Position numbers and translations under genes: made by a program
Shown: in pieces, positions 1-64,000 of the stretch
Numbering within the stretch: the first letter of the stretch is position 1
Layout of the letters: every line of letters starts with the position of its first letter
Notes under the pieces: model-generated
Told to the model about the DNA's origin: nothing
The model's input: the letters and a program-made list of their open reading frames with translations, nothing else
Database searches by the model: none
Source of the DNA: Oscillospiraceae bacterium
GTDB lineage: Bacteria > Bacillota > Clostridia > Oscillospirales > Ruminococcaceae
Assembly: GCA_009777415.1 (NCBI GenBank)
Contig: WRLX01000001.1
Coordinates: forward strand, 1-64,000
Direction of reading: 5' to 3'
DNA: 64,000 nt

Positions 1-1481
1 TTATTGCAGCTCCGCGCGACATTGACACTTCCTTGTCGGAAACCGTGTCCGAGAGGATGGGTGTTGTCGGGGTTCGGACAAGGTTGGGGACTTGTTATGG
101 GGCTAAGGCTGTTATTATTGCTACGGGGACTTATCTCGGCGGGCGGATTCATGTTGGCGAGGTTAGCTATGACGGGGCGGCGGACGGGCTTGCACCTGCT
201 TTGCGGTTGACTGAGTCGCTTGGTAAAATCGGGATTGTGACACGTAGGTTTAAGACGGGGACTCCGCCGCGTGTACACGGGCGTTCGGTTGATTTTGCGA
301 AGTTGGTTGAGCAGCATGGCGATGAGGTTATAACTCCGTTTTGTTTTAGTGACGCGCCTATTTTGGAGAATAAGGTTGTTTGTCATATTACACATACTAA
401 CGAGGCTACGCACGAGCTTATCAGGGCAAATTTGCATCGTTCGCCCATGTATTCGGGGCGGATTGAGGCGATTGGCGCGCGGTATTGCCCGAGCATTGAG
501 GACAAAATTGTGAGGTTCGCCGACAAGGACAGTCACCAAATGTTTATTGAGCCTATGGGGCTTGATAACAATGAGTATTATTTGCAGGGGCTGTCAACAT
601 CTTTGCCCGAGGATGTGCAGAGCGATTTGGTGCGGACTATTCCGGGGTTAGAGAATGCGGAAATAATTCGCCCTGCTTATGCGATTGAGTATGACTGTTG
701 CGACCCTACCGAGTTGTTTCCTACATTGGAGTTTAAGGCTGTCCGCGGGCTTTACGGCGCGGGGCAGTTCAACGGGACTTCCGGTTATGAGGAGGCGGCG
801 GCACAGGGGCTTGTTGCCGGGGTGAACGCCGCGGCGCAGATTAAGGGAATGCCGTCGTTTGTTCCGAGCAGGTCGAATTCGTATATTGGGGTGATGATTG
901 ACGATTTGGTACTCAAGGGCTGTGACGAACCATATCGAATGATGACTTCACGGGCTGAATACCGATTACAGATTCGCCAAGACAATGCCCCCGAGCGGTT
1001 GTGTGAAATCGGATATGAACTGGGATTGTTAAGTCAAGCGCGTTATGACAAGTTTAGGGAAGAGCAGGCTGTTATTGCGACTGAAATAGCGCGGCTTAAA
1101 TCAGTAACCGTTAAACCATCGGAGTTTGCGGGGATTAACCGCGCTGTCAAGTTGTATGAGCTACTGAAACGACCTGAGGTGCTTTATGAAAGTTTTGCTT
1201 CTTCCGCGCCTTGTAAATTGCCGCACCATCTTGTTTCCAAGATTAACACTGTGATTAAGTATGAGGGGTATATTAAGGTTCAAAACGAAAAAATACGTTC
1301 GGTTAGGGAGCTTGAGCGAAAAAAGCTTCCTCTTGATTTTGATTATTGCAACATTCCGGGTTTGAGGCTCGAGGCAAGGGAAAAGCTGAATGCTCACAAG
1401 CCGTTTAATGTGGGGCAAGCAAGCAGAATCCCCGGGGTCAATCCCGCAGACGTTACTGTGCTGCTTATTTGGTTTAATTGA
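1..1481 (+). CDS. mnmG: tRNA uridine-5-carboxymethylaminomethyl modification enzyme MnmG (5' end outside window)
   Basis: MnmG (GidA) works with MnmE to install the (carboxymethyl)aminomethyl group at U34 of tRNAs using FAD. The visible part is about 492 residues against roughly 630 for the family, so the N-terminal FAD Rossmann motif lies before the window. The frame is open from base 3; the ORF-track start at 33 is only the first TTG. Family signatures visible are [64 protein letters not shown] and the C-terminal helical end [18 protein letters not shown]. It is followed by rsmG, the usual mnmG-rsmG order near the replication origin, but here 600 bp of repeats lie between them. Confidence 0.97.
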
Positions 1482-1488
1482 GGAAACG

Positions 1489-1552
1489 GCAGAAGGGATA
1501 AGGGTATAACTTTGAAATTAAACCTGCGTAAATGCGGAAACGAAACTTTTAG
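1489..1552 (+). repeat. Leader repeat, 5' half of a disrupted copy
   Basis: Just after the mnmG stop comes a repeat tail (GGCAGAAGGGATAAGGGTATAA) and then the start of a full unit, TTG AAA TTA AAC CTG CGT AAA TGC GG at 1512. One A is missing in the GGAAAACG stretch, so the small reading frame is shifted. The unit stops at AACTTTTAG where a mobile element begins. Its missing 3' half resumes at 2048. Confidence 0.8.
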
Positions 1553-1878
1553 GTGGTAGTCGCAAAATGTGTTGATTTGCTCAATTTCCGCAACTTGCCC
1601 CTCTGCACCTCATTGCCCCCCCCAAAACTAAGATGATAAATAACCATTGTTAGGGTAGTAGCTTTAAACAAGCAAATTACACATCGTGCCTTGCACCGAA
1701 CGCACCTGTGGCGAATTTTCGCCGAATACAAGCGAAAGTTCGATCACCGAGGGCGTTCGTAGCCGCTCCGGCGTTTGAGGAGTGTGTTTTGGTTACTTTT
1801 GCACAAGCAAAAGTGACAATTCCGCGAAACGGTGATTCGCTCAACTCAACTAAATCAACACATTTTGCGACTACCGCC
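1553..1878. mobile_element. Non-coding element with 24-bp terminal inverted repeats
   Basis: Bases 1555-1578 (GGTAGTCGCAAAATGTGTTG...) are the exact reverse complement of 1852-1875. The 9-bp sequence AACTTTTAG flanks the element on both sides (1544-1552 and 1879-1887), as expected for a target-site duplication. No convincing gene lies inside; ORFs in the track here have no family features. An internal hairpin (GTTACTTTTGC / GCAAAAGTGAC) lies near the right end. It is best read as a small non-autonomous transposable element. Confidence 0.75.
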
Positions 1879-1885
1879 AACTTTT

Positions 1886-2047
1886 AGAACCTGTCTTCAT
1901 AAGCAAACGCACTGCTAAATCGGCGAATTTTCCGCCATACTGCGTTAATTTTTCCTCAAATATCAACGGATATTATCGTCAAAATTGCCTTGTCTGACGA
2001 AAAATATCGCTTACTTTATCAGCACATCGCTTATGAAGACAGGTTCT
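1886..2047. mobile_element. Palindromic MITE-like element, copy 1 (TIR AGAACCTGTCTTCATAAGC)
   Basis: It begins AGAACCTGTCTTCATAAGC and ends with the reverse complement GCTTATGAAGACAGGTTCT. The core (CCGCCATACTGCG...TTGCCTTGTCTGACG) recurs in the elements at 2763, 24932 and 26965. No coding capacity. It sits inside the leader repeat of rsmG, and the ORF-track start of rsmG at 1990 lies inside it and is artefactual. Confidence 0.8.
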
Positions 2048-2085
2048 TAATATCGTATTTGTGCAGAAGGGACAAGGGTAAAAGT
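2048..2085 (+). promoter_or_regulatory. Leader repeat 3' half with the rsmG ribosome binding site
   Basis: Sequence TTTGTGCAGAAGGGACAAGGGTAAAAGT directly precedes the rsmG ATG. Joined to 1489-1552 it rebuilds one full leader unit, so this copy was split by the two elements between them. GAAGGGA is the likely Shine-Dalgarno sequence. Confidence 0.75.
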
Positions 2086-2751
2086 ATGGAGTTTATACAA
2101 GAAAACAGTGCTTTGCTTCAAAAACTGACAGAGTTTATGCTTTGCTATAATAAAAAACTCAACCTCACGCGGATTGTTGAACCGCGCGAGGTTGTTGAAA
2201 AGCATTATATTGATTCGATTTTGCCGTTGACTCTATATAATGTTCCACGTGGAACATATGTGCTTGATGTAGGGAGCGGGGCGGGTTTTCCGGGTATTCC
2301 TATGAAGATTTTTCGCGGCGACTTGACTGTAACGCTGTTGGATTCGTCACGGAAGCGTACTGATTATTTGAGGCTGTTGCTTGAGGAAATCGGCGTTGAT
2401 TGTGAGGTTGTAACGGCGCGAAGCGAGGAATTGGCGCATGATTTGCAGTTTCGAGAGGAATACGGGGTTGTAGTCGCGCGAGCGGTCGCGAACCTGCCGT
2501 CGCTGTGTGAATACTGTTTACCTTTTGTTGCGCGGGGCGGAGTGTTCCTTGCTATGAAAGGTGAAAATGACGAGAGTGACTCGGCGGATTTCGCAATTGA
2601 GCAATTGGGTGGGGAGCTTGATGGGGTTATAAAATACAACCTCCCTTCCGGCGATAAGCGCAGTCTTGTTGTGGTGCGGAAGAGCGGTGGTTGCCCCGGC
2701 CGGTATCCGCGCAAACGGGTTAATATAGGGAAGAATCCTTTGGTGAAATAA
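2086..2751 (+). CDS. rsmG: 16S rRNA (guanine(527)-N(7))-methyltransferase RsmG
   Basis: RsmG (GidB) methylates N7 of G527 in 16S rRNA with S-adenosylmethionine. The 221-residue length from ATG 2086 fits the family; the track start at 1990 would add residues encoded by a mobile element, so it is rejected in favour of the ATG that follows the leader-repeat SD. The SAM-binding motif VLDVGSGAGFPGIP is at about residues 59-72, preceded by the family motif HYIDSI at about 40-45, followed by RKRTDYL and later VVARAVANL. A parS-like site is embedded in codons for about residues 52-57. It follows mnmG, as in most Firmicutes. Confidence 0.95.
   Translation: MEFIQENSALLQKLTEFMLCYNKKLNLTRIVEPREVVEKHYIDSILPLTLYNVPRGTYVLDVGSGAGFPGIPMKIFRGDLTVTLLDSSRKRTDYLRLLLEEIGVDCEVVTARSEELAHDLQFREEYGVVVARAVANLPSLCEYCLPFVARGGVFLAMKGENDESDSADFAIEQLGGELDGVIKYNLPSGDKRSLVVVRKSGGCPGRYPRKRVNIGKNPLVK
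2241..2256. promoter_or_regulatory. parS centromere-like site (ParB binding)
   Basis: TGTTCCACGTGGAACA is a perfect 16-bp palindrome that fits the bacterial parS pattern TGTTNCACGTGNAACA. It lies inside rsmG, about 2.6 kb from a ParB/Noc gene. By eye no second perfect copy was found in the window. Function as a ParB loading site is inferred from the motif and context. Confidence 0.8.
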
Positions 2752-2762
2752 GGTGGGATATT

Positions 2763-2986
2763 AGAGCCTGTTTAGAATCTCGCTCACGGCGGATTTTTGA
2801 CAAATTTTCTGACATACCGTTGACTTCAAGTAGCCTGCTCGACGGCGAAGCCGCCGACAGCGCTACTCTCGTCAACTCTGCGTTGATTTTTGCTTAAATA
2901 TCAGCGGGTATTCGCACAAAAATCGCCTTGTCTGACGAAAAAAATTGCTCAAAAATTCACTCGTTCGGAGAATCTAAACAGGCTCT
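2763..2986. mobile_element. Palindromic MITE-like element (TIR AGAGCCTGTTTAGAATCTC)
   Basis: Ends are AGAGCCTGTTTAGAATCTC and its reverse complement. The interior carries the same core as the 26965 element, including the long arm GTTGACTTCAAG...GTCAACTCTGCG with a small hairpin (CTCGACGGCGAAGCCG). The terminal repeats differ from those of the 1886 and 26965 copies although the core is shared. It fills most of the gap between rsmG and the higA-like gene. Confidence 0.75.
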
Positions 2987-3015
2987 TATACATTGCCGCT
3001 ATCGCAACCACCCCT

Positions 3016-3327
3016 CTACCACTCCGCAAACCCATAACGCCGCAACGCTTCGGGGTCACTCTCGGCGATGCTTAAAACCCTCGATGCCGCTCCGCTCGGT
3101 CTGCCGCGTCCGTACTCCCATGATTCCACGGTTTTTTTAGATACGCCGATGACATCAGCAAAGAAGCCCTGCGACATATTCAGATTGTCTCGAATTCTGC
3201 GGATTTCGTCGGCTGTGTATTTTTTTGGCGGTGTTGCCGTTACATAATGTGATTTCAACTCGATTTTGTCCTCGGCGTGACGGAGTATTTCTTCTAATCC
3301 GCGTTTAATGCTTTCGGATACGTTCAT
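3016..3327 (-). CDS. XRE-family antitoxin, HigA type
   Basis: A 103-residue DNA-binding protein with a helix-turn-helix at about residues 45-75 (IRRIRDNLNMSQGFFADVIGVSKKTVESWE), typical of the antitoxin of HigB/RelE systems. It should neutralise the toxin and repress their joint promoter. Its ATG overlaps the toxin stop by 4 nt (ATGA), which indicates translational coupling. The order toxin then antitoxin is the higBA order. The N-terminal 40 residues are probably the toxin-wrapping part; this is inference. Confidence 0.85.
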   Translation of the reverse strand: MNVSESIKRGLEEILRHAEDKIELKSHYVTATPPKKYTADEIRRIRDNLNMSQGFFADVIGVSKKTVESWEYGRGRPSGAASRVLSIAESDPEALRRYGFAEW

Positions 3328-3662
3328 TTCTTGCTACCCCCTAACTCTTTTTCGGTTTGTTCGATTATTTTCTTGAATATTTTGCGTTCTGCTTGGGAGA
3401 TATTTTCTTTGTTACTTTTCGGGTATGCGGTGATTAAGTAAATCCGCTCAAACACGACATAATCAACGTACAAGGCACGAACGCCGCTGCTCTTGCCCCT
3501 GTTTTCGGGTGCGAACCGCATTTTCCGCAAGCCGCCTGTGCCGCTCATGACAGCACCGATTTGCGGGTTGTTGACAATCCCGTTTTCTAAACGCCGCCGA
3601 TCTTCCATATCAAGACCCATAATCTCCCATTGTTTGTCGAACTCGGATGTTGAGAAGAACAT
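3324..3662 (-). CDS. RelE/HigB-type mRNA interferase toxin
   Basis: A 112-residue protein resembling the HigB2/RelE toxin fold: the stretch GGLRKMRFAPENRGKSSGVR is followed by a beta strand and LITAYPKSNKENISQAE, then a C-terminal helix, all typical of ribosome-dependent mRNA interferases. The basic residues in the RKMRF and GKSSG segments are the likely RNA-contacting ones. It starts the operon and overlaps the downstream XRE gene. A sigma-A-type promoter with a built-in palindrome lies just upstream. Family assignment is fairly secure; the choice among HigB and related subfamilies is less so. Confidence 0.82.
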   Translation of the reverse strand: MFFSTSEFDKQWEIMGLDMEDRRRLENGIVNNPQIGAVMSGTGGLRKMRFAPENRGKSSGVRALYVDYVVFERIYLITAYPKSNKENISQAERKIFKKIIEQTEKELGGSKK

Positions 3663-3704
3663 TCTGCCTTTGTCTTTTATGACATCACCCTCTTTCTGTA
3701 TTTT

Positions 3705-3733
3705 ATTATACCCTATTTAATAGGATGTGTCAA
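3705..3733 (-). promoter_or_regulatory. Promoter and putative operator of the toxin-antitoxin pair
   Basis: On the minus strand TTGACA (3733-3728) and TATAAT (3710-3705) are separated by exactly 17 bp. Between them lies the palindrome CCTATTTAATAGG (3712-3724), well placed for repression by the XRE antitoxin. Confidence 0.8.
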
Positions 3734-3787
3734 GGGTTTTGACAAATTATTTCTTTGCATTTTGGGGATTTTTGAAAATTTTACGCC

Positions 3788-3918
3788 GAGCCAACACTCC
3801 CTCAATAAGCCCGACAACCGGAATGATTCCGCAGTCGGGCTTATTGAAGGAGTGTTTAGAATCTCGCTCACGGCAGATTTTCGGAGAATCTAAACAGGCT
3901 CTTAGGGAGTGTTGGCTC
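3788..3918. repeat. Compound nested palindrome (terminator-like plus MITE remnant)
   Basis: An outer inverted repeat (GAGCCAACACTCCC at 3788, complement at 3905-3918) encloses a second strong hairpin (TCAATAAGCCCGAC at 3802, complement at 3834-3847). The right arm is interrupted at about 3851-3903 by a short piece with the ends of the 2763 element (GTTTAGAATCTC...GAGAATCTAAACAGGCTCT). It abuts the stop codon of the collagen-like gene and may act as its terminator. Confidence 0.7.
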
Positions 3919-4734
3919 TTACAATCCGTTAAACGAAACATCATCAACAAATACATACTGGAGCGGATTCCCCGGAGTTGATGCAGTAAATGTTATACGT
4001 GCGGTGACAGCGTTGGGTGGAGCTTTAGAGGTAACTACGCGATAGTAGTTGAAAACCCGGTCTGTTACTGAAAGGCTGCCTTGTTTTATTTCTATTGCCG
4101 CCGCCTGTGTTATTATATCGCCGTCACTGTCCAAAAAGTCCACCGTTGCGATAAGCGACGATTCTACTACGTTACTGCGTGCGAAAAACGAAAACTCGTA
4201 AAAACAGTCCGCGGTCACGGGGACAACCTGTGACATAATGGCGTTTTTAATTCCCGCCGAAAAGTTCCCGCTATGCACGCTTCCGGGTGTGTCAATGCGG
4301 AAGACTCCCGATGTTATTCCGTTTCCGGTAGTAGTCCACCCGTTAGGCGCGTTTGATGCACTCCACGATTCGAGTCCCCCGTTAAACACCAATTCACCTT
4401 GAGAGGTGCATGGGCATTCACATTCACCCGGAGGTCCTTGTTCACCCGGAGGTCCTTGTTCACCCCGGGGACCTTGCTCGCCTTGCGGCCCGCGTTTACC
4501 TTCGGGACCTCGTTCGCCTTGAGGCCCGCGTTTGCCTTCGGGACCTCGTTCGCCCTGCGGGCCTCGCTTACCTTCGGGACCTCGTTCCCCCTGCGGCCCG
4601 CGTTTGCCTTCGAGACCTTGCTCTCCCTGCGGCCCTCGTTCACCTTGCGGCCCTCGGCAACAACAGCGGCATCCGCATTTGTTACGGCAATTGCAGCCGC
4701 AACCGCAGCCGTGATTGTCAATATTTTGATTCAT
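3919..4734 (-). CDS. Collagen-like repeat surface protein with Cys-rich head
   Basis: A protein of 271 residues. After a short N-terminus comes a Cys-rich stretch ([17 protein letters not shown], about 9-26), then about 27 Gly-X-Y triplets with repeats such as [12 protein letters not shown], then a C-terminal domain of about 155 residues starting near [19 protein letters not shown]. That domain looks like a jelly-roll fold of the kind found in carbohydrate-binding modules and in exosporium-type proteins; this is inference. No signal peptide is visible. ATG 4734 is chosen because it follows the leader repeat; the ORF-track start at 4758 lies inside that repeat. Collagen-like proteins with such heads often coat spores or cells, but spore location is not shown here. 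Confidence 0.8.
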
Positions 4735-4812
4735 AGTTACCACATACCCTTTCTGCACAAACGTGCTGTTGAAAGTTTCGTTTTCCGCGTTTACGCAGGT
4801 TTACTTTCAAAC
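4735..4812 (-). promoter_or_regulatory. Leader repeat upstream of the collagen-like gene
   Basis: The unit starts at TTG 4810 (TTG AAA GTA AAC CTG CGT AAA CGC GGA AAA CGA AAC TTT) and contains GCACGTTTGTGC just before the SD AGAAAGGG. The small frame begins [13 protein letters not shown] but runs past the usual stop because the tail has changed. Confidence 0.75.
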
Positions 4813-4867
4813 TTGGTATCATTACTTAACCTTTATGAACCATTATATTAACAATAGTCGAATTTTG

Positions 4868-5698
4868 TTACTTGAGCGGAATCCGAACGAGATACTCTAC
4901 AAACTCATCGGTCTTTTTTTGTTTAGTTTCGCAGGCGATTCCCGCCTTTTTCATCGAGTCTATTGTATGATTAAAAGTATTAATATACAATGCCGCCTGT
5001 TTAACAATAAAGGTTTTTCTCATCACCGGCTTTTTGGGTTTCAGCATATCATCGATAAGCCTGTCCGTCGCCGCGGAATTAAGCCCGAGTGTGCTGATTT
5101 TTTCAATCGCATGAACCCGCATTCCTTCCGGCAATTTGAGCAATGCCCTTGCTTGGCGTTCGTTAAGGCGATAGCGCAGTGCCATTGCTTTTTCATCGTC
5201 CGAAAGGCGCAAAAGCCGCAGTTTGTTTGCGACTGTTGATTGTGCAATCCCGAGTTTAAGTGCCGCCTCTTCTTGTGTAATCCCGAGGTATTCTATCAGG
5301 CGGCTTATTGCAAACGCTTCCTCGATATAGTTTAAGTCGGCGCGTTGAAGGTTTTCCATAATTGCAAGTACCGCCGAGTTTTCGCTTGATGTATTCATTA
5401 TTATACAGGGGACTTTTTCCCTGCCCGCGAGTTTTGCGGCGCGCAGTCTGCGTTCTCCGGCAATAAGCTCGTATTGTTGCACGCCTGCGTTATTGCCTTC
5501 TGCCGCGCGGACTGTCAACGGTTGCAAAATCCCGTTTTGCTGAATTGAAACAGCAAGCTGTGACAGACCGTAGTCGTCGAATATTACTCGCGGCTGTGCG
5601 GGATTAGGAATGATTTTCATCACCTCAATCTCGACAACCTTATTAACGACTCCGGTGTCAGGCTCAATTTTTTCAGGTACTAACCTCTGAAATATCAT
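4868..5698 (-). CDS. noc: ParB/Noc-family chromosome-binding protein (Noc-like)
   Basis: A 276-residue ParB-family protein. The N-terminal CTPase/ParB domain has the family boxes PAQPR (about 34-38), LIAGERRLRA (78-87) and ENLQRADLNYIEEA (115-128); a helix-turn-helix follows at about 139-162 (ITQEEAALKLGIAQSTVANKL). The C-terminus (DEFVEYLVRIPLK) resembles clostridial and Bacillus Noc more than Spo0J, and the gene lies near mnmG-rsmG as noc does. Noc blocks division over the nucleoid; Spo0J/ParB segregates origins, and the presence of a parS site nearby keeps both options open. The start at 5698 follows the leader-repeat SD; the track start at 5725 is inside it. The cognate-type ParA gene is 45 kb away. 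Confidence 0.88.
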   Translation of the reverse strand: MIFQRLVPEKIEPDTGVVNKVVEIEVMKIIPNPAQPRVIFDDYGLSQLAVSIQQNGILQPLTVRAAEGNNAGVQQYELIAGERRLRAAKLAGREKVPCIIMNTSSENSAVLAIMENLQRADLNYIEEAFAISRLIEYLGITQEEAALKLGIAQSTVANKLRLLRLSDDEKAMALRYRLNERQARALLKLPEGMRVHAIEKISTLGLNSAATDRLIDDMLKPKKPVMRKTFIVKQAALYINTFNHTIDSMKKAGIACETKQKKTDEFVEYLVRIPLK

Positions 5699-5740
5699 AC
5701 TTTTACCCTTGTCCTTTCTGCACAAGCGTGCTATACGAAT
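5699..5740 (-). promoter_or_regulatory. Leader repeat (3' half) with the noc/parB ribosome binding site
   Basis: Minus strand reads TATAGCACGCTTGTGCAGAAAGGACAAGGGTAAAAGT before ATG. The GCAC-GCTT-GTGC hairpin sits directly before the SD. The 5' half of the unit is absent. Confidence 0.75.
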
Positions 5741-5833
5741 AAATTGTATCTGTCTGTCTAAGACTATACCACATATATGACTGTTTTGCTATAAGAAATT
5801 TTCGACATTATAACCGCGTTTTTGCTTGAATGC

Positions 5834-5863
5834 AACAAAAAAACCGCCTTTTACGGCGGATTC
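5834..5863 (-). terminator. Rho-independent terminator after the DnaC-like gene
   Basis: On the minus strand CCGCC-GTAAAA-GGCGG is followed by TTTTTTT. It lies between the DnaC-like gene and noc, so noc is probably transcribed separately. T-rich sequence on the other side could make it bidirectional. Confidence 0.85.
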
Positions 5864-5926
5864 TTTTTTATACTGTTATAAAGTATGTGCGATTCTCGGG
5901 GGAATTTGTCGTTTTATGCGATATTT

Positions 5927-6946
5927 TTATTTGAGCTTATCTCTTGTTTGGCTTTGTGCCGAGCCGCGTTTAATTTGGCGTATATCGTTTCCGTAAAATT
6001 TGAGGATTTTCATTGTTAAAAACCGAGATGTAATTCTGTCGCCGTACCGCTGCCTCAATTCCCCCATAGTCATATTTGTGTTAATCACTGTGGGATTCCC
6101 CGAATTCATGCGGGAATTAATAAGGTTATAAAACATTGATGTATAAAATCCACTTTCAAATTCCGCTCCTATATCATCGAGGACAAGCAACTCCGCCGAT
6201 TGCAGAGAGTCCATAGTGTTTCCTTTTTCACGCCCGAAATGCTCGCCCTCAATTCTCCTGAACAAATCGGGGGCAGAGCCGTACACTGCGTTAAACCCAT
6301 TGGAAAGCACCCTCCCCGCAATTGCGAGCGAGAGATGCGTCTTGCCTAATCCTGTTTTCCCGCTCAGAAGCAGACCCGCATTAGGCAGTCGGAACTCATC
6401 GGCATAATCCTTGCAATAGTTGAAATTGTCACGCATAATTTCTCTTACATTGCACTCGTCCTCCTCAACATTCGGGTACAGCTCAACATCAAAGCTCTCA
6501 AACCCGGTGAGCGTCAGCGGCGATTTTGAGTTAATCCCCTCCGCCGCGAGCCGCTTTACAATGTTTTTATAACAGTCACAGCGTGAATAGCCCGCAACCC
6601 CCGTATCGCGGCAGGTTTTGCAGGAGTAGAAAGTGTTTAAGTAATCGGCGGGATATTTTGCTTTTACCAGCAACTCTTTTATACGTGTGGCGGCGTTTGC
6701 GTTTTCTTGTTGAATTTCACGAAGTTTTGTTTCCACCGACTCTGCATCCCCACCTTTTAGCGCGATTGCCACAATTTTTGCCCCCGTAGAAGCCATTACA
6801 GCGCGTAGCTTGGCAAACTCGGGGAAACGCCGCTCAATCTCGCTCCGCCGCAGTCGCAGTTGCTTTGCATTCGACTGCTTGCGCTGCTTTAACTCACTTT
6901 CCGCCAAAATATGATACTTCACATCAAAAGCCATTCTTATGACCAT
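5927..6946 (-). CDS. DnaC/DnaI-like AAA+ helicase loader ATPase
   Basis: A 339-residue AAA+ ATPase like the clostridial DnaC/DnaI protein that loads the replicative helicase onto DNA. A CxxC...CDC cluster (about residues 109-125, CKTC and CDC) may bind zinc, as in DnaI. Walker A SGKTGLGKTH is at about 195-204, Walker B LLVLDDIG at 253-260, and INTNMTMGEL plus RITSRFL near the end fit the sensor and arginine-finger region. The start at 6946 follows AAGGTGG; a second ATG at 6934 is possible and the track start at 6970 lacks an SD. In many Clostridia a DnaD-like gene precedes it, but here only a leader repeat with hairpin does. Confidence 0.88.
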   Translation of the reverse strand: MVIRMAFDVKYHILAESELKQRKQSNAKQLRLRRSEIERRFPEFAKLRAVMASTGAKIVAIALKGGDAESVETKLREIQQENANAATRIKELLVKAKYPADYLNTFYSCKTCRDTGVAGYSRCDCYKNIVKRLAAEGINSKSPLTLTGFESFDVELYPNVEEDECNVREIMRDNFNYCKDYADEFRLPNAGLLLSGKTGLGKTHLSLAIAGRVLSNGFNAVYGSAPDLFRRIEGEHFGREKGNTMDSLQSAELLVLDDIGAEFESGFYTSMFYNLINSRMNSGNPTVINTNMTMGELRQRYGDRITSRFLTMKILKFYGNDIRQIKRGSAQSQTRDKLK

Positions 6947-6970
6947 GCCGCCCCACCTTGCACAAAACAC

Positions 6971-7095
6971 AATATGTCAAGCAGCCTGCCAACGAGCAAA
7001 GCCCGTTGCGCCGCTGCTTTTCTTTGACTTTGCGGCATGGTGGTTCTTCCTTTCTTATTTTTCAAACTTTTACCTTTTCCCTTTCTACACAGGTG
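6971..7095 (-). promoter_or_regulatory. Variant leader repeat carrying an inserted hairpin, upstream of the DnaC-like gene
   Basis: Minus strand starts CCTGTGTAGAAAGGGAAAAGGTAAAAGT followed by TTG AAA AAT AAG, the same SD and start as other units. The interior holds a strong hairpin at 6979-7018 (AGCAGC...CAACG...CGTTG...GCTGCT). From TTG 7065 or ATG 7038 a 42- or 33-codon frame runs to 6937, overlapping the DnaC-like start; it may be an upstream ORF, but most of it is the hairpin. Confidence 0.55.
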
Positions 7096-7222
7096 AGTCC
7101 ATTTTCCTATTATAACAGATTTTTATAAAAAGCGCAATAATTTATAAAGTTGTTTTTGTCATTTTTCGCGCAAACCCGCCATAGTCCGTAGTGAATTTCT
7201 TTTCTTTATGGAAGTTTTAGTC

Positions 7223-7260
7223 AATATTAACAAAAAATAAGCTCTAAGTTTGTTAATATT
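7223..7260. repeat. Perfect 12-bp inverted repeat upstream of the pilus operon
   Basis: AATATTAACAAA (7223-7234) is repeated inverted as TTTGTTAATATT (7249-7260). It lies about 20 bp before the -35 of the pilC promoter, a position that fits a regulator-binding site or a weak hairpin. The rest of 7096-7382 is AT-rich with no gene. Confidence 0.55.
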
Positions 7261-7277
7261 TTCTGGTGACTTTTTGG

Positions 7278-7306
7278 TTGTAATTTTTAAACTAATATGC
7301 TATAAT
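7278..7306 (+). promoter_or_regulatory. Promoter of the type IV pilus operon
   Basis: TTGTAA and TATAAT are separated by 17 bp, about 75 bp before the pilC start. Confidence 0.65.
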
Positions 7307-7382
7307 GGTAGTGCGTCACTTTAAACTTAAAATAATTGCTTGGAAATGAGGGGCGAATCTAAATGAAACGGGGGGTGCGTTT

Positions 7383-8579
7383 GTGGCTTTATATTCATAT
7401 GTTGCAACTGATGCGAACGGACGTATTTCAAGAGGAAAGGAAACTGCCGAAGACCACCACGAGCTAATTGCAAGGCTCAAAACTAAGCAGCTTTTCTGTA
7501 CGTCCTACAAGGAATTAGGCGAAAGAGCCAAAGCAGTCGTTTATCGGTATAAGACCAAAGGGCTTGCGTTCCTTTGCCGCCAGTTGAGTTCCATGCTTGT
7601 TGCGGGGATTAGCGTTGTCCGCGCCTTGCACATTATGATTTCGCAGGAACAAAATAAAAAAGCGAAAATGTTACTTACCGAGATTTATGAGCAGGTTCAA
7701 ATGGGGCGTTCCTTGTCCGAGGCGATTGCCACTAAGCAGGGGGCTTTTCCCAATTTGTTTACGAGCATGGTTTCCGCGGGGGAGGCGAGCGGTAACTTAG
7801 ATATGATAATGGTTCGCGTTGCCGACCATTATGCCAAAGAAAATAAGACAAACAACAAAATAAAAAGCGCGATGATATATCCTATTATACTCGGCGTTTT
7901 GATGGTAGTCGTTGTTGTCGGGTTGTTCACTTTGATTTTCCCGATGTTTATGGATATGTTCGACAACGCCGATGATATTCCGCCGCTTTCTCGTGCGTTG
8001 GCATCAATAAGCAACTTTATGACTACTTATTGGTACATCCTTATCGGGGGGACTCTCGCACTTATTATAGGCATACGGACTGCCTTAAAAACGCCGAGCA
8101 TCAGATTCAAATTTGACAGGGCGATACTTAAACTACCCAAAGCGGGCGAGCTTTTGGGAATTATCTACACTGCGCGTTTTGCGCGAACAATGTCGAATTT
8201 GTTTGCGTCGGGTTTGCAAATGGTTGAGTGTATCGAAAAATCGGTTCAAACATTAGGCAACCTTTATATAACAGAGCGTTTTAAAGAGGTTGTGGAAAAT
8301 GTGAAACGGGGTGAACCCCTTTCGCAGGCACTTATTAAGATAAATGTATTTAATCCGATATTTACGGCGATGGTCGTTGTCGGTGAGGAGTCGGGGAGTT
8401 TGGATTCGATTTTGTCTAAGACAGCCGACTATTATGACGAGGAATCCGATATGGCGATTACCTCACTTGTCAGCATGATGGAGCCTTTGCTGATTATCGT
8501 ATTGGGCGGGGCGGTTGCGTTGGTTCTTGCGGGAATATTCCCGTTGATTTACGGTTCGATGGGTACTATGGGTTCATAG
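7383..8579 (+). CDS. pilC: Type IV pilus inner-membrane platform protein PilC (GspF family)
   Basis: PilC is the membrane platform on which the PilB and PilT motors act. The 398-residue length is normal. Two GspF domains are visible, each with the family pattern: LCRQLSSMLVAGISVVRAL...GRSLSEAI...F...MVSAGEASGNLD and ARTMSNLFASGLQMVECI...GEPLSQAL...F..MVVVGEESGSLD. Membrane segments lie at about 160-190, 215-235 and 365-392. The start is GTG 7383 after GGGGGTG. It heads an operon pilC-pilMN-pilO-pilX-pilV-pilW. Confidence 0.95.
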   Translation: MALYSYVATDANGRISRGKETAEDHHELIARLKTKQLFCTSYKELGERAKAVVYRYKTKGLAFLCRQLSSMLVAGISVVRALHIMISQEQNKKAKMLLTEIYEQVQMGRSLSEAIATKQGAFPNLFTSMVSAGEASGNLDMIMVRVADHYAKENKTNNKIKSAMIYPIILGVLMVVVVVGLFTLIFPMFMDMFDNADDIPPLSRALASISNFMTTYWYILIGGTLALIIGIRTALKTPSIRFKFDRAILKLPKAGELLGIIYTARFARTMSNLFASGLQMVECIEKSVQTLGNLYITERFKEVVENVKRGEPLSQALIKINVFNPIFTAMVVVGEESGSLDSILSKTADYYDEESDMAITSLVSMMEPLLIIVLGGAVALVLAGIFPLIYGSMGTMGS

Positions 8580-8633
8580 GGGTTATAGAGGTTCAATTGG
8601 GGTTCGGAAAATATTAAGATACAGAGGTGTTCT

Positions 8634-10217
8634 ATGTTATCATTCGACATTACCGACAAGCAAATCAAGCTTGTAAAAGGCTCACTTGCCGGGAGCAAAA
8701 TCCGTATTAATGCCGTTGAAACGCGTGATATTCCCGAGGGGGCAATCGTAAACGGGTATGTAAATGACTTTGCCGCAGTTGCCGATTTAATTACCGGAAT
8801 GACTTCTGCAAAGAAAATTTCCGATAAGGATATTGTCGTTTGTATTAACTCGGGTTCGATTCTCTACAAGGAGTTAGAGGTGCTTAAACCTAAGTCGCTG
8901 AAAAATACTGCGACTATTGAGGCTATGATTGTGGCTCAAATGGGGATTGCCACAGATTATAATGTTTCTTACTCTGTAGTAGGCGATGGGAATGCCGATG
9001 CGGACGGTAATCCTACTATAAAGGTAATGGCGACAGCCTGCCCGCAGAGAATGGTTGACGGGTATCAGACCTTGTTTGCTCAGGCGGGGCTGAAGCTTAC
9101 TCAAATCAACATCAGCAACAACTGCATTACCCGCCTTATTATGAACACACCAAAGCTCAAGGATGCTATGCCGTTTTTGTGCATCCAAGTGGACAGCGAT
9201 TTTGTCAACATTAATCTTTATGAAGACGGGCAGGTTTCGATCTCGCGCTACATAAAGATTGACCCCGCCGACTATGAAGATAACCCGGACTATGTTAATA
9301 TAGCCGTTTTTGACAACCTGTTCCGTATGATTCAATTTATCGGGCAAAGACCGGGGGCGAAGCCACTGAAACAAATCATGTTTTACGGGATAATTAAGGA
9401 CTTTGTTGCTCTTTCAAACTCTATTTCGTCCTTTAATGTCCCCGCACACGTTCTCACTATGCCCAATAATATAGTGAAATTCTGTGAGGTTGACTTTTCC
9501 AAATACGCTAATGCAATCGGTGCGTTTTATAAAGTTGACCCTATTATGGAACACGTAAACCTCCTTCAGTCTGTTGCGGTAAAATCTAAGCAGGGCGGGG
9601 GAATGTTCCCGGTTAATCTGCTTTTGACTGCGGGAATAACTGCCGGATTGGTTTTCGGCGTTTACATGATAATCGGGCGGGTCAACAACAACTTAGTCAA
9701 TCAGACAAACCAAGTCAATGAGTTGATTCGGGCGGGTGACTATGAAGCAAAACGAATGGAAATGGAGCTGATGCAGGATGTTCTCGGCAACTTTTCCAAC
9801 TATAAATATGCGGTAAAATTGGCGCAGGTTATGTTTGACTTTTTGCCGCGGGGGGATTTGCCGCAGATTTCAACGCAATTGCTCGATGCGGTTCGCGTAG
9901 TGGGCGAAAACCCGGAATTAGGCGGCGCGTTCCATGCTATAAGCGATGTTTCGTGGAGTGGCTACGATTTGCGGATGACTGTATATTGCGGCGACACTGT
10001 TTTCCCTGCCGATTATGTTGATGCGCTTAATCAGCTTGGATTTTTCGAGAATATAACTTACGGAGGATTTAGGACTGTTTCGGCGGGAGAAGTCGGCTAT
10101 GTTTCCGAGGGTTCAGTCCCCGGGGGCGGTTCGGTTATCGCATTTGAGCTTTCAATGAGGCTGAAAGGCGGTCATATATTTGAATCCGACGGTAGAAGAT
10201 ACGGCGCAGTTGATTAA
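8634..10217 (+). CDS. pilMN: PilM-PilN fusion protein of the type IV pilus assembly complex
   Basis: A 527-residue protein that joins two usually separate subunits. Residues about 1-315 match PilM, the actin-like cytoplasmic protein (N-terminal SFDITDKQIKLVKGSL, then IVVCINSGSILYKEL and later FLCIQVDSDFVNINLY). A membrane helix at about 325-347 (VNLLLTAGITAGLVFGVYMI) and an extracytoplasmic coiled-coil/ferredoxin-like part match PilN. A PilMN fusion is also known in Clostridioides difficile. PilM-N-O link the platform to the extracytoplasmic parts in organisms with an outer membrane; in Gram-positives they stabilise the machine. SD GAGGTG lies before ATG 8634. Confidence 0.88.
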   Translation: MLSFDITDKQIKLVKGSLAGSKIRINAVETRDIPEGAIVNGYVNDFAAVADLITGMTSAKKISDKDIVVCINSGSILYKELEVLKPKSLKNTATIEAMIVAQMGIATDYNVSYSVVGDGNADADGNPTIKVMATACPQRMVDGYQTLFAQAGLKLTQINISNNCITRLIMNTPKLKDAMPFLCIQVDSDFVNINLYEDGQVSISRYIKIDPADYEDNPDYVNIAVFDNLFRMIQFIGQRPGAKPLKQIMFYGIIKDFVALSNSISSFNVPAHVLTMPNNIVKFCEVDFSKYANAIGAFYKVDPIMEHVNLLQSVAVKSKQGGGMFPVNLLLTAGITAGLVFGVYMIIGRVNNNLVNQTNQVNELIRAGDYEAKRMEMELMQDVLGNFSNYKYAVKLAQVMFDFLPRGDLPQISTQLLDAVRVVGENPELGGAFHAISDVSWSGYDLRMTVYCGDTVFPADYVDALNQLGFFENITYGGFRTVSAGEVGYVSEGSVPGGGSVIAFELSMRLKGGHIFESDGRRYGAVD

Positions 10218-10229
10218 CAAGGGGGCGTT

Positions 10230-10282
10230 GTCGGGAAAACGAATTTCTATAGCACACTTGTGCAGAAAGGACAGGGGTAAAT
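10230..10282 (+). promoter_or_regulatory. Leader repeat with the pilO ribosome binding site
   Basis: GGGAAAACGAATTTCTATAGCACACTTGTGCAGAAAGGACAGGGGTAAAT precedes the pilO ATG in the expected register: GCAC-ACTT-GTGC hairpin, SD, short A-rich spacer. The 5' MKVN-coding part is mostly gone. Confidence 0.7.
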
Positions 10283-11266
10283 ATGGCACTTAGCAAAAAT
10301 GAACAAATCGCGCTTTATGTGGTGATTTTCTTGGTAATCGCGGTTGCGGGGGGGATTTTGTTTTTAATGCCCGAGTATAACAAAATTGAAGAGAACCGTA
10401 ATATGCTCAATACGCGGAAAGCGGAATATGCGCGGCTTGAGGAAGAACTCGGGCTCGAAAAGTTTGAAAATGTCGAAAAGAGCATTATTGCGGCTTATGA
10501 GGACGGGAGAGGGGCTTCAGCGGCTTTTTACGACAACGAGATGAGTTCTTATGAAGCTGACCGACTTATTCGGGACGTGTTGCGCGGGGTTAATCTTGAT
10601 ACCAATAATCTTGTTGTTAATCCGCTGACTACTCACAGCTTGGTTATGAGCATTTTTCGGGATATTGACATAACATACGGTATAAAGGATATGGCTACTA
10701 TCGGTTCAGCCGAGGACATGGTTTCGGAAGGGGGGGATGTTGTTGCCGAGACTTCGGCGGAGGGTGAAACTGTCGCCGAACCCACTGCAACAACTGCACC
10801 CGTTTCTGCGGCTGTTCCCGATGAGGATGCGGGAGATTTAGATGCAATGATGGCATTTATGATGAATGCCCCGCGAGTTCAAGCACTTGACTTTTTTGAG
10901 CAGAATATAACCAATCAAGCGAGGGCGGCCTATGTGGTCACTGCTATGAGGGAGTTTTTGGCTAACGAGTCGGAAACCGTTGCTGTGCAGAGTGTGCGGT
11001 TTGAAATGCTTATGACAAGGCAGGAGGCTTTCGCGCTTTCAATGCACGTCTATAACCTTAATAATGCATCGTATATTACGAGCATGACTAACCAAGAGTT
11101 TAACTCTTCTTCCACTGTTAATGCGGACGGGGAAGTTGTTGCGGCGGACGGCGGAGGCAGACGGGTTTATACCGTTGATATGATGTTCTTTATTGTCGAA
11201 CCGATGGAAGAACCTAACTTCGATTACGCAAATCGGTTTAATTGGGAAGCTGTTATTATTAATTAG
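10283..11266 (+). CDS. pilO: PilO-like type IV pilus assembly protein
   Basis: A 327-residue single-pass membrane protein. The N-terminal helix (about 8-28, IALYVVIFLVIAVAGGILFL) is followed by a coiled coil with an NKIEENRNMLNTRKAEYARLEEEL pattern, and then by a low-complexity Ala/Glu/Thr stretch (about 150-190) and an alpha/beta end. This layout and the place after pilMN fit PilO. Sequence similarity to PilO is weak by eye, so the name rests mainly on topology and gene order. Confidence 0.72.
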   Translation: MALSKNEQIALYVVIFLVIAVAGGILFLMPEYNKIEENRNMLNTRKAEYARLEEELGLEKFENVEKSIIAAYEDGRGASAAFYDNEMSSYEADRLIRDVLRGVNLDTNNLVVNPLTTHSLVMSIFRDIDITYGIKDMATIGSAEDMVSEGGDVVAETSAEGETVAEPTATTAPVSAAVPDEDAGDLDAMMAFMMNAPRVQALDFFEQNITNQARAAYVVTAMREFLANESETVAVQSVRFEMLMTRQEAFALSMHVYNLNNASYITSMTNQEFNSSSTVNADGEVVAADGGGRRVYTVDMMFFIVEPMEEPNFDYANRFNWEAVIIN

Positions 11267-11416
11267 CAAATCTATGTAACCGGAAAAACGTAACTTTATG
11301 AATTTCATGCTTGTGCAGAAAGGGCAAGGGTGACATTGTTTTAAGCAAATCTATGTAACCGGGAAAACGTAACTTTATGAATTTCATGCTTGTGCAGAAA
11401 GGGCAAGGGTAAAATT
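11267..11416 (+). promoter_or_regulatory. Tandem pair of leader repeats upstream of the PilX-like gene
   Basis: Two nearly identical copies (AGCAAATCTATGTAACCGG...CATGCTTGTGCAGAAAGGGCAAGGGT) follow each other with a period of about 79 nt. The first ends GGGTGACATT, the second GGGTAAAATT directly before ATG 11417. The small reading frame is broken in both, while the SD end is intact. Confidence 0.8.
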
Positions 11417-14400
11417 ATGGGGAAATATGTTAATTTTGGAGAAAGAATGTCGCGGGTTTCGTCGAAACGAGGCAGTGTGCTGTTTATCGTTTTGGTTATT
11501 ATGTCGTTTATGATTATTCTCGCTTCCGCCGTGTATTATGCGGTTCAAAACGGGAGGCAGAGCGTTGTCATGGACTATTCCGACCAACAGGCGTTTCAGA
11601 CGGCTAACGATGTACTTAACGCTATGGACAGGTACTTGACTACGTTAGTCCCCGATGCCTCATCGGGAATCGGCGACCTCAATACCGCGATTTCCACGCT
11701 TAAAACTAACTGCGGGCTTACTGTGATTCCCAGCCCGCCGCTATATCCGGCGCGGGATTGTACACTGCCGTTTGGTCACGCGGACTACGTAAACTGCCGC
11801 GCGGTAAGACCGAGCAACAGCCCCGACCCCGCACCCGTAGGTGAATACTGCGGCGCGGCGGTTTGGAACGATGCATCTAATATGGGGAAAACGCTCGACC
11901 AACTTATTGCCGAAAGTGAGTTACCGACAACCCTCGTTCCTTTTAAGGAAGGTGTGCATTACCTTCGAGGCAGACAAACCGTAAACAATCTGCGTGGCGG
12001 AGGCGACACCGTTGATGTACTCATTTACGTAAACAGGCACGGCGAAATTGTTATTGAAGTCACTGTTGAATATAACGGCAGACGTGTTAATTTGTCGCGG
12101 TTTTATTCTGCCGGCGACCAAAGGCAGTTCGCCGCGTATTGGCTTAACCCGGGTGTAACCGAAGGTAAAGCATTGCACTGGGAATGGGTTGAAAAAGATT
12201 TACCGCGACCGTCACTTGCGGACGGTACTTTTGACCCCTCTTATTCCCAAGTGAACGTAGGTACTACACTGTTTGACGCTTGTTGGCTCGGCGGGAACGC
12301 CAATAACGGCTATGCGAGGAGGCGGGTGAACGATATATGCCGCAAAGCGAATTTGTGTATTGACCGTAACGCCGATGAATGCCCGCAAGCATCGACAGGA
12401 GGTTGTTTCGACCCCACAAGAGTAGGCTCTGCACCTGGAAGCGGGAATGATAACGACCCCGATATAACAGGCGTAAACCAATATCAGCTTATAGGCGGTT
12501 GCCACTCCACAAACTGGGACGCTTGCCATATCGGCAACGGCTGGTGGATTTGGGTAGGCGACACTACCGGAACGGGCGGGCGACCCGCGGCAGGTTCTAC
12601 AGCTCCCGCCGGGACTCAATGGGCAGGTGTGCGTTGGGATAATTGGTGTCATGACGGCGAAATGTTGGGCAGTGCGTGTGTGTGCAGGGGTTCGGCTGTT
12701 GCGCCGTTTACTTACCCTAATAAAGCGTGGCTGATTGGGCGCGTACCCGGTCCGGCACCGGGCCAACCGCCGCCTGACCCTTCCGACGAGCCCGAACCGG
12801 TTGGCAGAAACGATGATGGGACTTATACCTACGGGCCTCCGTGCGTGTTCACGTGGAGGCAGAGGGATGCGTTTCACATTACGGGTATAGGTTTGAGTGA
12901 TGCGGAATCAATCAACACAATAGCAAACAGGGGAACAGCTTCCCCTACCCATTATGATACAAAGTGGACGGTTTTGCAGGATGTTCACGGAAGCAGACGC
13001 GGATATTTCAGAGGTGACATTTCGACCTTGGGCAGCTTGCTAATCGGGGACGTTTATATTGACAACCCGGTTATACGAACCAAACCCATTGAAATAACTG
13101 TAAGAGAAAACCTGCTCGTCGGCGGACAATCGGCAAAAGCACGCGGCAATCGCGAAATTAGCGGTTTGAATAACCTTGGGGGTGGCGCGACTACCGGGAT
13201 TGTGGAAGTGAAAGTCAAAGGCGATTTGTACACTTTCGGCGGCGGACATTTCGGGGATAATGTAACTTATTATGTCACGGACGGTGACTTGTTCCTTAAC
13301 GGCGCGTCTGCTCCCGGAAGCGCGACCTTTTATGTAGGCGTGAACAGCGGGGTTTATAACGGAACGGGCAATAACCCCTCAATAATTTCCGGCAGTGGTG
13401 AAACAAATAATTTACCTGCGCGGGTAGTGCGTATGACTGTGGAAGAGACGGCTCAAATTAATGATGCCATAGATTTCAGAACGGGGCCTACAGATACGGA
13501 TAAAAGTTGGCCGTCGCCTGCGACACCAAGGGATATGACCCCGCGGTGGGACGGTGCTAAGGCTGATGACTGGGGAACAAGCACCAATACCAATAACCCG
13601 TTGACTAATCAATATGACATTGCGATTAACGATACAATCAGAAACGGAATATTTTATATTAACGAAAGTGCTGTAATTCGTAACCCTGCCGGGGATGGTG
13701 TTGCATCCGGTTCTACGTTGCTGATTATAGTCGATACGGGATTGGAAGGAACGGTAGAATGTGATGCTACGTCTTCCTCCTGCCCCGAAAACCTGTCAAA
13801 CGGCGGCTCGGGTACTTGCGGCGAGAAGAAGCCGAAAGAAATCCACCTTGATTTACGCGCAAATACAACAGGCGGCAACTTCCGTTGGAGAAACGGTTTG
13901 GAAGACAGCGTTCGGCTTGCGGTTTTGACGTTGGGTAATGGTGTTGTGGTTATAAATTCCACTAACGTAACCTATCTTGCCGGGGGCGAAAACGGCGGAG
14001 ACGGAAGCGGACGACACCTCTTTGTAGGGCCGTTTAACTTAGCTGTCGGGCGCGACACCGCGAATACAGACTGGATTCAATGTCCGCGACTTATGGATTT
14101 CACGAGAGCTTTAAACACAGTAGGAGTCCCGACTCATGTACCTGGTACCACTTACCAAGGGTGTGTCAGTCCTATTTCTGCCGATATATGCGTTCCACCA
14201 GGTGGCGGGGCGTGCGTTGAGGGAGCGTGTATTCCCGTGAATGCGGGGTGTACTACCTCTAATTGTGTGTGCGGTCGCGGATGCGGTCGATGCGTTACAA
14301 CACCTGCCGGAAGACCGGACCATGAAGAAGTCGGCGGCGGCGATAACAGGAGATTATGGTGTGTGCCGGGTTGGTCACAGCACGGTATTAATTGCAGAGT

Positions 14401-15148
14401 AGGGCGACTCATCGGATGTGACCCCGCCACAGATTTCCACGAAAACGGTTGTATACGCCCGTGCGTTGACGGCGTGGTACACTACAACGGTTGTACCAAC
14501 GGATGTCAAGGCGGATACCATATGCCTGAGTGTATAGCAAGAAGTTGCCGTTGCCGCAGAGGGGATTGCCCGGCCGGAGCTGCCGGAGTTTGTAACGATG
14601 GTGGTCACATAACCCATGTAGCCGCTTGCCCGGTATTAGTTGTTTGTAATTTCACTAATGGTGCTAATCGGCATACGGGGGCTTGCCAGTGGGGTTGTTG
14701 GCTGAATGGTTTGTTGGATTCCGAGGGGAGCGGTGCAATTCGTTCCGATGATGAGCTTTTGGCACGCGGTATAAGGCAGCGTAATCACAGTTCGGCATTG
14801 AATTTGCACGTTTATTTGGTAAACAACGGCAATACTGCCGACAGGATTAGGTTTGGACAGTGGGCGTTCCATGCGGTAACGGTGTACGCGCCGAGAATGA
14901 GTTTTGTGTACACGGCGAGTGCCGGTGACCGAGTTGTGCTGTTCGGCAGTTTGTTTGTTGCACGCCTTGATATAGGTACAATGGACCACTTTATAAGCAT
15001 GATGCCGGGTGGCGGGATTGGTATCCCACCGACTCCCTATGACCCGCCCGGATTCGGCGCACCCGATGTAAGCGGCAGTGGCGCGGGAAGTGATACGTTT
15101 AGTCCTTATGACGGGATTGGAAGCGGTAGCGACCCGGGTCGGCGGTAA
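11417..15148 (+). CDS. Giant PilX-like minor pilin with Cys-rich extracellular region
   Basis: A 1243-residue protein. The N-terminal basic stretch and membrane helix (KRGSVLFIVLVIMSFMIILASAVYYAVQNGRQS, about 16-48) resemble the N-terminus of PilX/PilV-type proteins that lack a classic prepilin site. The rest is extracellular: regions with paired cysteines at about 95-330, a beta-helix-like middle (about 520-900) with polar repeats, a second Cys-rich block at about 915-1090 (CVCGRGCGRC, CTNGCQGGYHMPEC, CRCRRGDC), and a Pro/Gly/Ser end. Canonical PilX is about 150-200 residues, so this is greatly enlarged, probably as an adhesive tip component. Start ATG 11417 follows the leader SD; the track start 11390 is inside the repeat. 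Function is inferred from context. Confidence 0.72.
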   Translation: MGKYVNFGERMSRVSSKRGSVLFIVLVIMSFMIILASAVYYAVQNGRQSVVMDYSDQQAFQTANDVLNAMDRYLTTLVPDASSGIGDLNTAISTLKTNCGLTVIPSPPLYPARDCTLPFGHADYVNCRAVRPSNSPDPAPVGEYCGAAVWNDASNMGKTLDQLIAESELPTTLVPFKEGVHYLRGRQTVNNLRGGGDTVDVLIYVNRHGEIVIEVTVEYNGRRVNLSRFYSAGDQRQFAAYWLNPGVTEGKALHWEWVEKDLPRPSLADGTFDPSYSQVNVGTTLFDACWLGGNANNGYARRRVNDICRKANLCIDRNADECPQASTGGCFDPTRVGSAPGSGNDNDPDITGVNQYQLIGGCHSTNWDACHIGNGWWIWVGDTTGTGGRPAAGSTAPAGTQWAGVRWDNWCHDGEMLGSACVCRGSAVAPFTYPNKAWLIGRVPGPAPGQPPPDPSDEPEPVGRNDDGTYTYGPPCVFTWRQRDAFHITGIGLSDAESINTIANRGTASPTHYDTKWTVLQDVHGSRRGYFRGDISTLGSLLIGDVYIDNPVIRTKPIEITVRENLLVGGQSAKARGNREISGLNNLGGGATTGIVEVKVKGDLYTFGGGHFGDNVTYYVTDGDLFLNGASAPGSATFYVGVNSGVYNGTGNNPSIISGSGETNNLPARVVRMTVEETAQINDAIDFRTGPTDTDKSWPSPATPRDMTPRWDGAKADDWGTSTNTNNPLTNQYDIAINDTIRNGIFYINESAVIRNPAGDGVASGSTLLIIVDTGLEGTVECDATSSSCPENLSNGGSGTCGEKKPKEIHLDLRANTTGGNFRWRNGLEDSVRLAVLTLGNGVVVINSTNVTYLAGGENGGDGSGRHLFVGPFNLAVGRDTANTDWIQCPRLMDFTRALNTVGVPTHVPGTTYQGCVSPISADICVPPGGGACVEGACIPVNAGCTTSNCVCGRGCGRCVTTPAGRPDHEEVGGGDNRRLWCVPGWSQHGINCRVGRLIGCDPATDFHENGCIRPCVDGVVHYNGCTNGCQGGYHMPECIARSCRCRRGDCPAGAAGVCNDGGHITHVAACPVLVVCNFTNGANRHTGACQWGCWLNGLLDSEGSGAIRSDDELLARGIRQRNHSSALNLHVYLVNNGNTADRIRFGQWAFHAVTVYAPRMSFVYTASAGDRVVLFGSLFVARLDIGTMDHFISMMPGGGIGIPPTPYDPPGFGAPDVSGSGAGSDTFSPYDGIGSGSDPGRR

Positions 15149-15156
15149 TCCCCCCT

Positions 15157-15186
15157 GCCCGTTGGGCATCCCCCTTCCGGAGGGGG
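15157..15186 (+). other. GC-rich hairpins between two pilin-like genes
   Basis: GCCC-GTT-GGGC (15157-15167) and CCCCCTTCCGGAGGGGG (15170-15186) lie between the PilX-like and PilV-like genes. There is no T-run, so an mRNA processing or stability element is more likely than a terminator. Confidence 0.5.
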
Positions 15187-15238
15187 CGGCACGGAGTGAG
15201 CGGGTGCGAAAGAGCTAATTTTACAGGAGGAAAACCAT

Positions 15239-16537
15239 ATGAAAAAACTAAACTCAAAAAAGGGATTCGCGCTTGTTGAATGCGTGGTTGCTATCGGTGT
15301 GTTTACAATTATGTCGTTGATAGTGGCTATGCTGTTAAATGCGGCGATAACCACCCATAGGAGCAATATTAGCGAGACCCGCTCCTTACGGGCGCAACGG
15401 AATGACTTTATGGAGGGGGTTGCGGGTGGAAATATGCTCGACAGGGGGGACGCAACTAAACCGAGCATTGAGTTCAGCTTTGACGACGGTGCCGGCGGAA
15501 CAATCAGCCCGACATATGATTTCGATGCCGCGAATGTCTCCGCAAATGCGGAGGGGCTTCAGTTGACCGAGTATGAAACGAGTATGCTGGGGGATAGGCG
15601 GCAGACTGATAATATTCAGCCGATAAGCCTTTCACAAGTCCCGTGGAATGCAATTGCCGTTGGTCGTGTTGCGGGTGTGGCAATGGGTTCGCCCAATGCC
15701 ACGGTATTGAATAACAGCCCTATGACGCAACGCTGGCTGGGGGATGGCGGAGTTGCCGGAATCCCGTTTGTGAACACTAAAGAGTTGTTCTCGTATATAA
15801 TCCCGCCTCAAAGCGGGACTAATAACGGGGATGTCGGTTTTATTCCCGCACAGTCTGTCATTTGGGTTAATTCCAATGCGGGGGCGAAAAGCCTTAAAGA
15901 GTTCCGTGATACAATCGGTACCCCGGTGTCGATGCCTAATGTTGCCGATTCGGCTCATTTGGATTGGTTCGGGCAAAGACCCCTCGACACTGTGACACCG
16001 GGTACAAGTGTGCTTTATGCGAACATGGTTCAGCTTTTAATCAATAAGGACATACCGCCTGCGAGGCATAATCCGTCTTGTCCTTTGGGCGAGACTGCTC
16101 CGCCCGCACCGAATTGCACTTGTGAACCCTGCCGAATAGTTTTGCACGTTCCCGTGCGGGATATTACGGGGGCGACACCGATTGACGATCCTAAAGGTGT
16201 TATCGGGGTTGCGTTTCCGAATCATTTGCAAGGCAAGGTGTGGTTTGAAACAGTCCCCACGGCTGTTAAACACTGGCTTAATCCCGCGGTCGTAGGTTCG
16301 AGGGAACGGCGTTATGACATAATATTGGAAAGACCTGTCGGGCAGGTGCGATTTGATGTGTTTAATTTGGCATTGATTACAAGAGAGCCAATCAGCCGTG
16401 ATTGGAGAGACGGAAATGTTACGACTCATACTAAAGCCGTTGCCGAGACGGGCAGCATTAAGAAATGGTTGCAGTTAGAAATTTGCAGTGCTTGCGGAAA
16501 CGCACCGTGTGAAAGACAAGCCGGTTGCGGATGGTGA
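15239..16537 (+). CDS. PilV-like minor pilin (prepilin)
   Basis: A 432-residue prepilin. The class III signal KKGFALVECVVAIGVFTIMS (about 7-26) has the G-F cleavage site and Glu at position 5 of the mature protein. PilD should cut and methylate it. The extracellular part is much longer than in ordinary minor pilins and has few cysteines until the C-terminal C-x2-C motifs (CTCEPC and CSACGNAPC). The start has a strong SD (ACAGGAGG). It sits between the giant PilX- and PilW-like genes and probably forms one priming or tip complex with them. Confidence 0.8.
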   Translation: MKKLNSKKGFALVECVVAIGVFTIMSLIVAMLLNAAITTHRSNISETRSLRAQRNDFMEGVAGGNMLDRGDATKPSIEFSFDDGAGGTISPTYDFDAANVSANAEGLQLTEYETSMLGDRRQTDNIQPISLSQVPWNAIAVGRVAGVAMGSPNATVLNNSPMTQRWLGDGGVAGIPFVNTKELFSYIIPPQSGTNNGDVGFIPAQSVIWVNSNAGAKSLKEFRDTIGTPVSMPNVADSAHLDWFGQRPLDTVTPGTSVLYANMVQLLINKDIPPARHNPSCPLGETAPPAPNCTCEPCRIVLHVPVRDITGATPIDDPKGVIGVAFPNHLQGKVWFETVPTAVKHWLNPAVVGSRERRYDIILERPVGQVRFDVFNLALITREPISRDWRDGNVTTHTKAVAETGSIKKWLQLEICSACGNAPCERQAGCGW

Positions 16538-16586
16538 AGCCTGTACTGCCTGTGCTATGTAATAATAATCAAGGAGGAGAAGGGTT

Positions 16587-19500
16587 ATGAGGTTTGATTT
16601 TAAGAGACTGTTGTCTAAGAAAGGGCTGACACTTGTTGAGGTGATGATAGCTACGGTTATTTTCAGCTTGATTACGCTTGCCGCGTTTACTATGTATCAG
16701 CCTATTGTCGAGATTGCCGGTTCAGTCCGCTCCGACAACGATATGCAAAGAATAGTCAATGCATCGGAAAACTATGTTGCACGTCAACTCAGGAATGCCG
16801 TAGAAATTGAGGTTCACAGGGTTGATGACCCCTTCACCGAAGTTTTGACGGATACGTCAATAATGGACCCTTTCACTAACGGCAGAACCAAACCGGGCGA
16901 TGACCCGCGTGCGCTTATAATATGGGACACGTCCACCTTGGCTACACCGGGGGCGACTCTTATTTACGATGTCCGGCTGCACGACACCGCTCCTTCGCCG
17001 AGTGTGATAAGCATTCCGACTACTATGGCAGAGCTTGAAGCGTTTCGCGTGTTCAATACCGCGTTTTATTCCGATATTGAGCTTGGAGTTAATGTCGGAT
17101 TGAACGAGCTTGTTCCAGACAACCAAGTACGCGACCGGACTTTCCTGCAACTGCAATTGGAAGCTCGCCGCGATGGTGTAATCAATTTGGCATCGGGTGC
17201 AACAACTCACGCTAACATATTGCTGTCGTGGATAGGGCTTGCCGAAGGCGGTGACCAAACCAAGTTTGAGGCGGGTCAGCTTAATAAAGCGAGTTTGATT
17301 GAAACCTCGCCTACAGGTAATGTATGGGTAATCCTTTACCATAACAACATAGACATGGACCGCCCGCCGCCGGAGATTCCCGTTTCGGATACTCCATGTC
17401 TCGCTGCTTGTACCGGTGTGCCGTGCGACACTTCTGTTAGCGGACACCCGGTTAATTGCCCCGGAACACTTCCGTGTTGGTCGTGCGTTGAGAGATGTCT
17501 GCCGGTGTGCAGTGTTTCCGACCCATCCTACGTTTGTCCGCCTCCGACTGTGGCGACAGATTGTTTCCGTTCGGGTTGCCTCAATTGCTTGAGTTCGCCG
17601 CCCAACGGCTTACCTTGCTATCCCGATTGCGGTCTCGGTTGTGTTACTCCGCCCAACGCAGTGGGTCTCGGTTGCGGCGAAAACTGGATTGGTGATATTT
17701 GCATATCCGAAGTCTGCTGTGATTGCGGCGACTTGGCAAATTGCATGGTTTGCCGTTATCGTTGCGTTGAAGTAGCCGGGGAGTATGGTTGCAGGAAGCA
17801 AATAACAGGGCTTATTTGCGACAATTGCTGTATCGGTTGCAAAATGCCGCCGCACTTAGGTTGCGTTTGCCCGCCTTGCCCGGTTTCCGGGTCTCATGAT
17901 TATGTAGAACTTTCTTCTGTTCCATCGACTTGCGAGGTAGGCGGCAACGGTTCTGTGACCTTTGAGTGTACCCATTGCGGTGATACTACGATTCATGCAC
18001 TTCCGCTTGCTGACCATGATTACACCGACATCAACTGGGAGAAACTCGATGATGCGCAACATCGCAGAAACTGCACTTATTACAGCGGTTGCGGCGGCTT
18101 TGACACGGCTTCTCATATATGGAGTTCGTACTCAGCTCCCGATGAGCGTGGTCAGCGCAGACGCTACTGTACGGTGTTTGACTGTGATGCCGAGCAGACG
18201 GGCGGCGTAGTCGCGAGCATTACCGATTGTGAATGTGAACCTGTAGTGTCCGACGGAGGAAGACACGATTGTCTGCGAATCGTGACTGTCAGCAATCGCG
18301 GTGAGACGGCAAGTGCCTTTACATGGACGGTAGTAACAGATGTCCCCGCGAGGTCGATTTTAAGGCGAGTAAATGCGGTTGTTACCGAGGGTTCGGTCCT
18401 TCGAGTTGTCCCGCTGAATACCGAAACGGCTCAACTCACGTCAACGGGAAGTGCCTTGGAAATACGCGCCGAAAGCGACTATGTATTTGAAGTTGTAATC
18501 TCGGTCATTGATTGTAACCACTCGGGTTACGAACATTCCGAAGTACCCGATAAAGAAGAAACTTGTACCGAATTCGGTTGGAAAGACCGATTGGTTTGCG
18601 AAAATTGTGAGGGCATTGTAAACGAGTTTGAGTCTTTATTGTTGCCCTTGGGTCATGAGGCCGATTACGACAATTTCGATGCTTGGGAGCAACGTAGCCC
18701 CGCAACTTGCGAAGAACCCGAATATTCATATGTAAATTGCGTGAGGTTTGATGATTGCGGATACCGTTTTGACTCGGAAATCGGCGATGACAGTTTGGGC
18801 GGACATCAATTAGAAGATGTTTCACGTATCGGGGAAAGATGTTTTGGCGGAATTGTAACGCGGCAGTGTGTCCGCGAAATAGGCGATGAAATATGCGGCG
18901 CAACGAGTACCGAACCTGTCCCGCCGGAAACGCCCGAATATGACGAAGACGATGATGCTTTCACAATAGTAAAAGATGAACCCACTTGTACCGAAGACGG
19001 CGGAACGGAGTACGTTTGCATCCATTGCAACGGGGATGCAGACGGGCACAGAAGGTCTGCTTCCGTGATACCCGCTTTGGGTCACGATGATGAACACGAT
19101 GATTGGGCGGTTAAACGAGCTGCAACCTGTTTTGAAGACGGTGAGGAAGCCCTCGTTTGCGGTCGTAACGGTTGCCGCGAAGAAATTGACACTCGGGTGC
19201 TTGTGTTCGAAATAGTGTTTATCGCCGTTGACGATGTACCCGCTACTTGTACGACTGACGGTTACATTGACGGGGAGGTTTGTGAGGTTTGTGAGGGCGA
19301 ATTCGATGGACACAGGCGCGGCGGCACTGTTGTGGATGCACTTGGTCATGACAGGGACGATTGGGACGTTGTTTCGCCTTCCGTTGTAGCAAGGTGTATT
19401 TCAGAAGGCAAAAAAGTAAGAACGTGCAGACGTGCGGAATGCGGCGAAAGTGACGAGTTGATATTGCCCGCTACGGGTGTGCATGATTTCGACTACGACT

Positions 19501-20897
19501 CCGGCACTCCGAAAGTATTCCAAAGTGTGAACGACAGTAGCCACGCTTTAGTGTGTAGAACTCCCGGTTGCGATGAGCCGGACACTGTTACCACTCCGCA
19601 TGAAACGAGTACAAGGGAAGCTACCTGCCGCGAACGCTCGCTGACTGTTTGCGAGAGCAACGGTTGCGGTTGGAGCGAGGAAGGTGTTTCGACTTTGCCG
19701 CATGATTACAGCGGCGGGTGGAGGTATTTGAGTTCAACCCCATATCATGTAAAATCCTGTGTAGGGAATCCTGCGGGTACTGTTTGCGGAGAGCATTCAA
19801 CTGACCTTGACGACAGGGAACTTTGCGATGTGTCATGGACTCCGGTTGCCACCGATGATACACGTTGTGAGGCAAGTTGTGCGGCTGATTGCGGTTATCC
19901 GCTGTCACGAGATTTACACGACTTTGTCGGCGGTGAGTGTACCAGATGTGAGTATGTGCAAGGAGAAGCTGTGCTTGTGTGGGAATTAATCAGGCGCAAT
20001 AATGCAACGAATAGTTGGCATACAAATCATGGCGGTAACGATGACCAATGTCATCTACTTGAATTTGAAGCGCGTATCAGGAATGTCGGTGCTGCGGAAT
20101 CTGCCAACCCGGCTACGATACAAGTCACCCTTCCCAATGGCGGAAGGTGGCGCGAAACCCAAAATAACGGAAATAATGGTTTGAGTACTGCTAATACCAC
20201 TCAAGGAGGAATCACATTCACCCTTTCTTACACAGGCACTATTGCGGCGGGGGCGGCTACTCCGGCATCTACAATGTGGATTAGGATAAACTTCTGTACC
20301 CAAATCGCCGCGTGTGGTGTTCCGAGCAGCGGAGGAATTATTACTGCAAGCAGTGTAATAGGGGCACATGATTACACATGGGCAGACTTAAATGCGGAAC
20401 AGCACGCAGGAACTTGCGGCAATTGCGGAAATACACAAAACCAAAACCATACTTGGGGCGAGTGGTTACCGACAACAGCACCTGTGGGTGGTACTCAAAC
20501 TCAAAGTTGCACAGGCATCGGTTGTGTGAGAACAAGGGATAGAATAAGACCCGAGCCTATGAGCGCTACAGTAACGCAGGTACGCAGGGAGTGGGGTAAC
20601 GTAATTGTTCTTAATGTGCAAATTAACAACCCGGATTCAGTCCCTGTTAGTGAATGGGAACTCAACTTTGATGTTCCAAGCGGTTCGCCTAACGCTAACA
20701 ACACTACTAATCCCGACTTTGGTGGTGGCACCGGCGGTCTCCCATGGCGTGTAACAGGCGGCAACCTCTTGACAATATCAAGCAATGGTAATTTGTCAGT
20801 TCCGCCGGGGCAAACCACGTATGTGTTTATGTTGCGAGACTACCAACCCTCGAATGCGCAATCATGGAGTACTTCTACTGTTACGTTCAGACCTTGA
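16587..20897 (+). CDS. Giant PilW-like minor pilin with Cys-ribbon repeats and C-terminal carbohydrate-binding-like domain
   Basis: A 1436-residue prepilin. The signal KKGLTLVEVMIATVIFSLITLAAF (about 11-34) has the G-L cleavage site and Glu5. From about 265 to 430 there are dense Cys motifs. From about 430 to 1130 many repeats follow the pattern ATC-x2-DG-x-C-x2-C, often ended by ALGHD (for example ATCTTDGYIDGEVCEVCEG), a repeat type common in large Firmicute surface proteins. Two beta-sandwich segments near the end, about 1140-1250 and 1330-1436 (NVIVLNVQINNPDSVPVSEW and later VPPGQTTYVFML), look like CBM2-type cellulose-binding modules. It probably displays a glycan-binding tip. Strong SD AAGGAGG. 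Domain assignment of the C-terminus is inference. Confidence 0.78.
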   Translation: MRFDFKRLLSKKGLTLVEVMIATVIFSLITLAAFTMYQPIVEIAGSVRSDNDMQRIVNASENYVARQLRNAVEIEVHRVDDPFTEVLTDTSIMDPFTNGRTKPGDDPRALIIWDTSTLATPGATLIYDVRLHDTAPSPSVISIPTTMAELEAFRVFNTAFYSDIELGVNVGLNELVPDNQVRDRTFLQLQLEARRDGVINLASGATTHANILLSWIGLAEGGDQTKFEAGQLNKASLIETSPTGNVWVILYHNNIDMDRPPPEIPVSDTPCLAACTGVPCDTSVSGHPVNCPGTLPCWSCVERCLPVCSVSDPSYVCPPPTVATDCFRSGCLNCLSSPPNGLPCYPDCGLGCVTPPNAVGLGCGENWIGDICISEVCCDCGDLANCMVCRYRCVEVAGEYGCRKQITGLICDNCCIGCKMPPHLGCVCPPCPVSGSHDYVELSSVPSTCEVGGNGSVTFECTHCGDTTIHALPLADHDYTDINWEKLDDAQHRRNCTYYSGCGGFDTASHIWSSYSAPDERGQRRRYCTVFDCDAEQTGGVVASITDCECEPVVSDGGRHDCLRIVTVSNRGETASAFTWTVVTDVPARSILRRVNAVVTEGSVLRVVPLNTETAQLTSTGSALEIRAESDYVFEVVISVIDCNHSGYEHSEVPDKEETCTEFGWKDRLVCENCEGIVNEFESLLLPLGHEADYDNFDAWEQRSPATCEEPEYSYVNCVRFDDCGYRFDSEIGDDSLGGHQLEDVSRIGERCFGGIVTRQCVREIGDEICGATSTEPVPPETPEYDEDDDAFTIVKDEPTCTEDGGTEYVCIHCNGDADGHRRSASVIPALGHDDEHDDWAVKRAATCFEDGEEALVCGRNGCREEIDTRVLVFEIVFIAVDDVPATCTTDGYIDGEVCEVCEGEFDGHRRGGTVVDALGHDRDDWDVVSPSVVARCISEGKKVRTCRRAECGESDELILPATGVHDFDYDSGTPKVFQSVNDSSHALVCRTPGCDEPDTVTTPHETSTREATCRERSLTVCESNGCGWSEEGVSTLPHDYSGGWRYLSSTPYHVKSCVGNPAGTVCGEHSTDLDDRELCDVSWTPVATDDTRCEASCAADCGYPLSRDLHDFVGGECTRCEYVQGEAVLVWELIRRNNATNSWHTNHGGNDDQCHLLEFEARIRNVGAAESANPATIQVTLPNGGRWRETQNNGNNGLSTANTTQGGITFTLSYTGTIAAGAATPASTMWIRINFCTQIAACGVPSSGGIITASSVIGAHDYTWADLNAEQHAGTCGNCGNTQNQNHTWGEWLPTTAPVGGTQTQSCTGIGCVRTRDRIRPEPMSATVTQVRREWGNVIVLNVQINNPDSVPVSEWELNFDVPSGSPNANNTTNPDFGGGTGGLPWRVTGGNLLTISSNGNLSVPPGQTTYVFMLRDYQPSNAQSWSTSTVTFRP

Positions 20898-20963
20898 AGT
20901 TGATGCAAACCTTCCTCACGGTGGGAGGCGGTGCGGGAGAGTATGAGCTTGTTTTGAGTTAAG

Positions 20964-20993
20964 TAAAACCGCCGATTACGGTCGGCGGTTTTA
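20964..20993 (+). terminator. Terminator of the pilus operon
   Basis: TAAAACCGCCGA-TTACGG-TCGGCGGTTTTA forms a 12-bp stem with flanking A and T runs about 70 nt after the PilW-like stop. It is nearly symmetric and could act in both directions. Confidence 0.8.
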
Positions 20994-21008
20994 CGGGCGG
21001 AATTGTGG

Positions 21009-21014
21009 TATAAT
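21009..21014 (+). promoter_or_regulatory. Extended -10 promoter of the 55-codon gene
   Basis: TGGTATAAT (21006-21014) fits an extended -10 element (TGnTATAAT). No good -35 is seen because the preceding bases belong to the terminator. The start codon is about 25 nt downstream. Confidence 0.5.
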
Positions 21015-21039
21015 AGAAAGAGAGGGGAGGCGAGTTAAG

Positions 21040-21207
21040 ATGACTAAAGAAGAATTTGATACTTTCAAACGCAGTATAGCACAACCTGCCGTTAAATGTA
21101 AGCGCGGCAAAATCAGCAAAGAAGAGTTGATACAGACGTTATTTGTTACTCTCGGCGACAAAACGATTGAAGAAACAGAAAAGTTAATTGACAAGTTTGA
21201 GATGTAG
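21040..21207 (+). CDS. Small hypothetical protein, 55 residues
   Basis: Too short for the ORF track. ATG 21040 follows a strong SD (GGGGAGG, 9 nt spacing) and a TGGTATAAT promoter, and the frame is open to TAG at 21205-21207. The protein is highly charged and probably helical (MTKEEFDTFKRSIAQPAVKC...EETEKLIDKFEM) with no signal peptide or membrane segment. It lies between the pilus operon terminator and the convergent pilD. Family not recognised. The good SD, promoter and codon pattern support a real gene. Confidence 0.65.
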   Translation: MTKEEFDTFKRSIAQPAVKCKRGKISKEELIQTLFVTLGDKTIEETEKLIDKFEM

Positions 21208-21220
21208 GGTTAATAGGGTA

Positions 21221-22012
21221 CTACCCCATTAACCCCAAATACCAAGCAATCATTTTATCGCCGTATAGGTATGCCGCGGCGATTCCGACTGCGAGGAATG
21301 GGCCAAACGGGATTGCCGTGCCTTTTGCGGGGAGTGCGTCTTCGCTTTTGTAGACGTGTTTGTCGGTTGCTTTAAAAACCGCGCCGACGATTGCGCCGGA
21401 GAAAACGCCTATTAATGCGGCGGGGATTATGTTCCAACCTAAGAGCAACCCGGCTGCCGCCATTAATTGAATGTCCGCTCCGCCCATTGCGCCGAACAAT
21501 GCCAAAACTGCGAAAGGGATTGAAATTGCTATCGCGCCGATTAGGTGTTCGTGCCACGGAATGTCGGTTACTCCGAATAAAGACAACCCCATTGCGATAA
21601 TGCCGAGAGCGGCGATTGAAATAGGGAAGATGTACTCAATCTCGCCTGTGTCAATGTCGAGGAAAGACAGGCAGATTAAAATAGGGAACAAAACGACGGC
21701 GAATACCAAATTAATGCTCAGTCCGAGAGCGAGAAACGCAATTGCGTAAGAAATGCCGCAAAGGGATTCGACAATTGCATAGCGCGGCGAGACTTTTACT
21801 TTGCAGTAGCGACACTTCCCGCCTAAGCAAATCCAGCTTATAACGGGGAACAAGTCATACCAAGCAAGCACATGACTGCATGACATACAGCGGGAACGTC
21901 CTTTTACAACCTGCTCTTTTTTGGGGGTTCTGTAGATGACTACGTTGAGGAAACTGCCGATAATTGTCCCGTAAATGCACATTACAACTGATACAAAAAT
22001 AAAAAAAACCAT
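21221..22012 (-). CDS. pilD: Prepilin peptidase / N-methyltransferase PilD
   Basis: PilD cleaves prepilin leader peptides and methylates the new N-terminus. The 263-residue protein has 6-8 membrane segments, the N-terminal family motif IIGSFLNVVIYRTP (about 17-30), the two CxxC pairs of the methyltransferase zinc site (CMSC and CRYC), and the two catalytic aspartates in LDIDTGEI (about 116-123) and GGADIQ (in place of GxGD, a variant seen in Firmicutes). It is transcribed opposite to the pil operon but should process the three prepilin-like proteins encoded here. Confidence 0.94.
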   Translation of the reverse strand: MVFFIFVSVVMCIYGTIIGSFLNVVIYRTPKKEQVVKGRSRCMSCSHVLAWYDLFPVISWICLGGKCRYCKVKVSPRYAIVESLCGISYAIAFLALGLSINLVFAVVLFPILICLSFLDIDTGEIEYIFPISIAALGIIAMGLSLFGVTDIPWHEHLIGAIAISIPFAVLALFGAMGGADIQLMAAAGLLLGWNIIPAALIGVFSGAIVGAVFKATDKHVYKSEDALPAKGTAIPFGPFLAVGIAAAYLYGDKMIAWYLGLMG

Positions 22013-22095
22013 AAATTCTCCTACAAAAGTTCAAAAGTTCTTAAATTGAGTATAACATAAAATTTAAATAAAAGCAAGAAAGGACCGGTGTAAAA

Positions 22096-23793
22096 ATGCT
22101 TCAAAATATACCAATAGGTCAACTGCTTGTAGAAAGCGGGTTTATTACATCCGAGCAACTCCAAAAGGCGTTAGTTAAGCAAAAAGAATTGGGGACTAAA
22201 TTAGGTGACACACTACTCAGTCTCGGCTATATTTCGGAAACGCAGTTTGTACACGCGCTTTCGTCACGGCTGAAAGTCCCGTATGTTGACTTGGCTACAA
22301 CCGATATAAATGTTGAGGCGGTCAAAAAAATTACAGAGGCAGAGGCGCGAAAGCATAACCTCATCGCTTACAGAATAACTAACGGGCGGCTGTGCGTTGC
22401 GTCAAACGACCCTGTAAACTTTTTTGTGTTTGAGGACTTAAAAGTCAAGACAGGGATGGAAATTCACCCTATGTTGGCAACTAAGACAGCGATTCTCGAC
22501 GCGATTAACAAAGCCTACTCCGATTCGGAGCAGGAAGAGGTAATGAGCGATATTGACAAGGAATACGATGCAAGCGCGGAACTCCTGAAAGCACAGCAAG
22601 AGGCGGCGGCATCCGATGAACGCGTAGACAACGCACCTATTGTTAAGCTCGTAAACACGCTTATAGAGTCGGCTTATCGTTCAAACACGTCTGACATACA
22701 TATTGAGCCGTTTAAAGACAGAACGAGGATTCGATTCAGGATAGACGGCGAGTGTTTGGAAAAGATGATGGTAAAACCCGCTGTACACTCATCGCTTGTC
22801 ACCCGCCTTAAAATCCTCGCGGCAATGAATATAGCTGAAAAGCGTATTCCGCTTGACGGGCGTTTCGGCGTAAAGATTGACGGGGTTAATCTTGACTTGC
22901 GTGTATCAAGTGTGCCTACTGTTTACGGGGAAAAGGTTGTTATCCGTCTGCTTTCGACTGCCGACGAAAAAACGAGAAGAGTCACCGACTTAGGCATGAG
23001 CCAGTATAACTATGAAATGTTTAAGCAAATTATCCGTTGCCCGCACGGGGTAATGTTAGTAACGGGTCCGACCGGTTCGGGTAAATCTACTACGCTTTAT
23101 GCAACACTCGGCGAGCTTTCTAAAATCAACAACAATGTCGTCACCTGTGAAGACCCGGTGGAGAAAAAAATCGATGGCGTTAATCAATGTCAAATGAACG
23201 TAAAAGCCGGATATACTTTTGCAATTGCACTTCGCGCAATTTTACGTCAAGACCCCGACATAGTAATGGTAGGGGAAATACGTGACGGCGAAACAGCCGA
23301 TATTGCAATCCGCGCCGCGATTACGGGTCACTTGGTTTTGTCAACGCTTCATACAAATGATGCGGTAGGTTCTATTTTGCGCCTTGTGGACATGGGAATC
23401 GCCCCGTACATGGTTGCATCCTCTTTGGTGGGTGTAATTGCACAGCGTCTTGTGAAACTGCTTTGCAACGAATGCGCGCAAGAGGTAACCCTTGAAGACC
23501 CCGCCGATTTAAAATTAGTGGGGAGTACCGTCCCGGTAAAAGCGAGGACGGTTAAGCATGACGGATGCAGGGCTTGCAGGAACACCGGTTATGCGGGAAG
23601 AACGGCTATTTTTGAAATAGTTATTCCGAGCAACGCAATTAAAGAATGTATTTCCAAAAACGGCACGGCGGAAGAAATCGGGCAGCTTGCAAAACAAAAC
23701 GGCACAAAACTCCTCCGCGATAATGTAACGGAAATGGTTTTAGAAGGAAAAACAACAATGGAAGAGCTTGTAAAAGCGACATACACGGTTTAA
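22096..23793 (+). CDS. pilB: Type IV pilus extension ATPase PilB
   Basis: PilB is the hexameric ATPase that drives pilus assembly. The 565-residue protein has the N-terminal MshEN domain (about 1-150, GQLLVESGFITSEQLQKAL), the Asp box region (SDIHIEPFKDRTRIRFRIDG), Walker A GPTGSGKST at about 321-329, the glutamate/Walker B region ILRQDPDIVMVGEIRD, the His box region TGHLVLSTLHTND, and a C4 zinc site (CNEC...CRAC). SD in AAGAAAGGACCGGTGTAAAA resembles the tail of the leader repeat. pilT follows. Confidence 0.97.
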   Translation: MLQNIPIGQLLVESGFITSEQLQKALVKQKELGTKLGDTLLSLGYISETQFVHALSSRLKVPYVDLATTDINVEAVKKITEAEARKHNLIAYRITNGRLCVASNDPVNFFVFEDLKVKTGMEIHPMLATKTAILDAINKAYSDSEQEEVMSDIDKEYDASAELLKAQQEAAASDERVDNAPIVKLVNTLIESAYRSNTSDIHIEPFKDRTRIRFRIDGECLEKMMVKPAVHSSLVTRLKILAAMNIAEKRIPLDGRFGVKIDGVNLDLRVSSVPTVYGEKVVIRLLSTADEKTRRVTDLGMSQYNYEMFKQIIRCPHGVMLVTGPTGSGKSTTLYATLGELSKINNNVVTCEDPVEKKIDGVNQCQMNVKAGYTFAIALRAILRQDPDIVMVGEIRDGETADIAIRAAITGHLVLSTLHTNDAVGSILRLVDMGIAPYMVASSLVGVIAQRLVKLLCNECAQEVTLEDPADLKLVGSTVPVKARTVKHDGCRACRNTGYAGRTAIFEIVIPSNAIKECISKNGTAEEIGQLAKQNGTKLLRDNVTEMVLEGKTTMEELVKATYTV

Positions 23794-23805
23794 CCCCCCA
23801 ATAAA

Positions 23806-23850
23806 AACAACTTTTACGGCACGCTGGTGCAGAAAGGATAAGGGTAAAAA
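23806..23850 (+). promoter_or_regulatory. Leader repeat (3' half) with the pilT ribosome binding site
   Basis: ACTTTTACGGCACGCTGGTGCAGAAAGGATAAGGGTAAAAA precedes ATG 23851. The hairpin GCAC-GCTG-GTGC keeps its stem while its loop differs from other copies. Confidence 0.7.
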
Positions 23851-24927
23851 ATGAATAATAAGATTGATATTAATACGATTCTTGATTTAGCGCGGGACAT
23901 GGGTGCATCCGACGTACACTTTACTGCGGGGCTTCCCCCTATTATACGTCTTCACGGGAGCATTAAAAAGCTTCCTGAATATCCCGATTTTACAGAACCT
24001 ATGATACTTGAAGTTGTTAATCAGATTGCCTCCGATGTACACAAGGATATTATCAGAAGCGGCAAAGATGCGGACTTCAGCTATGTTACCGCATCCGGAT
24101 TCAGGAACAGGGTCAATGTTTTCCACCAGCGCGGGTATCACGCGATTGCGCTTCGTTTGTTGCGCAACGAGATTCCCACGCCGAGCGAGCTAAAATTGCC
24201 GGCAGTCATGAGCGATTTTGCATTACGTCCGCGCGGTCTTGTACTGGTAACAGGGCCTACGGGTTCGGGTAAATCGACAACGCTTGCGGCAATGGTTGAC
24301 CATGTAAACCGCAACAAAAATTCCCACATAATTACTATAGAAGACCCGATAGAGTATTTACACACTCATAAGCAGTCAATGATAAATCAGCGTGAAATCA
24401 ATGTTGACGTAGGCGACTTCGCGCTTGCATTACGTGCCGCGTTGCGTGAAGACCCCGATGTTATTCTCGTTGGGGAAATGCGTGACTTTGAGACAATAAG
24501 CGCGGCGATAACCGCGGCGGAAACGGGGCATTTGGTAATGTCAACGCTGCATACTACAGGCGCGGCGGAAACTCTTGACCGTATAATCGACGTTTACCCG
24601 CCGTCATCGCAAGGTCAATGCCGTTCACAGCTTGCGACTAACTTAGTCGCGGTAGTGTCACAGACATTAGTTCCGACTGCCGACGGGAAAGGGCGGGTAG
24701 CCGCTTTTGAAATAATGGCGACAAATGATGCAATCAGTGCGATGATTCGCGAGAACAAAATCTTCCAAATCCCCTCTGTAATTACCACGGGAAGAACGCT
24801 CGGAATGAGAAGCCTCGACCAAGACTTGGCACGGCTTACCCGTATGGGGACGATTACCGAAACAACGGGACTATCACGATGTCAAGACCCTAAAGAGTAT
24901 AAAAGGTTTTTGTCAATGCCGATGTAA
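23851..24927 (+). CDS. pilT: Type IV pilus retraction ATPase PilT
   Basis: PilT depolymerises the pilus, giving twitching and pulling force. The 358-residue length is typical. Motifs: Walker A GPTGSGKSTT at about 133-142, ITIEDPIEYLH, the Walker B stretch ALREDPDVILVGEMRD, and AAETGHLVMSTLHT. The presence of both PilB and PilT implies dynamic pili. No major pilin gene was seen, so the main pilin is probably encoded elsewhere. Confidence 0.96.
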   Translation: MNNKIDINTILDLARDMGASDVHFTAGLPPIIRLHGSIKKLPEYPDFTEPMILEVVNQIASDVHKDIIRSGKDADFSYVTASGFRNRVNVFHQRGYHAIALRLLRNEIPTPSELKLPAVMSDFALRPRGLVLVTGPTGSGKSTTLAAMVDHVNRNKNSHIITIEDPIEYLHTHKQSMINQREINVDVGDFALALRAALREDPDVILVGEMRDFETISAAITAAETGHLVMSTLHTTGAAETLDRIIDVYPPSSQGQCRSQLATNLVAVVSQTLVPTADGKGRVAAFEIMATNDAISAMIRENKIFQIPSVITTGRTLGMRSLDQDLARLTRMGTITETTGLSRCQDPKEYKRFLSMPM

Positions 24928-24931
24928 TCTA

Positions 24932-25092
24932 AGAACCGGTCCCAATAGAAAATCGCACCGTTTAAACGGCAAATTTCCCGCCATACTGCGTTGAAATTTT
25001 ATTAAATATCAGCGGATATTCGCAAAAATTTCGCCTTGTCTGACGAAAAATTTGCTCGTTTCTCCGGCACGTTTCCTATTGGGACCGGTTCT
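24932..25092. mobile_element. Palindromic MITE-like element (TIR AGAACCGGTCCCAATAG)
   Basis: Ends AGAACCGGTCCCAATAGAAA / TTTCCTATTGGGACCGGTTCT form an almost perfect inverted repeat. The core (CCGCCATACTGCG...ATATCAGCGGATATT...CGCCTTGTCTGACG) is the same as in the 1886 element although the ends differ. It lies between the pilT stop and the pilT terminator. Confidence 0.75.
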
Positions 25093-25098
25093 AAACTT

Positions 25099-25139
25099 CA
25101 CGGAAATTTTGCTTTTAAGCTGAATTTCCGTGTTTTTTT
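25099..25139 (+). terminator. Rho-independent terminator of pilB-pilT
   Basis: CACGGAAATT...AATTTCCGTG followed by TTTTTTT. The stem is 10 bp. It is displaced about 170 nt from the pilT stop by the MITE-like element. Confidence 0.9.
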
Positions 25140-25152
25140 ACACGTTTCACGC

Positions 25153-25181
25153 TTGACTGTTGCTGATAAAAATGTTATAAT
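25153..25181 (+). promoter_or_regulatory. Promoter of the TPP-enzyme gene
   Basis: TTGACT and TATAAT with a 17-bp spacer, 36 bp before the TTG start. Confidence 0.85.
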
Positions 25182-25216
25182 TGAATAAAATACCGCAGAA
25201 AGTTGGAAAATAAAGT

Positions 25217-26965
25217 TTGAAGGCAACGGATTATATTGTTGAGTTTCTCGTTAAAAAAGGTGTACAAGCTGTTTTCGGCTATCCGGGCGGAATGGTTACA
25301 CATTTGATGGATTCGCTGTATAAAGCTTCGGGAATCAGCACCAAAATATGCTGCCATGAACAGGGTGCGGGATTTGCGGCTTGCGGTTATGCCGCAGCCG
25401 GCGGGAAACCGGGAGTTGCATTCGCGACAAGCGGGCCGGGTGCGACAAACCTTATTACTGCGATTTGCCACGCTTATTTTGAGTCTGTCCCCGTTGTTTT
25501 TATCACAGGTCAGGTTAATACCTATGAGTCGCGCGGGGAATTTAATCTCAGAGTTCGGCAAAAAGGATTCCAAGAGACCGATGTTGTTCAAATGGTGAGC
25601 GGGGTTACTAAGTACGCGGAATATGTTGATGATGTTTCAAAATTGCCGCAGTGTTTGGAAAAAGCATTTCAAATTGCCGTGAGCGGTCGCCCCGGTGCGG
25701 TTTTGCTTGACATTCCGATGAATGTACAAAGAAGTCAAGTAGAGTTTAATATTGATTGCGATTCAGGCGTTGATATAACGTCCGAAGTTGAAGCCGCTAA
25801 AGCGATTGCCGATTTAGAGCGGGAATTGAAAAGCGCGAAAAGAGCGGTAATACTTGCGGGCAACGGCATTAATTCCGTAGGCGAACGCGACAATTTTAAG
25901 CGTTTCGCAAAAACGCATGAGCTTAAAATCCCGTTTGTTACAAGCATGATTGCGGTGGACTTGTTTTCGGCGGATTTCAAAGGCTGTTACGGGTTTATAG
26001 GCGCGTATGGGAGCAGATGCGCCAACATGATTGTGTCACAGTGTGACTTGCTTATATCAATCGGCTCACGCATGGATAATCGCCAGACGGGAGCGGATAT
26101 AACTAAGTTCGCGCCTAAGGCAAAGATTATACGGATTGACACCGATGTTGAGGAGTTGAAGTACAAAATCAAGCCCGATGAAATGCAAATCAATGCCGAT
26201 TTAAGAGATGTAATGCCCTTGCTTTCGGAAACGGAGTTTTCGCCTTATGAAAATGACGATTGGGAAAGTTGGAGATTGCAATGCGATTATTACAGGGAAA
26301 AGTTGAACGACAGCGGTATTGATGATTACCGTGTTAATAAGCTTATTGAGGACATTAGCCTGCTCATTCCCGATGATACGTTTTTGGCTGCCGATGTTGG
26401 GCAAAATCAAGTTTGGCTTGCACAGTCTTTCAAGTTTAAAGAGCGGCAGAGAATGCTCTTTTCGGGGGGGCACGGCGCGATGGGGTTTTCACTTCCGGCG
26501 GCAATAGGCGCGTGTTACTCTCTGCCGAAACGCAATGTATATTCTTTTTCGGGGGATGGCGGGTTGCAGATGAACATTCAAGAGCTGCAGTTTATTCGCA
26601 GTGAAAACCTGCCCGTGAAAATATTTGTTCTGAATAACAGTTCGCTCGGAATGATACGATGTTTCCAAGAGATGTATTTTGACTCGATTTATTCGTACAC
26701 TGTTAAGGGTGGCGGCTACACTTCGCCCGATTTTATTGAAGTTGCAAAAGCATACGGGATTGATGCATTTAGAATCAAGAGTGCGGCGGAGTTGGAGAAG
26801 CATAAAAATCGGTTGATTGACAACACCCCCGTTTTGTTTGATGTTGATATTGGCGACAGGACTTATGTTACGCCGAAGTTGGCTTACAATAAGCCTGTTT
26901 ATGACCAAGACCCGCCGATTGAGCGGGCGTTGCTTGAGGAGTTGCTGAAAGACCGGAAAATATAA
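25217..26965 (+). CDS. Thiamine-diphosphate enzyme of the acetolactate synthase family, probably acting in sugar biosynthesis
   Basis: A 582-residue TPP-dependent enzyme. The catalytic glutamate lies in CCHEQGAGFAACGYA (about 45-59), SGPGATN is at about 74-80, and the TPP/Mg motif GDGGLQMN...LNN starts at about 449. The TTG start gives MKATDYIVEFL, the usual N-terminus of relatives found in polysaccharide clusters; a degenerate leader tail (GCAGAAAG) lies before it. No small regulatory subunit (IlvN) or other ilv gene is near. Instead it opens the surface-sugar region that contains rfbF-rfbG-rfbH. YerE of Yersinia, a relative, adds a two-carbon unit from pyruvate to CDP-4-keto-3,6-dideoxyglucose, and that role is a good hypothesis here. 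Plain acetolactate synthase remains possible. Confidence 0.85.
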   Translation: MKATDYIVEFLVKKGVQAVFGYPGGMVTHLMDSLYKASGISTKICCHEQGAGFAACGYAAAGGKPGVAFATSGPGATNLITAICHAYFESVPVVFITGQVNTYESRGEFNLRVRQKGFQETDVVQMVSGVTKYAEYVDDVSKLPQCLEKAFQIAVSGRPGAVLLDIPMNVQRSQVEFNIDCDSGVDITSEVEAAKAIADLERELKSAKRAVILAGNGINSVGERDNFKRFAKTHELKIPFVTSMIAVDLFSADFKGCYGFIGAYGSRCANMIVSQCDLLISIGSRMDNRQTGADITKFAPKAKIIRIDTDVEELKYKIKPDEMQINADLRDVMPLLSETEFSPYENDDWESWRLQCDYYREKLNDSGIDDYRVNKLIEDISLLIPDDTFLAADVGQNQVWLAQSFKFKERQRMLFSGGHGAMGFSLPAAIGACYSLPKRNVYSFSGDGGLQMNIQELQFIRSENLPVKIFVLNNSSLGMIRCFQEMYFDSIYSYTVKGGGYTSPDFIEVAKAYGIDAFRIKSAAELEKHKNRLIDNTPVLFDVDIGDRTYVTPKLAYNKPVYDQDPPIERALLEELLKDRKI

Positions 26966-27184
26966 GAACCTGTCTTCATAAGCATCGTGCTGGTAAAGCG
27001 AGCGATATTTTTCGTCAGACAAGGCAATTTTGACGATAATATCCGTTGATATTTGAGGAAAAATTAACGCAGAGTTGACGAGAGTAGCGGTGTCAGCGGC
27101 TTCGCCGTCGAGGCTGCTTGAAGTCAACGGTATGGCGGAAAAATTGCCGATTTAACAGTGCGTTCGCTTATGAAGACAGGTTCT
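26965..27184. mobile_element. Palindromic MITE-like element, copy 2 (TIR AGAACCTGTCTTCATAAGC)
   Basis: The terminal repeat is the same as in the 1886 element, but the interior is the long version seen at 2763, in the opposite orientation (GTTGACGAGAGTAGCGG...GAAGTCAACGG). The left end overlaps the stop codon of the TPP-enzyme gene by one base. Confidence 0.8.
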
Positions 27185-27203
27185 AAGAGAGGGCGGAAAC
27201 ACC

Positions 27204-28166
27204 ATGCGTAAAAAGATTTCCGTTGTTATACCGACTTATAACGAAGAGGAAAATGTAATACCGATTCATGCGGCTGTTAAGGAGTTGTTTTCTCAAAGCC
27301 AAGGTGTCGGATTGTTAAGCGATTATGATTATGAGATATTGTTTATAGACAACAAGTCCACAGATTCAACGCGGGAAAAACTGAGACAGATTTGCCGCGA
27401 TGATAAGAACGTTCGTGCGATTTTAAACTCCAAAAACTTTGGTCAGTTTAATTCGCCTTATTACGGACTTATGCAGACAACGGGTGACTGTTCGATAATG
27501 CTGTGTGCCGATTTTCAAGACCCGATTGAGCTAATCCCGACACTTGTGAAGGAATGGGAAAACGGGCATAAAACGGTTTGTTGCGTTAAAACGAGCAGCA
27601 GGGAAAACGCCCTTGTGCGATTCGCGAGGACTGTTTATTACAAGACGATAAAGAAACTCAGCAGTATTGAGCAAATTGAACATTTTACCGGGTTTGGATT
27701 ATACGACAAGAGCTTTATTGAGGTTTTGCGCAGTCTCGATGATTCAATGCCTTTTTTAAGGGGAATTGTTGCGGAATTAAGCCCCGAGCTTAAAATAATA
27801 GAATACAGGCAGGCGAAACGCAGAGCGGGGAAAACCAAGAATAACTGGTATACTCTGTATGACGCGGCGATGATTTCGTTTACCTCTTATACAAAAATAG
27901 GGCTTAGACTTGCGACAATATTCGGCTCTGTTATGTCTGTTTTCGGCTTATTGATTGCGCTTGTTTACCTTATTCTTAAACTTTTGTTTTGGGACAACTT
28001 CCCCGGCGGTTCTGTCCCCGTTTTAATCGGTGTTTTCGGGTTTGGCTCTGTTCAGTTGTTTTTTATAGGGTTTCTCGGCGAATATATTTTAAGCATTAAT
28101 ACAAGGCTCATGAAAAGACCGTTAGTTGTTGAGGAAGAGAGGATTAATTTTGAGAAGCCGTCTTAA
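27204..28166 (+). CDS. GT2 family glycosyltransferase of the GtrB/CsbB/DPM1 type
   Basis: A 320-residue membrane-bound transferase that should load a sugar onto undecaprenyl phosphate. The GT-A domain starts ISVVIPTYNEEENV, and the metal and donor region is ILFIDNKSTDST and LCADFQDP (a DXD-like element). Two C-terminal membrane helices (about 232-260 and 270-300, ending LGEYILSINTRLMKRP) are typical of GtrB/CsbB. Its end overlaps the start of the yfhO-like gene. In Bacillus the CsbB-YfhO-GtcA trio glycosylates teichoic acid; matching YfhO and GtrA genes are present here. Confidence 0.9.
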   Translation: MRKKISVVIPTYNEEENVIPIHAAVKELFSQSQGVGLLSDYDYEILFIDNKSTDSTREKLRQICRDDKNVRAILNSKNFGQFNSPYYGLMQTTGDCSIMLCADFQDPIELIPTLVKEWENGHKTVCCVKTSSRENALVRFARTVYYKTIKKLSSIEQIEHFTGFGLYDKSFIEVLRSLDDSMPFLRGIVAELSPELKIIEYRQAKRRAGKTKNNWYTLYDAAMISFTSYTKIGLRLATIFGSVMSVFGLLIALVYLILKLLFWDNFPGGSVPVLIGVFGFGSVQLFFIGFLGEYILSINTRLMKRPLVVEEERINFEKPS

Positions 28167-30945
28167 TAGGAAACGTGTTTTTTCGGTGTTGAAATATTTT
28201 GTTTCGCCTTTGGCAGTAATGTTGATTTTTTTCATGATTATGAGAATGAAAGGCATATACCCGTTTGGCGGAGGGGTCATTGATGTCACCGATATGTCGC
28301 AGATGAATGTCCCGCTTTATTATCACTTGTGGGATGCTGTACACGGCAGCAAGAGTTTGTTTTTTGACTGGTATACCGGGTTGACGGTAAATATGGCGGA
28401 ATCGGTCGGCATTGTCAGTTTGATAAGCCCGTTTAATTTGTTTTTTTTGTTTATTCCGCGCGAGGACGTTTACCTTAGCATGGGGATGTTTACCTGCATT
28501 AAATTTATGGCATCCGCCGCTTTTATGTACTTTTTTCTTAAAAGGAATTTCGGCATAAGCGCGTTTTGGCTTAATGTGTTCAGCGTTTGTTATGCATTTT
28601 CGGGATATGCCGTCATGTATTATTCCCATAGCCAATGGATTGATATTATGGCGTTTTTCCCTTTGTTAATGCACACACTTTGGCGGATTTTTAAGCGGAG
28701 TACAGGCGGCTCCGAGCTTATTCGCGCTCTTCCTTACACGATTGTGTTAGCGGCTTGCCTTATTATTAATATGTATATTTCGATAATGATTGTGCTTTTT
28801 ATCTTTTTTATAACGGGATTGTACTTTCTTTTTATAACAAAATCAAAAGCGTGTAAAAGGCGAGTTCTGAGCTTAGGAGTCGCAACTGTTGCCGCCGCCG
28901 CGCTTTCGGCGTTTTTGCTTATTCCGTCTTATTATCAGATTAATGCATCTGCGAGAACGGAATTTATCGGCGGAGCATGGTGGCAGCATTATTTACGGAT
29001 AATCGAAGCACCTAACAGCCTTGATATTGGGAAATGGTTTCTTCTTTTTCCTTGTGCCTTGCCTTTGGCGGTGATTATTTACGGGGTTTTCCGCAACTGT
29101 CGAAACGGCGGCAAAAGCGGCAAAAGGATTGCGGCATTTTGGAGTTGCGGCATTTTGCTTGCGGTATTGCCCGTGTTTATCGAATCGACTAACCTTATTT
29201 GGCACGGCGGCAATTATGTGCTGTTCCCGGTGAGATTTGCTTTTATACTGACTTTTATGGTGGTTACCGGAGCTTGCTATTACATTTCCGTTTCGGAGTC
29301 GCGTTCGGCTGAGTCCGTTAATTTTCGAACAGAGCGGGTGCAGATTCTCAATGATGAAAGCACTTCGGTTTTGCTTGTCAGGGCATTTGGGATTTTTGTA
29401 AGCGTTTTGGCAACGGCATGGATGGTTTACAAAATTTTTTCACAAGCGCGTACATTCCAAACGGACAATCCTTATCCCTCAATCTTTTCCCCCGAGCTGA
29501 TGACCGTTGCAGTAATAATTTCGATTATTGTTTTTGTGCTTTATATGCTGCTATTAAGTAAGGGCAACACTATTATTAACTACAGGGCTGTTGCCGCGCT
29601 TCTTTTGCTTGAGGTTATTTGTTTTTCCTATATTTATATCGGTTATAACGGCAATCCGTCCGAATATATTAAAGACACCAATGCGATAAATGCGGAGCTT
29701 GATATAACGGCGGACAGGCTCACAAGAATAAAAACAGCGGGGCATACGCTTAACACGAACTATCCTTTTATACTGGCACGTCCGTCGATTTCAAACTGGA
29801 CTCATACGATACCGCTTGAGAGGCAGGAAGCTGTAACCGCGTTCGGCTATTCCGGCATTTTTACGAGAATGCTCGATACAGGGGGGACGGTTTTTTCAGA
29901 CGCGATTTTTAATGTAAGGAACACCCTCTCGGTGTCCGAACTTGACGATGGTATCTATGAGTATATTAACAGCGGCGGCGGTTACAATTATTATAAAAAC
30001 AGATACACGCTCCCGTTTGGAATCCCTGTTAATTCGGCGGCGGTTAATGCCGTTGAAGCCAAGTCGAATCCGTTTTTTTTCACACAGGAGGTTTACTCCC
30101 GCGTTTTTTCAAATTTGGAAAGCGATAATGAAAGGCTTGTCCACATCATAAAATACAATTCCAACACCGACCCGGACTATGTTACGGGACACTCCTCGGC
30201 GGGCAGAACGCTGTCTCTGACAATTGAAGTCGGCGAAAAAAAAGCTTTATATTATGCACCGTTGGGAGATTCGCGGATTCACTATTTCAGCGTTGACGAT
30301 GAGATTGTTCCGATACCGACCTTTGCAGACAAGGAGTCTACCTATTTCCCTGTTGCATTTGACCGGAATGTCGTTTTTTTGGGCGTATTTGAAAATCAAT
30401 CGCTTAATATCCGAATTAACTACGCCGCCGATTCGGACGTTGGTTCGGGCATGATTGCGCAATTGGACTTAGGGGTTATGTCCAAGCTTACCGAAGAGTG
30501 GGCCGATTTTGAAACAAATGCGAGGGCAGGGAAGAGAAACCTTTCCCTAAACGTCAATTCCGCCGATGAATATCATGACTTGCTGTTTTTGCCGATAAGT
30601 TATGACAGCGGGTGGGACTGTAAAGTAAACGGCGAGAAAGTCACCCTCGAAAAGGTATTAGGTTCGTTTATCGGCGTTCCGATTAAAAAAGGCGGCAATG
30701 ATATACAAATGAGCTTTACTCCGCAGGGAATGCTTGAGGGCATTGCCGTCAGCGGAGGAACGCTGTTGCTTATTGCGGCATTTTTGCTGTTTTCGCGGAA
30801 CAAACGCATAGCAAACAAGACAGTGTTAAACGATGCGGCTGACGGAGCTTATATATTATACATGGTGCTTTGGTTCGGATTCATGACCGTGTTGTATTTT
30901 ATTCCGATAGGATATTCGGTTATAAGGAAGCTGTTTTTAGTGTAG
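28150..30945 (+). CDS. YfhO-family membrane glycosyltransferase (GT-C)
   Basis: A 931-residue protein of the YfhO family with about 12 N-terminal membrane helices, a large extracytoplasmic domain (about 530-850) and a final helix pair. Family marks are GGGVIDVTDMSQMNVPLYYHLWD near residue 42, typical of the first outer loop, and YDSGWDCKVNGEKV...F.GVPIKKGGN near the end. YfhO proteins move sugars from undecaprenyl phosphate to cell-surface polymers such as lipoteichoic acid. TTG 28150 is chosen because GAGAGG lies 7 nt before it; the track start 28126 would overlap the GT2 gene more deeply. Overlap with the GT2 gene means translational coupling. Confidence 0.85.
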   Translation: MRSRLNRKRVFSVLKYFVSPLAVMLIFFMIMRMKGIYPFGGGVIDVTDMSQMNVPLYYHLWDAVHGSKSLFFDWYTGLTVNMAESVGIVSLISPFNLFFLFIPREDVYLSMGMFTCIKFMASAAFMYFFLKRNFGISAFWLNVFSVCYAFSGYAVMYYSHSQWIDIMAFFPLLMHTLWRIFKRSTGGSELIRALPYTIVLAACLIINMYISIMIVLFIFFITGLYFLFITKSKACKRRVLSLGVATVAAAALSAFLLIPSYYQINASARTEFIGGAWWQHYLRIIEAPNSLDIGKWFLLFPCALPLAVIIYGVFRNCRNGGKSGKRIAAFWSCGILLAVLPVFIESTNLIWHGGNYVLFPVRFAFILTFMVVTGACYYISVSESRSAESVNFRTERVQILNDESTSVLLVRAFGIFVSVLATAWMVYKIFSQARTFQTDNPYPSIFSPELMTVAVIISIIVFVLYMLLLSKGNTIINYRAVAALLLLEVICFSYIYIGYNGNPSEYIKDTNAINAELDITADRLTRIKTAGHTLNTNYPFILARPSISNWTHTIPLERQEAVTAFGYSGIFTRMLDTGGTVFSDAIFNVRNTLSVSELDDGIYEYINSGGGYNYYKNRYTLPFGIPVNSAAVNAVEAKSNPFFFTQEVYSRVFSNLESDNERLVHIIKYNSNTDPDYVTGHSSAGRTLSLTIEVGEKKALYYAPLGDSRIHYFSVDDEIVPIPTFADKESTYFPVAFDRNVVFLGVFENQSLNIRINYAADSDVGSGMIAQLDLGVMSKLTEEWADFETNARAGKRNLSLNVNSADEYHDLLFLPISYDSGWDCKVNGEKVTLEKVLGSFIGVPIKKGGNDIQMSFTPQGMLEGIAVSGGTLLLIAAFLLFSRNKRIANKTVLNDAADGAYILYMVLWFGFMTVLYFIPIGYSVIRKLFLV

Positions 30946-30963
30946 TGCAATATTACTCCGCTC

Positions 30964-31136
30964 GAAAAGTCTTGTCTAATCAGGCAAAGCCCGATTAGGA
31001 CTTTTCTCGCTCAAATGGCTCTGTGTCTCGTCTGCCTTCGGCAGACAACCGACACAGGTGGCCGATTAAGTCGCAACTTATCGTGCGACTTAATACAAGG
31101 GCTAAAATGAGGGAATTCATTTGCCTCACTTTAGCC
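30964..31136. repeat. Four successive hairpins in an intergenic region
   Basis: Stem-loops follow one another: GAAAAGTC...CTAATCAGGC...GATTAG...GACTTTTC (30964-31006); CTGTGTC...GTCTGCC-TTC-GGCAGAC...GACACAG (31021-31057); ATTAAGTCGCA...TGCGACTTAAT (31065-31094); GGCTAAAATGAGG...CCTCACTTTAGCC (31100-31136). The first may end yfhO transcription, though T-runs are short. No gene is seen between 30946 and 31218. Confidence 0.7.
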
Positions 31137-31218
31137 TGACGAAGACAGATTGTTTGGCAAAACAACAATCAAAGTTTTTAGTGGTAATGGAGTAGTAGTG
31201 ATAGTTAAAGGAGATAGT

Positions 31219-33351
31219 GTGGAATCAAACAAAGATAAAGCTAAAATCGGGGAGCTGCCATATGATGTGTTATTGTCGCTTTATTTAGTGATGGCGGCTT
31301 TATCAATATTTTTGTCGAAATTGATTGTTGCAGTTCTTATGAAACCGAAACCGCTTGATGTCGAAAGGATTGAGCAGTTGTACTCATGGGATATTTCACA
31401 GTTTTATTCAAATTCCCACGAGATGAACGGGCTACTTCTTTATATAGTATTGATTTGCGCGTTTACGGTTTTGTTTACAATCGGGGCGCGTCTATTGTAT
31501 AATAAAACCGCATTTACTCCCTCGGAAAAATGGTTAAAACTTGCATCATTTTCCGCGCCGTTATTGTGTGCGGCGGGTTTGTTCGCCGTAGTTTACAGTC
31601 TTATTGAATTGATGGCTTATGACGATGGATTTTATGCCGCCGCACTTAGCGTTAAACTCGATTACAGCAGCACAATTGCTGCGTTTTCGGTGATTTCGGC
31701 TTTTTGGATTTTGTATAATGTTTTTTATAGGGTTAGCAGTCGCCCGGATAAGCCCAATTTTAGCTTTGACTTAAAAAAGTATATGCTTATTGTGTCTCAT
31801 GTTTTTGCTGTTGTTGTTATTTTATATGCGGCATCGTTTTTTATTAATAACAGCACCAACCCGGGTTCTTCACGGATTCACGCACATCATTATGCAGTTG
31901 TGTTTAATCCTGTTTACGAGGTGCAAAACGGCAAAACGCTCGGCGTTGATTTAAAAGTGTTATACGGGTTTTACGCTTATTTCTTTTGGGCGGTCGAGAC
32001 TTTTTTATTCGGCAAAGTGAGCGTTTGGGCAACGACATTGCTGATGGGTGTATTAGTCGTTATTTCAAATTCTGCGATTTATGTCATCCTTTGTAAAATG
32101 CTGAAGAACAGGGTTATTGCGGTTTTGGCATTGTTGTCGATAATATTTTTTACCGAGCTTTTCCCTCTGTCCTATCAGCATATGACTTTTTTTCAATATA
32201 CGCCGATTCGACTGCTTTTCCCTGTGTTGACAATGTTGTTTATTACGTTGTTCCAAGTTTATAATAAAAAGCGGCACTTGTTTTTATTTGCCTCGGCGGC
32301 GGCGGCAATCGGTCTTTTGTGGAATCCCGAAAGCGGAATTGTATCAATATTGAGCTTAATTGCTTATTCGGCATATATATCCGCTGAGTCGCATTATATT
32401 AACAGTGTGGGTTTTTGGAAGCTGTTTGGTAAGCGTTTAGGTATTGTCGTTGTGACGGTGTTTGCCGCAGTCTTGACTTTAATGGGTTTTACTTTTGTGC
32501 GAAGCGGCGAAATATTAGATATTGCCGGGATTTTTTGGAGCATTAAGAGCTTTGCGGGTGATGGATTTTTTATGTTGCCTTTGCCGCAGAATCATCCGTA
32601 TGTTATTGTCATGCTTGTTTATTCGCTTGCATTGATTTTTACGGTGGCAAGGCTTAAACTGTTTCGTTTTGGCACTCAAGAACGACAAAAACATCGGCAT
32701 ACGGGTGATAATTCGCTTTTGTTTACCTTGGGCATTATGGGATTCGGATTAGTCAGCTACTTTTTTGGCAGGAGTCACCCGTTTGTATTTGCCTTATGCC
32801 TTTGGCCGGTATTTATAGTTATCGCACTTTTTTGTGACAGACTCATGACGGTTTGGAGCGAGGGCAGTCGCTTTAGTGTCCCTACCCGGTGTGTTTTCGG
32901 AGCGGCTTCCGGAGTTATGTTAATCGGTTTGTTTTTTGTCGGGTTTTCTGTGTTCACTTTAAACAAAAGTGACGGATTTAGGCTGTATAATGAAAGGCGC
33001 AAAGGGTGGGACGTGGTTGTATCTGCGGGCGTGTCGGAATTTGTTTTTACCCACAGGGCAGAAAACATGGCTTTTATTGATGAATACTCACCCTTTATTA
33101 TGAGCCACTTGGGGCTTAAAAACGAGTATAACGGGATTGCCGCAGGCGACCTTTTATTAAAGCAAGACCATGAAGAAGTTGTGCAGTTTATAAGGGATTA
33201 TGAGGGGCGGCTGTTTATTGCGCAGAATATATTTATGCAGCAGATTTCACTCTCGGAAGGGCGATTTGACGAGTTAATCGCCGAAACTCTTCAAAACGAT
33301 TATCTTTTTGTGACACACAGCCACGGTATATGGGTCTATGACCGACTATAA
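31219..33351 (+). CDS. Large polytopic membrane protein, possibly a GT-C type glycosyltransferase
   Basis: A 710-residue protein with about 13 predicted membrane segments by eye and a short extracytoplasmic C-terminus. GTG 31219 is preferred because AAAGGAG lies 5 nt before it; the track start at 31150 has no SD and lies near the hairpins. The stretch HHYAVVFNPVYEVQNGKTLGVD before a further helix recalls the first outer loop of GT-C lipid-linked sugar transferases. It lies between yfhO and rfbF in the surface-sugar region. No family could be named with confidence. Confidence 0.75.
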   Translation: MESNKDKAKIGELPYDVLLSLYLVMAALSIFLSKLIVAVLMKPKPLDVERIEQLYSWDISQFYSNSHEMNGLLLYIVLICAFTVLFTIGARLLYNKTAFTPSEKWLKLASFSAPLLCAAGLFAVVYSLIELMAYDDGFYAAALSVKLDYSSTIAAFSVISAFWILYNVFYRVSSRPDKPNFSFDLKKYMLIVSHVFAVVVILYAASFFINNSTNPGSSRIHAHHYAVVFNPVYEVQNGKTLGVDLKVLYGFYAYFFWAVETFLFGKVSVWATTLLMGVLVVISNSAIYVILCKMLKNRVIAVLALLSIIFFTELFPLSYQHMTFFQYTPIRLLFPVLTMLFITLFQVYNKKRHLFLFASAAAAIGLLWNPESGIVSILSLIAYSAYISAESHYINSVGFWKLFGKRLGIVVVTVFAAVLTLMGFTFVRSGEILDIAGIFWSIKSFAGDGFFMLPLPQNHPYVIVMLVYSLALIFTVARLKLFRFGTQERQKHRHTGDNSLLFTLGIMGFGLVSYFFGRSHPFVFALCLWPVFIVIALFCDRLMTVWSEGSRFSVPTRCVFGAASGVMLIGLFFVGFSVFTLNKSDGFRLYNERRKGWDVVVSAGVSEFVFTHRAENMAFIDEYSPFIMSHLGLKNEYNGIAAGDLLLKQDHEEVVQFIRDYEGRLFIAQNIFMQQISLSEGRFDELIAETLQNDYLFVTHSHGIWVYDRL

Positions 33352-33352
33352 T

Positions 33353-33381
33353 TTGACATAGTTTACTTTTTATGTTACGAT
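33353..33381 (+). promoter_or_regulatory. Promoter of the rfbFGH-gtrA operon
   Basis: TTGACA and TACGAT with a 17-bp spacer, just after the stop codon of the membrane protein gene. Confidence 0.7.
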
Positions 33382-33399
33382 TATTTTATGTTGCAGTTT

Positions 33400-33506
33400 G
33401 TATTTGTTTAGAAAGGACAAGGGTAAAAGTTTGAAAGTCAACCTGCGTAAATGCGGAAAACGAAGCTTTCAACAGCACATTTGTGCAGAAAGGAATGGTC
33501 ATAAAT
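33400..33506 (+). promoter_or_regulatory. Leader repeats upstream of rfbF
   Basis: A tail (TTTAGAAAGGACAAGGGTAAAAGT) is followed by a full unit from TTG 33431 (MKVNLRKCGKRSFQ) with GCACATTTGTGC, then SD AGAAAGGAATGG before ATG 33507. The small frame does not stop at the usual place because of a shift in the tail. Confidence 0.75.
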
Positions 33507-34289
33507 ATGAAAGTGGTGATTTTGGCGGGGGGATTTGGGACACGAATATCGGAGGAGAGCTATCTTAAACCAAAACCCATGATAGAAATAGGAAATATGC
33601 CGATGCTGTGGCATATAATGAAGATATACTCGCATTACGGGTTTAACGATTTTATTGTTTGTTGCGGGTATAAGTCGTTGATGATTAAACAGTATTTCGC
33701 GTCATACTACCTGCAAAGGAGCGATATTACATTTGACTTTTCCAACAATAATGAAATGACGGTTCACTCTAATGTGGCTGAACCATGGCGGGTTACACTT
33801 GCGGACACGGGGATTAACACCATGACAGGCGGCAGAGTCAAGCGGGTTCGCGATTATATAGGCGGCGAATCCTTTATGCTTACTTACGGCGACGGAGTTT
33901 CCGATGTTGACATTAATAAGCTGTTGGAGTTCCATAAATCCCACGGCAAAGCGGCAACGCTTACCGCAGTGAGCGTCAGTCAGAAATTCGGAGTTATTGA
34001 CATAAAAAGCGACAACTCAATTTCGTCATTCAGGGAAAAATCCAACAGCGACGGCAGCAAAATTAATGCGGGATTCATGGTACTTGAACCGACTGTAATC
34101 GACTACATTGACGATGATGCGACTGTGTTGGAGAAAACACCGCTTGAAGCGTTGGCGAACGAGAATCAATTGATGTCGTATATTCATGACGGGTTTTGGC
34201 AGTGTATGGACACTCAAAGGGATAAACTGCTCCTTGAAAAGTATTGGGAGTCGGGTAATGCACCGTGGGCTGTTTGGAATAAAGGATAA
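33507..34289 (+). CDS. rfbF: Glucose-1-phosphate cytidylyltransferase RfbF
   Basis: RfbF makes CDP-glucose from CTP and glucose-1-phosphate, the first step towards CDP-linked 3,6-dideoxyhexoses. The 260-residue protein has the nucleotidyltransferase signature MKVVILAGGFGTRISEES (1-18), KPKPMIEIG, the family stretch MTGGRVKRVRDYIG and the metal site FMLTYGDGVSDVD. Start ATG 33507 follows the leader SD; the track start 33483 is in the repeat. rfbG and rfbH follow. Confidence 0.95.
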   Translation: MKVVILAGGFGTRISEESYLKPKPMIEIGNMPMLWHIMKIYSHYGFNDFIVCCGYKSLMIKQYFASYYLQRSDITFDFSNNNEMTVHSNVAEPWRVTLADTGINTMTGGRVKRVRDYIGGESFMLTYGDGVSDVDINKLLEFHKSHGKAATLTAVSVSQKFGVIDIKSDNSISSFREKSNSDGSKINAGFMVLEPTVIDYIDDDATVLEKTPLEALANENQLMSYIHDGFWQCMDTQRDKLLLEKYWESGNAPWAVWNKG

Positions 34290-34299
34290 AGGTGGGTAT

Positions 34300-35370
34300 A
34301 TGGAATTTTATAAAAACAAGAAAGTGTTCCTGACCGGGCATACGGGATTTAAAGGGGCGTGGCTTTCAAAGATACTTACCGATTTGGGTGCGGAAGTCAC
34401 CGGGTATTCGTTGCCGCCGCATACAACGCCCAATCTGTTCGAGATGTTGGATTTCGGCGGGCGGCTTAACTCGGTAATAGGCGATATACGCGATTTTGAC
34501 GGGCTTTATAAGGCGTATTGCGATGCACGGCCCGAAATAGTCTTTCATCTCGCGGCGCAACCGATTGTACATGACGGTTACGAAAACCCCGTTTACACTT
34601 ATCACACTAATGTTATGGGGACGGTTAATTTGCTTGAGTGTATACGGCTGACAGGCAATGCGCATTCGGTAGTGAATGTGACGACCGACAAGGTGTATGC
34701 CAACAACGAGTGGGAATGGGGCTACAGGGAGAATGAGCCGTTGTGCGGTTATGACCCTTATTCCAACAGCAAGTCTTGTTCAGAGTTGGTGACATACAGC
34801 TATAATCAATCTTATTTCAGGGGTATGGGCATCCCCGTGTCAACTGCACGCGCGGGCAATGTCATAGGCGGCGGCGACTTTTCAAAGGCGCGGATTATTC
34901 CCGATTGTGTAAGGGCGGCTCAATGCGGCGAAACGGTAAAAATCCGAAACCCCTATTCTACTCGCCCGTATCAGCACGTGTTAGAACCGCTTTTTGCCTA
35001 CTTGATGATTGCAGAAAAACAGAGCCTGGATTTTAGCCTTGCCGATTGTTATAATGTTGGACCCGATGATGCGGGCTGTGTTACTACGTCTCACTTAGTT
35101 GACGTTTTTTGCAGAATGTGGGGCGGTGGAATGTCGCGGATGAGTGCCGATTGTGGCGGACCGCACGAGGCATCATTTTTAAAGCTCGACTGTTCAAAAA
35201 TAAAATCCCGACTGGGGTGGAAGCCGCTCTACAGCATTGACGAGGCGGTGTTAAAAACAGTTGAATGGGTAAAAGCGTATATCGAAAATCGGGATGTAAA
35301 TGCAATTTGTGAGGAGCAAATAAAGAGCTGTTACAGCAAATTAGAAGAAGGAGAAAAGGCTCATGATTAA
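34300..35370 (+). CDS. rfbG: CDP-glucose 4,6-dehydratase RfbG
   Basis: RfbG converts CDP-glucose to CDP-4-keto-6-deoxyglucose with bound NAD. The 356-residue SDR protein begins MEFYKNKKVFLTGHTGFKGAWL, the family form of the Rossmann motif. VNVTTDKVYANNEW holds the catalytic threonine region, and YDPYSNSKSCSELV holds the YxxxK-type pair (YSNSK). ATG 34300 follows AAAGGTGGG; the track start 34186 lies inside rfbF. It overlaps rfbH by 8 nt. Confidence 0.95.
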   Translation: MEFYKNKKVFLTGHTGFKGAWLSKILTDLGAEVTGYSLPPHTTPNLFEMLDFGGRLNSVIGDIRDFDGLYKAYCDARPEIVFHLAAQPIVHDGYENPVYTYHTNVMGTVNLLECIRLTGNAHSVVNVTTDKVYANNEWEWGYRENEPLCGYDPYSNSKSCSELVTYSYNQSYFRGMGIPVSTARAGNVIGGGDFSKARIIPDCVRAAQCGETVKIRNPYSTRPYQHVLEPLFAYLMIAEKQSLDFSLADCYNVGPDDAGCVTTSHLVDVFCRMWGGGMSRMSADCGGPHEASFLKLDCSKIKSRLGWKPLYSIDEAVLKTVEWVKAYIENRDVNAICEEQIKSCYSKLEEGEKAHD

Positions 35371-36715
35371 TCAAAAACAAGAAAGCATGAAAAAAGAAAT
35401 ACTGCGGCTTGTGAAAGAATATGCCGATGAGTTTCATTCTGTCCCCGAGTACAAGGCGGGTGACAGGATTAATTATGCGAGGCGGCTTTATGACAGCGAT
35501 GAAATGGTAAACCTGACAGATTCGGCTTTGGAATTTTGGCTCACATCGGGCAGATTTACAAAAGAGTTTGAGGAGAAGTTTGCCGAGTATTTGTCAATCA
35601 AGCATTGCCTTTTGGTAAATTCGGGTTCATCTGCCAATTTAGTCGCGTTTATGGCGTTGACTTCGCCTTTGCTGGGCGAACGCGCGATTAATCGAGGGGA
35701 CGAGGTGATAACGGTCGCCGCGGGATTCCCTACGACTGTTGCGCCGATTATCCAGTATGGGGCTGTTCCCGTTTTTGTCGATGTGAGCATTCCCCAATAT
35801 AATATAGACACCACAATGCTTGAAAAGGCACTTTCGCCGCGTACAAAGGCAGTCATGCTCGCTCACACGTTAGGTAATCCATTTGACATTAAAGCGGTTA
35901 AGGCATTTTGTGATTCCAATAAGCTGTGGTTAATTGAGGATAACTGTGACTCGTTGGGTTCGCTTTTTACAATTGACGGTGACTCAGCGAAGGCAAGGCA
36001 GACAGGCACATTCGGCGATATAGGAACATCGAGTTTTTACCCGCCTCACCACATGACAATGGGTGAAGGCGGCGCGGTCTACACTAATGATGCGCTTTTG
36101 CACAAAATTGCTCTTTCTATGCGGGACTGGGGTCGAGATTGTGTCTGCCCGTCGGGAATCGACAATGTATGCGGGAATCGTTTTAACACACAATACGGTG
36201 ATTTGCCTGTCGGTTACGACCACAAATATGTATATTCGCATTTCGGCTACAACCTTAAAGCGACCGATATGCAAGCGGCAATAGGCGTTGCTCAATTAAA
36301 AAAGCTGCCCGGCTTTGTCGAAAAGCGCAGGCAGAACTTTAAAATACTTTACGATGGACTTAAAAGCGTTTCGGATAAGATTATACTTCCCGAGAAGCAA
36401 CCGCAATCCGATCCGAGTTGGTTTGGTTTTTTTATGACTTGCCGCGAAGGAGTTCAGCGCGGAAAAATTGTGAATTATATCGAGAACCGCGGAATACAAA
36501 CTCGTATGCTTTTTGCGGGAAACCTTACTAAGCATCCCTGCTTTGACCAAATGCGGGCGGCGGGGAGCGGCTACAGAATTGTCGGCACATTGACCAACAC
36601 AGACATTATAATGAATTCCGGATTTTGGGTGGGCGTTTATTCCGGAATGACAGATGAAATGCTCGATATAATGACCAAGACTGTCAAGGATGCAGTACAG
36701 AAAGGGCATAGGTAA
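35363..36715 (+). CDS. rfbH: CDP-4-keto-6-deoxyglucose-3-dehydrase (E1) RfbH
   Basis: RfbH (E1, AscC) is a PMP-dependent iron-sulfur enzyme that removes the 3-OH of CDP-4-keto-6-deoxyglucose, with a reductase (E3). In the 450-residue protein the usual PLP lysine is replaced by histidine in SSFYPPHHMTMGEGG, as in E1, and the [2Fe-2S] cysteines follow the E1 pattern: one in DNCDSLG and C-x-C-x7-C in DCVCPSGIDNVC. The last residues VQKGHR are encoded by the tail of a leader repeat that also provides the SD of gtrA. No E3 reductase gene was seen nearby. Confidence 0.95.
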   Translation: MINQKQESMKKEILRLVKEYADEFHSVPEYKAGDRINYARRLYDSDEMVNLTDSALEFWLTSGRFTKEFEEKFAEYLSIKHCLLVNSGSSANLVAFMALTSPLLGERAINRGDEVITVAAGFPTTVAPIIQYGAVPVFVDVSIPQYNIDTTMLEKALSPRTKAVMLAHTLGNPFDIKAVKAFCDSNKLWLIEDNCDSLGSLFTIDGDSAKARQTGTFGDIGTSSFYPPHHMTMGEGGAVYTNDALLHKIALSMRDWGRDCVCPSGIDNVCGNRFNTQYGDLPVGYDHKYVYSHFGYNLKATDMQAAIGVAQLKKLPGFVEKRRQNFKILYDGLKSVSDKIILPEKQPQSDPSWFGFFMTCREGVQRGKIVNYIENRGIQTRMLFAGNLTKHPCFDQMRAAGSGYRIVGTLTNTDIIMNSGFWVGVYSGMTDEMLDIMTKTVKDAVQKGHR

Positions 36716-36719
36716 AAGT
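36690..36719 (+). promoter_or_regulatory. Leader-repeat tail overlapping the rfbH end, ribosome binding site of gtrA
   Basis: GTACAGAAAGGGCATAGGTAAAAGT carries both the last codons and stop of rfbH and the SD of the TTG start of gtrA. Confidence 0.7.
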
Positions 36720-37136
36720 TTGAAAAATAAACAGCTTTTCATCCAGTTTTTAAAGTTCGGGATAGTCGGTTTGTCAAATACGCTTGTTTATCTTGCTGTA
36801 TACTACCTTTTGTTATTTATAGTTGACTATCGTATTGCTTACCTTATCGGCTTTTTTGTGAGCGTTATCAATGCCTACATTTGGAGCGTTAAATTTGTGT
36901 TTGCAAAAGCAAAACAAGAGCCTAAAGGCTTGACGTTAGCAAAACCAAAATCCACCGCAGGGAGGGTGGTTAAGGTTTATATTTCCTATGGCTTGACAAC
37001 TGCCGCAGGTTTTTTGTTTATGAGCGTGATTTTAGTTGAGACATTTGGAATGTCCGATAAAATCGCACCCGTTTTGAATCTTTGTCTGACTATTCCGCTT
37101 AATTTTATTTTGAACAAGTTTTGGGCGTTTAAATAG
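36720..37136 (+). CDS. GtrA-like flippase protein
   Basis: A 138-residue protein with four membrane helices of the GtrA/GtcA family (FLKFGIVGLSNTLVYLAVYYLLL at about 10-32, ending LNFILNKFWAFK). GtrA-like proteins are thought to help flip undecaprenyl-phosphate sugars. TTG 36720 directly after the leader SD gives MKNKQLF; the track start 36690 is inside rfbH. With the GT2 and YfhO genes 6-9 kb upstream it could complete a three-part surface glycosylation system. Confidence 0.85.
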   Translation: MKNKQLFIQFLKFGIVGLSNTLVYLAVYYLLLFIVDYRIAYLIGFFVSVINAYIWSVKFVFAKAKQEPKGLTLAKPKSTAGRVVKVYISYGLTTAAGFLFMSVILVETFGMSDKIAPVLNLCLTIPLNFILNKFWAFK

Positions 37137-37148
37137 CCTAAACAGGTT

Positions 37149-38306
37149 TTAAATTTTTTCGCCTTTTCCGATAAAAACGGGGAAGTCGGCAGTTCCTATC
37201 ATTGTCCTGTAACTCGGCACAACAACATCTTTATCGGCGATTACATATCCGAGGTCAATTTTGTCGTTAATGACCGAGTCTTGCATAATAATGCTGTTTT
37301 TTACAGTTGTGTTTTTCCCGATTTTTACTCCGCGGAACAACACACAGTCCTCAACTGTTCCCTCTATAACACAGCCATCGGCGATAAGAGAGTTACTGAC
37401 TTCTGCTTTCAGTCCGTATTTTGCGGGGGCTTCATCCCTGACTTTAGTGTAAACGGGTCTGTTCGCGTTAAAGAGTGCCGCCCTTTTATCTAAGTTCAAC
37501 AGTTCCATATTTGCCTTAAAATAAGTTATAAGGCTGTCTATTTGCGAGTAATACCCGTCGTATTTATAGCCGATGATTTTAAGTTCTTTACAGCGTCTTT
37601 GCATTATATCAATCTCAAAGCTGTACAGGCTGCGCGATGCCGATTCGGTTACTATATCGAGCAAAAACTGCTTGCTCATTACAAACATATTCAAGCTTGC
37701 GTTTACTTGATTGTCTTCGGGAGTGTCGGAGTTGATTTCCGGACGAATTAATACATCATAGACGAGGTCGTCTTGATTGATATTAAGTATCGTCTTTGTT
37801 CTCATTTCTTCGGCATTATAGCTCCCTCTGCCGTAAACAACAGTAATATCCGCGCCTTTTTTCAAGTGAAAATCCAGCACCGATTTATAATCAATGTTGA
37901 CAATGACGTTACAATCGCTCATAACGATATATTCCGCAGTCAAGTTTTTAATAAAGCGGATTACGTTTGCCAATGCCTCTAATCTTCCGCGGTAAAGCCC
38001 GCCGTAGGTATAGCTTTCGGCGGCATTGCCGTAAGGCGGAAGGATTCTGAGTCCGCTTGCTTTTCGGGACAAGTCCCACGCCACGCCCGAACCCAAATGG
38101 TCGAGCAAAGACTGATAGTTCGATTTTGTTATTACCCCGACTGATGAAATGCCCGAGTTCACCATATTAGACAGGGGAAAGTCAATCAATCTATACCTCC
38201 CCCCGAACGGAACGCTCCCCATTGTTCTGAGTTTTGTCAAATCTGTTATAGTCGAATCGTGCATATTTGCGAAGATAATCCCCGCTACATTTGTTGTTGT
38301 TGCCAT
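37149..38306 (-). CDS. glgD: Glucose-1-phosphate adenylyltransferase subunit GlgD
   Basis: GlgD pairs with GlgC to make ADP-glucose for glycogen in Firmicutes; by itself it is nearly inactive and tunes GlgC. The 385-residue protein has the nucleotidyltransferase fold ([22 protein letters not shown] at about 32-53) but lacks the GGxGxRL loop: the N-terminus reads AGIIFANMHDSTITDLT. YRGRLEALANVIRF and the C-terminal left-handed beta-helix follow. It is the last gene of a minus-strand operon after glgB, glgC, an M23 peptidase and a lipoprotein. Confidence 0.92.
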   Translation of the reverse strand: MATTTNVAGIIFANMHDSTITDLTKLRTMGSVPFGGRYRLIDFPLSNMVNSGISSVGVITKSNYQSLLDHLGSGVAWDLSRKASGLRILPPYGNAAESYTYGGLYRGRLEALANVIRFIKNLTAEYIVMSDCNVIVNIDYKSVLDFHLKKGADITVVYGRGSYNAEEMRTKTILNINQDDLVYDVLIRPEINSDTPEDNQVNASLNMFVMSKQFLLDIVTESASRSLYSFEIDIMQRRCKELKIIGYKYDGYYSQIDSLITYFKANMELLNLDKRAALFNANRPVYTKVRDEAPAKYGLKAEVSNSLIADGCVIEGTVEDCVLFRGVKIGKNTTVKNSIIMQDSVINDKIDLGYVIADKDVVVPSYRTMIGTADFPVFIGKGEKI

Positions 38307-38350
38307 AATTTTACCTATTTCCTTTCTGCACAAGTGTGCAATTAAAATTC
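38307..38350 (-). promoter_or_regulatory. Leader repeat (3' half) with the glgD ribosome binding site
   Basis: Minus strand AATTGCACACTTGTGCAGAAAGGAAATAGGTAAAATT precedes ATG 38306; hairpin GCAC-ACTT-GTGC directly before the SD. Confidence 0.7.
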
Positions 38351-38365
38351 ATTTTCCCATTTCAC

Positions 38366-39211
38366 TTAATCCCAATCAATAGCCACAGTCGCTCTGATTT
38401 CATCAAACGACACCTCATCGCCGACAAACGCCGACAGTTTCTCCTCAAAAGCAACGACAGCCTCCCTTTGAATCGGAATATTCGCAAACCAACTCAATTT
38501 ATCCTCAACCATTTCCAAAGTGATTCCCTCGGCGCGATAATCATCGGGTGTGTGCAAATAAAACCACATTGGCGTAAACACCTTCCCGTTGTGGTAGAGG
38601 GTGTAATCAGACACAAAATATTCCATTATTGCCGCTTCGTCAAGAGAAACAATTAGCGCGATTTCTTCATCTGTGAAGTAGTTTGTTTCGCTAAATCCAT
38701 TCCGAATCCCGATGGATTGGTCTTCTTTTAGGATTGCTTCCAGTTCGTCAATGGGAACATTAAAAGCTTTGATGAACGAATAAAGGTTGGGGTAATCCAT
38801 TAAACTTGTTGCAGGTCTTTCTCTAAGATTTTCCATACGCTCTGCAAACCATCCTCCATCCTCTTCGTTGCCGACAAATACATCAATATAATGGAGTTCT
38901 ATCCACTCAATTTTCGCATCCCACGGCCCTTCAGAACACGGCATTGTAAACAGCGACAACGCAAACGAACCGCCCCCGGCTTCCCTCGTGTCATTGAAGG
39001 GATTTGGCATTCCGGCTGTTTCATATGGGTCTGATTGTGGTTGTTGCGTTGATAGCGGTTGAGGCGAATCGGTAGTTGCTTCTTCTGTCAAAGCTTCCGT
39101 TTTTAACTCGGTTGTGTTAGTTTCTTGCGATGTACTAATCGTATCGGTTTGAGTACACGCTGTTGATATAGCTAAAATCAACAGCAGGGATAGTGTTAAT
39201 AATTTTTTCAT
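38366..39211 (-). CDS. Predicted lipoprotein of unknown function
   Basis: A 281-residue protein with a lipoprotein signal (MKKLLTLSLLLILAISTAC, lipobox STAC, Cys at about 19), then a Thr/Ser/Glu-rich linker to about residue 65 and an acidic globular domain. No family was recognised. ATG 39211 follows AAAGGAATGG in a leader-type repeat; the track start 39223 lies in that repeat. It sits between an M23 peptidase gene and glgD in the glg operon, so it may be expressed with glycogen synthesis, though a functional link is not evident. Confidence 0.75.
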   Translation of the reverse strand: MKKLLTLSLLLILAISTACTQTDTISTSQETNTTELKTEALTEEATTDSPQPLSTQQPQSDPYETAGMPNPFNDTREAGGGSFALSLFTMPCSEGPWDAKIEWIELHYIDVFVGNEEDGGWFAERMENLRERPATSLMDYPNLYSFIKAFNVPIDELEAILKEDQSIGIRNGFSETNYFTDEEIALIVSLDEAAIMEYFVSDYTLYHNGKVFTPMWFYLHTPDDYRAEGITLEMVEDKLSWFANIPIQREAVVAFEEKLSAFVGDEVSFDEIRATVAIDWD

Positions 39212-39292
39212 ATTAAAGACCATTCCTTTCCGACGCCAACGAGTCGTGAAGATTCGCCGTGTCTAACAGCCTGCTCGAAGCGGAGCTTCGAC
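39212..39292 (-). promoter_or_regulatory. Leader repeat variant with hairpin upstream of the lipoprotein gene
   Basis: Minus strand TCTTCACGACTCGTTGGCGTCGGAAAGGAATGG matches the hisB-GGDEF leader units (TTTCACGTCTCGTTGGCATCGGAAAGGAATAGG). Directly before it is the hairpin CAGCGGGTCGAAGCTCCGCTTCGAGCAGGCTG (39260-39291). Confidence 0.65.
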
Positions 39293-39326
39293 CCGCTGTT
39301 TTTCTTCAAACTTAGTATTCTCCTTA

Positions 39327-41177
39327 TTAATATACAAATGTACCGCTCGGGAAATAATTTACCGGATTTACAAGTGAACCATTCACCCTTATTTCAAAAT
39401 GCAGGTGAGTGCCGTAAATGTTTTTAGGGATTACATTGCCGGACCACCCTGCTTTACCTAACATAGTGCCGTTGGTAACCGTAGCATCCTTTCTTACGGA
39501 AGCAGGGATAGTGCTATTGCCGGCAGCATCGGTTCCGAAGTGTGCGTAAAGTGTACGGCGATTTGAATTTGAACCTGTATGCTGGATTTCTACACAATGA
39601 CCATAATTCCCCAAAAATCCTGACCACTCAACCGTTCCGGCGGCAACGGAGTAAACGCTCATTCCGTATGTCCGATAACCGCCCCCTTCTTTGTTGACAA
39701 TATCAAGTCCTCGGTGGCACATGGAGCTTCCGCAAGTCCCGTAACAATCTGAATAATGAGGGTATCCGTGTGAAATTTTGTTAGCGAATCCGGTTCTCGC
39801 CCTGAACATATATGCCCACTCAGGTCGCCTTATGCTTATTGAGTAAGAACCGGAAGAGCCGGAAGTATAGCTGACTTTGATATAATAAGACTTTCCAGCC
39901 TCAAACGAAGCGGTCATCGTTGCGAATCGTCCGATTGAGTTTGTATTTGTATTTGAGGTTGTGCCGTACCAAGATAAATCCGATGCACCGGAAAATATAT
40001 CTATCCTGCAAATTGAGTTAGGCGGTGCGAGCAAACTTATTTCCACCGCGGAATTAGTGTTGTTGTATAGCCTGAAAAAGTCTTCATCGCCCGGGCCTAT
40101 CATTCCCGCAATGTCTACCAAATCTCCCGGAATAGGGTTAGCCCTGTTAAATCCGTCATTGTTTTCCCTTTCCGAAATCGTTTGCGGGTTATTTCCGTTA
40201 GGATTCGGCATCCATAAAGCTTCAAGGTATACCGTCCCGCTACCTGTTATTTTAGCTTTTTCGCCGACTTGGTAAATAATACTGCTGGATGCAGACCTCC
40301 AACCTCTAAATGAAAAACCGGCTTTTGACAGATTAGGGCTTCCCACTGTTATGGTGCTGCCCGACAGTATATTAAGATGAGGCAGCGGCACTGTTCCGCT
40401 CCCGCCGTTTGCTCCGTATGCGACTGTAATATAAACAGGCGTGCCACCGGAACGTCCACCGCTGTTTTGCCGTATCATTGACGTACCGTATTCCACGTAA
40501 TCAATCACCGAAAAATCAGCTTGTGCAAATAAAATATCGGTAAACTCTTCGCTTTGCCGAGCCCAATCTTCCCTTTCGATGACATACGCCTCGGTAAGCA
40601 ACTCCGAATAAACACAGGTTAGACTTCCGTCTGTGTTGCCGTAAAAATGCCGCGAGTAGCCGCCGTAATACAAGTCACCGTATATTTCCTCATATGGCGA
40701 TGTCTCAAATCCGGAACGCTCGGCGAAAACGCCGGAGTCGTTGTGGTAAATCATGTAGCCGAACGGCGAAAGTTCTATCAAAGTGTATAGATTTTCGGCA
40801 AAGTCATAAAGAGCCTCAATGCGGGCTATAGCCCAATCAACAGAGTGCGTTTCCTTAACAGATTCCAAAACGGATTCGGACACCCTAAACTCCTTGTATT
40901 CCGCTTTATCTTCCGTCACATCCTCCGCCGGATAGTCCATAGGCGCATCAAACTGCAACCTTTCAATGGAGTTGTTAAACACATCTAACAGGCGTTGCCC
41001 TTTTGGAGTTTGAAAATCGGGAATTTCGGTTGTTTTGTAGATTTTTCCTCCCGATTCTGCAATCTCGTCGCCAAACCTTTCTGTGATTTCTACCCTAACC
41101 GCACCTATTGTACCAATAACAACGGCAAATATCAACGCCATGCCGATTAGCTTTTTAGTTTTCCTTAATTTTCCCAT
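39327..41177 (-). CDS. Secreted/membrane-anchored M23 (LytM-type) peptidase with repeat and PPC-like domains
   Basis: A 616-residue cell-wall enzyme. An N-terminal membrane anchor lies at about 8-30 (IGMALIFAVVIGTIGAV). After an unassigned region comes a Listeria-Bacteroides type repeat (about 255-325, ending VYLEALW), then a bacterial pre-peptidase C-terminal-like beta domain (about 345-450), and the M23 domain at about 470-610. The zinc ligands are visible as HRGLDI (HxxxD) and THLHFE (HxH). It probably cuts peptidoglycan cross-bridges or stems. ATG 41177 follows GTGGGGG. Its place between glgC and the lipoprotein gene in the glycogen operon is unusual. Confidence 0.88.
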   Translation of the reverse strand: MGKLRKTKKLIGMALIFAVVIGTIGAVRVEITERFGDEIAESGGKIYKTTEIPDFQTPKGQRLLDVFNNSIERLQFDAPMDYPAEDVTEDKAEYKEFRVSESVLESVKETHSVDWAIARIEALYDFAENLYTLIELSPFGYMIYHNDSGVFAERSGFETSPYEEIYGDLYYGGYSRHFYGNTDGSLTCVYSELLTEAYVIEREDWARQSEEFTDILFAQADFSVIDYVEYGTSMIRQNSGGRSGGTPVYITVAYGANGGSGTVPLPHLNILSGSTITVGSPNLSKAGFSFRGWRSASSSIIYQVGEKAKITGSGTVYLEALWMPNPNGNNPQTISERENNDGFNRANPIPGDLVDIAGMIGPGDEDFFRLYNNTNSAVEISLLAPPNSICRIDIFSGASDLSWYGTTSNTNTNSIGRFATMTASFEAGKSYYIKVSYTSGSSGSYSISIRRPEWAYMFRARTGFANKISHGYPHYSDCYGTCGSSMCHRGLDIVNKEGGGYRTYGMSVYSVAAGTVEWSGFLGNYGHCVEIQHTGSNSNRRTLYAHFGTDAAGNSTIPASVRKDATVTNGTMLGKAGWSGNVIPKNIYGTHLHFEIRVNGSLVNPVNYFPSGTFVY

Positions 41178-41204
41178 ATTAACCCCCACTTGCAAAAATA
41201 AACC

Positions 41205-42416
41205 TCAATTGCTTTTATCAATCATAGCCTTAGGTTTAATCACCGTATCGTCCTTTAGTTTTACTCTATGTCCGATAACGGCGACTCCCCAAATTTCATC
41301 GTTTATATTCTCGATTCTTTCCGGGCGTTCGCCAATCTGCACATTTTCGCCGATTAGCGTGTCTTCGCCTACAATTGCGTATTGGATAACCGCGCCTTTT
41401 TTAATATACGCACCCGGCATGATAATGCTGTCGTGGACTGCCGCGCCTTTTTCGACTGTAACTCCCGCGAACAGGATTGACGAATCCACCCGCCCGTTAA
41501 TGTTACAGCCTTCCGAAATCATTGAGTTTTCAATAACGCATTCACCCCCGCAGAAATGGGGAGGCATAATCTCGTTGCGCGAATAAACCCGCCAAGCAGG
41601 GTCGTATAAATCTAAGGGGACTTTCGGGTCAAGAAGGTCCATATTAGCTTCCCACAGGCTGTCAATAGTTCCGACATCTTTCCAGTAAGAATCAAAGTTA
41701 TAGGCGACCATTTTACAACCGTCTTTCAGCATATCCGGGATTATATTCCCGCCGAAGTCTTTTTTTGCGGTTTGGTCTTGTTCGTTTGCGATAAGGTATT
41801 TTTTGAGTTTTTGCCATGAATAGATATACACGCCCATTGATGCCAAATTGGACTTCGGCTCGGCGGGTTTTTCGGCAAACTCGGTAATAATTCCGTTTTC
41901 ATCGGCAGACATGATTCCAAAGCGGGATGCTTCTTCCCACGGGACTTCCAATACTGCTATAGTCACGTCCGCTTCTTGCATTTTGTGATAATCGAGCATT
42001 TTCGCATAATCCATCTTATAAATATGGTCGCCTGCCAATATTGCCACATACTCGGGATTATACCTGTCAACAAAGTTCATGTTTTGGTAAATCGCGTTGG
42101 CTGTTCCCGAATACCACGACTTTCCTTCCGGGTTTTCATAGGGTGCAAGTACATGGACTCCTCCGTGGATGCTGTTTAGTCCCCACGGATGACCATTCCC
42201 TATGTACTCGTTGAGTACAAGCGGTAAATACTGTGTAAGCACACCCACGGTGTCAAATCCCGAATTGACACAGTTTGACAGCGGGAAGTCAATCAGTCTG
42301 TATTTCCCCCCGTAAGGGACGGCGGGTTTTGCCATATCTTGCGTGAGTGCGTACAGCCTTGAGCCTTGTCCCCCCGCCAAAATCATAGCCACACATTCTT
42401 TTTTAACGTGTCTCAT
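41205..42416 (-). CDS. glgC: Glucose-1-phosphate adenylyltransferase GlgC
   Basis: GlgC makes ADP-glucose from ATP and glucose-1-phosphate, the committed step of bacterial glycogen synthesis. The 403-residue protein has the full signature [39 protein letters not shown] (about 10-48, pieces quoted from the family pattern), [21 protein letters not shown] and SMGVYIY, then the left-handed beta-helix. It starts 4 nt after the stop of an intact leader ORF. glgB is upstream and glgD three genes downstream. Confidence 0.96.
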
Positions 42417-42420
42417 ACTT

Positions 42421-42492
42421 TTACACCATTCCTTTCCGGCAATAACAAGCCATAAAAGTGCGTTTACCGCACAACATCAGATTTATTTTCAA
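42421..42492 (-). CDS. Leader-repeat upstream ORF, 23 residues, directly before glgC
   Basis: From TTG 42492 the frame reads [13 protein letters not shown] and ends CYCRKGMV with TAA at 42423-42421, exactly 24 codons, 4 nt before the glgC ATG. It carries the glgC SD (GGAAAGGA) inside its last codons. One of six intact copies of the family; translation is inferred from frame and length conservation. Confidence 0.5.
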
Positions 42493-42497
42493 GTGTT

Positions 42498-42569
42498 TTA
42501 CACCATTCCTTTCCGGCAATAACAAGCTATAAAAGTGCGTTTACCGCACAACATCAGATTTATTTTCAA
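42498..42569 (-). CDS. Leader-repeat upstream ORF, second copy upstream of glgC
   Basis: A tandem twin of the 42421 unit, 77 nt further upstream: TTG 42569 to TAA 42498, 24 codons, same peptide except Ile in place of Met in the middle. It stops 5 nt before the TTG of the next unit. A partial tail lies between it and the glgB stop. Confidence 0.5.
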   Translation of the reverse strand: MKINLMLCGKRTFIACYCRKGMV

Positions 42570-42597
42570 GTGTTTTACACCATTCCTTTTCTTATTT

Positions 42598-44568
42598 TTA
42601 GTCGGCTTCAGTGTCTTTATTTGCGCCTTTTTTTGGTTTATTTTCGGTTTTTTTTAACGGTTTAAGGAAAAATGCCGACATCGGCGCGATTTTCACGGTA
42701 ATCGAGTAATTTTCGCCGTGCATCAAGTTTTTCTCGGGGACAGCCGTAATATTGTCGTTTACAAGTCCGCTCCCGCCGAATGCTTCATCATCGGTGGAAA
42801 AAACCTGAACATAATCGCCCGCATAAGGAACGCCGAACGAATACTCCTCGTGCACTCGCGGCAGGAAGTTGCAGACTACTATCAGTTCGTCCGCCCCGTC
42901 CGGAGTATTATCGGGGTTTGACGTTAATCTGCGGAACACAATAACGCTGTTCATATTATCATCGGGGACAATCCATTTAAACCCGCTCCAGTCGCTTTCG
43001 TTTTCCCACAGTTCTCTCGATGTCAAATAAAACTTGTTTAAATCGCGGACAAAATCGTGCATCTTTGCGTGTTCGTCATATTCAAGTACGCTCCAGTCAA
43101 GCTCGGATGCAAAGTTCCATTCCTTGAACTGGGCGAACTCCTGTCCCATGAACATCAACTTTTTGCCCGGATGCCCCGTCATATATGCCAAAAAAGTTCT
43201 GAGCGAATCAAAGCGTTTGTCGCGTGGCCCGCTCATTTTATCGAGCATTGAGCATTTCCCGTGGACAACTTCATCGTGTGAAATAGGGAGTATATAATTT
43301 TCCGCAAAAGCATAATGGAACGAGAAAGTCAGCATTCCGTGATAATCATGGCGAAATTCGGGACTCATTGACATATAACCGAGCATATCATTCATCCATC
43401 CCATGTTCCACTTGAAATTAAAACCAAGCCCCCCGACATCGGCAGGTTTAGTTACCATGGGCCATGCGGTGGATTCCTCCGCAATCATCAAAACCTTAGG
43501 AAAGTGTTTGAACAAATTGGCATTCAGCTTTTGCAAAAATGAAATTGCTTCGATATTTTCGTGTCCGCCGGATTTGTTCGGTCGCCACTCTTTCCTGTCA
43601 TAGTCGAGATACAGCATTGATGCAACCGCATCAACCCTTAATCCGTCTATATGGTACTCATTCAGCCAATAGTAGGCATTCGATATTAAGAAAGATTGAA
43701 CCTCGCCCTTGCCCCAGTCGAAGATTCTTGTCCCCCAATTGTGATGTTCCCGCTTGAGCGGGTCGGAGTATTCATAACAGCATTCGCCGTCAAATTCATA
43801 CAATCCCGCCGCATCTTTCGGGAAATGCGCGGGCACCCAGTCCAAAATAACGCCTATATTATGACAGTGACAGTAGTCAATGAACTGCATAAAATCATGC
43901 GGGGTTCCAAAGCGGGAGGTCGGCGCGTAATAACCTATTCCCTGATACCCCCACGAGCCGTCAAACGGAAACTCGGCATTGGGCATCAACTCAATATGGG
44001 TGTACCCCATTTTTTTTACATAAGGGATTAACTCACTTGCAACCTCCATGTAATTAAAAAGACCGTTTTCGTTTCTTTTCTGCCATGAACCCAAATGAAC
44101 CTCGTATATATTCATGGGTGAACGATAGACATCGCAGTTTTTGACTTTTTCGCGCCAAGACTCATCTTTCCACTTGTATCCCGAAATATCAAAAAGTTTA
44201 GTCGCGGTATCCGGGCGGGTTTCCATATGAAATCCATATGGGTCGGCTTTTAACTTAATCCTGCCCTCAGGTGTCTCAATTGAGTATTTATACGAGTCAT
44301 ACTGTTTAAGTGCGGGGACAAAAGCCTCCCACACTCCGGTTGTTTCAATTTGAGACATTTGGTTAATCGCCCTGTCCCACTTGTTAAAGTCACCCACAAC
44401 GCTGACACTCCTTGCGCGGGGAGCCCACACACGAAAAACTACCCCGTTTGACTTGGTAACCGGGCAGGTTGTGAAATGCGCACCGAAAAATTCATAGCCT
44501 CTAAGCAATTCACCCTCTCGGTAAAGGTGCAACGGAATGTTATATTCCTCTTTTATTAAATTAATCAT
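42598..44568 (-). CDS. glgB: 1,4-alpha-glucan branching enzyme GlgB
   Basis: GlgB adds alpha-1,6 branches to glycogen. The 656-residue GH13 protein has an N-terminal CBM48 domain (VFRVWAPRARSVSVVGDFNKWD at about 44-65), family motifs HLGSW and MGYTHIELMP, the nucleophile region GLRVDAVASMLYLDY, the acid/base MIAEESTAWP and the transition-state stabiliser region ISHDEVVHGK. The C-terminal beta domain ends in a charged Lys-rich tail. It is the first gene of the minus-strand glg operon. Confidence 0.96.
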   Translation of the reverse strand: MINLIKEEYNIPLHLYREGELLRGYEFFGAHFTTCPVTKSNGVVFRVWAPRARSVSVVGDFNKWDRAINQMSQIETTGVWEAFVPALKQYDSYKYSIETPEGRIKLKADPYGFHMETRPDTATKLFDISGYKWKDESWREKVKNCDVYRSPMNIYEVHLGSWQKRNENGLFNYMEVASELIPYVKKMGYTHIELMPNAEFPFDGSWGYQGIGYYAPTSRFGTPHDFMQFIDYCHCHNIGVILDWVPAHFPKDAAGLYEFDGECCYEYSDPLKREHHNWGTRIFDWGKGEVQSFLISNAYYWLNEYHIDGLRVDAVASMLYLDYDRKEWRPNKSGGHENIEAISFLQKLNANLFKHFPKVLMIAEESTAWPMVTKPADVGGLGFNFKWNMGWMNDMLGYMSMSPEFRHDYHGMLTFSFHYAFAENYILPISHDEVVHGKCSMLDKMSGPRDKRFDSLRTFLAYMTGHPGKKLMFMGQEFAQFKEWNFASELDWSVLEYDEHAKMHDFVRDLNKFYLTSRELWENESDWSGFKWIVPDDNMNSVIVFRRLTSNPDNTPDGADELIVVCNFLPRVHEEYSFGVPYAGDYVQVFSTDDEAFGGSGLVNDNITAVPEKNLMHGENYSITVKIAPMSAFFLKPLKKTENKPKKGANKDTEAD

Positions 44569-44604
44569 CTTACCATAAATTTCCTATACTTGTTATTTTT
44601 GCTA

Positions 44605-44634
44605 ATTATAACACAGAGTAAAATAAAAAGTCAA
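44605..44634 (-). promoter_or_regulatory. Promoter of the glg operon
   Basis: Minus strand TTGACT and TATAAT with an 18-bp spacer, about 40 bp before the glgB ATG. Confidence 0.75.
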
Positions 44635-44792
44635 TACTTTTTATAGAATTTCAGCAAAATCCCCAGTTAAATTTGAATAATTTTGTATAAAATCCACAAT
44701 TTTTCTGTAAAACTGTTATGTAAAAGCTATTGTTATAAAAAATGCCGGCAATACACCTAATAAAAAGTTGTAAAAAATATTGTAAATACCTC

Positions 44793-44821
44793 TTGAAAAA
44801 TTTTGTAATCTGATGTAATAT
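44793..44821 (+). promoter_or_regulatory. Promoter very close to the purF start
   Basis: TTGAAA and TAATAT with a 17-bp spacer. Transcription would start near 44828, essentially at the purF ATG (44829). The rest of 44640-44790 is AT-rich with no gene. Confidence 0.6.
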
Positions 44822-44828
44822 ATATAAT

Positions 44829-46349
44829 ATGAATATTGATTATAAAAAAGAAGACGTATTTTGCGGGTTCGAAGAAGAAGATAAACCGCGCGATGAATGC
44901 GGAGTATTCGGGATTTACTCAAATTCCCCCGGCGATTCGGGAATAAATGTAACCGAGTATTGCTATCGCGCGCTCTACGCTTTACAGCATAGAGGGCAGG
45001 ACAGTTGCGGGATTGTTGTAAACGATTCCGGGGTGTTTGAGTATCACAAAGGGCTGGGGTTAGTGGCGGACAATATAAAGCCGCGGACATTGGAGCGTCT
45101 TTCCCGCTTTTCGGACGGGAAGATTGCGTTGGCACACGTTCGCTATTCGCCGAAGGGGCAGAGGATTCCTCATAATACTCAGCCGTTGGTTGCGCGGCAT
45201 ATTAAAGGGCCGATGTCGATTTCCTTTAACGGGAGTTTAATTAACGGCGCGGGGCTTAGAGAAGAATTCGAGATGAAAGGCGGAATTTTTCATTCAACCT
45301 CCGACGTTGAGGCAATCGCATACGCAATAACCGAGCAAAGGCTCTCCAACCCCACAATTCAGCAGGCTTTGGAGCAGGCGATGTACAAGCTTAAAGGCGC
45401 GTACTCTATGGTAATTATGTCGGCGAAAAAGCTGATTGCCGCCCGTGACCCAAACGGTTTCCGTCCGCTTTGTATTGGGGCTTTGCCGAATGAAAAGGGC
45501 TGGGTAATTGCGAGCGAGTCGTGCGCATTGAACAGTGTCGGCGCAACATTTGTGCGGGATATTTTACCGGGCGAAATTGTTGTTATTAAGGACGGTGAGA
45601 TTAGTTCGATTAACACGCATTGCGCCGACAGAAAGCGGAGCAGTCTGTGCATTTTTGAATACATCTATATTGCCCGCCCGGACAGTGTTATAGAAGGTGC
45701 ATCGGTTCATTCCGCGAGAATAAGAGCGGGGCAGTTTTTGGCGCAGGAGCATCCCGTTAAGGCTGATATAGTCGTCGGCGTTCCCGATTCGGGGTTAGAT
45801 GCGGCGTTGGGGTATTCGCGCGAGTCGGGAATCCCGTATGGAATAGGCTTTATCAAAAACAGGTACATTGAGAGGACATTTATACAGCCTACTCAGAATG
45901 AGCGGGTCAATGCGGTCAAAATAAAGCTGAACCCTTTGGCGGAATCGGTTAAGGACAAAAGCGTGGTAATTATTGATGACAGCATTGTCCGCGGGACTAC
46001 TACGGGCATTATAGTCGAGTTGTTGCGTTCGGCGGGTGCGAAGGAGGTTCATGTGAGGATTTCGTCGCCGCCGTTTGTTCACCCTTGTTATTTCGGGACG
46101 GATATTACAGACCGGGACGCGCTAATCGCCTGCCGCATGAGCCTTGATGAAGTACGGCAGTCTATTAACGCCGATTCATTGGGATTTCTGAGCTTGGAAA
46201 ATGTATCAAAGTTAGCGCCGGATGCCGAGTGCGGTTTTTGTGACGGCTGTTTCAGCGGGAAATACCCGGTGGAAGTTCCCGATGAAGTCCCCGAAGATAA
46301 ATTTAATAAAAGATTTGCACAAAGTGTACAGCTTACTATTGATAATTAA
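44829..46349 (+). CDS. purF: Amidophosphoribosyltransferase PurF
   Basis: PurF makes 5-phosphoribosylamine from PRPP and glutamine, the first step of purine synthesis. The 506-residue protein has a propeptide to about residue 23 and then the catalytic Cys in CGVFGIYS, as in Bacillus-type PurF. The PRPP-binding motif VVIIDDSIVRGTT is at about 378-390, and [4Fe-4S] cysteines are visible in FVHPCYFG and CGFCDGCFSG. No SD precedes ATG 44829 and a promoter ends 7 nt before it, which suggests leaderless translation. Confidence 0.95.
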   Translation: MNIDYKKEDVFCGFEEEDKPRDECGVFGIYSNSPGDSGINVTEYCYRALYALQHRGQDSCGIVVNDSGVFEYHKGLGLVADNIKPRTLERLSRFSDGKIALAHVRYSPKGQRIPHNTQPLVARHIKGPMSISFNGSLINGAGLREEFEMKGGIFHSTSDVEAIAYAITEQRLSNPTIQQALEQAMYKLKGAYSMVIMSAKKLIAARDPNGFRPLCIGALPNEKGWVIASESCALNSVGATFVRDILPGEIVVIKDGEISSINTHCADRKRSSLCIFEYIYIARPDSVIEGASVHSARIRAGQFLAQEHPVKADIVVGVPDSGLDAALGYSRESGIPYGIGFIKNRYIERTFIQPTQNERVNAVKIKLNPLAESVKDKSVVIIDDSIVRGTTTGIIVELLRSAGAKEVHVRISSPPFVHPCYFGTDITDRDALIACRMSLDEVRQSINADSLGFLSLENVSKLAPDAECGFCDGCFSGKYPVEVPDEVPEDKFNKRFAQSVQLTIDN

Positions 46350-46396
46350 TGCAAATATGCAAGTATTTTTGATACGGAATAGTATAAGGAGAGGGC

Positions 46397-46966
46397 ATGA
46401 GGAAAGCTATTATAAACCGACAGACTAAAGAGACCGAAATAGCCGTTTCTTTGATTCTCGAGGGCGGAGATTGTGCCGTGAATACCGGATTGGGTTTTCT
46501 TGACCATATGCTGACTGCTTTTGCAGTGCATGGCGGGTTCGGCTTGCAGTTAGATTGCAAGGGGGATTTGGAGGTTGATTGCCACCATACTGCCGAGGAT
46601 GTCGGGATTGTTCTCGGGAGTGCGTTTAAATCCGCCTTAGGGGGTTTTGACATTAAGCGTTACGGCTCGGCAAGGATTCCCATGGATGAAAGCCTCGCAT
46701 GGTGTGACATTGATATAAGCGGGAGGGCTTTTTTGGTGTTTGATGCCGAGTTTAAGGCTGAAAAGGTCGGTGCGTTTGATACGCAGATGGTTGAGGAGTT
46801 TTTGCGTGCGTTTGCGTTTAATGCGGGAATTACGCTTCATGTCGGGGCATACGGTTGCAACGACCACCACAAGATTGAGGCAATATTTAAGGCGTTGGCA
46901 TATGCTGTGAAGTCGGCAGTTAAGCTGAATGTCGACGGCGTTATTTCCACAAAGGGCGTTTTATAA
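46397..46966 (+). CDS. hisB: Imidazoleglycerol-phosphate dehydratase HisB
   Basis: HisB dehydrates imidazole-glycerol phosphate in histidine synthesis. The 189-residue length shows the single-function form without the phosphatase domain; HisK at 57.5 kb supplies the phosphatase. Metal-binding motifs FLDHMLTAFAVHGG, DCHHTAEDVGI and CNDHHKIEAIFKA are intact. SD AAGGAGAGG. Leader repeats begin right after its stop. hisA and hisI follow at 48.5-49.7 kb. Confidence 0.96.
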   Translation: MRKAIINRQTKETEIAVSLILEGGDCAVNTGLGFLDHMLTAFAVHGGFGLQLDCKGDLEVDCHHTAEDVGIVLGSAFKSALGGFDIKRYGSARIPMDESLAWCDIDISGRAFLVFDAEFKAEKVGAFDTQMVEEFLRAFAFNAGITLHVGAYGCNDHHKIEAIFKALAYAVKSAVKLNVDGVISTKGVL

Positions 46967-46997
46967 AGTTGGCATCGGAAAGGGATAGGTCAAAAGC

Positions 46998-47069
46998 TTG
47001 AAACTAAATCCGAAGTTGTGCGGAAAACGCACTTTCACGTCTCGTTGGCATCGGAAAGGAATAGGGTAA
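46998..47069 (+). CDS. Leader-repeat upstream ORF, 23 residues, first of two before the GGDEF gene
   Basis: TTG 46998 to TAA 47067-47069, exactly 24 codons: MKLNPKLCGKRTF then ending WHRKGIG. Its own SD lies in GGAAAGGGATAGG upstream. The stop is 4 nt before the TTG of the next unit. Confidence 0.5.
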   Translation: MKLNPKLCGKRTFTSRWHRKGIG

Positions 47070-47073
47070 AAGC

Positions 47074-47145
47074 TTGAAATCAAATCCGAAGTTGTGCGGA
47101 AAACGCACTTTCACGTCTCGTTGGCATCGGAAAGGAATAGGGTAA
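47074..47145 (+). CDS. Leader-repeat upstream ORF, second copy before the GGDEF gene
   Basis: TTG 47074 to TAA 47143-47145, 24 codons, the same peptide as the 46998 unit except Ser for Leu at position 3. The downstream GTG start of the GGDEF gene follows after 2 nt. The SD of that gene (GGAAAGGA) is inside codons RKG of this frame. Confidence 0.5.
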   Translation: MKSNPKLCGKRTFTSRWHRKGIG

Positions 47146-47147
47146 AA

Positions 47148-48323
47148 GTGTTTTTTAATTCGTGGCGATTTTATTCTCTGCACAGAGATGATTATAATAA
47201 ATGTATGAAAACGGTTTTTGCCGATAACCTCAAGGCATTGCGGCAATTAAATTTGGTGGTCGCCATTTTGGCGGCCGGCTTTTCGATTTTCCCGATTTTT
47301 ATTGAAAGAAACTTTTCAAAGGCGTTCATTTACGTTATTGTAGCAGCAATTTCGTTATTACTCGGTCTTATTTCGCGATTTAAACTGAAGGCGGCAAAAA
47401 GAACAGACAATCTGAACAGCCGATTTATTTATGCGATGACCATTTTGTATTATGCAAATGTAATGTTGTTTGGGATTTATTTGGGTGCGTGGGCGATTAC
47501 CGATACTTTAGCGGTGACTTTTATGGGATTTTTGATAGTCGCTTTGTTGCTTTTGGTTAATCCGCCCGTGTTTAATCTATGCCTTACAACTTGTGCATTG
47601 GTCGCTTTTTCGGCATCAAGCGTGCTTTTAAAGGAGTCCGATATTTGGGTTTTCGACATAGCTAACGCGCTGATTGCTTACTGTATGAGTTTGGTTTTCG
47701 GTTGGGTAATGAATATGTACAGGCTGTCCGCTGTTTTAAATGCAAGCCGATTGGAGGAAGAGCGGAGCAAATACTATAGCCAAAGCACTATTGACGAGCT
47801 TACTCAGCTTAAAAATCGCAGGTATTTTATGAACAGGATTGAGCGGTATGTAACTAATTACAGGGACGATGACAAGTGGATTTGTTTGGCGATAATTGAT
47901 ATTGATTATTTTAAAAGGTATAACGACTATTACGGGCATCCTAAAGGGGATGAGGTTTTACGCGCTTTTGGGGAGGCACTCGGCAGTATGCAGTTGCACG
48001 ATGGCGGCGCGGGCGGGATTACTGCCGCGAGGATTGGCGGCGAGGAATTTACACTGCTTTGGTTTGAGCAAGATGCAGAGCGTATTAACTCGATTATTTC
48101 GAGTTTGCAGGAAAAAGTCCGCCAATTGAATTTGATACATGAAAAGTCGGACATTTCCGACCGCGTTACGGTAAGCATCGGTGTTTATGTTGCGGACTGT
48201 TGCGATTCAAACACAGTGCAGGTAGTGTACGACAATGCGGATAAGGCACTTTATGAGGCGAAAAATAACGGGCGGAATTGCGCGGTTATCAATGGTGATT
48301 CGCTTAAACAGTATAGCATATGA
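47148..48323 (+). CDS. Membrane-bound diguanylate cyclase (GGDEF domain)
   Basis: A 391-residue protein with six hydrophobic helices in the first ~200 residues and a C-terminal GGDEF domain (about 215-385). The active-site loop reads RIGGEEF, and the metal/substrate region DELTQLKNRRYFMNRI and IDIDYFKRYNDYYGH are intact, so it probably makes cyclic di-GMP. No RxxD inhibitory site is evident just before the loop. GTG 47148 follows a leader-repeat SD; ATG 47205 is an alternative, and the track start 47094 lies inside a repeat. It lies among his genes without an obvious metabolic link; c-di-GMP could relate to the pili encoded in this window. Confidence 0.88.
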   Translation: MFFNSWRFYSLHRDDYNKCMKTVFADNLKALRQLNLVVAILAAGFSIFPIFIERNFSKAFIYVIVAAISLLLGLISRFKLKAAKRTDNLNSRFIYAMTILYYANVMLFGIYLGAWAITDTLAVTFMGFLIVALLLLVNPPVFNLCLTTCALVAFSASSVLLKESDIWVFDIANALIAYCMSLVFGWVMNMYRLSAVLNASRLEEERSKYYSQSTIDELTQLKNRRYFMNRIERYVTNYRDDDKWICLAIIDIDYFKRYNDYYGHPKGDEVLRAFGEALGSMQLHDGGAGGITAARIGGEEFTLLWFEQDAERINSIISSLQEKVRQLNLIHEKSDISDRVTVSIGVYVADCCDSNTVQVVYDNADKALYEAKNNGRNCAVINGDSLKQYSI

Positions 48324-48539
48324 TAGCCTGCGTGAATGGGAAACGAAACTTAAATAAAATGATAGTATGGAAGGGCAAGGGTAAAAAGGTTTGAAAATAA
48401 ATCTGAGGTTGTGCGGAAAACGAGCTTTTATAGTACAAATAGTGCAGAAGGGACAAGGGTAAAAAGGTTTAAAAGTTAGCCTGCGTGAATGGGAAACGAA
48501 ACTTAAATAAAATGATAGTATAGGAAGGACAAGGGTGAA
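48324..48539 (+). promoter_or_regulatory. Chain of leader repeats upstream of hisA
   Basis: Three units in series: a degenerate one (CCTGCGTGAATGGGAAACGAAACTTAAATAAAATGATAGTATGG), an intact ORF unit at 48391-48462, and a second degenerate one ending GGAAGGACAAGGGTGAA before the hisA ATG. The two degenerate units are near copies of each other. Confidence 0.75.
48391..48462 (+). CDS. Leader-repeat upstream ORF upstream of hisA
   Basis: TTG 48391 to TAA 48460-48462, 24 codons: MKINLRLCGKRAF then ending IVQKGQG. Length identical to the other intact copies. Confidence 0.45.
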   Translation: MKINLRLCGKRAFIVQIVQKGQG

Positions 48540-49295
48540 ATGGTTATTTTTCCGGCGATTGATATAAAGGGTGGGAAATGTGTACGCCTTACTAAGGGCG
48601 ATTTTTCTACTGTTGTTAAGGTAGCGGACAATTATATGGACACTGCGGCGAGGTTTATCGAGGCGGGGGCTGAATGGATTCATATGATTGACCTTGACGG
48701 GGCGAAATTAAAACAGCCGAAGAATGCGGACATATTTCTTGATGTTGCACGGAACACTCCGCTAAAAGTGCAAGTCGGGGGCGGGATTCGCAGCCTTGAG
48801 ATTGCCGAAAGCTATATAAAAGGCGGAGTTTCGCGGGTAATCCTCGGCTCGGTTGCGGTGGAACAACCCGAATTAGTCAAGAATGCAGTACGTGAGTTTG
48901 GTGCACAACGAGTCGCAGTCGGCATTGACGCGAAAAACGGCATGGTTGCCACCAATGGCTGGCTCGAAACAAGCAAAGTCAACTTCATTTCTTTGGCGCG
49001 TGAAATGGGGGCGGCGGGAGTACGCTACTTTATTTTTACCGACATTGATAAGGATGGGACACTTTCACAACCCAATCACGCCAAGACGAAAAGACTTCAG
49101 GAAGAGGTCGCGGATTTTGGCGGGAATGTCACCGCATCGGGTGGGATAAAGACAATTAATAACATAATGACACTTAAAAAGAACAAAATATACGGGGCAA
49201 TCTGCGGCAAGTCGATTTACAGCGGAACTCTTGATTTAGCAAAAGCAATAAAAAAAGCTCAAGACGTAGACGTAGACGGAAAGGGACAAGGGTAA
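48540..49295 (+). CDS. hisA: 1-(5-phosphoribosyl)-5-[(5-phosphoribosylamino)methylideneamino]imidazole-4-carboxamide isomerase HisA
   Basis: HisA is the TIM-barrel isomerase of histidine synthesis (ProFAR to PRFAR). The 251-residue protein shows the catalytic Asp in FPAIDIKGGKCVRL (about 4-17), the phosphate-binding loops VQVGGGIRS and ASGGIKT, and the second Asp in VGIDAKNG. The last residues DGKGQG come from the tail of a leader repeat and go beyond the barrel. hisI follows. Confidence 0.95.
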   Translation: MVIFPAIDIKGGKCVRLTKGDFSTVVKVADNYMDTAARFIEAGAEWIHMIDLDGAKLKQPKNADIFLDVARNTPLKVQVGGGIRSLEIAESYIKGGVSRVILGSVAVEQPELVKNAVREFGAQRVAVGIDAKNGMVATNGWLETSKVNFISLAREMGAAGVRYFIFTDIDKDGTLSQPNHAKTKRLQEEVADFGGNVTASGGIKTINNIMTLKKNKIYGAICGKSIYSGTLDLAKAIKKAQDVDVDGKGQG

Positions 49296-49377
49296 ACAAG
49301 TTTGAAAATAAATCTGAGGCTGTGCGGAAAACGAGCTTTTATAGCGTAAATAGTGCAGAAGGGACAAGGGTAAAAAT
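49276..49377 (+). promoter_or_regulatory. Leader repeats overlapping the hisA end and preceding hisI
   Basis: A tail (GACGGAAAGGGACAAGGGTAA) provides the hisA stop codon. A unit follows from TTG 49302 (MKINLRLCGKRAFIA), whose frame is cut short by TAA at 49347-49349; it ends with SD AGAAGGGACAAGGG before the hisI ATG. Confidence 0.75.
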
Positions 49378-49683
49378 ATGGATAAGCTTTTTGCGAAATC
49401 GGAATTAATTCCGGCTATTATACAGGATATTAAGACTAAAAGGGTTCTTATGTTAGCTTACATGAACCGAGAAAGCCTTGAACGAACGATTGAGACGGGT
49501 CAAACGTGGTTTTGGAGTCGTTCACGCGGCGAACTTTGGAATAAAGGCTCAACATCGGGGCATATTCAAAGGGTGTCTGAAATATACTCTGATTGTGACG
49601 ATGATACATTGCTTGTTATGGTTGAGCAGGTGGGCAATGCTTGCCACACCGGGGAATACTCCTGCTTTTTTAATCGGGTTTAG
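49378..49683 (+). CDS. hisI: Phosphoribosyl-AMP cyclohydrolase HisI
   Basis: HisI opens the purine ring of phosphoribosyl-AMP. The 101-residue length shows the stand-alone cyclohydrolase without the HisE pyrophosphohydrolase domain. Motifs [32 protein letters not shown] and the zinc and magnesium residues DCDDDTLL and [10 protein letters not shown] are all present. No hisE is seen in the window. Confidence 0.95.
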
Positions 49684-49802
49684 AATTATAGAACACATTT
49701 GTTTGGAAAGGGCAAGAGTAAAAAGTTTGAAAGTAAATCTGCGTAAATGCGGAAAACGAAACTTTCAAAGTACATTTGTTCGGAAAGGGCAAGAGTAAAA
49801 AC
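49684..49802 (+). promoter_or_regulatory. Leader repeats upstream of the murD-like gene
   Basis: A partial unit (GAACACATTTGTTTGGAAAGGGCAAGAGTAAAAAG) is followed by an intact ORF unit at 49727-49798. The last 4 nt lead into ATG 49803. Confidence 0.75.
49727..49798 (+). CDS. Leader-repeat upstream ORF directly before the murD-like gene
   Basis: TTG 49727 to TAA 49796-49798, 24 codons: MKVNLRKCGKRNF then ending FVRKGQE. The murD-like ATG follows after 4 nt, so termination and re-initiation could couple the two. Confidence 0.5.
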   Translation: MKVNLRKCGKRNFQSTFVRKGQE

Positions 49803-51011
49803 ATGATTGATAAACTTTATGATTTTTTTAAGGATAAAAAAATTCTGCTCCTCGGCTTTGGCTTAGAGGGGCAGTCTACTCTGCGGTTATTGGAAAAGTT
49901 GAATATTGCTGATGACGAAGCTGTTACGGTTTGGGAAAAGTATAACCATACCGTAGGAACAAAATTGCCGCTTGAATACGACATAATTGTAAAATCACCG
50001 GGAATCCCCTTGTTTCAAAGACCGGGCGAGACTGACAAGCGTATTACCGGGCAGGCGGATTTGTTTTTGCGTTTTTGCCGTGAACGCAAACCTGTTGTTG
50101 TCGGGATTACCGGGACTAAAGGCAAGTCTACCACTTCGAGTTTGTTACACCATATTTTGAGCGAGTGCGGCGTTAAGTCGCGGCTAATCGGGAATATAGG
50201 TGTCCCGCCGCTTGATATTGCTTATGAAACGGACGATGCCGATGTTATTGTCGCCGAGTTGTCGTGTCATCAGCTTGAATATGTTGAAGAATCGCCGCAA
50301 ATTGCCGTTTTGCTTAACATTTATGAGGAGCATTTAGACCACTATATTGATTTTGCTCATTACAAATATGTAAAGGAAAACATTTTCCGCTTCCAACGCC
50401 CGGGCGATGTTCTTATTCGGGGCGAGGATGCAGAAGTGTCGGAGATTGAACGCGAGGTGACTAATGCAAAGCTTAGGGGCAGACACAACCTCCGTAATAT
50501 TGCAGTAGCCGTTAAGGCGGCAATTGCGGCGGCTGAATTGAGCGGAAGCGGCATTGACAAGGCGGCGGCGATTAAAGCGGGGTGCGGCTTTGGCGGACTT
50601 GAACATAGGTTAGAGTTGTTTGCGGAGATTGACGGTGTCGCATGGGTCAATGACAGCATATGCACAATTCCCGAGGCGGCAATTGCGGCGGTAGAGGCAT
50701 TCCCCGAAGCGGATACGATTATAATCGGCGGAATGGACAGGGGTGTTGATTATTCGATATTAACCCGTTTTTTACAGGAGCGTGTTGAGCTTAATGTAAT
50801 AGCTCTCCCCGATAGCGGACATAAAATTGCGGAAAGTCTCTCGAATGTGTATAAAGCGGTTGATTTGGCGGATGCTGTCGCTTATGCAAAACAGGTGAGC
50901 CGAAAATGTTGTGTTCTTTCTCCGGCGGCGGCAAGCTATGGGTTTTATCGAAATTTTGAGGAGCGGGGAACACATTTTAAAGAGTTGGTATTAGACCTCC
51001 ACGAAAATTAA
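49803..51011 (+). CDS. MurD-type UDP-N-acetylmuramoyl-alanine--glutamate ligase, atypical
   Basis: A 402-residue Mur ligase: Rossmann N-domain (KILLLGFGLEGQSTLRLL at about 13-30), ATP site GITGTKGKSTTSSLLHHIL (about 108-126), LSCHQLEYV, NIYEEHLDHY and a C-domain. Canonical MurD has NDSKATN-like sequence at the start of the C-domain; here it is NDSICTIPEAAIAAVEAF, a form I associate with MurD variants such as the L-Glu-adding MurD2. It may be the main MurD or a second one. It follows a leader ORF and has no mur or fts neighbours. ATG 49803 is preferred over 49776, which lies in the repeat. Confidence 0.85.
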   Translation: MIDKLYDFFKDKKILLLGFGLEGQSTLRLLEKLNIADDEAVTVWEKYNHTVGTKLPLEYDIIVKSPGIPLFQRPGETDKRITGQADLFLRFCRERKPVVVGITGTKGKSTTSSLLHHILSECGVKSRLIGNIGVPPLDIAYETDDADVIVAELSCHQLEYVEESPQIAVLLNIYEEHLDHYIDFAHYKYVKENIFRFQRPGDVLIRGEDAEVSEIEREVTNAKLRGRHNLRNIAVAVKAAIAAAELSGSGIDKAAAIKAGCGFGGLEHRLELFAEIDGVAWVNDSICTIPEAAIAAVEAFPEADTIIIGGMDRGVDYSILTRFLQERVELNVIALPDSGHKIAESLSNVYKAVDLADAVAYAKQVSRKCCVLSPAAASYGFYRNFEERGTHFKELVLDLHEN

Positions 51012-51028
51012 CCGCGAGTGGAGGTCTA
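50992..51028 (+). terminator. Terminator-like hairpin overlapping the end of the murD-like gene
   Basis: TAGACCTCCAC at the gene end pairs with GTGGAGGTCTA just after the stop (11-bp stem). Few T residues follow. The MITE-like element begins 4 nt later. Confidence 0.6.
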
Positions 51029-51031
51029 TTA

Positions 51032-51121
51032 TGAACCTGTCTTTATAAGCGAATGCACTGCTAAATCGGCGAAAAATATCGCTCGACTTATCAGCGCACA
51101 TCGCTTGTGAAGACAGGTTCT
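51032..51121. mobile_element. Short MITE-like element, copy 3 (TIR GAACCTGTCTT.ATAAGC)
   Basis: TGAACCTGTCTTTATAAGC pairs with GCTTGTGAAGACAGGTTCT at the other end. Only about 50 bp of interior (ACTGCTAAATCGGCGAAAAATATCGCT) remains, which makes it an internally deleted copy of the 1886 type. Its right end overlaps the stop codon of parA, and it separates the convergent murD-like and parA genes. Confidence 0.75.
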
Positions 51122-51923
51122 AAATTCTCTTTAAAACCTCTTTTGCAAGCCGCAAGTAAGCATCTGCGCCTTTGGAATCGGGGGCGTAGTACACAATCGG
51201 TTCACCATGGCTCGGAGCTTCTGCGATTTTTACGTTGCGCGGAATCTCAGTGTGAAATATTGCATCTGCGGGGAGTTTTGCGCGAATTGCGCGAATGACC
51301 TCGCGGTTTATCATAAGACGCTTGTCCGTCATTGTAAAGACGATTCCCAAAACCTGCAACGATTTATTAACGCTTTTTTTGACCCTCTTTACTGTGGTAA
51401 AAAGTTCGGCGACTCCCTCAAGGCTGTACGGTTCGCATTGCATGGGTATAATCATTGAGTCACACGCGGCGAGTGCGTTTAAGGCGAGAATCCCCAATGA
51501 AGGCAGGGTGTCGATAATTACTATGTCATACTCGTCTTTTATTTGCAAAAGTGCCTTACGCAATTGCAGAGTTTTCAGTCCCTGCGGTGCGGGCAATGTA
51601 GAGTGGTCAGTAATTTTAAGCAGACGGATTTCCGCCTCCGCCAGTTCTCCTGTTGCCGGCATAAGCGATACATTGCGGAATCTTGTCCCGACTACGGCTT
51701 CACCCGGGCGGGCAAGCCCCATTATTACATCGTATGAAGTTGTTTTAAGTTGTTTTTTTTCTTCGGCGCGAATCCCGTAGCCCGTAGTGGTGTTGCCTTG
51801 CGGGTCTAAGTCTACTACGAGGACTTTTTTACCGAGCTGACCCAATGATGCAGAAAGGTTAATAGCCGTTGTCGTCTTAGCTACGCCGCCTTTTTGGTTG
51901 GCGATTGTTATTATCTTGCCCAT
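51120..51923 (-). CDS. parA: ParA/Soj-family chromosome partitioning ATPase
   Basis: A 267-residue ParA ATPase acting with ParB in origin segregation or replication control. The deviant Walker A is KGGVAKTTTAIN (about 11-22), with Ala where most have Gly. Walker A' region VLVVDLDPQGN and Walker B region IVIIDTLPSLG are present. The start ATG 51923 gives the normal N-terminus MGKIITIANQKGG; the track start 52043 adds 40 residues encoded by a leader-repeat derivative. A weak SD is the one point against the short form. A ParB/Noc gene and parS lie about 46-49 kb away. Confidence 0.92.
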   Translation of the reverse strand: MGKIITIANQKGGVAKTTTAINLSASLGQLGKKVLVVDLDPQGNTTTGYGIRAEEKKQLKTTSYDVIMGLARPGEAVVGTRFRNVSLMPATGELAEAEIRLLKITDHSTLPAPQGLKTLQLRKALLQIKDEYDIVIIDTLPSLGILALNALAACDSMIIPMQCEPYSLEGVAELFTTVKRVKKSVNKSLQVLGIVFTMTDKRLMINREVIRAIRAKLPADAIFHTEIPRNVKIAEAPSHGEPIVYYAPDSKGADAYLRLAKEVLKRI

Positions 51924-52045
51924 AACACACCATGTGTGGTTTACCGCACGTACCAAAGCTACCAAGAGCAAGCTTTGCTTACTTGACGTAGCCGAACAGT
52001 GAAATTCGCGGTTTACCACGTTCCTTACTTGATTTATTTTCAAAC
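51924..52045 (-). promoter_or_regulatory. Diverged leader repeat with inserted hairpin upstream of parA
   Basis: From TTG 52043 the minus strand reads MKINQVRNVVNREF, recognisably the start of a leader ORF. A hairpin follows (GCTACGTCAAG...CTTGGTAGC, about 51955-51990). The frame stays open into parA, so a 40-residue N-terminal extension is formally possible. Confidence 0.55.
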
Positions 52046-52164
52046 TGCGAACGCCTTTTTTTATTTAGCTTTAATTGACATTATAACACATTGTAAGAGG
52101 AAATGCAAGAAAAATTTTGTTTTATTTTTTCAAAAATTTTTTTTCAAAATTTCCAAAAAAACTA

Positions 52165-52193
52165 TTGACAAGTGAAAATTTACGTGTTACAAT
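52165..52193 (+). promoter_or_regulatory. Promoter of candidate small RNA 1
   Basis: TTGACA and TACAAT, 17-bp spacer. Together with the 52326 promoter it shares TTGACAAGTG and TACAATAG. Confidence 0.75.
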
Positions 52194-52199
52194 AGGGTT

Positions 52200-52292
52200 A
52201 CCGATTGATTGTGCTTGTTGCTGTTAGCGAGCATGGTTTCATGGTACTACTTTCTGTCGTTTGCCCCCTCCGTTTGGAGGGGGTGACGCTTT
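52200..52292 (+). ncRNA. Candidate small RNA 1 (unrecognised)
   Basis: The promoter at 52165 would start a transcript near 52200. It ends in the hairpin CCCCCTCC-GTTT-GGAGGGGG (52264-52283) followed by TGACGCTTTT. No ORF with an SD is seen in it. It is about 90 nt long and lies in the 670-bp gap between parA and the zinc-ribbon gene. Family unknown. Confidence 0.5.
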
Positions 52293-52325
52293 TAAAAAAT
52301 TTTTTTATTTTTTTTAAAAAAGGTA

Positions 52326-52354
52326 TTGACAAGTGCATTTTTTTGCTGTACAAT
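52326..52354 (+). promoter_or_regulatory. Promoter of candidate small RNA 2
   Basis: TTGACA and TACAAT, 17-bp spacer. Confidence 0.75.
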
Positions 52355-52360
52355 AGTATT

Positions 52361-52465
52361 TGTTGGTTTTCATTTCGTCATGATGATTGTGACATGGCGG
52401 ATTGGTGAATTGAATTTTTTCATGCTTGGTCCCTCCTCTCGTTTCAGGAGGGACATTTCTTTGGG
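52361..52465 (+). ncRNA. Candidate small RNA 2 (unrecognised)
   Basis: A second transcript with the same plan: promoter, about 70 nt, hairpin GTCCCTCCT-CTCGTTTC-AGGAGGGAC (52429-52454), then ATTTCTTT. The ends resemble small RNA 1 (TTTCATG...pyrimidine-rich left arm), suggesting two copies of one RNA gene. The overlapping ORFs in the track lack SDs. Confidence 0.5.
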
Positions 52466-52473
52466 AAAACCGC

Positions 52474-52494
52474 TTTTGTGCAAATTGCACAAAA
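52474..52494. promoter_or_regulatory. Perfect palindrome upstream of the zinc-ribbon gene
   Basis: TTTTGTGCAA-A-TTGCACAAAA, two 10-bp arms around one base. It lies 40 bp before the -35 of the 52597 gene; it could be an operator or a hairpin at the end of small RNA 2. Confidence 0.55.
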
Positions 52495-52533
52495 ACAAAG
52501 GCGAGTTTATATGCACATTCTACAAAAAATCGC

Positions 52534-52562
52534 TTGACTTTTGCATTTTATTATGATATACT
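52534..52562 (+). promoter_or_regulatory. Promoter of the zinc-ribbon gene
   Basis: TTGACT and TATACT, 17-bp spacer, 34 bp before ATG 52597. Confidence 0.75.
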
Positions 52563-52596
52563 AATGCAGTACTTTAAAAAGAGGGAGGTGAGAAGA

Positions 52597-52755
52597 ATGG
52601 TAAACAAAGATAAGTATACAGAGACAAATAAGCTGAAATTGAAAGCTTCGACAAAGACGGCGAGTTCGTTGGAATGCGGATGCGCAAACTGTGACTGGCT
52701 TTGGGGCAACGGCAAAAACTATTGCCCGTATTGTCAAGCACCGATTCGCGTTTAA
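52597..52755 (+). CDS. Small zinc-ribbon protein, 52 residues
   Basis: A basic Lys/Thr-rich first half (MVNKDKYTETNKLKLKAS) is followed by a CxC/CxxC pair and a second CxxC (ECGCANC, NYCPYC) about 15 residues apart, so a single zinc ribbon is likely. ATG 52597 follows GGGAGGTG and its own promoter; the track start at 52426 has no SD and runs through small RNA 2. Its role is not known. It is followed by a terminator and by the convergent DtxR-type gene. Confidence 0.75.
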   Translation: MVNKDKYTETNKLKLKASTKTASSLECGCANCDWLWGNGKNYCPYCQAPIRV

Positions 52756-52786
52756 GGCAAACTCCGCCGACAATTAAATATTTGAC

Positions 52787-52818
52787 AGGCCTATTCCTAT
52801 GTTTAGGTCTTTTTTTTT
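52787..52818 (+). terminator. Terminator of the zinc-ribbon gene
   Basis: AGGCCTA...TAGGTCT (one G-T pair) followed by nine T. It lies between convergent genes. Confidence 0.75.
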
Positions 52819-52820
52819 GC

Positions 52821-53237
52821 CTATTTTCTTACAGTCTCACTTCCGGGTGAGTTGCCGGACACGCTGATTTTCCATTCCTCGATATGCTTTTTTATCGCGA
52901 CAAAACTTTCCTCGCTCATGGAATGCTCCATTTTGCAAGCATCGTTTACCGCGATTTCCCTGTCAACTCCGAGAAAAATGAGCCAGTCCGAGATTGTCAT
53001 GTGCCGCTCATACATAGATTCGGCAATCCTGCGTCCCGTTTCACTCAAGGCGATGTAACCGCCGGAGTCAACGGTTATATGCCCGGATGCACGCAAATTC
53101 TTCATAGCAATGCTGACACTCGGCTTAGAAAAGTCAAGCTCGTTTGCGATGTCGATTGAGCGGACTTGGTTTTTTTTCGCCTTGCTTAATATCAAAATCG
53201 TCTCCAAATATGTTTCGGCAGATTCATTAATTTTCAT
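52821..53237 (-). CDS. DtxR/MntR-family metal-dependent transcriptional regulator
   Basis: A 138-residue regulator with an N-terminal winged helix (SIDIANELDFSKPSVSIAMKNLRASGHI at about 26-53) and a metal-binding/dimerisation domain (RHMTISDWLIFLGVDREIAVNDACKMEH, with His and Cys ligands). It lacks the C-terminal SH3 domain of DtxR and so is of MntR size. Divergent from feoAB, whose promoter carries two DtxR-like sites, it probably represses ferrous iron uptake when metal is plentiful. ATG 53237 follows TGAGG; the track start 53294 lies in the promoter. Confidence 0.9.
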   Translation of the reverse strand: MKINESAETYLETILILSKAKKNQVRSIDIANELDFSKPSVSIAMKNLRASGHITVDSGGYIALSETGRRIAESMYERHMTISDWLIFLGVDREIAVNDACKMEHSMSEESFVAIKKHIEEWKISVSGNSPGSETVRK

Positions 53238-53265
53238 ATGTTTGTACCTCATATCATATAGTGTA

Positions 53266-53294
53266 AATATAACATAAAAATTTAATAAAATCAA
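53266..53294 (-). promoter_or_regulatory. Promoter of the DtxR-type gene
   Basis: Minus strand TTGATT and TATATT, 17-bp spacer. Confidence 0.65.
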
Positions 53295-53332
53295 GAAAAA
53301 TAAAAAAATTTAAAAAATTTTTAATTTTGCTA

Positions 53333-53385
53333 TTGACAAATGAGTTAGTCTATGCTAATATCTTAATTAAGTTAGTCTTAACTAA
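53333..53385 (+). promoter_or_regulatory. feoAB promoter with two DtxR/IdeR-like operator sites
   Basis: TTGACA (53333) and TAATAT (53356) with 17 bp. One site (GAGTTAGTCTATGCTAAT, 53342-53359) covers the spacer; a second (TTAAGTTAGTCTTAACTAA, 53367-53385) lies just after the -10. Both resemble the DtxR/IdeR pattern TTAGGTTAGSCTAACCTAA. Confidence 0.75.
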
Positions 53386-53419
53386 CGTGTTTCGGTAAAA
53401 ATTTTAAGGATGGTGCGTT

Positions 53420-53695
53420 ATGCAGAACTTATATGATTCCGAGAAAAACGGCGATTTTGAAATCCTTTCAATCCCGGAAATAGGGTTGCTTGAAAACATC
53501 GGATTACGGGCGGGGACTAAGGTAACAGTGCAGAATCGTTATGTATTCGGCGGGCCTATGTTGTTGCGGGTCGAGGATACATATTCGGTCGCAATTGGGA
53601 AAGACATTGCTGTTCAAATCAAGGTTGCCGAGGTAGGCACAGCTAATAAGAAAACGCCGATAGCGGCGACTGTCAGAAAGTCGGTGACAATATGA
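53420..53695 (+). CDS. feoA: Ferrous iron transport accessory protein FeoA
   Basis: FeoA is a small SH3-like cytoplasmic protein needed for FeoB function. The 91-residue protein has the usual fold pattern: IPEIGLLENIGLRAGTKVTVQNR, then GGPMLLRVEDTYSVAIGKDIAVQIKV. SD AAGGATGG. It overlaps feoB by ATGA, so the two are translated together. The upstream promoter has DtxR-like sites. Confidence 0.92.
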   Translation: MQNLYDSEKNGDFEILSIPEIGLLENIGLRAGTKVTVQNRYVFGGPMLLRVEDTYSVAIGKDIAVQIKVAEVGTANKKTPIAATVRKSVTI

Positions 53696-55491
53696 GCGGG
53701 GGGGCGGAAAGAAATGGGGGGGCGGAAAGAAATGGCGTAAAAATCCTGCTTATGGGGAATCCGAATGTCGGTAAAAGCGTTTTCTTTACCGAGCTTACGG
53801 GAGTTCACGCAATAAGTTCTAATTACGCGGGGACGACTGTGAGTTATATGGAAGGCGAAGTACAACTGACTGTTGACGGTGAGCAATTGTCGGTTAAGCT
53901 GATTGACGTACCCGGAACTTATTCGCTGAAACCTACTTCCGAGGCTGAATCGGTTGCGGCTCGTTTTATGGAGGGCGGGGCAAGTGCCGTTATTTGCGTG
54001 TTGGACGCATCTAATTTAGAACGCAACCTGCATTTAGCATTGGAGTTGCGCCGATATGATATACCTGTAGTGTACGCACTGAACCTAATTGACGTAGCGG
54101 AGAGGCGTGGAATAAGCGTTAAAGCGAAATTGCTCGGCGCGGAACTCGGCGCGTCCGTTATTCCGACGGTGATTGTAAAAAAGCAGGGGTTGGACGAGCT
54201 TAAAAAGCAACTTGAAACGCTCTTGTCAAAAAAGAACACTGCCGATAACTCCCGAAACATTTCAGCCTCTTGCAATGATTGCAATGCCTGCCCGACAAAA
54301 GGCGGCTGCGATTTGTGGAAGACTGCGAAAGAAATAACGCGCCGTGTCAGCAAAAAAGAGGGAGTAGGCAGAAGTTTTCTCGATAAACTGGGGGACGGCA
54401 TGATTAAACCGTTTCCCGGAATACCCATTGCGGCAGTCGTAATGGGTGCAATAATCGCAGTTGTTGTAGGCGGCGGAAAGTTCTTGGAAGAAGTGGTGCT
54501 GGGGCCGCTCATAGACGCTTTTGTAGTGCCGTTTTTTGAGTGGTTGTTCGCCCTGTTTATTCCCGAGGGTATGCTTCTTAATATTTTAGTCGGCGAGTAC
54601 GGGATTTTTGTAATCAGCTTTGAGTGGATTGTCGCTTTGATTTTGCCGTATGTATTTTTGTTTTATGTTGTTTTTTCTTTTTTGGAAGATTCGGGCTATC
54701 TCCCGCGAATCAGTGTACTGTTTGACAATATTATGCGAAAAATAGGAGTTCAAGGCGGAAGCTTGATTTACGCGGCTATGGGATTCGGGTGTGCAGTTCC
54801 AGCCATTATCGGCAGCCGTAATGCGACTTCGCGAAAAGAGCGGTTGGTCATAACCGCGGCGATTTGTTTCGCAATCCCTTGTATTTCCCAAACAGGTGCA
54901 TTAATAAGCCTTATGTCGGCATACTCTTGGTGGATGATTCCAACGTTGGGGTTGCTTGGAATGTTCCTGTTTACGGCGGCATCGTTAATCGCGGGAAAAG
55001 TCATCAAAGGCAAAGTAGAGCCGCTTTTAATCGAAGTGCCTAATCTGCTTATGCCCGAACCTAAAGCTTATTTGAGGAAATTGGCGACCCGAATGAAGCA
55101 TTTTTTAGTCGAAGCCGAGTTCCCGATGATGGTTGCAATCGTGATTGCCGCTTTGCTTAAAGAAACAGGCGCGATTGACACAATAGCGGTACACGCCGCG
55201 CCTTTGGTCAGCCATTGGTTAGGATTGCCGGCGGAGGCGGTTGTAGGGCTTTTGCTCGGGATTATACGCAGGGAAATGTCGGTAGCCCCCCTGCTTGAGC
55301 TTAATTTAACCTCATTGCAGGCATTTGTCGGGGGGACTGTTTCATTATTATATCTGCCCTGCCTGTCTGTATTCGGGATTCTCGTAAAAGAGTTTAAGCT
55401 CAGGGTTGCCGCAACTATAAGCATTTCCACGGTTTTGTTTGCGTTATTAGTCGGGGGGATTATCAACCAAATCGGGCAATTGTTTATTTGA
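53692..55491 (+). CDS. feoB: Ferrous iron transporter FeoB
   Basis: FeoB is a GTPase-linked Fe(II) importer. The 599-residue protein has the G domain (G1 GNPNVGKS, G2 YAGTTV, G3 DVPG, G4 NLID), a short helical region and about 9-10 membrane segments with the gate motif GFGCAVPAIIGSR. It is shorter than the usual 650-750 residues. Two oddities: the N-terminus holds an 18-bp tandem duplication (GGAERN twice), and a cluster of cysteines (CNDCNACPTKGGC, about 196-208) links the G domain to the membrane part. Expression is probably iron-controlled with feoA. Confidence 0.95.
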   Translation: MSGGAERNGGAERNGVKILLMGNPNVGKSVFFTELTGVHAISSNYAGTTVSYMEGEVQLTVDGEQLSVKLIDVPGTYSLKPTSEAESVAARFMEGGASAVICVLDASNLERNLHLALELRRYDIPVVYALNLIDVAERRGISVKAKLLGAELGASVIPTVIVKKQGLDELKKQLETLLSKKNTADNSRNISASCNDCNACPTKGGCDLWKTAKEITRRVSKKEGVGRSFLDKLGDGMIKPFPGIPIAAVVMGAIIAVVVGGGKFLEEVVLGPLIDAFVVPFFEWLFALFIPEGMLLNILVGEYGIFVISFEWIVALILPYVFLFYVVFSFLEDSGYLPRISVLFDNIMRKIGVQGGSLIYAAMGFGCAVPAIIGSRNATSRKERLVITAAICFAIPCISQTGALISLMSAYSWWMIPTLGLLGMFLFTAASLIAGKVIKGKVEPLLIEVPNLLMPEPKAYLRKLATRMKHFLVEAEFPMMVAIVIAALLKETGAIDTIAVHAAPLVSHWLGLPAEAVVGLLLGIIRREMSVAPLLELNLTSLQAFVGGTVSLLYLPCLSVFGILVKEFKLRVAATISISTVLFALLVGGIINQIGQLFI

Positions 55492-55509
55492 AAGTAGGGG
55501 TGTAATACC

Positions 55510-55566
55510 CCGCCCCTCCGGGGCGGCTCTCTCTCACGCAGGCGAGGGGTGCAGGGCTTGCCCTGC
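55510..55566. repeat. GC-rich hairpins between convergent feoB and vanY-like genes
   Basis: CCGCCCC-TCC-GGGGCGG (55510-55526) and GCAGGGC-TT-GCCCTGC (55551-55566). No T-run follows; they could end transcription or be a dispersed GC-rich repeat. Confidence 0.55.
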
Positions 55567-55581
55567 GGTGTTACCTTACAT

Positions 55582-56355
55582 TTAGAAGCTTTTTTCAAAA
55601 CGCTCCCTAAACGCATCAACCGCTGTATTATCGCCTCGGCAATACCCGATATACTCCTCAAGAGTCAAGCCGGAATTGTAGATTTGCTTGGCGTGGTAAA
55701 GACCCACAAACCTAAAATGCCACGGTTCGTATATTATTCCCGTTGTTTCGAGTGCGTTTTCGGGGTAGCGCATGATAAATCCGAATTTGCGGGCATTATC
55801 GCTCAACCAGTTAAATTCATCGGTTTGGTCAAATTCTTCCTCAACCGTGTTAAAATCAATTGCAAGACCCGCATTATGCTCGCTTGCGTAGGGGACTGCT
55901 ATGTTTGCGACCGTGAGTTCAAACGCTTCAGCGGGTGAGTAACCTTCGTTCAATGCGTTATTGTAAAAACTTTCAAAGTTAGCACTTTGCCTTTCAACGC
56001 TCCTGTAAGCCGAGACGGGGGTTAAAGTTACGCCCGCATTCCGCGCCTCCATTATCATAAGCAATGCGTATACAGCCGCGCGGCTGTCAAACTCAAGCAC
56101 GCCGATTGAACGCAATTCGGGGAGATAGCCGTACGGCAGGGGGTTTTTGGCATTAATCAGCCATAATGCCCATGAATTATCAATCCCGTCTTCGCCCGCA
56201 GTAAGCGAGGCCAGCTCCCTTGCGCGAGCCTCAATGGCGGAAACGGGTTCGGCTATTGTGGCGACTTTTTGCTTCGGCAGTACTTGCGATGCCAACAACA
56301 CAACTATCGGCAATGCCGCAATAATAAAGCAGAGCTTTTTCAGCTTATTCATCAT
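55582..56355 (-). CDS. VanY-type D-alanyl-D-alanine carboxypeptidase (M15B)
   Basis: A 257-residue protein with an N-terminal membrane anchor (LCFIIAALPIVVLLASQVL) and a VanY/M15 domain. The zinc-binding motifs are visible as SAYRSVERQ, SEHNAGLAIDF (SxHxxGxAxD) and EPWHFRF (ExWHxR-like). It removes the terminal D-Ala from peptidoglycan stems. ATG 56355 overlaps the end of the upstream gene; the track start 56382 lies inside that gene. The gene is coupled to an HMGL-like gene with no obvious shared pathway. Confidence 0.9.
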   Translation of the reverse strand: MMNKLKKLCFIIAALPIVVLLASQVLPKQKVATIAEPVSAIEARARELASLTAGEDGIDNSWALWLINAKNPLPYGYLPELRSIGVLEFDSRAAVYALLMIMEARNAGVTLTPVSAYRSVERQSANFESFYNNALNEGYSPAEAFELTVANIAVPYASEHNAGLAIDFNTVEEEFDQTDEFNWLSDNARKFGFIMRYPENALETTGIIYEPWHFRFVGLYHAKQIYNSGLTLEEYIGYCRGDNTAVDAFRERFEKSF

Positions 56356-57307
56356 CTTCTTTAATAACCTTGAACAATTCAATATTGCAGTTTTGGAGAA
56401 TATCCGCCAATTTACCGGACACTTCCTGTTCCAGCCCGAGATTCCCTAATACCCGCGACATGAGATTACCTCGGTCGGACACATCGTTCATTCGTATGCG
56501 CGAGCCGAGAAGTCGGCTTAATTCAGCGGTCTCGGGTTCAGCAACTCGGTCAATGTTCGGGATTCGAAGCGGACCGTGCATATACTTTTGCATCATTAAA
56601 CTCAGGTTTGAGCGGCCGACCCCCTCCGAAAATATTGATGAAATAAGGGCCGCCTTGCATATTCCCTCAAGATAATCGGGGCTTACTATTAGCTTGTGCA
56701 TTGACGACAGCATTATTAACAGCTCCTCTAAAGAGGCATAGTCCTTGTAATCGCCGAACCTTACGGTAACAGCGTCACTGTTCGCGCTGACGGCGGCAAT
56801 TGCCGAGTTCAACGCGGTCAGCATGGAGTTTTTCGGGCAAATATCAATCGGAATAATTGTCCGCCTTTTATAAGTCGAGATTATTTCAGGGATTGAATCG
56901 GGTTCAAAGTCGCCCGTTAAGCGTATCATGCCGTATTGGGACAAGTCTATGTTCGATGCAACGATTTGCAAAATGTCGAACACATCAGAGTCACCCGTGT
57001 CAATCTCAAGGATTACCGGAAGCTCCAACTTAGACATCACATAAGAAAGCCTAAGCGGCAATACCGCATAGGAAAAGTTGAGCGCGTTTGCCACTACAAA
57101 TTCCTCCGGGCGGTTTAGGCGGAATATATAGTTTTCCGCCCCCGATGGCTTAGGCAGCCTTACCACGGAGTCGAAATCCAACTCTATGTAAGACGCTCCC
57201 GCTTCAATAAGTGCGCATACGTACAGAAATACAGCTTTTTTATCATCGGCTAAACCTTTTGTAAAGCTTGTGCCGACAAGACTTTTATCAATTAATACAG
57301 TTTTCAT
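56345..57307 (-). CDS. HMGL-like (homocitrate synthase-related) TIM-barrel protein, degenerate
   Basis: A 320-residue protein of alternating beta strands and helices. The stretch PIDICPKNSMLTALNSAIAA and the following FGDYKDYASLEELLIML recall the end of the HMGL/isopropylmalate synthase barrel (D-x-CP-N...A...A, then G-x-A-LEE). The N-terminal catalytic RDG motif is absent (IDKSLVGTSFTKG in its place) and the metal-binding HxH is not seen. It is probably a non-catalytic or altered relative. It forms a two-gene operon with the VanY gene. Assignment is tentative. Confidence 0.5.
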   Translation of the reverse strand: MKTVLIDKSLVGTSFTKGLADDKKAVFLYVCALIEAGASYIELDFDSVVRLPKPSGAENYIFRLNRPEEFVVANALNFSYAVLPLRLSYVMSKLELPVILEIDTGDSDVFDILQIVASNIDLSQYGMIRLTGDFEPDSIPEIISTYKRRTIIPIDICPKNSMLTALNSAIAAVSANSDAVTVRFGDYKDYASLEELLIMLSSMHKLIVSPDYLEGICKAALISSIFSEGVGRSNLSLMMQKYMHGPLRIPNIDRVAEPETAELSRLLGSRIRMNDVSDRGNLMSRVLGNLGLEQEVSGKLADILQNCNIELFKVIKEDDE

Positions 57308-57361
57308 ACACTACCTCCGAGCATATTTAAGTATATCACACATTTTTATTTTCCGCAAGGG

Positions 57362-57390
57362 TTGCAAAGAAAGAAAATTTATGTTATTAT
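57362..57390 (+). promoter_or_regulatory. Promoter of the hisK gene
   Basis: TTGCAA and TATTAT, 17-bp spacer. Confidence 0.6.
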
Positions 57391-57419
57391 AGAATTATTA
57401 TGAAGCTTTTGTGAAAATT

Positions 57420-57531
57420 TGTGTAGGAACTTGTGCAGAAAGGGAATGGGTAAAAACTGTGAAAGTAATCTAGGTAAATGCGGAAAACGAAACTTTCATA
57501 GCGAACTTGTGCAGAAAGGGGATGAGTAAAA
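57420..57531 (+). promoter_or_regulatory. Leader repeats upstream of hisK
   Basis: A tail (GGAACTTGTGCAGAAAGGGAATGGGTAAAAACT) is followed by a unit beginning GTGAAAGTAATCTAGG, where one base is missing so that TAG follows at once, and ending GCGAACTTGTGCAGAAAGGGGATGAGTAAAA before ATG 57532. Confidence 0.75.
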
Positions 57532-58326
57532 ATGTTTGACACTCACACCCATACTACAATATCGGACGGGGCGAATTCCCCGGAAGAAATGCTTGAACGC
57601 GCCGAGGATGCGGGATTTCGGTTTCTTGCGATTACCGACCACTTTGATATTCATGACGATTTCCCCGTAAGCCGTTCAATGTTTGACAGAGCGGGGACTG
57701 AGGAAGCATACCGCAGGCTTACCGACTTAAAACATCGGCGTTCCCCCGAATGCAAAACGGATTTTTTAAAAGGAATAGAGATAGGGCAAGCGCATCAACA
57801 TAAGGAAATTGCCGAAAACTGGCTTGATTCCCATAATTATGACTTTGTAATCGCTTCTTGTCATATTATACGCAAACACATTGATTTTTACCACATGGAC
57901 TATGAAAAGAATCCGCCCGATATTGTTTTAGAACAATACTTTGCCGAGTTAATCGAGTTATGCTCATGGTGCGGGAATAACAAGCGGTTTGATTCATTGG
58001 CGCATTTGCTGTACCCGCTCAGGTATATGGGAGGCGAAGGCGATATTACCAAGCATAAAGCGGCGATTGACGAGTTGTTCAGGCTCATGCTGAAATACGA
58101 AATTGCATTGGAGATTAATACCGCTAAAATTGATGTATGTACGGAATTGCCGCAGGTTCGGCGGTATTACGAGTTGGGCGGCAGGCTTATTACCATTGGC
58201 TCGGATTCTCACAGCGTTGATACAATCGCACAAGGGATTAACCAAGGAATCGAAGTCGCAAAAGCGGCAGGGTTTACCGAATGCGCATATTATAAAGACA
58301 GAGGATTGCATTTTATGAAATTTTAA
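57532..58326 (+). CDS. hisK: Histidinol-phosphatase, PHP family (HisK type)
   Basis: HisK removes phosphate from histidinol phosphate in Firmicutes. The 264-residue PHP-domain protein has the metal-binding motifs DTHTHTTISDG (about 3-13), ITDHFDIH (about 35-42), the glutamate in KGIEIGQ, SCHII and the C-terminal IGSDSHS. It complements the single-domain HisB. It is separated from the hisB-A-I group by 8 kb. Confidence 0.88.
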   Translation: MFDTHTHTTISDGANSPEEMLERAEDAGFRFLAITDHFDIHDDFPVSRSMFDRAGTEEAYRRLTDLKHRRSPECKTDFLKGIEIGQAHQHKEIAENWLDSHNYDFVIASCHIIRKHIDFYHMDYEKNPPDIVLEQYFAELIELCSWCGNNKRFDSLAHLLYPLRYMGGEGDITKHKAAIDELFRLMLKYEIALEINTAKIDVCTELPQVRRYYELGGRLITIGSDSHSVDTIAQGINQGIEVAKAAGFTECAYYKDRGLHFMKF

Positions 58327-58387
58327 GCATAAAGGGCGTACTTGTGCAGAAAGGGCCTACTTGTGCAGAAAGGACAAGGGTAAAAAT
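58327..58387 (+). promoter_or_regulatory. Leader repeat tails upstream of the Lrp gene
   Basis: Two partial copies of the 3' end in series (GTACTTGTGCAGAAAGGGCC and CTACTTGTGCAGAAAGGACAAGGGTAAAAAT). Confidence 0.7.
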
Positions 58388-58867
58388 ATGCAGGATAAAT
58401 TATTGAAGTTATTGAAACAGAATGCAAGGCTTACAAATGCCGAGTTGGCGGCAATGCTCGGCGTTTTGGAGAGTGAAGTCGGCGATGCGGTTGACAAACT
58501 CGAAAAAAGCGGAGTCATACAAGGGTACACCGCGATTATTAACGAGGACAAGGTTGACGGCGACAGCGTGACGGCTATTATTGAAGTCAAGGTTACTCCT
58601 AACGAGAAGTACGGTTATAAAAACATTGCAAAAATCATCGCAAAATTTCCGGAGGTTGAATCGGTGCATTTAATGAGCGGCGGCTATGATTTGTCGGTTA
58701 TTGTAAAATGCGATAGTTTAAAAAAAGTCGGGCGGCTTGTAGACGAGCAGATTTCTACCATTAATGGTGTGTTGAGCATAGCAACGCATTTTATAATAGG
58801 GCATTATAAAGAAATGGGTGTGGATTTCGCACCGGAAGAAGATGAAAGAGGGTTGTACACTGTATGA
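58388..58867 (+). CDS. Lrp/AsnC-family transcriptional regulator
   Basis: A 159-residue regulator with an N-terminal winged helix-turn-helix (LTNAELAAMLGVLESEVGDAVDKLEKSGVI at about 15-44) and a C-terminal RAM domain (about 65-140) that binds an amino acid effector. ATG 58388 follows the leader SD. Its stop overlaps ATG 58864 of the following aminotransferase frame, so the two are in one operon; regulator and enzyme probably share an amino acid theme. Confidence 0.9.
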   Translation: MQDKLLKLLKQNARLTNAELAAMLGVLESEVGDAVDKLEKSGVIQGYTAIINEDKVDGDSVTAIIEVKVTPNEKYGYKNIAKIIAKFPEVESVHLMSGGYDLSVIVKCDSLKKVGRLVDEQISTINGVLSIATHFIIGHYKEMGVDFAPEEDERGLYTV

Positions 58868-58881
58868 ATCGCGGAGGTCTT

Positions 58882-60048
58882 ATGAATTATAACGACATTT
58901 TGTCAAAAAAAGCTCAAGACATTAAACCTTCGGGAATCCGAAAATTTTTCGATATTGCCGCAGGAGTCCCCGATATAATATCCCTTTCGGTAGGCGAACC
59001 GGATTTTAAAACGCCGTGGGCAATCAGGCGGGAGGCAATCCGCATACTTGAAAAAGGGAAAACAACGTACACGGGCAATTCCGGGTTAGCTCCGCTGCGA
59101 AATGCCGCTTCGGAATATTTTAAGCGGACAATTGACACCGATTATGAACCCGATACGGAAGTCGTTGTAACTGTCGGCGGGTCGGAAGCGATTGACATTG
59201 CTATCCGCGCGCTTGTTAATCCGGGGGACGAGGTAATTATTCCCGAACCGTGCTTTGTTTCGTATTCGCCGATTGTCGAATTAACGGGCGGGATTCCCCG
59301 TGTTGCGGAAACCCGAATGAAAGACAGCTTTAAGCTGAATCCCGATATTCTTAAACCGCTTATAACACCGAATACAAAGGCTTTGATTTTGAATTTCCCC
59401 AACAATCCCACGGGGGCAGTTATGCGCAGGCATGAGCTTGAGGCAATTGCGGAGCTTTTGCGGGGGACGGATATAATAGTTATTTCCGATGAGATATATT
59501 CCGAGTTGACTTACGGCGTACCGCACGTTTCAATTGCACAACTTGACGGTATGCGCGAGAGGACAATTGTCGTCAACGGATTTTCCAAAGCTTTTGCCAT
59601 GACAGGTTGGCGACTCGGATTTGTAGCCGCACCCGAACCTATTGCGGAACAGATTCTTAAGATTCACCAATACGCCATTATGTGTAGCCCGACTGTCAGC
59701 CAGTATGCGGCGATTACCGCTTTGAATGACTGTATTGCCGAGGTTCGCGAAATGGCGGAGGAATATGACATGAGGCGAAGGTTAGTGCTTAAAAGCCTTG
59801 AGGAAATAGGATTAGACTGCTTTACTCCCGAGGGGGCATTTTATGTATTCCCGTCGATTAAACAAACGGGATTAACATCGCAGGAGTTTTGCACCCGCCT
59901 TATTAAGGAAAAAAGCGTTGCGGTAGTTCCGGGCGATGCTTTTGGGGAATGCGGTGAGGGCTATGTAAGGATTTCATATGCTTATTCCATAAAACACCTC
60001 ACTACCGCGATAAAAAGAATAGGGGAGTTTTTGGAAGAGATAATTTGA
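58882..60048 (+). CDS. Class I/II PLP-dependent aminotransferase (aspartate aminotransferase-like)
   Basis: A 388-residue fold-type I aminotransferase. The Schiff-base lysine is in NGFSKAFAMTGWRLG (about 235-249), with LNFPNNPTG (about 169-177), ISDEIYSEL (about 203-211) and YVRISYAYS (the substrate-carboxylate Arg). Closest in style to PatA/AspC-like enzymes. ATG 58882 follows GCGGAGG at 5 nt; ATG 58864, which overlaps the lrp stop, is an alternative. The exact substrate cannot be told. Confidence 0.93.
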   Translation: MNYNDILSKKAQDIKPSGIRKFFDIAAGVPDIISLSVGEPDFKTPWAIRREAIRILEKGKTTYTGNSGLAPLRNAASEYFKRTIDTDYEPDTEVVVTVGGSEAIDIAIRALVNPGDEVIIPEPCFVSYSPIVELTGGIPRVAETRMKDSFKLNPDILKPLITPNTKALILNFPNNPTGAVMRRHELEAIAELLRGTDIIVISDEIYSELTYGVPHVSIAQLDGMRERTIVVNGFSKAFAMTGWRLGFVAAPEPIAEQILKIHQYAIMCSPTVSQYAAITALNDCIAEVREMAEEYDMRRRLVLKSLEEIGLDCFTPEGAFYVFPSIKQTGLTSQEFCTRLIKEKSVAVVPGDAFGECGEGYVRISYAYSIKHLTTAIKRIGEFLEEII

Positions 60049-60059
60049 TTTATATTTAT

Positions 60060-60273
60060 AGCATGGGCAAAGCGAAACTTTTATAGCACATATTGTGCAG
60101 AAAGGACAAGGGCAAAAGTTCGGAAGTAAATCTACGTAAATGGGGAAAACGAAACTTTTATAGCACATATTGTGCAGAAAGGACAAGGGCAAAAGTTCGG
60201 AAGTAAATCTACGTAAATGGGGAAAGCGAAACTTTTATAGCACATATTGTGCAGAAAGGACAAGGGTAAAAAT
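60060..60273 (+). promoter_or_regulatory. Array of three leader repeats upstream of the SDR gene
   Basis: CGAAACTTTTATAGCACATATTGTGCAGAAAGGACAAGGG occurs three times with an exact 77-nt period (60073, 60150, 60227). The hairpin is GCACA-TAT-TGTGC. The TTG start has become TTC and the stop of the first two has become CAA (GGGCAAAAG), so the small frame is decayed; only the last copy keeps GGGTAAAAAT before ATG 60274. Confidence 0.85.
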
Positions 60274-61221
60274 ATGAGGATTTTTGTAACCGGGGGTGCG
60301 GGGAATATCGGGCAATATGTTTCGATTGCCTTCGCCAAAAAAGGTCATGATGTTGTTGTGCTTTCGAGGACTCCCGAAAAGTATTCGGGATTGTCACGGA
60401 TGAACCCGCGCATTTCTTTTGTGCAAGGGTTTATCAATCAGTATGAATTGCTCGCCGAGTACGTAAACGATTGCGATGCGGTGATTCATATCGCACTCGG
60501 TTGGGGAAACGAGCCGATTACCATGTGCATGGAAGACACCGTCCCCACCATTAACCTCCTTGAAATTTCGGAAAAAGCGGGGGTTGAAAAGTTTATTTAC
60601 ACGAGCTCGACCGCTGTGTTGGGGCATTATGAACCCGATATGGAGGAAAGTCTTGCAGTTTCGCCTACCGGGCTGTACGGAAGCACTAAAGCGGCGGCAG
60701 AAGCATATGTATTGGGGTTTAGGGAATACGGTGCCGAATCGGGTACTATCGGGGAACAAGTGACAATGAAACGCAATATTATTCGCCCCGGTTATACTTT
60801 TTCTAACCCGCCTTACCCCGGTGCGTCGTCACAACTTGACAGGCGGTTTCGCGATATAACCGATTCTGTTGTAAAAAACCACCCTATTCAGCTTGTCAAA
60901 AATGACGGAACTCAGTTTTTGTCCGCCGAGCAGATTGCCGAAGTGTATTTGGCTTTGCTTGAAAGCGATTTAAACGAGCAAATCTTTTTTGCGTTGAGCG
61001 ACACCTATATTACGTGGGAGCGGATTGCCCAAATCGCACTTGAAGAATATCCCGAGTCGCGTTCAACGATTGAGTTATATGACCAAGGCTACGGCGAAAC
61101 TCCGATGATGTTCAGCGTTAAGAAAATGAAAGACGTTCTCGGATTGGAATTTACCGGGGAAAGCGAAGTACGCAAGCATATCCGCTGGAATTTGGAGCAG
61201 TCATTAAAACTCCTGAAGTAA
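60274..61221 (+). CDS. NAD(P)-dependent epimerase/dehydratase (extended SDR)
   Basis: A 315-residue extended SDR protein with the Rossmann motif MRIFVTGGAGNIGQY (1-15), the catalytic Ser/Thr region YTSSTAVLG and YxxxK as YGSTKAAAEAY. Nucleotide-sugar epimerases and dehydratases have this form, but the N-terminal region after the Rossmann motif (SRTPEKYSGLSRM) does not point to a known substrate. ATG 60274 follows the last leader unit. It is not adjacent to the sugar genes at 25-37 kb. Confidence 0.87.
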   Translation: MRIFVTGGAGNIGQYVSIAFAKKGHDVVVLSRTPEKYSGLSRMNPRISFVQGFINQYELLAEYVNDCDAVIHIALGWGNEPITMCMEDTVPTINLLEISEKAGVEKFIYTSSTAVLGHYEPDMEESLAVSPTGLYGSTKAAAEAYVLGFREYGAESGTIGEQVTMKRNIIRPGYTFSNPPYPGASSQLDRRFRDITDSVVKNHPIQLVKNDGTQFLSAEQIAEVYLALLESDLNEQIFFALSDTYITWERIAQIALEEYPESRSTIELYDQGYGETPMMFSVKKMKDVLGLEFTGESEVRKHIRWNLEQSLKLLK

Positions 61222-61288
61222 AAAGCAAAAAGCGATGAATGTAGAGAAGCATTTCCTATGAACACAGCTTCTGAAAGGATAAAGAGAT

Positions 61289-63451
61289 ATGGGAAGCAAG
61301 TTACTGCCCATACTGTTGATTGTCATAATAACAATTACAACTTTTCCGACAAACGTCGAGCCTTCTTACGTGCCTGTTTCGGGCTATATTCAAGATGAAA
61401 TACGGCTTGTATACCCTTTTAATTCGTTTCAAGCGAGGTCTTCTTCGTTTTCCGAGTTTCCCGTGCGGTATGTCGGCGACAGCTATGTATCGGTTGTTGA
61501 GAATCAAAAGGACAGTGATTTGTGTTGGGCATTTGCGGCTACTTCGGCGGTTGAATCTAATATGCTGAAAAACGCAAAGGGCTTGCATAACTTTTCCGAG
61601 CTTCATATGGGGTATTCCACTTCAGTATCTCATGCGGGTGCGGTATACGGCGATTCCATGCGGGTAAACCCGGATTACGGGGGAAACCGCGGGATTGCCG
61701 CATCTTACCTTATGAGGGGGATTCCACTAAGCGGGGTGGTCAACGAGGCAGACGACCCTTACATAACCGATTACGTTCCGCCGCGCGAGTTGCTCATTAC
61801 CGAGAGCAAACCGCAAAGCTATACTGTTCAAAACATTGTTTACCTAAGCGGCGAATTTAAGGAAGACACAACCGAATCGCAGATTAAGCAGGCGATTTTA
61901 AAATACGGTGCGGTTTCCGCTTCGATGCAATGGGAAAACGATGACAGCGTTTATAATTTCGACACCAATGCTTATTATTTGAGTACTGCCCCTAAAGCTA
62001 ACTCAGGCGGGCGGGTTATCCCGCGTGTCAACCACGCTGTTACTATTGTAGGGTGGGACGATAGTTTCGGACGCGAAAACTTTAATGTTCAACCCGGACG
62101 GGGCGGCGCGTGGCGAGTTAAAAACAGTTGGGGCGATGAATGGGGCGATGAGGGATTTTTTTGGATTTCTTACGATGACACGAATTTCCCTGTTAATATA
62201 TATGCTGTTGACGGTGTTGAGCCTTATAATCCCAAGGCTACAGTGTATGAATATGACTACTTAAGGTGGGGCGGATGGGACGGATATGACGACACCGCCA
62301 ATTTTTATGCCCGTATATTTACCGTTCAAAAAGGCAATGAACAACTCGAACAGGTTATAGTGGCAATACCTACACCAGGTGTTACTGTTTCTGTCGATGT
62401 TATACCTGTTTGGGAAGGTTTTTCCGAGGACGATTATAACGAGGATACATTCCGCCGAAACATAAAGGGGAGCAAAGTTACAACTCATCCGGGGTATTAT
62501 ACAATTGAATTGGATTCTCCCGTCAGATTGGGTGCTGTGGGGAGCGAGTTCGCCGTAATCGTGAGGGCGTTTTCCGTCAATCACGAGCATTCGAGAATTG
62601 CACGTGTTGCAAAGTCTGCCCCGGAGGGGACGGCGTTTATTTCAAGCTCTGGTTTAGGCGGGGTGTTCGAGAGCAGCAACGATAATTACTGTATAAAAGC
62701 CGTGACTTCTCCCGCTATGTTCCCTTATAATTTAGAGGTGAACCACGCTTTTTTAAATGGGATGTTTGAATGGCATCCGCCTGCGGAAGTGTATGCAAAG
62801 GCGGAAACGCTTATAATCGAGTACGAAAATCTCGTCGGCAATTATTATTTTGTTGTAAACAGTCCCGAAAGTTTGGATTGGGTTGAGGGCGTGAATTTTT
62901 TCAAAAGTTCGCAAAATCGGTTGCACGGGCGAATACTTTTGCATGAACCGGGCAGAATCATCTTTGATTTACGAGGATTAGAGGGCGATTATGTTATTTT
63001 TGTCAATGATTCGGCACGTGCAAGTCTCAAAGTCAAGGGGTTTTTGTCGCTGTTGTCATTGACTCCCGAGGTTTTTTATTGTGCCGTTTGCGGCGAGCTT
63101 AAAGTTGAATGCATATGCGTGTATTGCGATTACTGCGATGAACTCCGAGACAACTGCATTTGCATACATTGTGACAGGTGCGGGGAATATGAATTTTACT
63201 GTGTTTGCAGCACGGTTCTCGGGAGCGTTCGCGGCGAAAGCGGGGTCTCTATTTTTGACGCACTTGAGATACTCAAGTATTTAGTGGGAATTCCCGGTGT
63301 AATCACTACAGGGAATGATTTGATAACGGCTGAAAATGCGATGAAAGCCGCCTTGATTGTCAGCGAGGAGACTCCGACTATTTTTGATGTACTGGAGATA
63401 CTGAAATATTTGGTCGGGATGGACGGTGTATTGCAGTGGGTTCGCGGATAG
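61289..63451 (+). CDS. Secreted papain-like (C1) protease with lectin-like region, Cys-ribbon and dockerin-like repeats
   Basis: A 720-residue secreted protein. Signal peptide at about 1-25 (LLPILLIVIITITTF). The C1 catalytic residues are Cys in SDLCWAFAATSAVES (about 75-89), His in RVNHAVTIVGWDD and Asn in WRVKNSWGDEWGD. After the protease come a beta domain (about 320-480), a region with C-x2-C pairs (CAVCGELKVECIC, CDYCDELRDNCIC; about 595-645) and two repeats ISIFDALEILKYLVG-like and TIFDVLEILKYLVG (about 655-715) that resemble dockerin segments but lack the Asp-rich calcium loop. It may attach to a scaffold or the wall. SD GAAAGGA. Confidence 0.9.
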   Translation: MGSKLLPILLIVIITITTFPTNVEPSYVPVSGYIQDEIRLVYPFNSFQARSSSFSEFPVRYVGDSYVSVVENQKDSDLCWAFAATSAVESNMLKNAKGLHNFSELHMGYSTSVSHAGAVYGDSMRVNPDYGGNRGIAASYLMRGIPLSGVVNEADDPYITDYVPPRELLITESKPQSYTVQNIVYLSGEFKEDTTESQIKQAILKYGAVSASMQWENDDSVYNFDTNAYYLSTAPKANSGGRVIPRVNHAVTIVGWDDSFGRENFNVQPGRGGAWRVKNSWGDEWGDEGFFWISYDDTNFPVNIYAVDGVEPYNPKATVYEYDYLRWGGWDGYDDTANFYARIFTVQKGNEQLEQVIVAIPTPGVTVSVDVIPVWEGFSEDDYNEDTFRRNIKGSKVTTHPGYYTIELDSPVRLGAVGSEFAVIVRAFSVNHEHSRIARVAKSAPEGTAFISSSGLGGVFESSNDNYCIKAVTSPAMFPYNLEVNHAFLNGMFEWHPPAEVYAKAETLIIEYENLVGNYYFVVNSPESLDWVEGVNFFKSSQNRLHGRILLHEPGRIIFDLRGLEGDYVIFVNDSARASLKVKGFLSLLSLTPEVFYCAVCGELKVECICVYCDYCDELRDNCICIHCDRCGEYEFYCVCSTVLGSVRGESGVSIFDALEILKYLVGIPGVITTGNDLITAENAMKAALIVSEETPTIFDVLEILKYLVGMDGVLQWVRG

Positions 63452-63459
63452 GGAATATA

Positions 63460-63497
63460 CAAGCCTTGCCCCTTATTAAGTTAAGGGGCAAGGCTTG
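63460..63497. terminator. Bidirectional terminator between convergent genes
   Basis: CAAGCCTTGCCCCTTA...TAAGGGGCAAGGCTTG, a perfect 16-bp stem with a 6-nt loop, between the C1 protease and the XRE gene. Confidence 0.85.
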
Positions 63498-63531
63498 TTA
63501 TAGTAGTTTATGAGGTCTAAGAGAACAGTTT

Positions 63532-63876
63532 CTAATATTTACGGTTATAGACATTAACAATCTGCTCGAAAATTAACGCCAGCTTTTTTCTGTCGGCGGC
63601 TCTTATATCCTTCAGGCAATGGACGAGAATTGCTTGCGCCTCCGCGCTTTCAGCTTCTTCATTATAATCAACCAATTTTGACGGCGCGATTTTCAGCGCA
63701 GTGCTGATTTTTAAGAGCTTGTCAATTGTAGCACAACGCTCACCGCGTTCCAACATACCGAAATAGACCGTACTCATGTTTGCATCAAACGCCAACTCCT
63801 CTTGGCTTTTACCACTTAAAACGCGGTATTGTCTCAACGTCTCGCCAAATTTTTTCTGAATATCTTGTTTCAGCAC
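63532..63876 (-). CDS. XRE-family transcriptional regulator
   Basis: A 114-residue protein with an HTH_3 domain at about 10-63 (LRQYRVLSGKSQEELAFDANMSTVYFGMLERGER) and a C-terminal helical tail (about 70-114). GTG 63876 is chosen because AAAGGAGG lies 8 nt before it; the track start 63885 overlaps that SD. The target is not known. Bases 63877-64000 are AT-rich and hold its promoter region; no further gene is seen there. Confidence 0.85.
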   Translation of the reverse strand: MLKQDIQKKFGETLRQYRVLSGKSQEELAFDANMSTVYFGMLERGERCATIDKLLKISTALKIAPSKLVDYNEEAESAEAQAILVHCLKDIRAADRKKLALIFEQIVNVYNRKY

Positions 63877-64000
63877 GGGTAACACCTCCTTTTCCCATCT
63901 TTAAGCGGAATCCCGCTTTTAATATTCATCCCAATATTCAATAATAAGTTTAACCTATAACATATGTATTTTTCAACATAATATGATATGTTTTTATGTT

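Follow-up and report, generated by a model that had tools for sequence, protein, structure and literature searches.

A very long Cys/His-rich PilW-like minor pilin with a CBM2-like end in a type IV pilus locus of an Oscillospiraceae bacterium

The stretch of DNA analyzed here (64,000 nucleotides of contig WRLX01000001.1, positions 1 to 64,000, hereafter the window) comes from an Oscillospiraceae bacterium and carries a complete monoderm type IV pilus locus. Its genes are arranged in the order pilC-pilM-pilN/O-X-V-W-pilD-pilB-pilT, with pilD on the minus strand, and congeners display the same pil gene order. The PilN/PilO-like protein, for which a Pfam search returned no family over the cut-off, was assigned from its position and its membrane segment, relatives carrying one at the same place; the PilT name likewise derives from position, together with the N-terminal sequence. 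A preliminary description of this DNA had correctly pointed out that the window encodes no major pilin. A search of the genome located one of 179 aa on another contig (C68), and in relatives the major pilin gene comes after pilT. The two ATPases, PilB and PilT, and the prepilin peptidase support the earlier proposal that the pilus could be retractable.

Positions 11417 to 20897 contain three intact open reading frames, all in the same direction, for minor-pilin-type proteins. The labels PilX, PilV and PilW rest on position and N-terminal motif and not on a family match. The PilW-like protein possesses the hallmarks of a type IV pilin, namely a class III signal peptide with the Gly and Glu5, followed by a hydrophobic helix; it scores 24.0 bits against PF07963 (N_methyl; cut-off 21.2, E 2.7e-5) and 20.2 bits against TIGR02532 (cut-off 16.3), and matches a PilW profile at E 7.3e-72. 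The PilV-like protein reached 16.6 bits with TIGR02532, which is over the cut-off, and 22.2 bits with PF07963 in the genome search. The start codon of the PilX-like gene lies at the end of two tandem leader repeats, each with a Shine-Dalgarno-like GTGCAGAAAGGGCAAGGGTAAAA. This 77-nt leader repeat occurs genome-wide.

Table. Features of the pilus locus, in window coordinates; residue numbers are those of the protein named.
Feature	Position	Strand	Basis or remark
PilC platform protein (T2SSF)	7383..8579	+	Pfam PF00482 1.9e-58
PilM, C-terminal extension probably PilN-like	8634..10217	+	Pfam PilM_2 1.2e-9
PilN/PilO-like protein, 327 aa, one N-terminal membrane segment	10283..11266	+	
Tandem ~77-nt leader repeats (n=2), 79 nt apart	11265..11416	+	
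PilX-like (GspK-like) minor pilin, 1243 aa, 44 Cys	11417..15148	+	
PilX-like insert 1, aa 270-475, Cys-containing, differs among species	12224..12841	+	Alignments
PilX-like Cys-rich insert 2, aa 890-1098	14084..14710	+	Alignment
PilV-like minor pilin, 432 aa, Glu5 present	15239..16537	+	
Giant PilW-like minor pilin, 1436 aa, 83 Cys	16587..20897	+	
PilW pilin module, aa 1-252	16587..17342	+	Conserved with ordinary PilW
PilW cysteine block, aa 265-435, 31 Cys	17379..17891	+	Collinear in G066
PilW Cys/His repeat region, aa 436-1125	17892..19961	+	
PilW beta-rich segment, aa 1126-1260	19962..20366	+	Strands in AF2 model
PilW H-x3-C-x2-C-x7-H site, aa 1273-1288	20403..20450	+	
C-terminal CBM2-like beta-sandwich of PilW, aa 1325-1436	20559..20894	+	Pfam CBM_2
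PilD prepilin peptidase	21221..22012	-	PF06750 1.4e-31 + PF01478
PilB extension ATPase	22096..23793	+	T2SSE 1.5e-127 + MshEN
PilT-like retraction ATPase	23851..24927	+	T2SSE 6.4e-48

The PilX-like protein begins with a class III-like leader, RG/SVLFI (KRG/SVLFIVLVIM), that is devoid of Glu5. This residue is missing from every PilX-like copy found in the genus, as in GspK, and is kept in PilV and PilW. The protein does not display the N_methyl/GFxxxE motif, has no Pfam or NCBIfam match, and was identified by family alignment and a genus profile; a PDB sequence search with the PilX profile gave nothing significant. We found PilX-like proteins in 62 of 71 congeneric genomes, and nearly all of them measure about 720-1360 aa. 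Its size, at first regarded as an anomaly, is thus ordinary, and only PilW deserves the term giant that had been applied to both proteins. The large GD-repeat, beta-helix-like head is likewise a trait of the whole genus. What is special in the PilX-like protein of the window is limited to its Cys-rich inserts, the second of which is seen, at its position in the alignment, only in this species.

The situation of PilW is different. Across the 71 genomes its length is 227-372 aa almost everywhere, except in G000, G066, G064 and G065 (frame lengths of 1442, 2110, 654 and 481). The window protein is about five times the usual size, and the long forms are confined to one small clade. In the PilX tree this six-species clade has a support of 100/100, and the window sequence groups with G066, a termite-gut bin, at 90/90. 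PilW elongation is graded within the clade, with proteins of 271, 319 (3 Cys, G068), 351, 646 (G064), 1436 (window) and 2100 aa (G066), a series in which the growth of a putative tip adhesin can be traced directly. By PilX, the closest named relatives were binned from gut metagenomes, three of the bins coming from a humus-feeding termite.

The elongation lies behind the pilin module, which is homologous to the short PilWs that have no long tail and which has no cysteine in its first 220 residues. Over the first ~930 residues, the window and G066 proteins are collinear at 38% identity. The cysteine block that follows the module was seen in none of 294 other genomes sampled from the order. The next region consists of repeats of two kinds, C-x8-11-C-x2-4-C and H-x3-C...C...H, and contains near aa 560-645 a segment that looks like a sandwich. 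In the tail, H-x3-C-x2-8-C-x2-12-H occurs four times (500 shuffles: mean 0.14, maximum 2), and C-x8-11-C-x2-4-C six times (shuffles: mean 1.2, maximum 5). Such Cys/His motifs exceed the shuffles in both giant PilWs, and the Cys repeats announced for the large pilins are therefore real in the PilW tail. A PDB sequence search with the cysteine block and repeats returned nothing significant; from their sequence, the repeats resemble metal sites. No match to the VKOR or DsbB families was detected in this genome, a result that only leans against enzymatic disulfides, since the search covered these two families in a genome of 87% completeness, and known DsbA partners can be missing in clostridia (PMC12453122). 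When the Cys contents of X, V and W were compared over 27 loci, those of X and W were not significantly correlated (rho 0.17, p 0.39).

We then consider the end of PilW, where the preliminary description had seen one or two CBM2-like segments and a possible polysaccharide-binding tip. The last 112 residues do look CBM2-like: scanned alone, aa 1325-1436 match CBM_2 at 8.4e-5, and their 23.3 bits fall slightly short of the 24 that Pfam sets as gathering cut-off (15.1 bits when the whole protein is scanned), and their best PDB sequence match is 1exg (E 0.034). In Foldseek the first five ranks are all CBM2 (best E 7.5e-4, TM 0.46-0.61), with an AF2 model whose pLDDT is only 51.4; structure prediction drew on the sequences of the window and of L125. 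The upstream segment, aa 1126-1260, has no Pfam match, and a double CBM was rejected; the AF2 model of the 311-aa end that includes it is poor (pLDDT 45.7) and its Foldseek search was uninformative. The G066 PilW likewise has at its end a sandwich with weak similarity to CBM2 (13.6 bits, E 0.09), which lends independent support to a CBM2-like domain. Of the two features whose absence was to refute the earlier reading, a fold signal of the CBM2 kind was thus obtained, but the aromatic binding surface was not: of the three surface aromatics of CBM2a, the alignment retains only the W17 position (W1336), those of W54 and W72 being lost. With a CBM2 profile built from the genus, the PilW end scores 7.8 bits, inside the shuffled background (maximum 9.9). 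Cellulose binding is not supported, because two of the three binding aromatics are absent, and neither is binding of another polysaccharide.

Altogether, we propose, with a probability of roughly 0.6, that the locus of this uncultured bacterium encodes a retractable type IVa pilus in which PilW is a modular pilin, in a very long Cys/His-ribbon form, acting as tip adhesin. By analogy with GspK-GspI-GspJ, the PilX-, PilV- and PilW-like proteins would form a complex at the pilus tip, capped by PilX, which has no Glu5. PilW would present there an ordinary 250-residue pilin module bearing a tail of ~1,180 residues, composed of the 31-cysteine block, about ten putative Cys/His ribbon-like repeats and at least two predicted beta-sandwiches, the last one CBM2-like. 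Most likely, this tail would stick out from the tip as a stalk stabilised by metal sites or disulfides. Its end modules may contact particles, glycans or other cells, and retraction by PilT would then draw the cell in.

One could assume that the end of PilW is a working CBM2 with which the tip grips cellulose or xylan. The Pfam and Foldseek matches point in this direction, a secreted twin-GH5 protein is among the gene products of the genome, and in Ruminococcus albus and R. flavefaciens a part in adhesion to cellulose has been ascribed to type IV pilins (PMC3672088). If real, such a link would tie the retraction of pili to attachment on lignocellulose in the termite gut. The present evidence is not in its favour: besides the missing aromatics and the background-level score, for which we abandoned a canonical CBM2 as leading reading, strong CBM2 domains are found over the cut-off in 50 of 71 congeners and in neither this genome nor G066, and the pil genes of R. 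albus 7 did not respond to cellulose (PMC4300822). We therefore regard this explanation as unlikely, and cellulose is not favoured as the ligand. As to the fibre-degrading life style suggested earlier, the twin-GH5 protein fits plant polysaccharide use, but the other argument, a dockerin-like protease (61289-63451), falls away: PF00404 gives no match at E <= 0.1, and its degenerate DALEILKYLVG repeats have no DxNxDG loops.

That same protease, with 14 Cys and 5 CxxC, and an exported protein on C68 (1080 aa, 60 Cys), which has a segment in common with the G066 PilW (E 2e-5), bring us to another explanation, in which this lineage puts Cys-rich linkers and beta-sandwich fillers on many exported proteins and the PilW tail is a mere spacer or protease-resistant stalk without specific ligand. 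Since other exported proteins of the genome have them, Cys-rich segments are no evidence for a pilus-specific role, and the CBM2-like end has lost binding residues. On the other hand, the order of the tail is collinear between two species despite only 38% identity, which suggests selection, and the module that closes both giant PilWs is a CBM2-like sandwich and not a random one; we find this explanation rather doubtful. That the locus would be a type II secretion-like pseudopilus exporting enzymes, its large minor pilins being cargo-handling tips, seems very improbable. PilX does resemble GspK in its missing Glu5 and additional head sequence, and the architecture is common to T2SS pseudopilins, but the organism appears monoderm, PilM and a PilT-like ATPase are present, and the genome has the gene for a PilA-type major pilin at another place.

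Returning to the tip adhesin, a bolder and quite tentative version can be offered, in which the giant pilins of this clade with termite-gut members would form a new class. In an anaerobe, a long stalk of CCCH/HCCH metal knuckles could take the place of disulfides or isopeptide bonds, and end modules that have been shuffled, a remodelled CBM2 among them, could allow a retractable fibre to grip partner cells or particles of humus or wood. Giant PilWs would exemplify, on the surface fibre of an anaerobe, stalks based on metal sites, and pilins of 1436 and 2100 residues, with stepwise addition of Cys/His repeats in one clade, would show the limits of tip extension.

A comparison can be drawn with several known systems. 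The CBM2a of Cellulomonas fimi Cex (1exg, PF00553) and the PilW end have in common the beta-sandwich pattern, the core Trp, the W17 position, an N-x-D/G-S...W...P-x-G motif and a P-x-G-Q/G-T near the end; they differ by the lost W54 and W72 positions and a score under the curated cut-off. Like the tip minor pilins GspK and PilX of T2SS and T4aP, the PilX-like protein has no Glu5 and an extra domain within its head, and the gene order includes equivalents of PilV/GspI and PilW/GspJ. In contrast to a compact alpha domain, its head is a GD-repeat (beta-helix-like) one of 720-1360 aa. R. albus and R. flavefaciens, ruminococci of fibre-rich guts, possess the same kind of pil locus, but the protein implicated there is a small pilin and not a modular minor pilin. 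The closest precedent is found in Streptococcus sanguinis, whose tip pilins PilB (vWA) and PilC (lectin) are modular (PMC8179133, PMC9934059). Here as in PilW, an N-terminal pilin module is fused to non-pilus modules in a monoderm host, with a predicted tip position and a role in adhesion, which we infer for PilW. S. sanguinis PilB is a protein of 50.5 kDa with one identifiable module, whereas the PilW tail of ~1,180 aa (1,850 in G066) consists mostly of Cys/His repeats and has no module over a curated cut-off. In a survey of modular pilins, the most extreme by number of extra domains was a protein of 860 residues (PMC8179133). Modular pilins are thus already known, and it is the Cys/His-ribbon form of PilW that is unusually long.

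Both large minor-pilin-type proteins of the preliminary description (PilX-like and PilW-like; 1243 and 1436 aa, respectively) and a PilV-like one of 432 aa were found in the window by ORF calling, inside a single pilus locus. A major pilin, described earlier as missing, is indeed absent from the window but not from the genome (1.78 Mb, 162 contigs, estimated completeness 86.8%, the window being contig C1): a genome search found a 179-aa major pilin on contig C68 (N_methyl E 1.1e-9). In relatives, this gene adjoins pilT.

Coordinates of the features discussed (window positions unless a locus is named)
Feature	Position	Strand	Remarks
pilC	7383-8579		
pilM	8634-10217		
pilN/O-like	10283-11266		
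PilX-like	11417-15148		
PilV-like	15239-16537		
PilW-like	16587-20897		
pilD	21221-22012	-	
pilB	22096-23793		
pilT	23851-24927		
Collagen-like G-x-y protein	3919-4758	-	PF01391 2.2e-15; adjoins parB and istB-like genes
C1-family peptidase	61289-63451		Lectin_like domain, CxxC-rich linker
GH5 protein, 1728 aa	L160:1298-6484		secreted; contig C2; two GH5 domains (1.9e-97), dockerin-like repeats
Exported Cys-rich protein, 1080 aa	L161:1193-4435	-	contig C68 (major-pilin contig); 60 Cys, beta-helix-like repeats
~77-nt repeat, single sites	2061, 10260, 23827, 33404, 58363		
~77-nt repeat, single sites	5701, 38309	-	
~77-nt repeat, ranges	11265-11416		two copies, preceding PilX
~77-nt repeat, ranges	46980-47148, 48324-48545, 49284-49803, 57431-57534, 60063-60276		
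~77-nt repeat, ranges	42419-42572	-	
Second repeat family (D7-D9)	1886-2011, 2878-2949, 24932-25057, 51033-51073		

Many genes are led by a ~77-nt intergenic repeat (AAATCTACGTAAATGSGGAAAACGAAACTTTTATAGCACATATTGTGCAGAAAGGACAAGGGTAAAA-n2-ATG), present singly or as tandem copies of 74-79 nt; the last copy abuts the start codon and provides the Shine-Dalgarno, as seen for 13 of the 22 core matches in the window. The genome holds at least 75 matches, and an Rfam search returned none. Some copies of a second intergenic family (D7-D9, ~40-120 nt) are 72-93% alike.

Both PilX-like and PilW-like had been called giants, but such a size is unusual for the latter only. With a profile built from 14 PilX-like proteins, we found PilX in 62 of the 71 genomes of the genus, and since complete open frames there run from ~720 to 1360 aa, a large PilX is ordinary. 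Its N-terminus and end are conserved and its inserts are species-specific, including the Cys-rich one at aa 890-1098 of the window protein; the repeated V-x-GD motifs of its middle are suggestive of a beta-helix. PilW-like frames, on the other hand, measure 227-372 aa nearly everywhere in the genus when searched with a PilW profile, the long ones being those of the window (1442), the termite-gut bin G066 (2110), G064 (654) and G065 (481). The Gram-positive pilins of one published training set are no longer than 333 aa, with a median of 144 aa (PMC3244431).

The PilX tree places the window beside G066 (90/90) and joins G009 to this pair (96/96); all three belong to a clade of six species (100/100) where PilW measures 271 aa in G009, 319 in G068, 351 in G003, 646 in G064, 1436 in the window and 2100 in G066; cysteines number 21 in G003, 25 in G064, 83 in the window and 118 in G066. 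Starting at the pilin module and continuing across the Cys block as far as roughly residue 930, the two giants are collinear and 38% identical. This block was absent from 294 other genomes sampled across the order, a sample excluding G066 and G003. By GC content, overall and at third positions, the tail is not a strong outlier within its operon. Via PilX, we found four public relatives, all of them MAGs with the title Oscillospiraceae bacterium (Glo450_bin1, Nt197P3bin121, Nt197P3bin88, Nt197P1bin1); Nt197 stands for the humus-feeding termite Neocapritermes taracua (PMC7024585). The origin of the window DNA is thus only inferred, from these relatives.

The Cys block (aa 265-435) contains 31 cysteines and is followed by two repeat types, P-x-T-C-x8-11-C-x2-4-C and H-x3-C-x2-8-C-x2-12-H. 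A P-x-L-G-H segment often comes after the first, and W or F after the second. The window PilW has six C-x8-11-C-x2-4-C repeats against a shuffle mean of 1.2 and four of the second type against 0.14; the G066 protein has 12 against 2.6 and four against 0.17. Judging from these motifs, the sets of three Cys and one His, or two of each, look more like metal ligands than disulfide pairs. Searches for the VKOR and DsbB families, though not for DsbA, gave no match in this incomplete genome, a result consistent with the metal-ligand reading but no proof of it. A sequence search of the PDB found no relative of the block or repeat regions.

Of the one or two CBM2-like segments proposed for the PilW end, only residues 1325-1436 were supported, the beta-rich segment 1126-1260 having no Pfam match. 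CBM_2 scored 15.1 bits (E 0.029) in the full-length protein and 23.3 bits (E 8.4e-5, profile positions 6-79) in the end domain scanned alone, slightly short of the curated 24-bit cut-off. The top PDB sequence match was C. fimi CBM2a (E 0.034). Weak as the AF2 model is (pLDDT 51.4, from two aligned sequences), Foldseek matched it to CBM2 domains in all five top ranks (E 7.5e-4 to 3.7e-3, TM 0.46-0.61); as the input alignment held no canonical CBM2, these matches are largely independent support for the fold. The G066 giant likewise has a weakly CBM2-like sandwich at its C-terminus (13.6 bits). The aromatic surface, named with the fold as decisive, fared less well. Aligned with canonical CBM2s of the genus and 1exg, the end domain has kept the core Trp and the aromatic at W17, whereas those at W54 (WNG) and W72 (Y/WNG) are both missing; W17, W54 and W72 form the established binding face of CBM2a. 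With a profile of 30 CBM2s of the genus it scored 7.8 bits, under the maximum (9.9) of 2000 shuffles. These two results count against carbohydrate binding; the loop residue W1387 could stand in for a lost aromatic.

In this genome, Cys-rich linkers are no pilus-specific feature, and the 1080-aa exported protein shares a segment with the G066 PilW (E 2e-5). The window peptidase, previously considered dockerin-like, has no dockerin match in Pfam; it carries degenerate dockerin-like DALEILKYLVG repeats without calcium loops, and similar tails occur in the GH5 protein and a contig C62 protein. One clear dockerin lies outside the window, on contig C16. A glycan-degrading life style is plausible.

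We consider the giant PilW a new and extreme variant, which our searches cannot establish as the longest known. What the sequence establishes is the set of pilus genes and their motifs. The tail could form a long stalk tolerant of a reduced environment, with putative metal sites and with end modules that would adhere to a surface before a presumed retraction by PilT. We infer a tip position for PilW: by analogy with GspK-GspI-GspJ, PilX-like, which lacks Glu5, would cap a tip complex formed with PilV and PilW. As a 1,180-residue tail hardly fits buried in the shaft, tip display is the natural reading, and the same argument has been made for PilB of S. sanguinis (PMC8179133).
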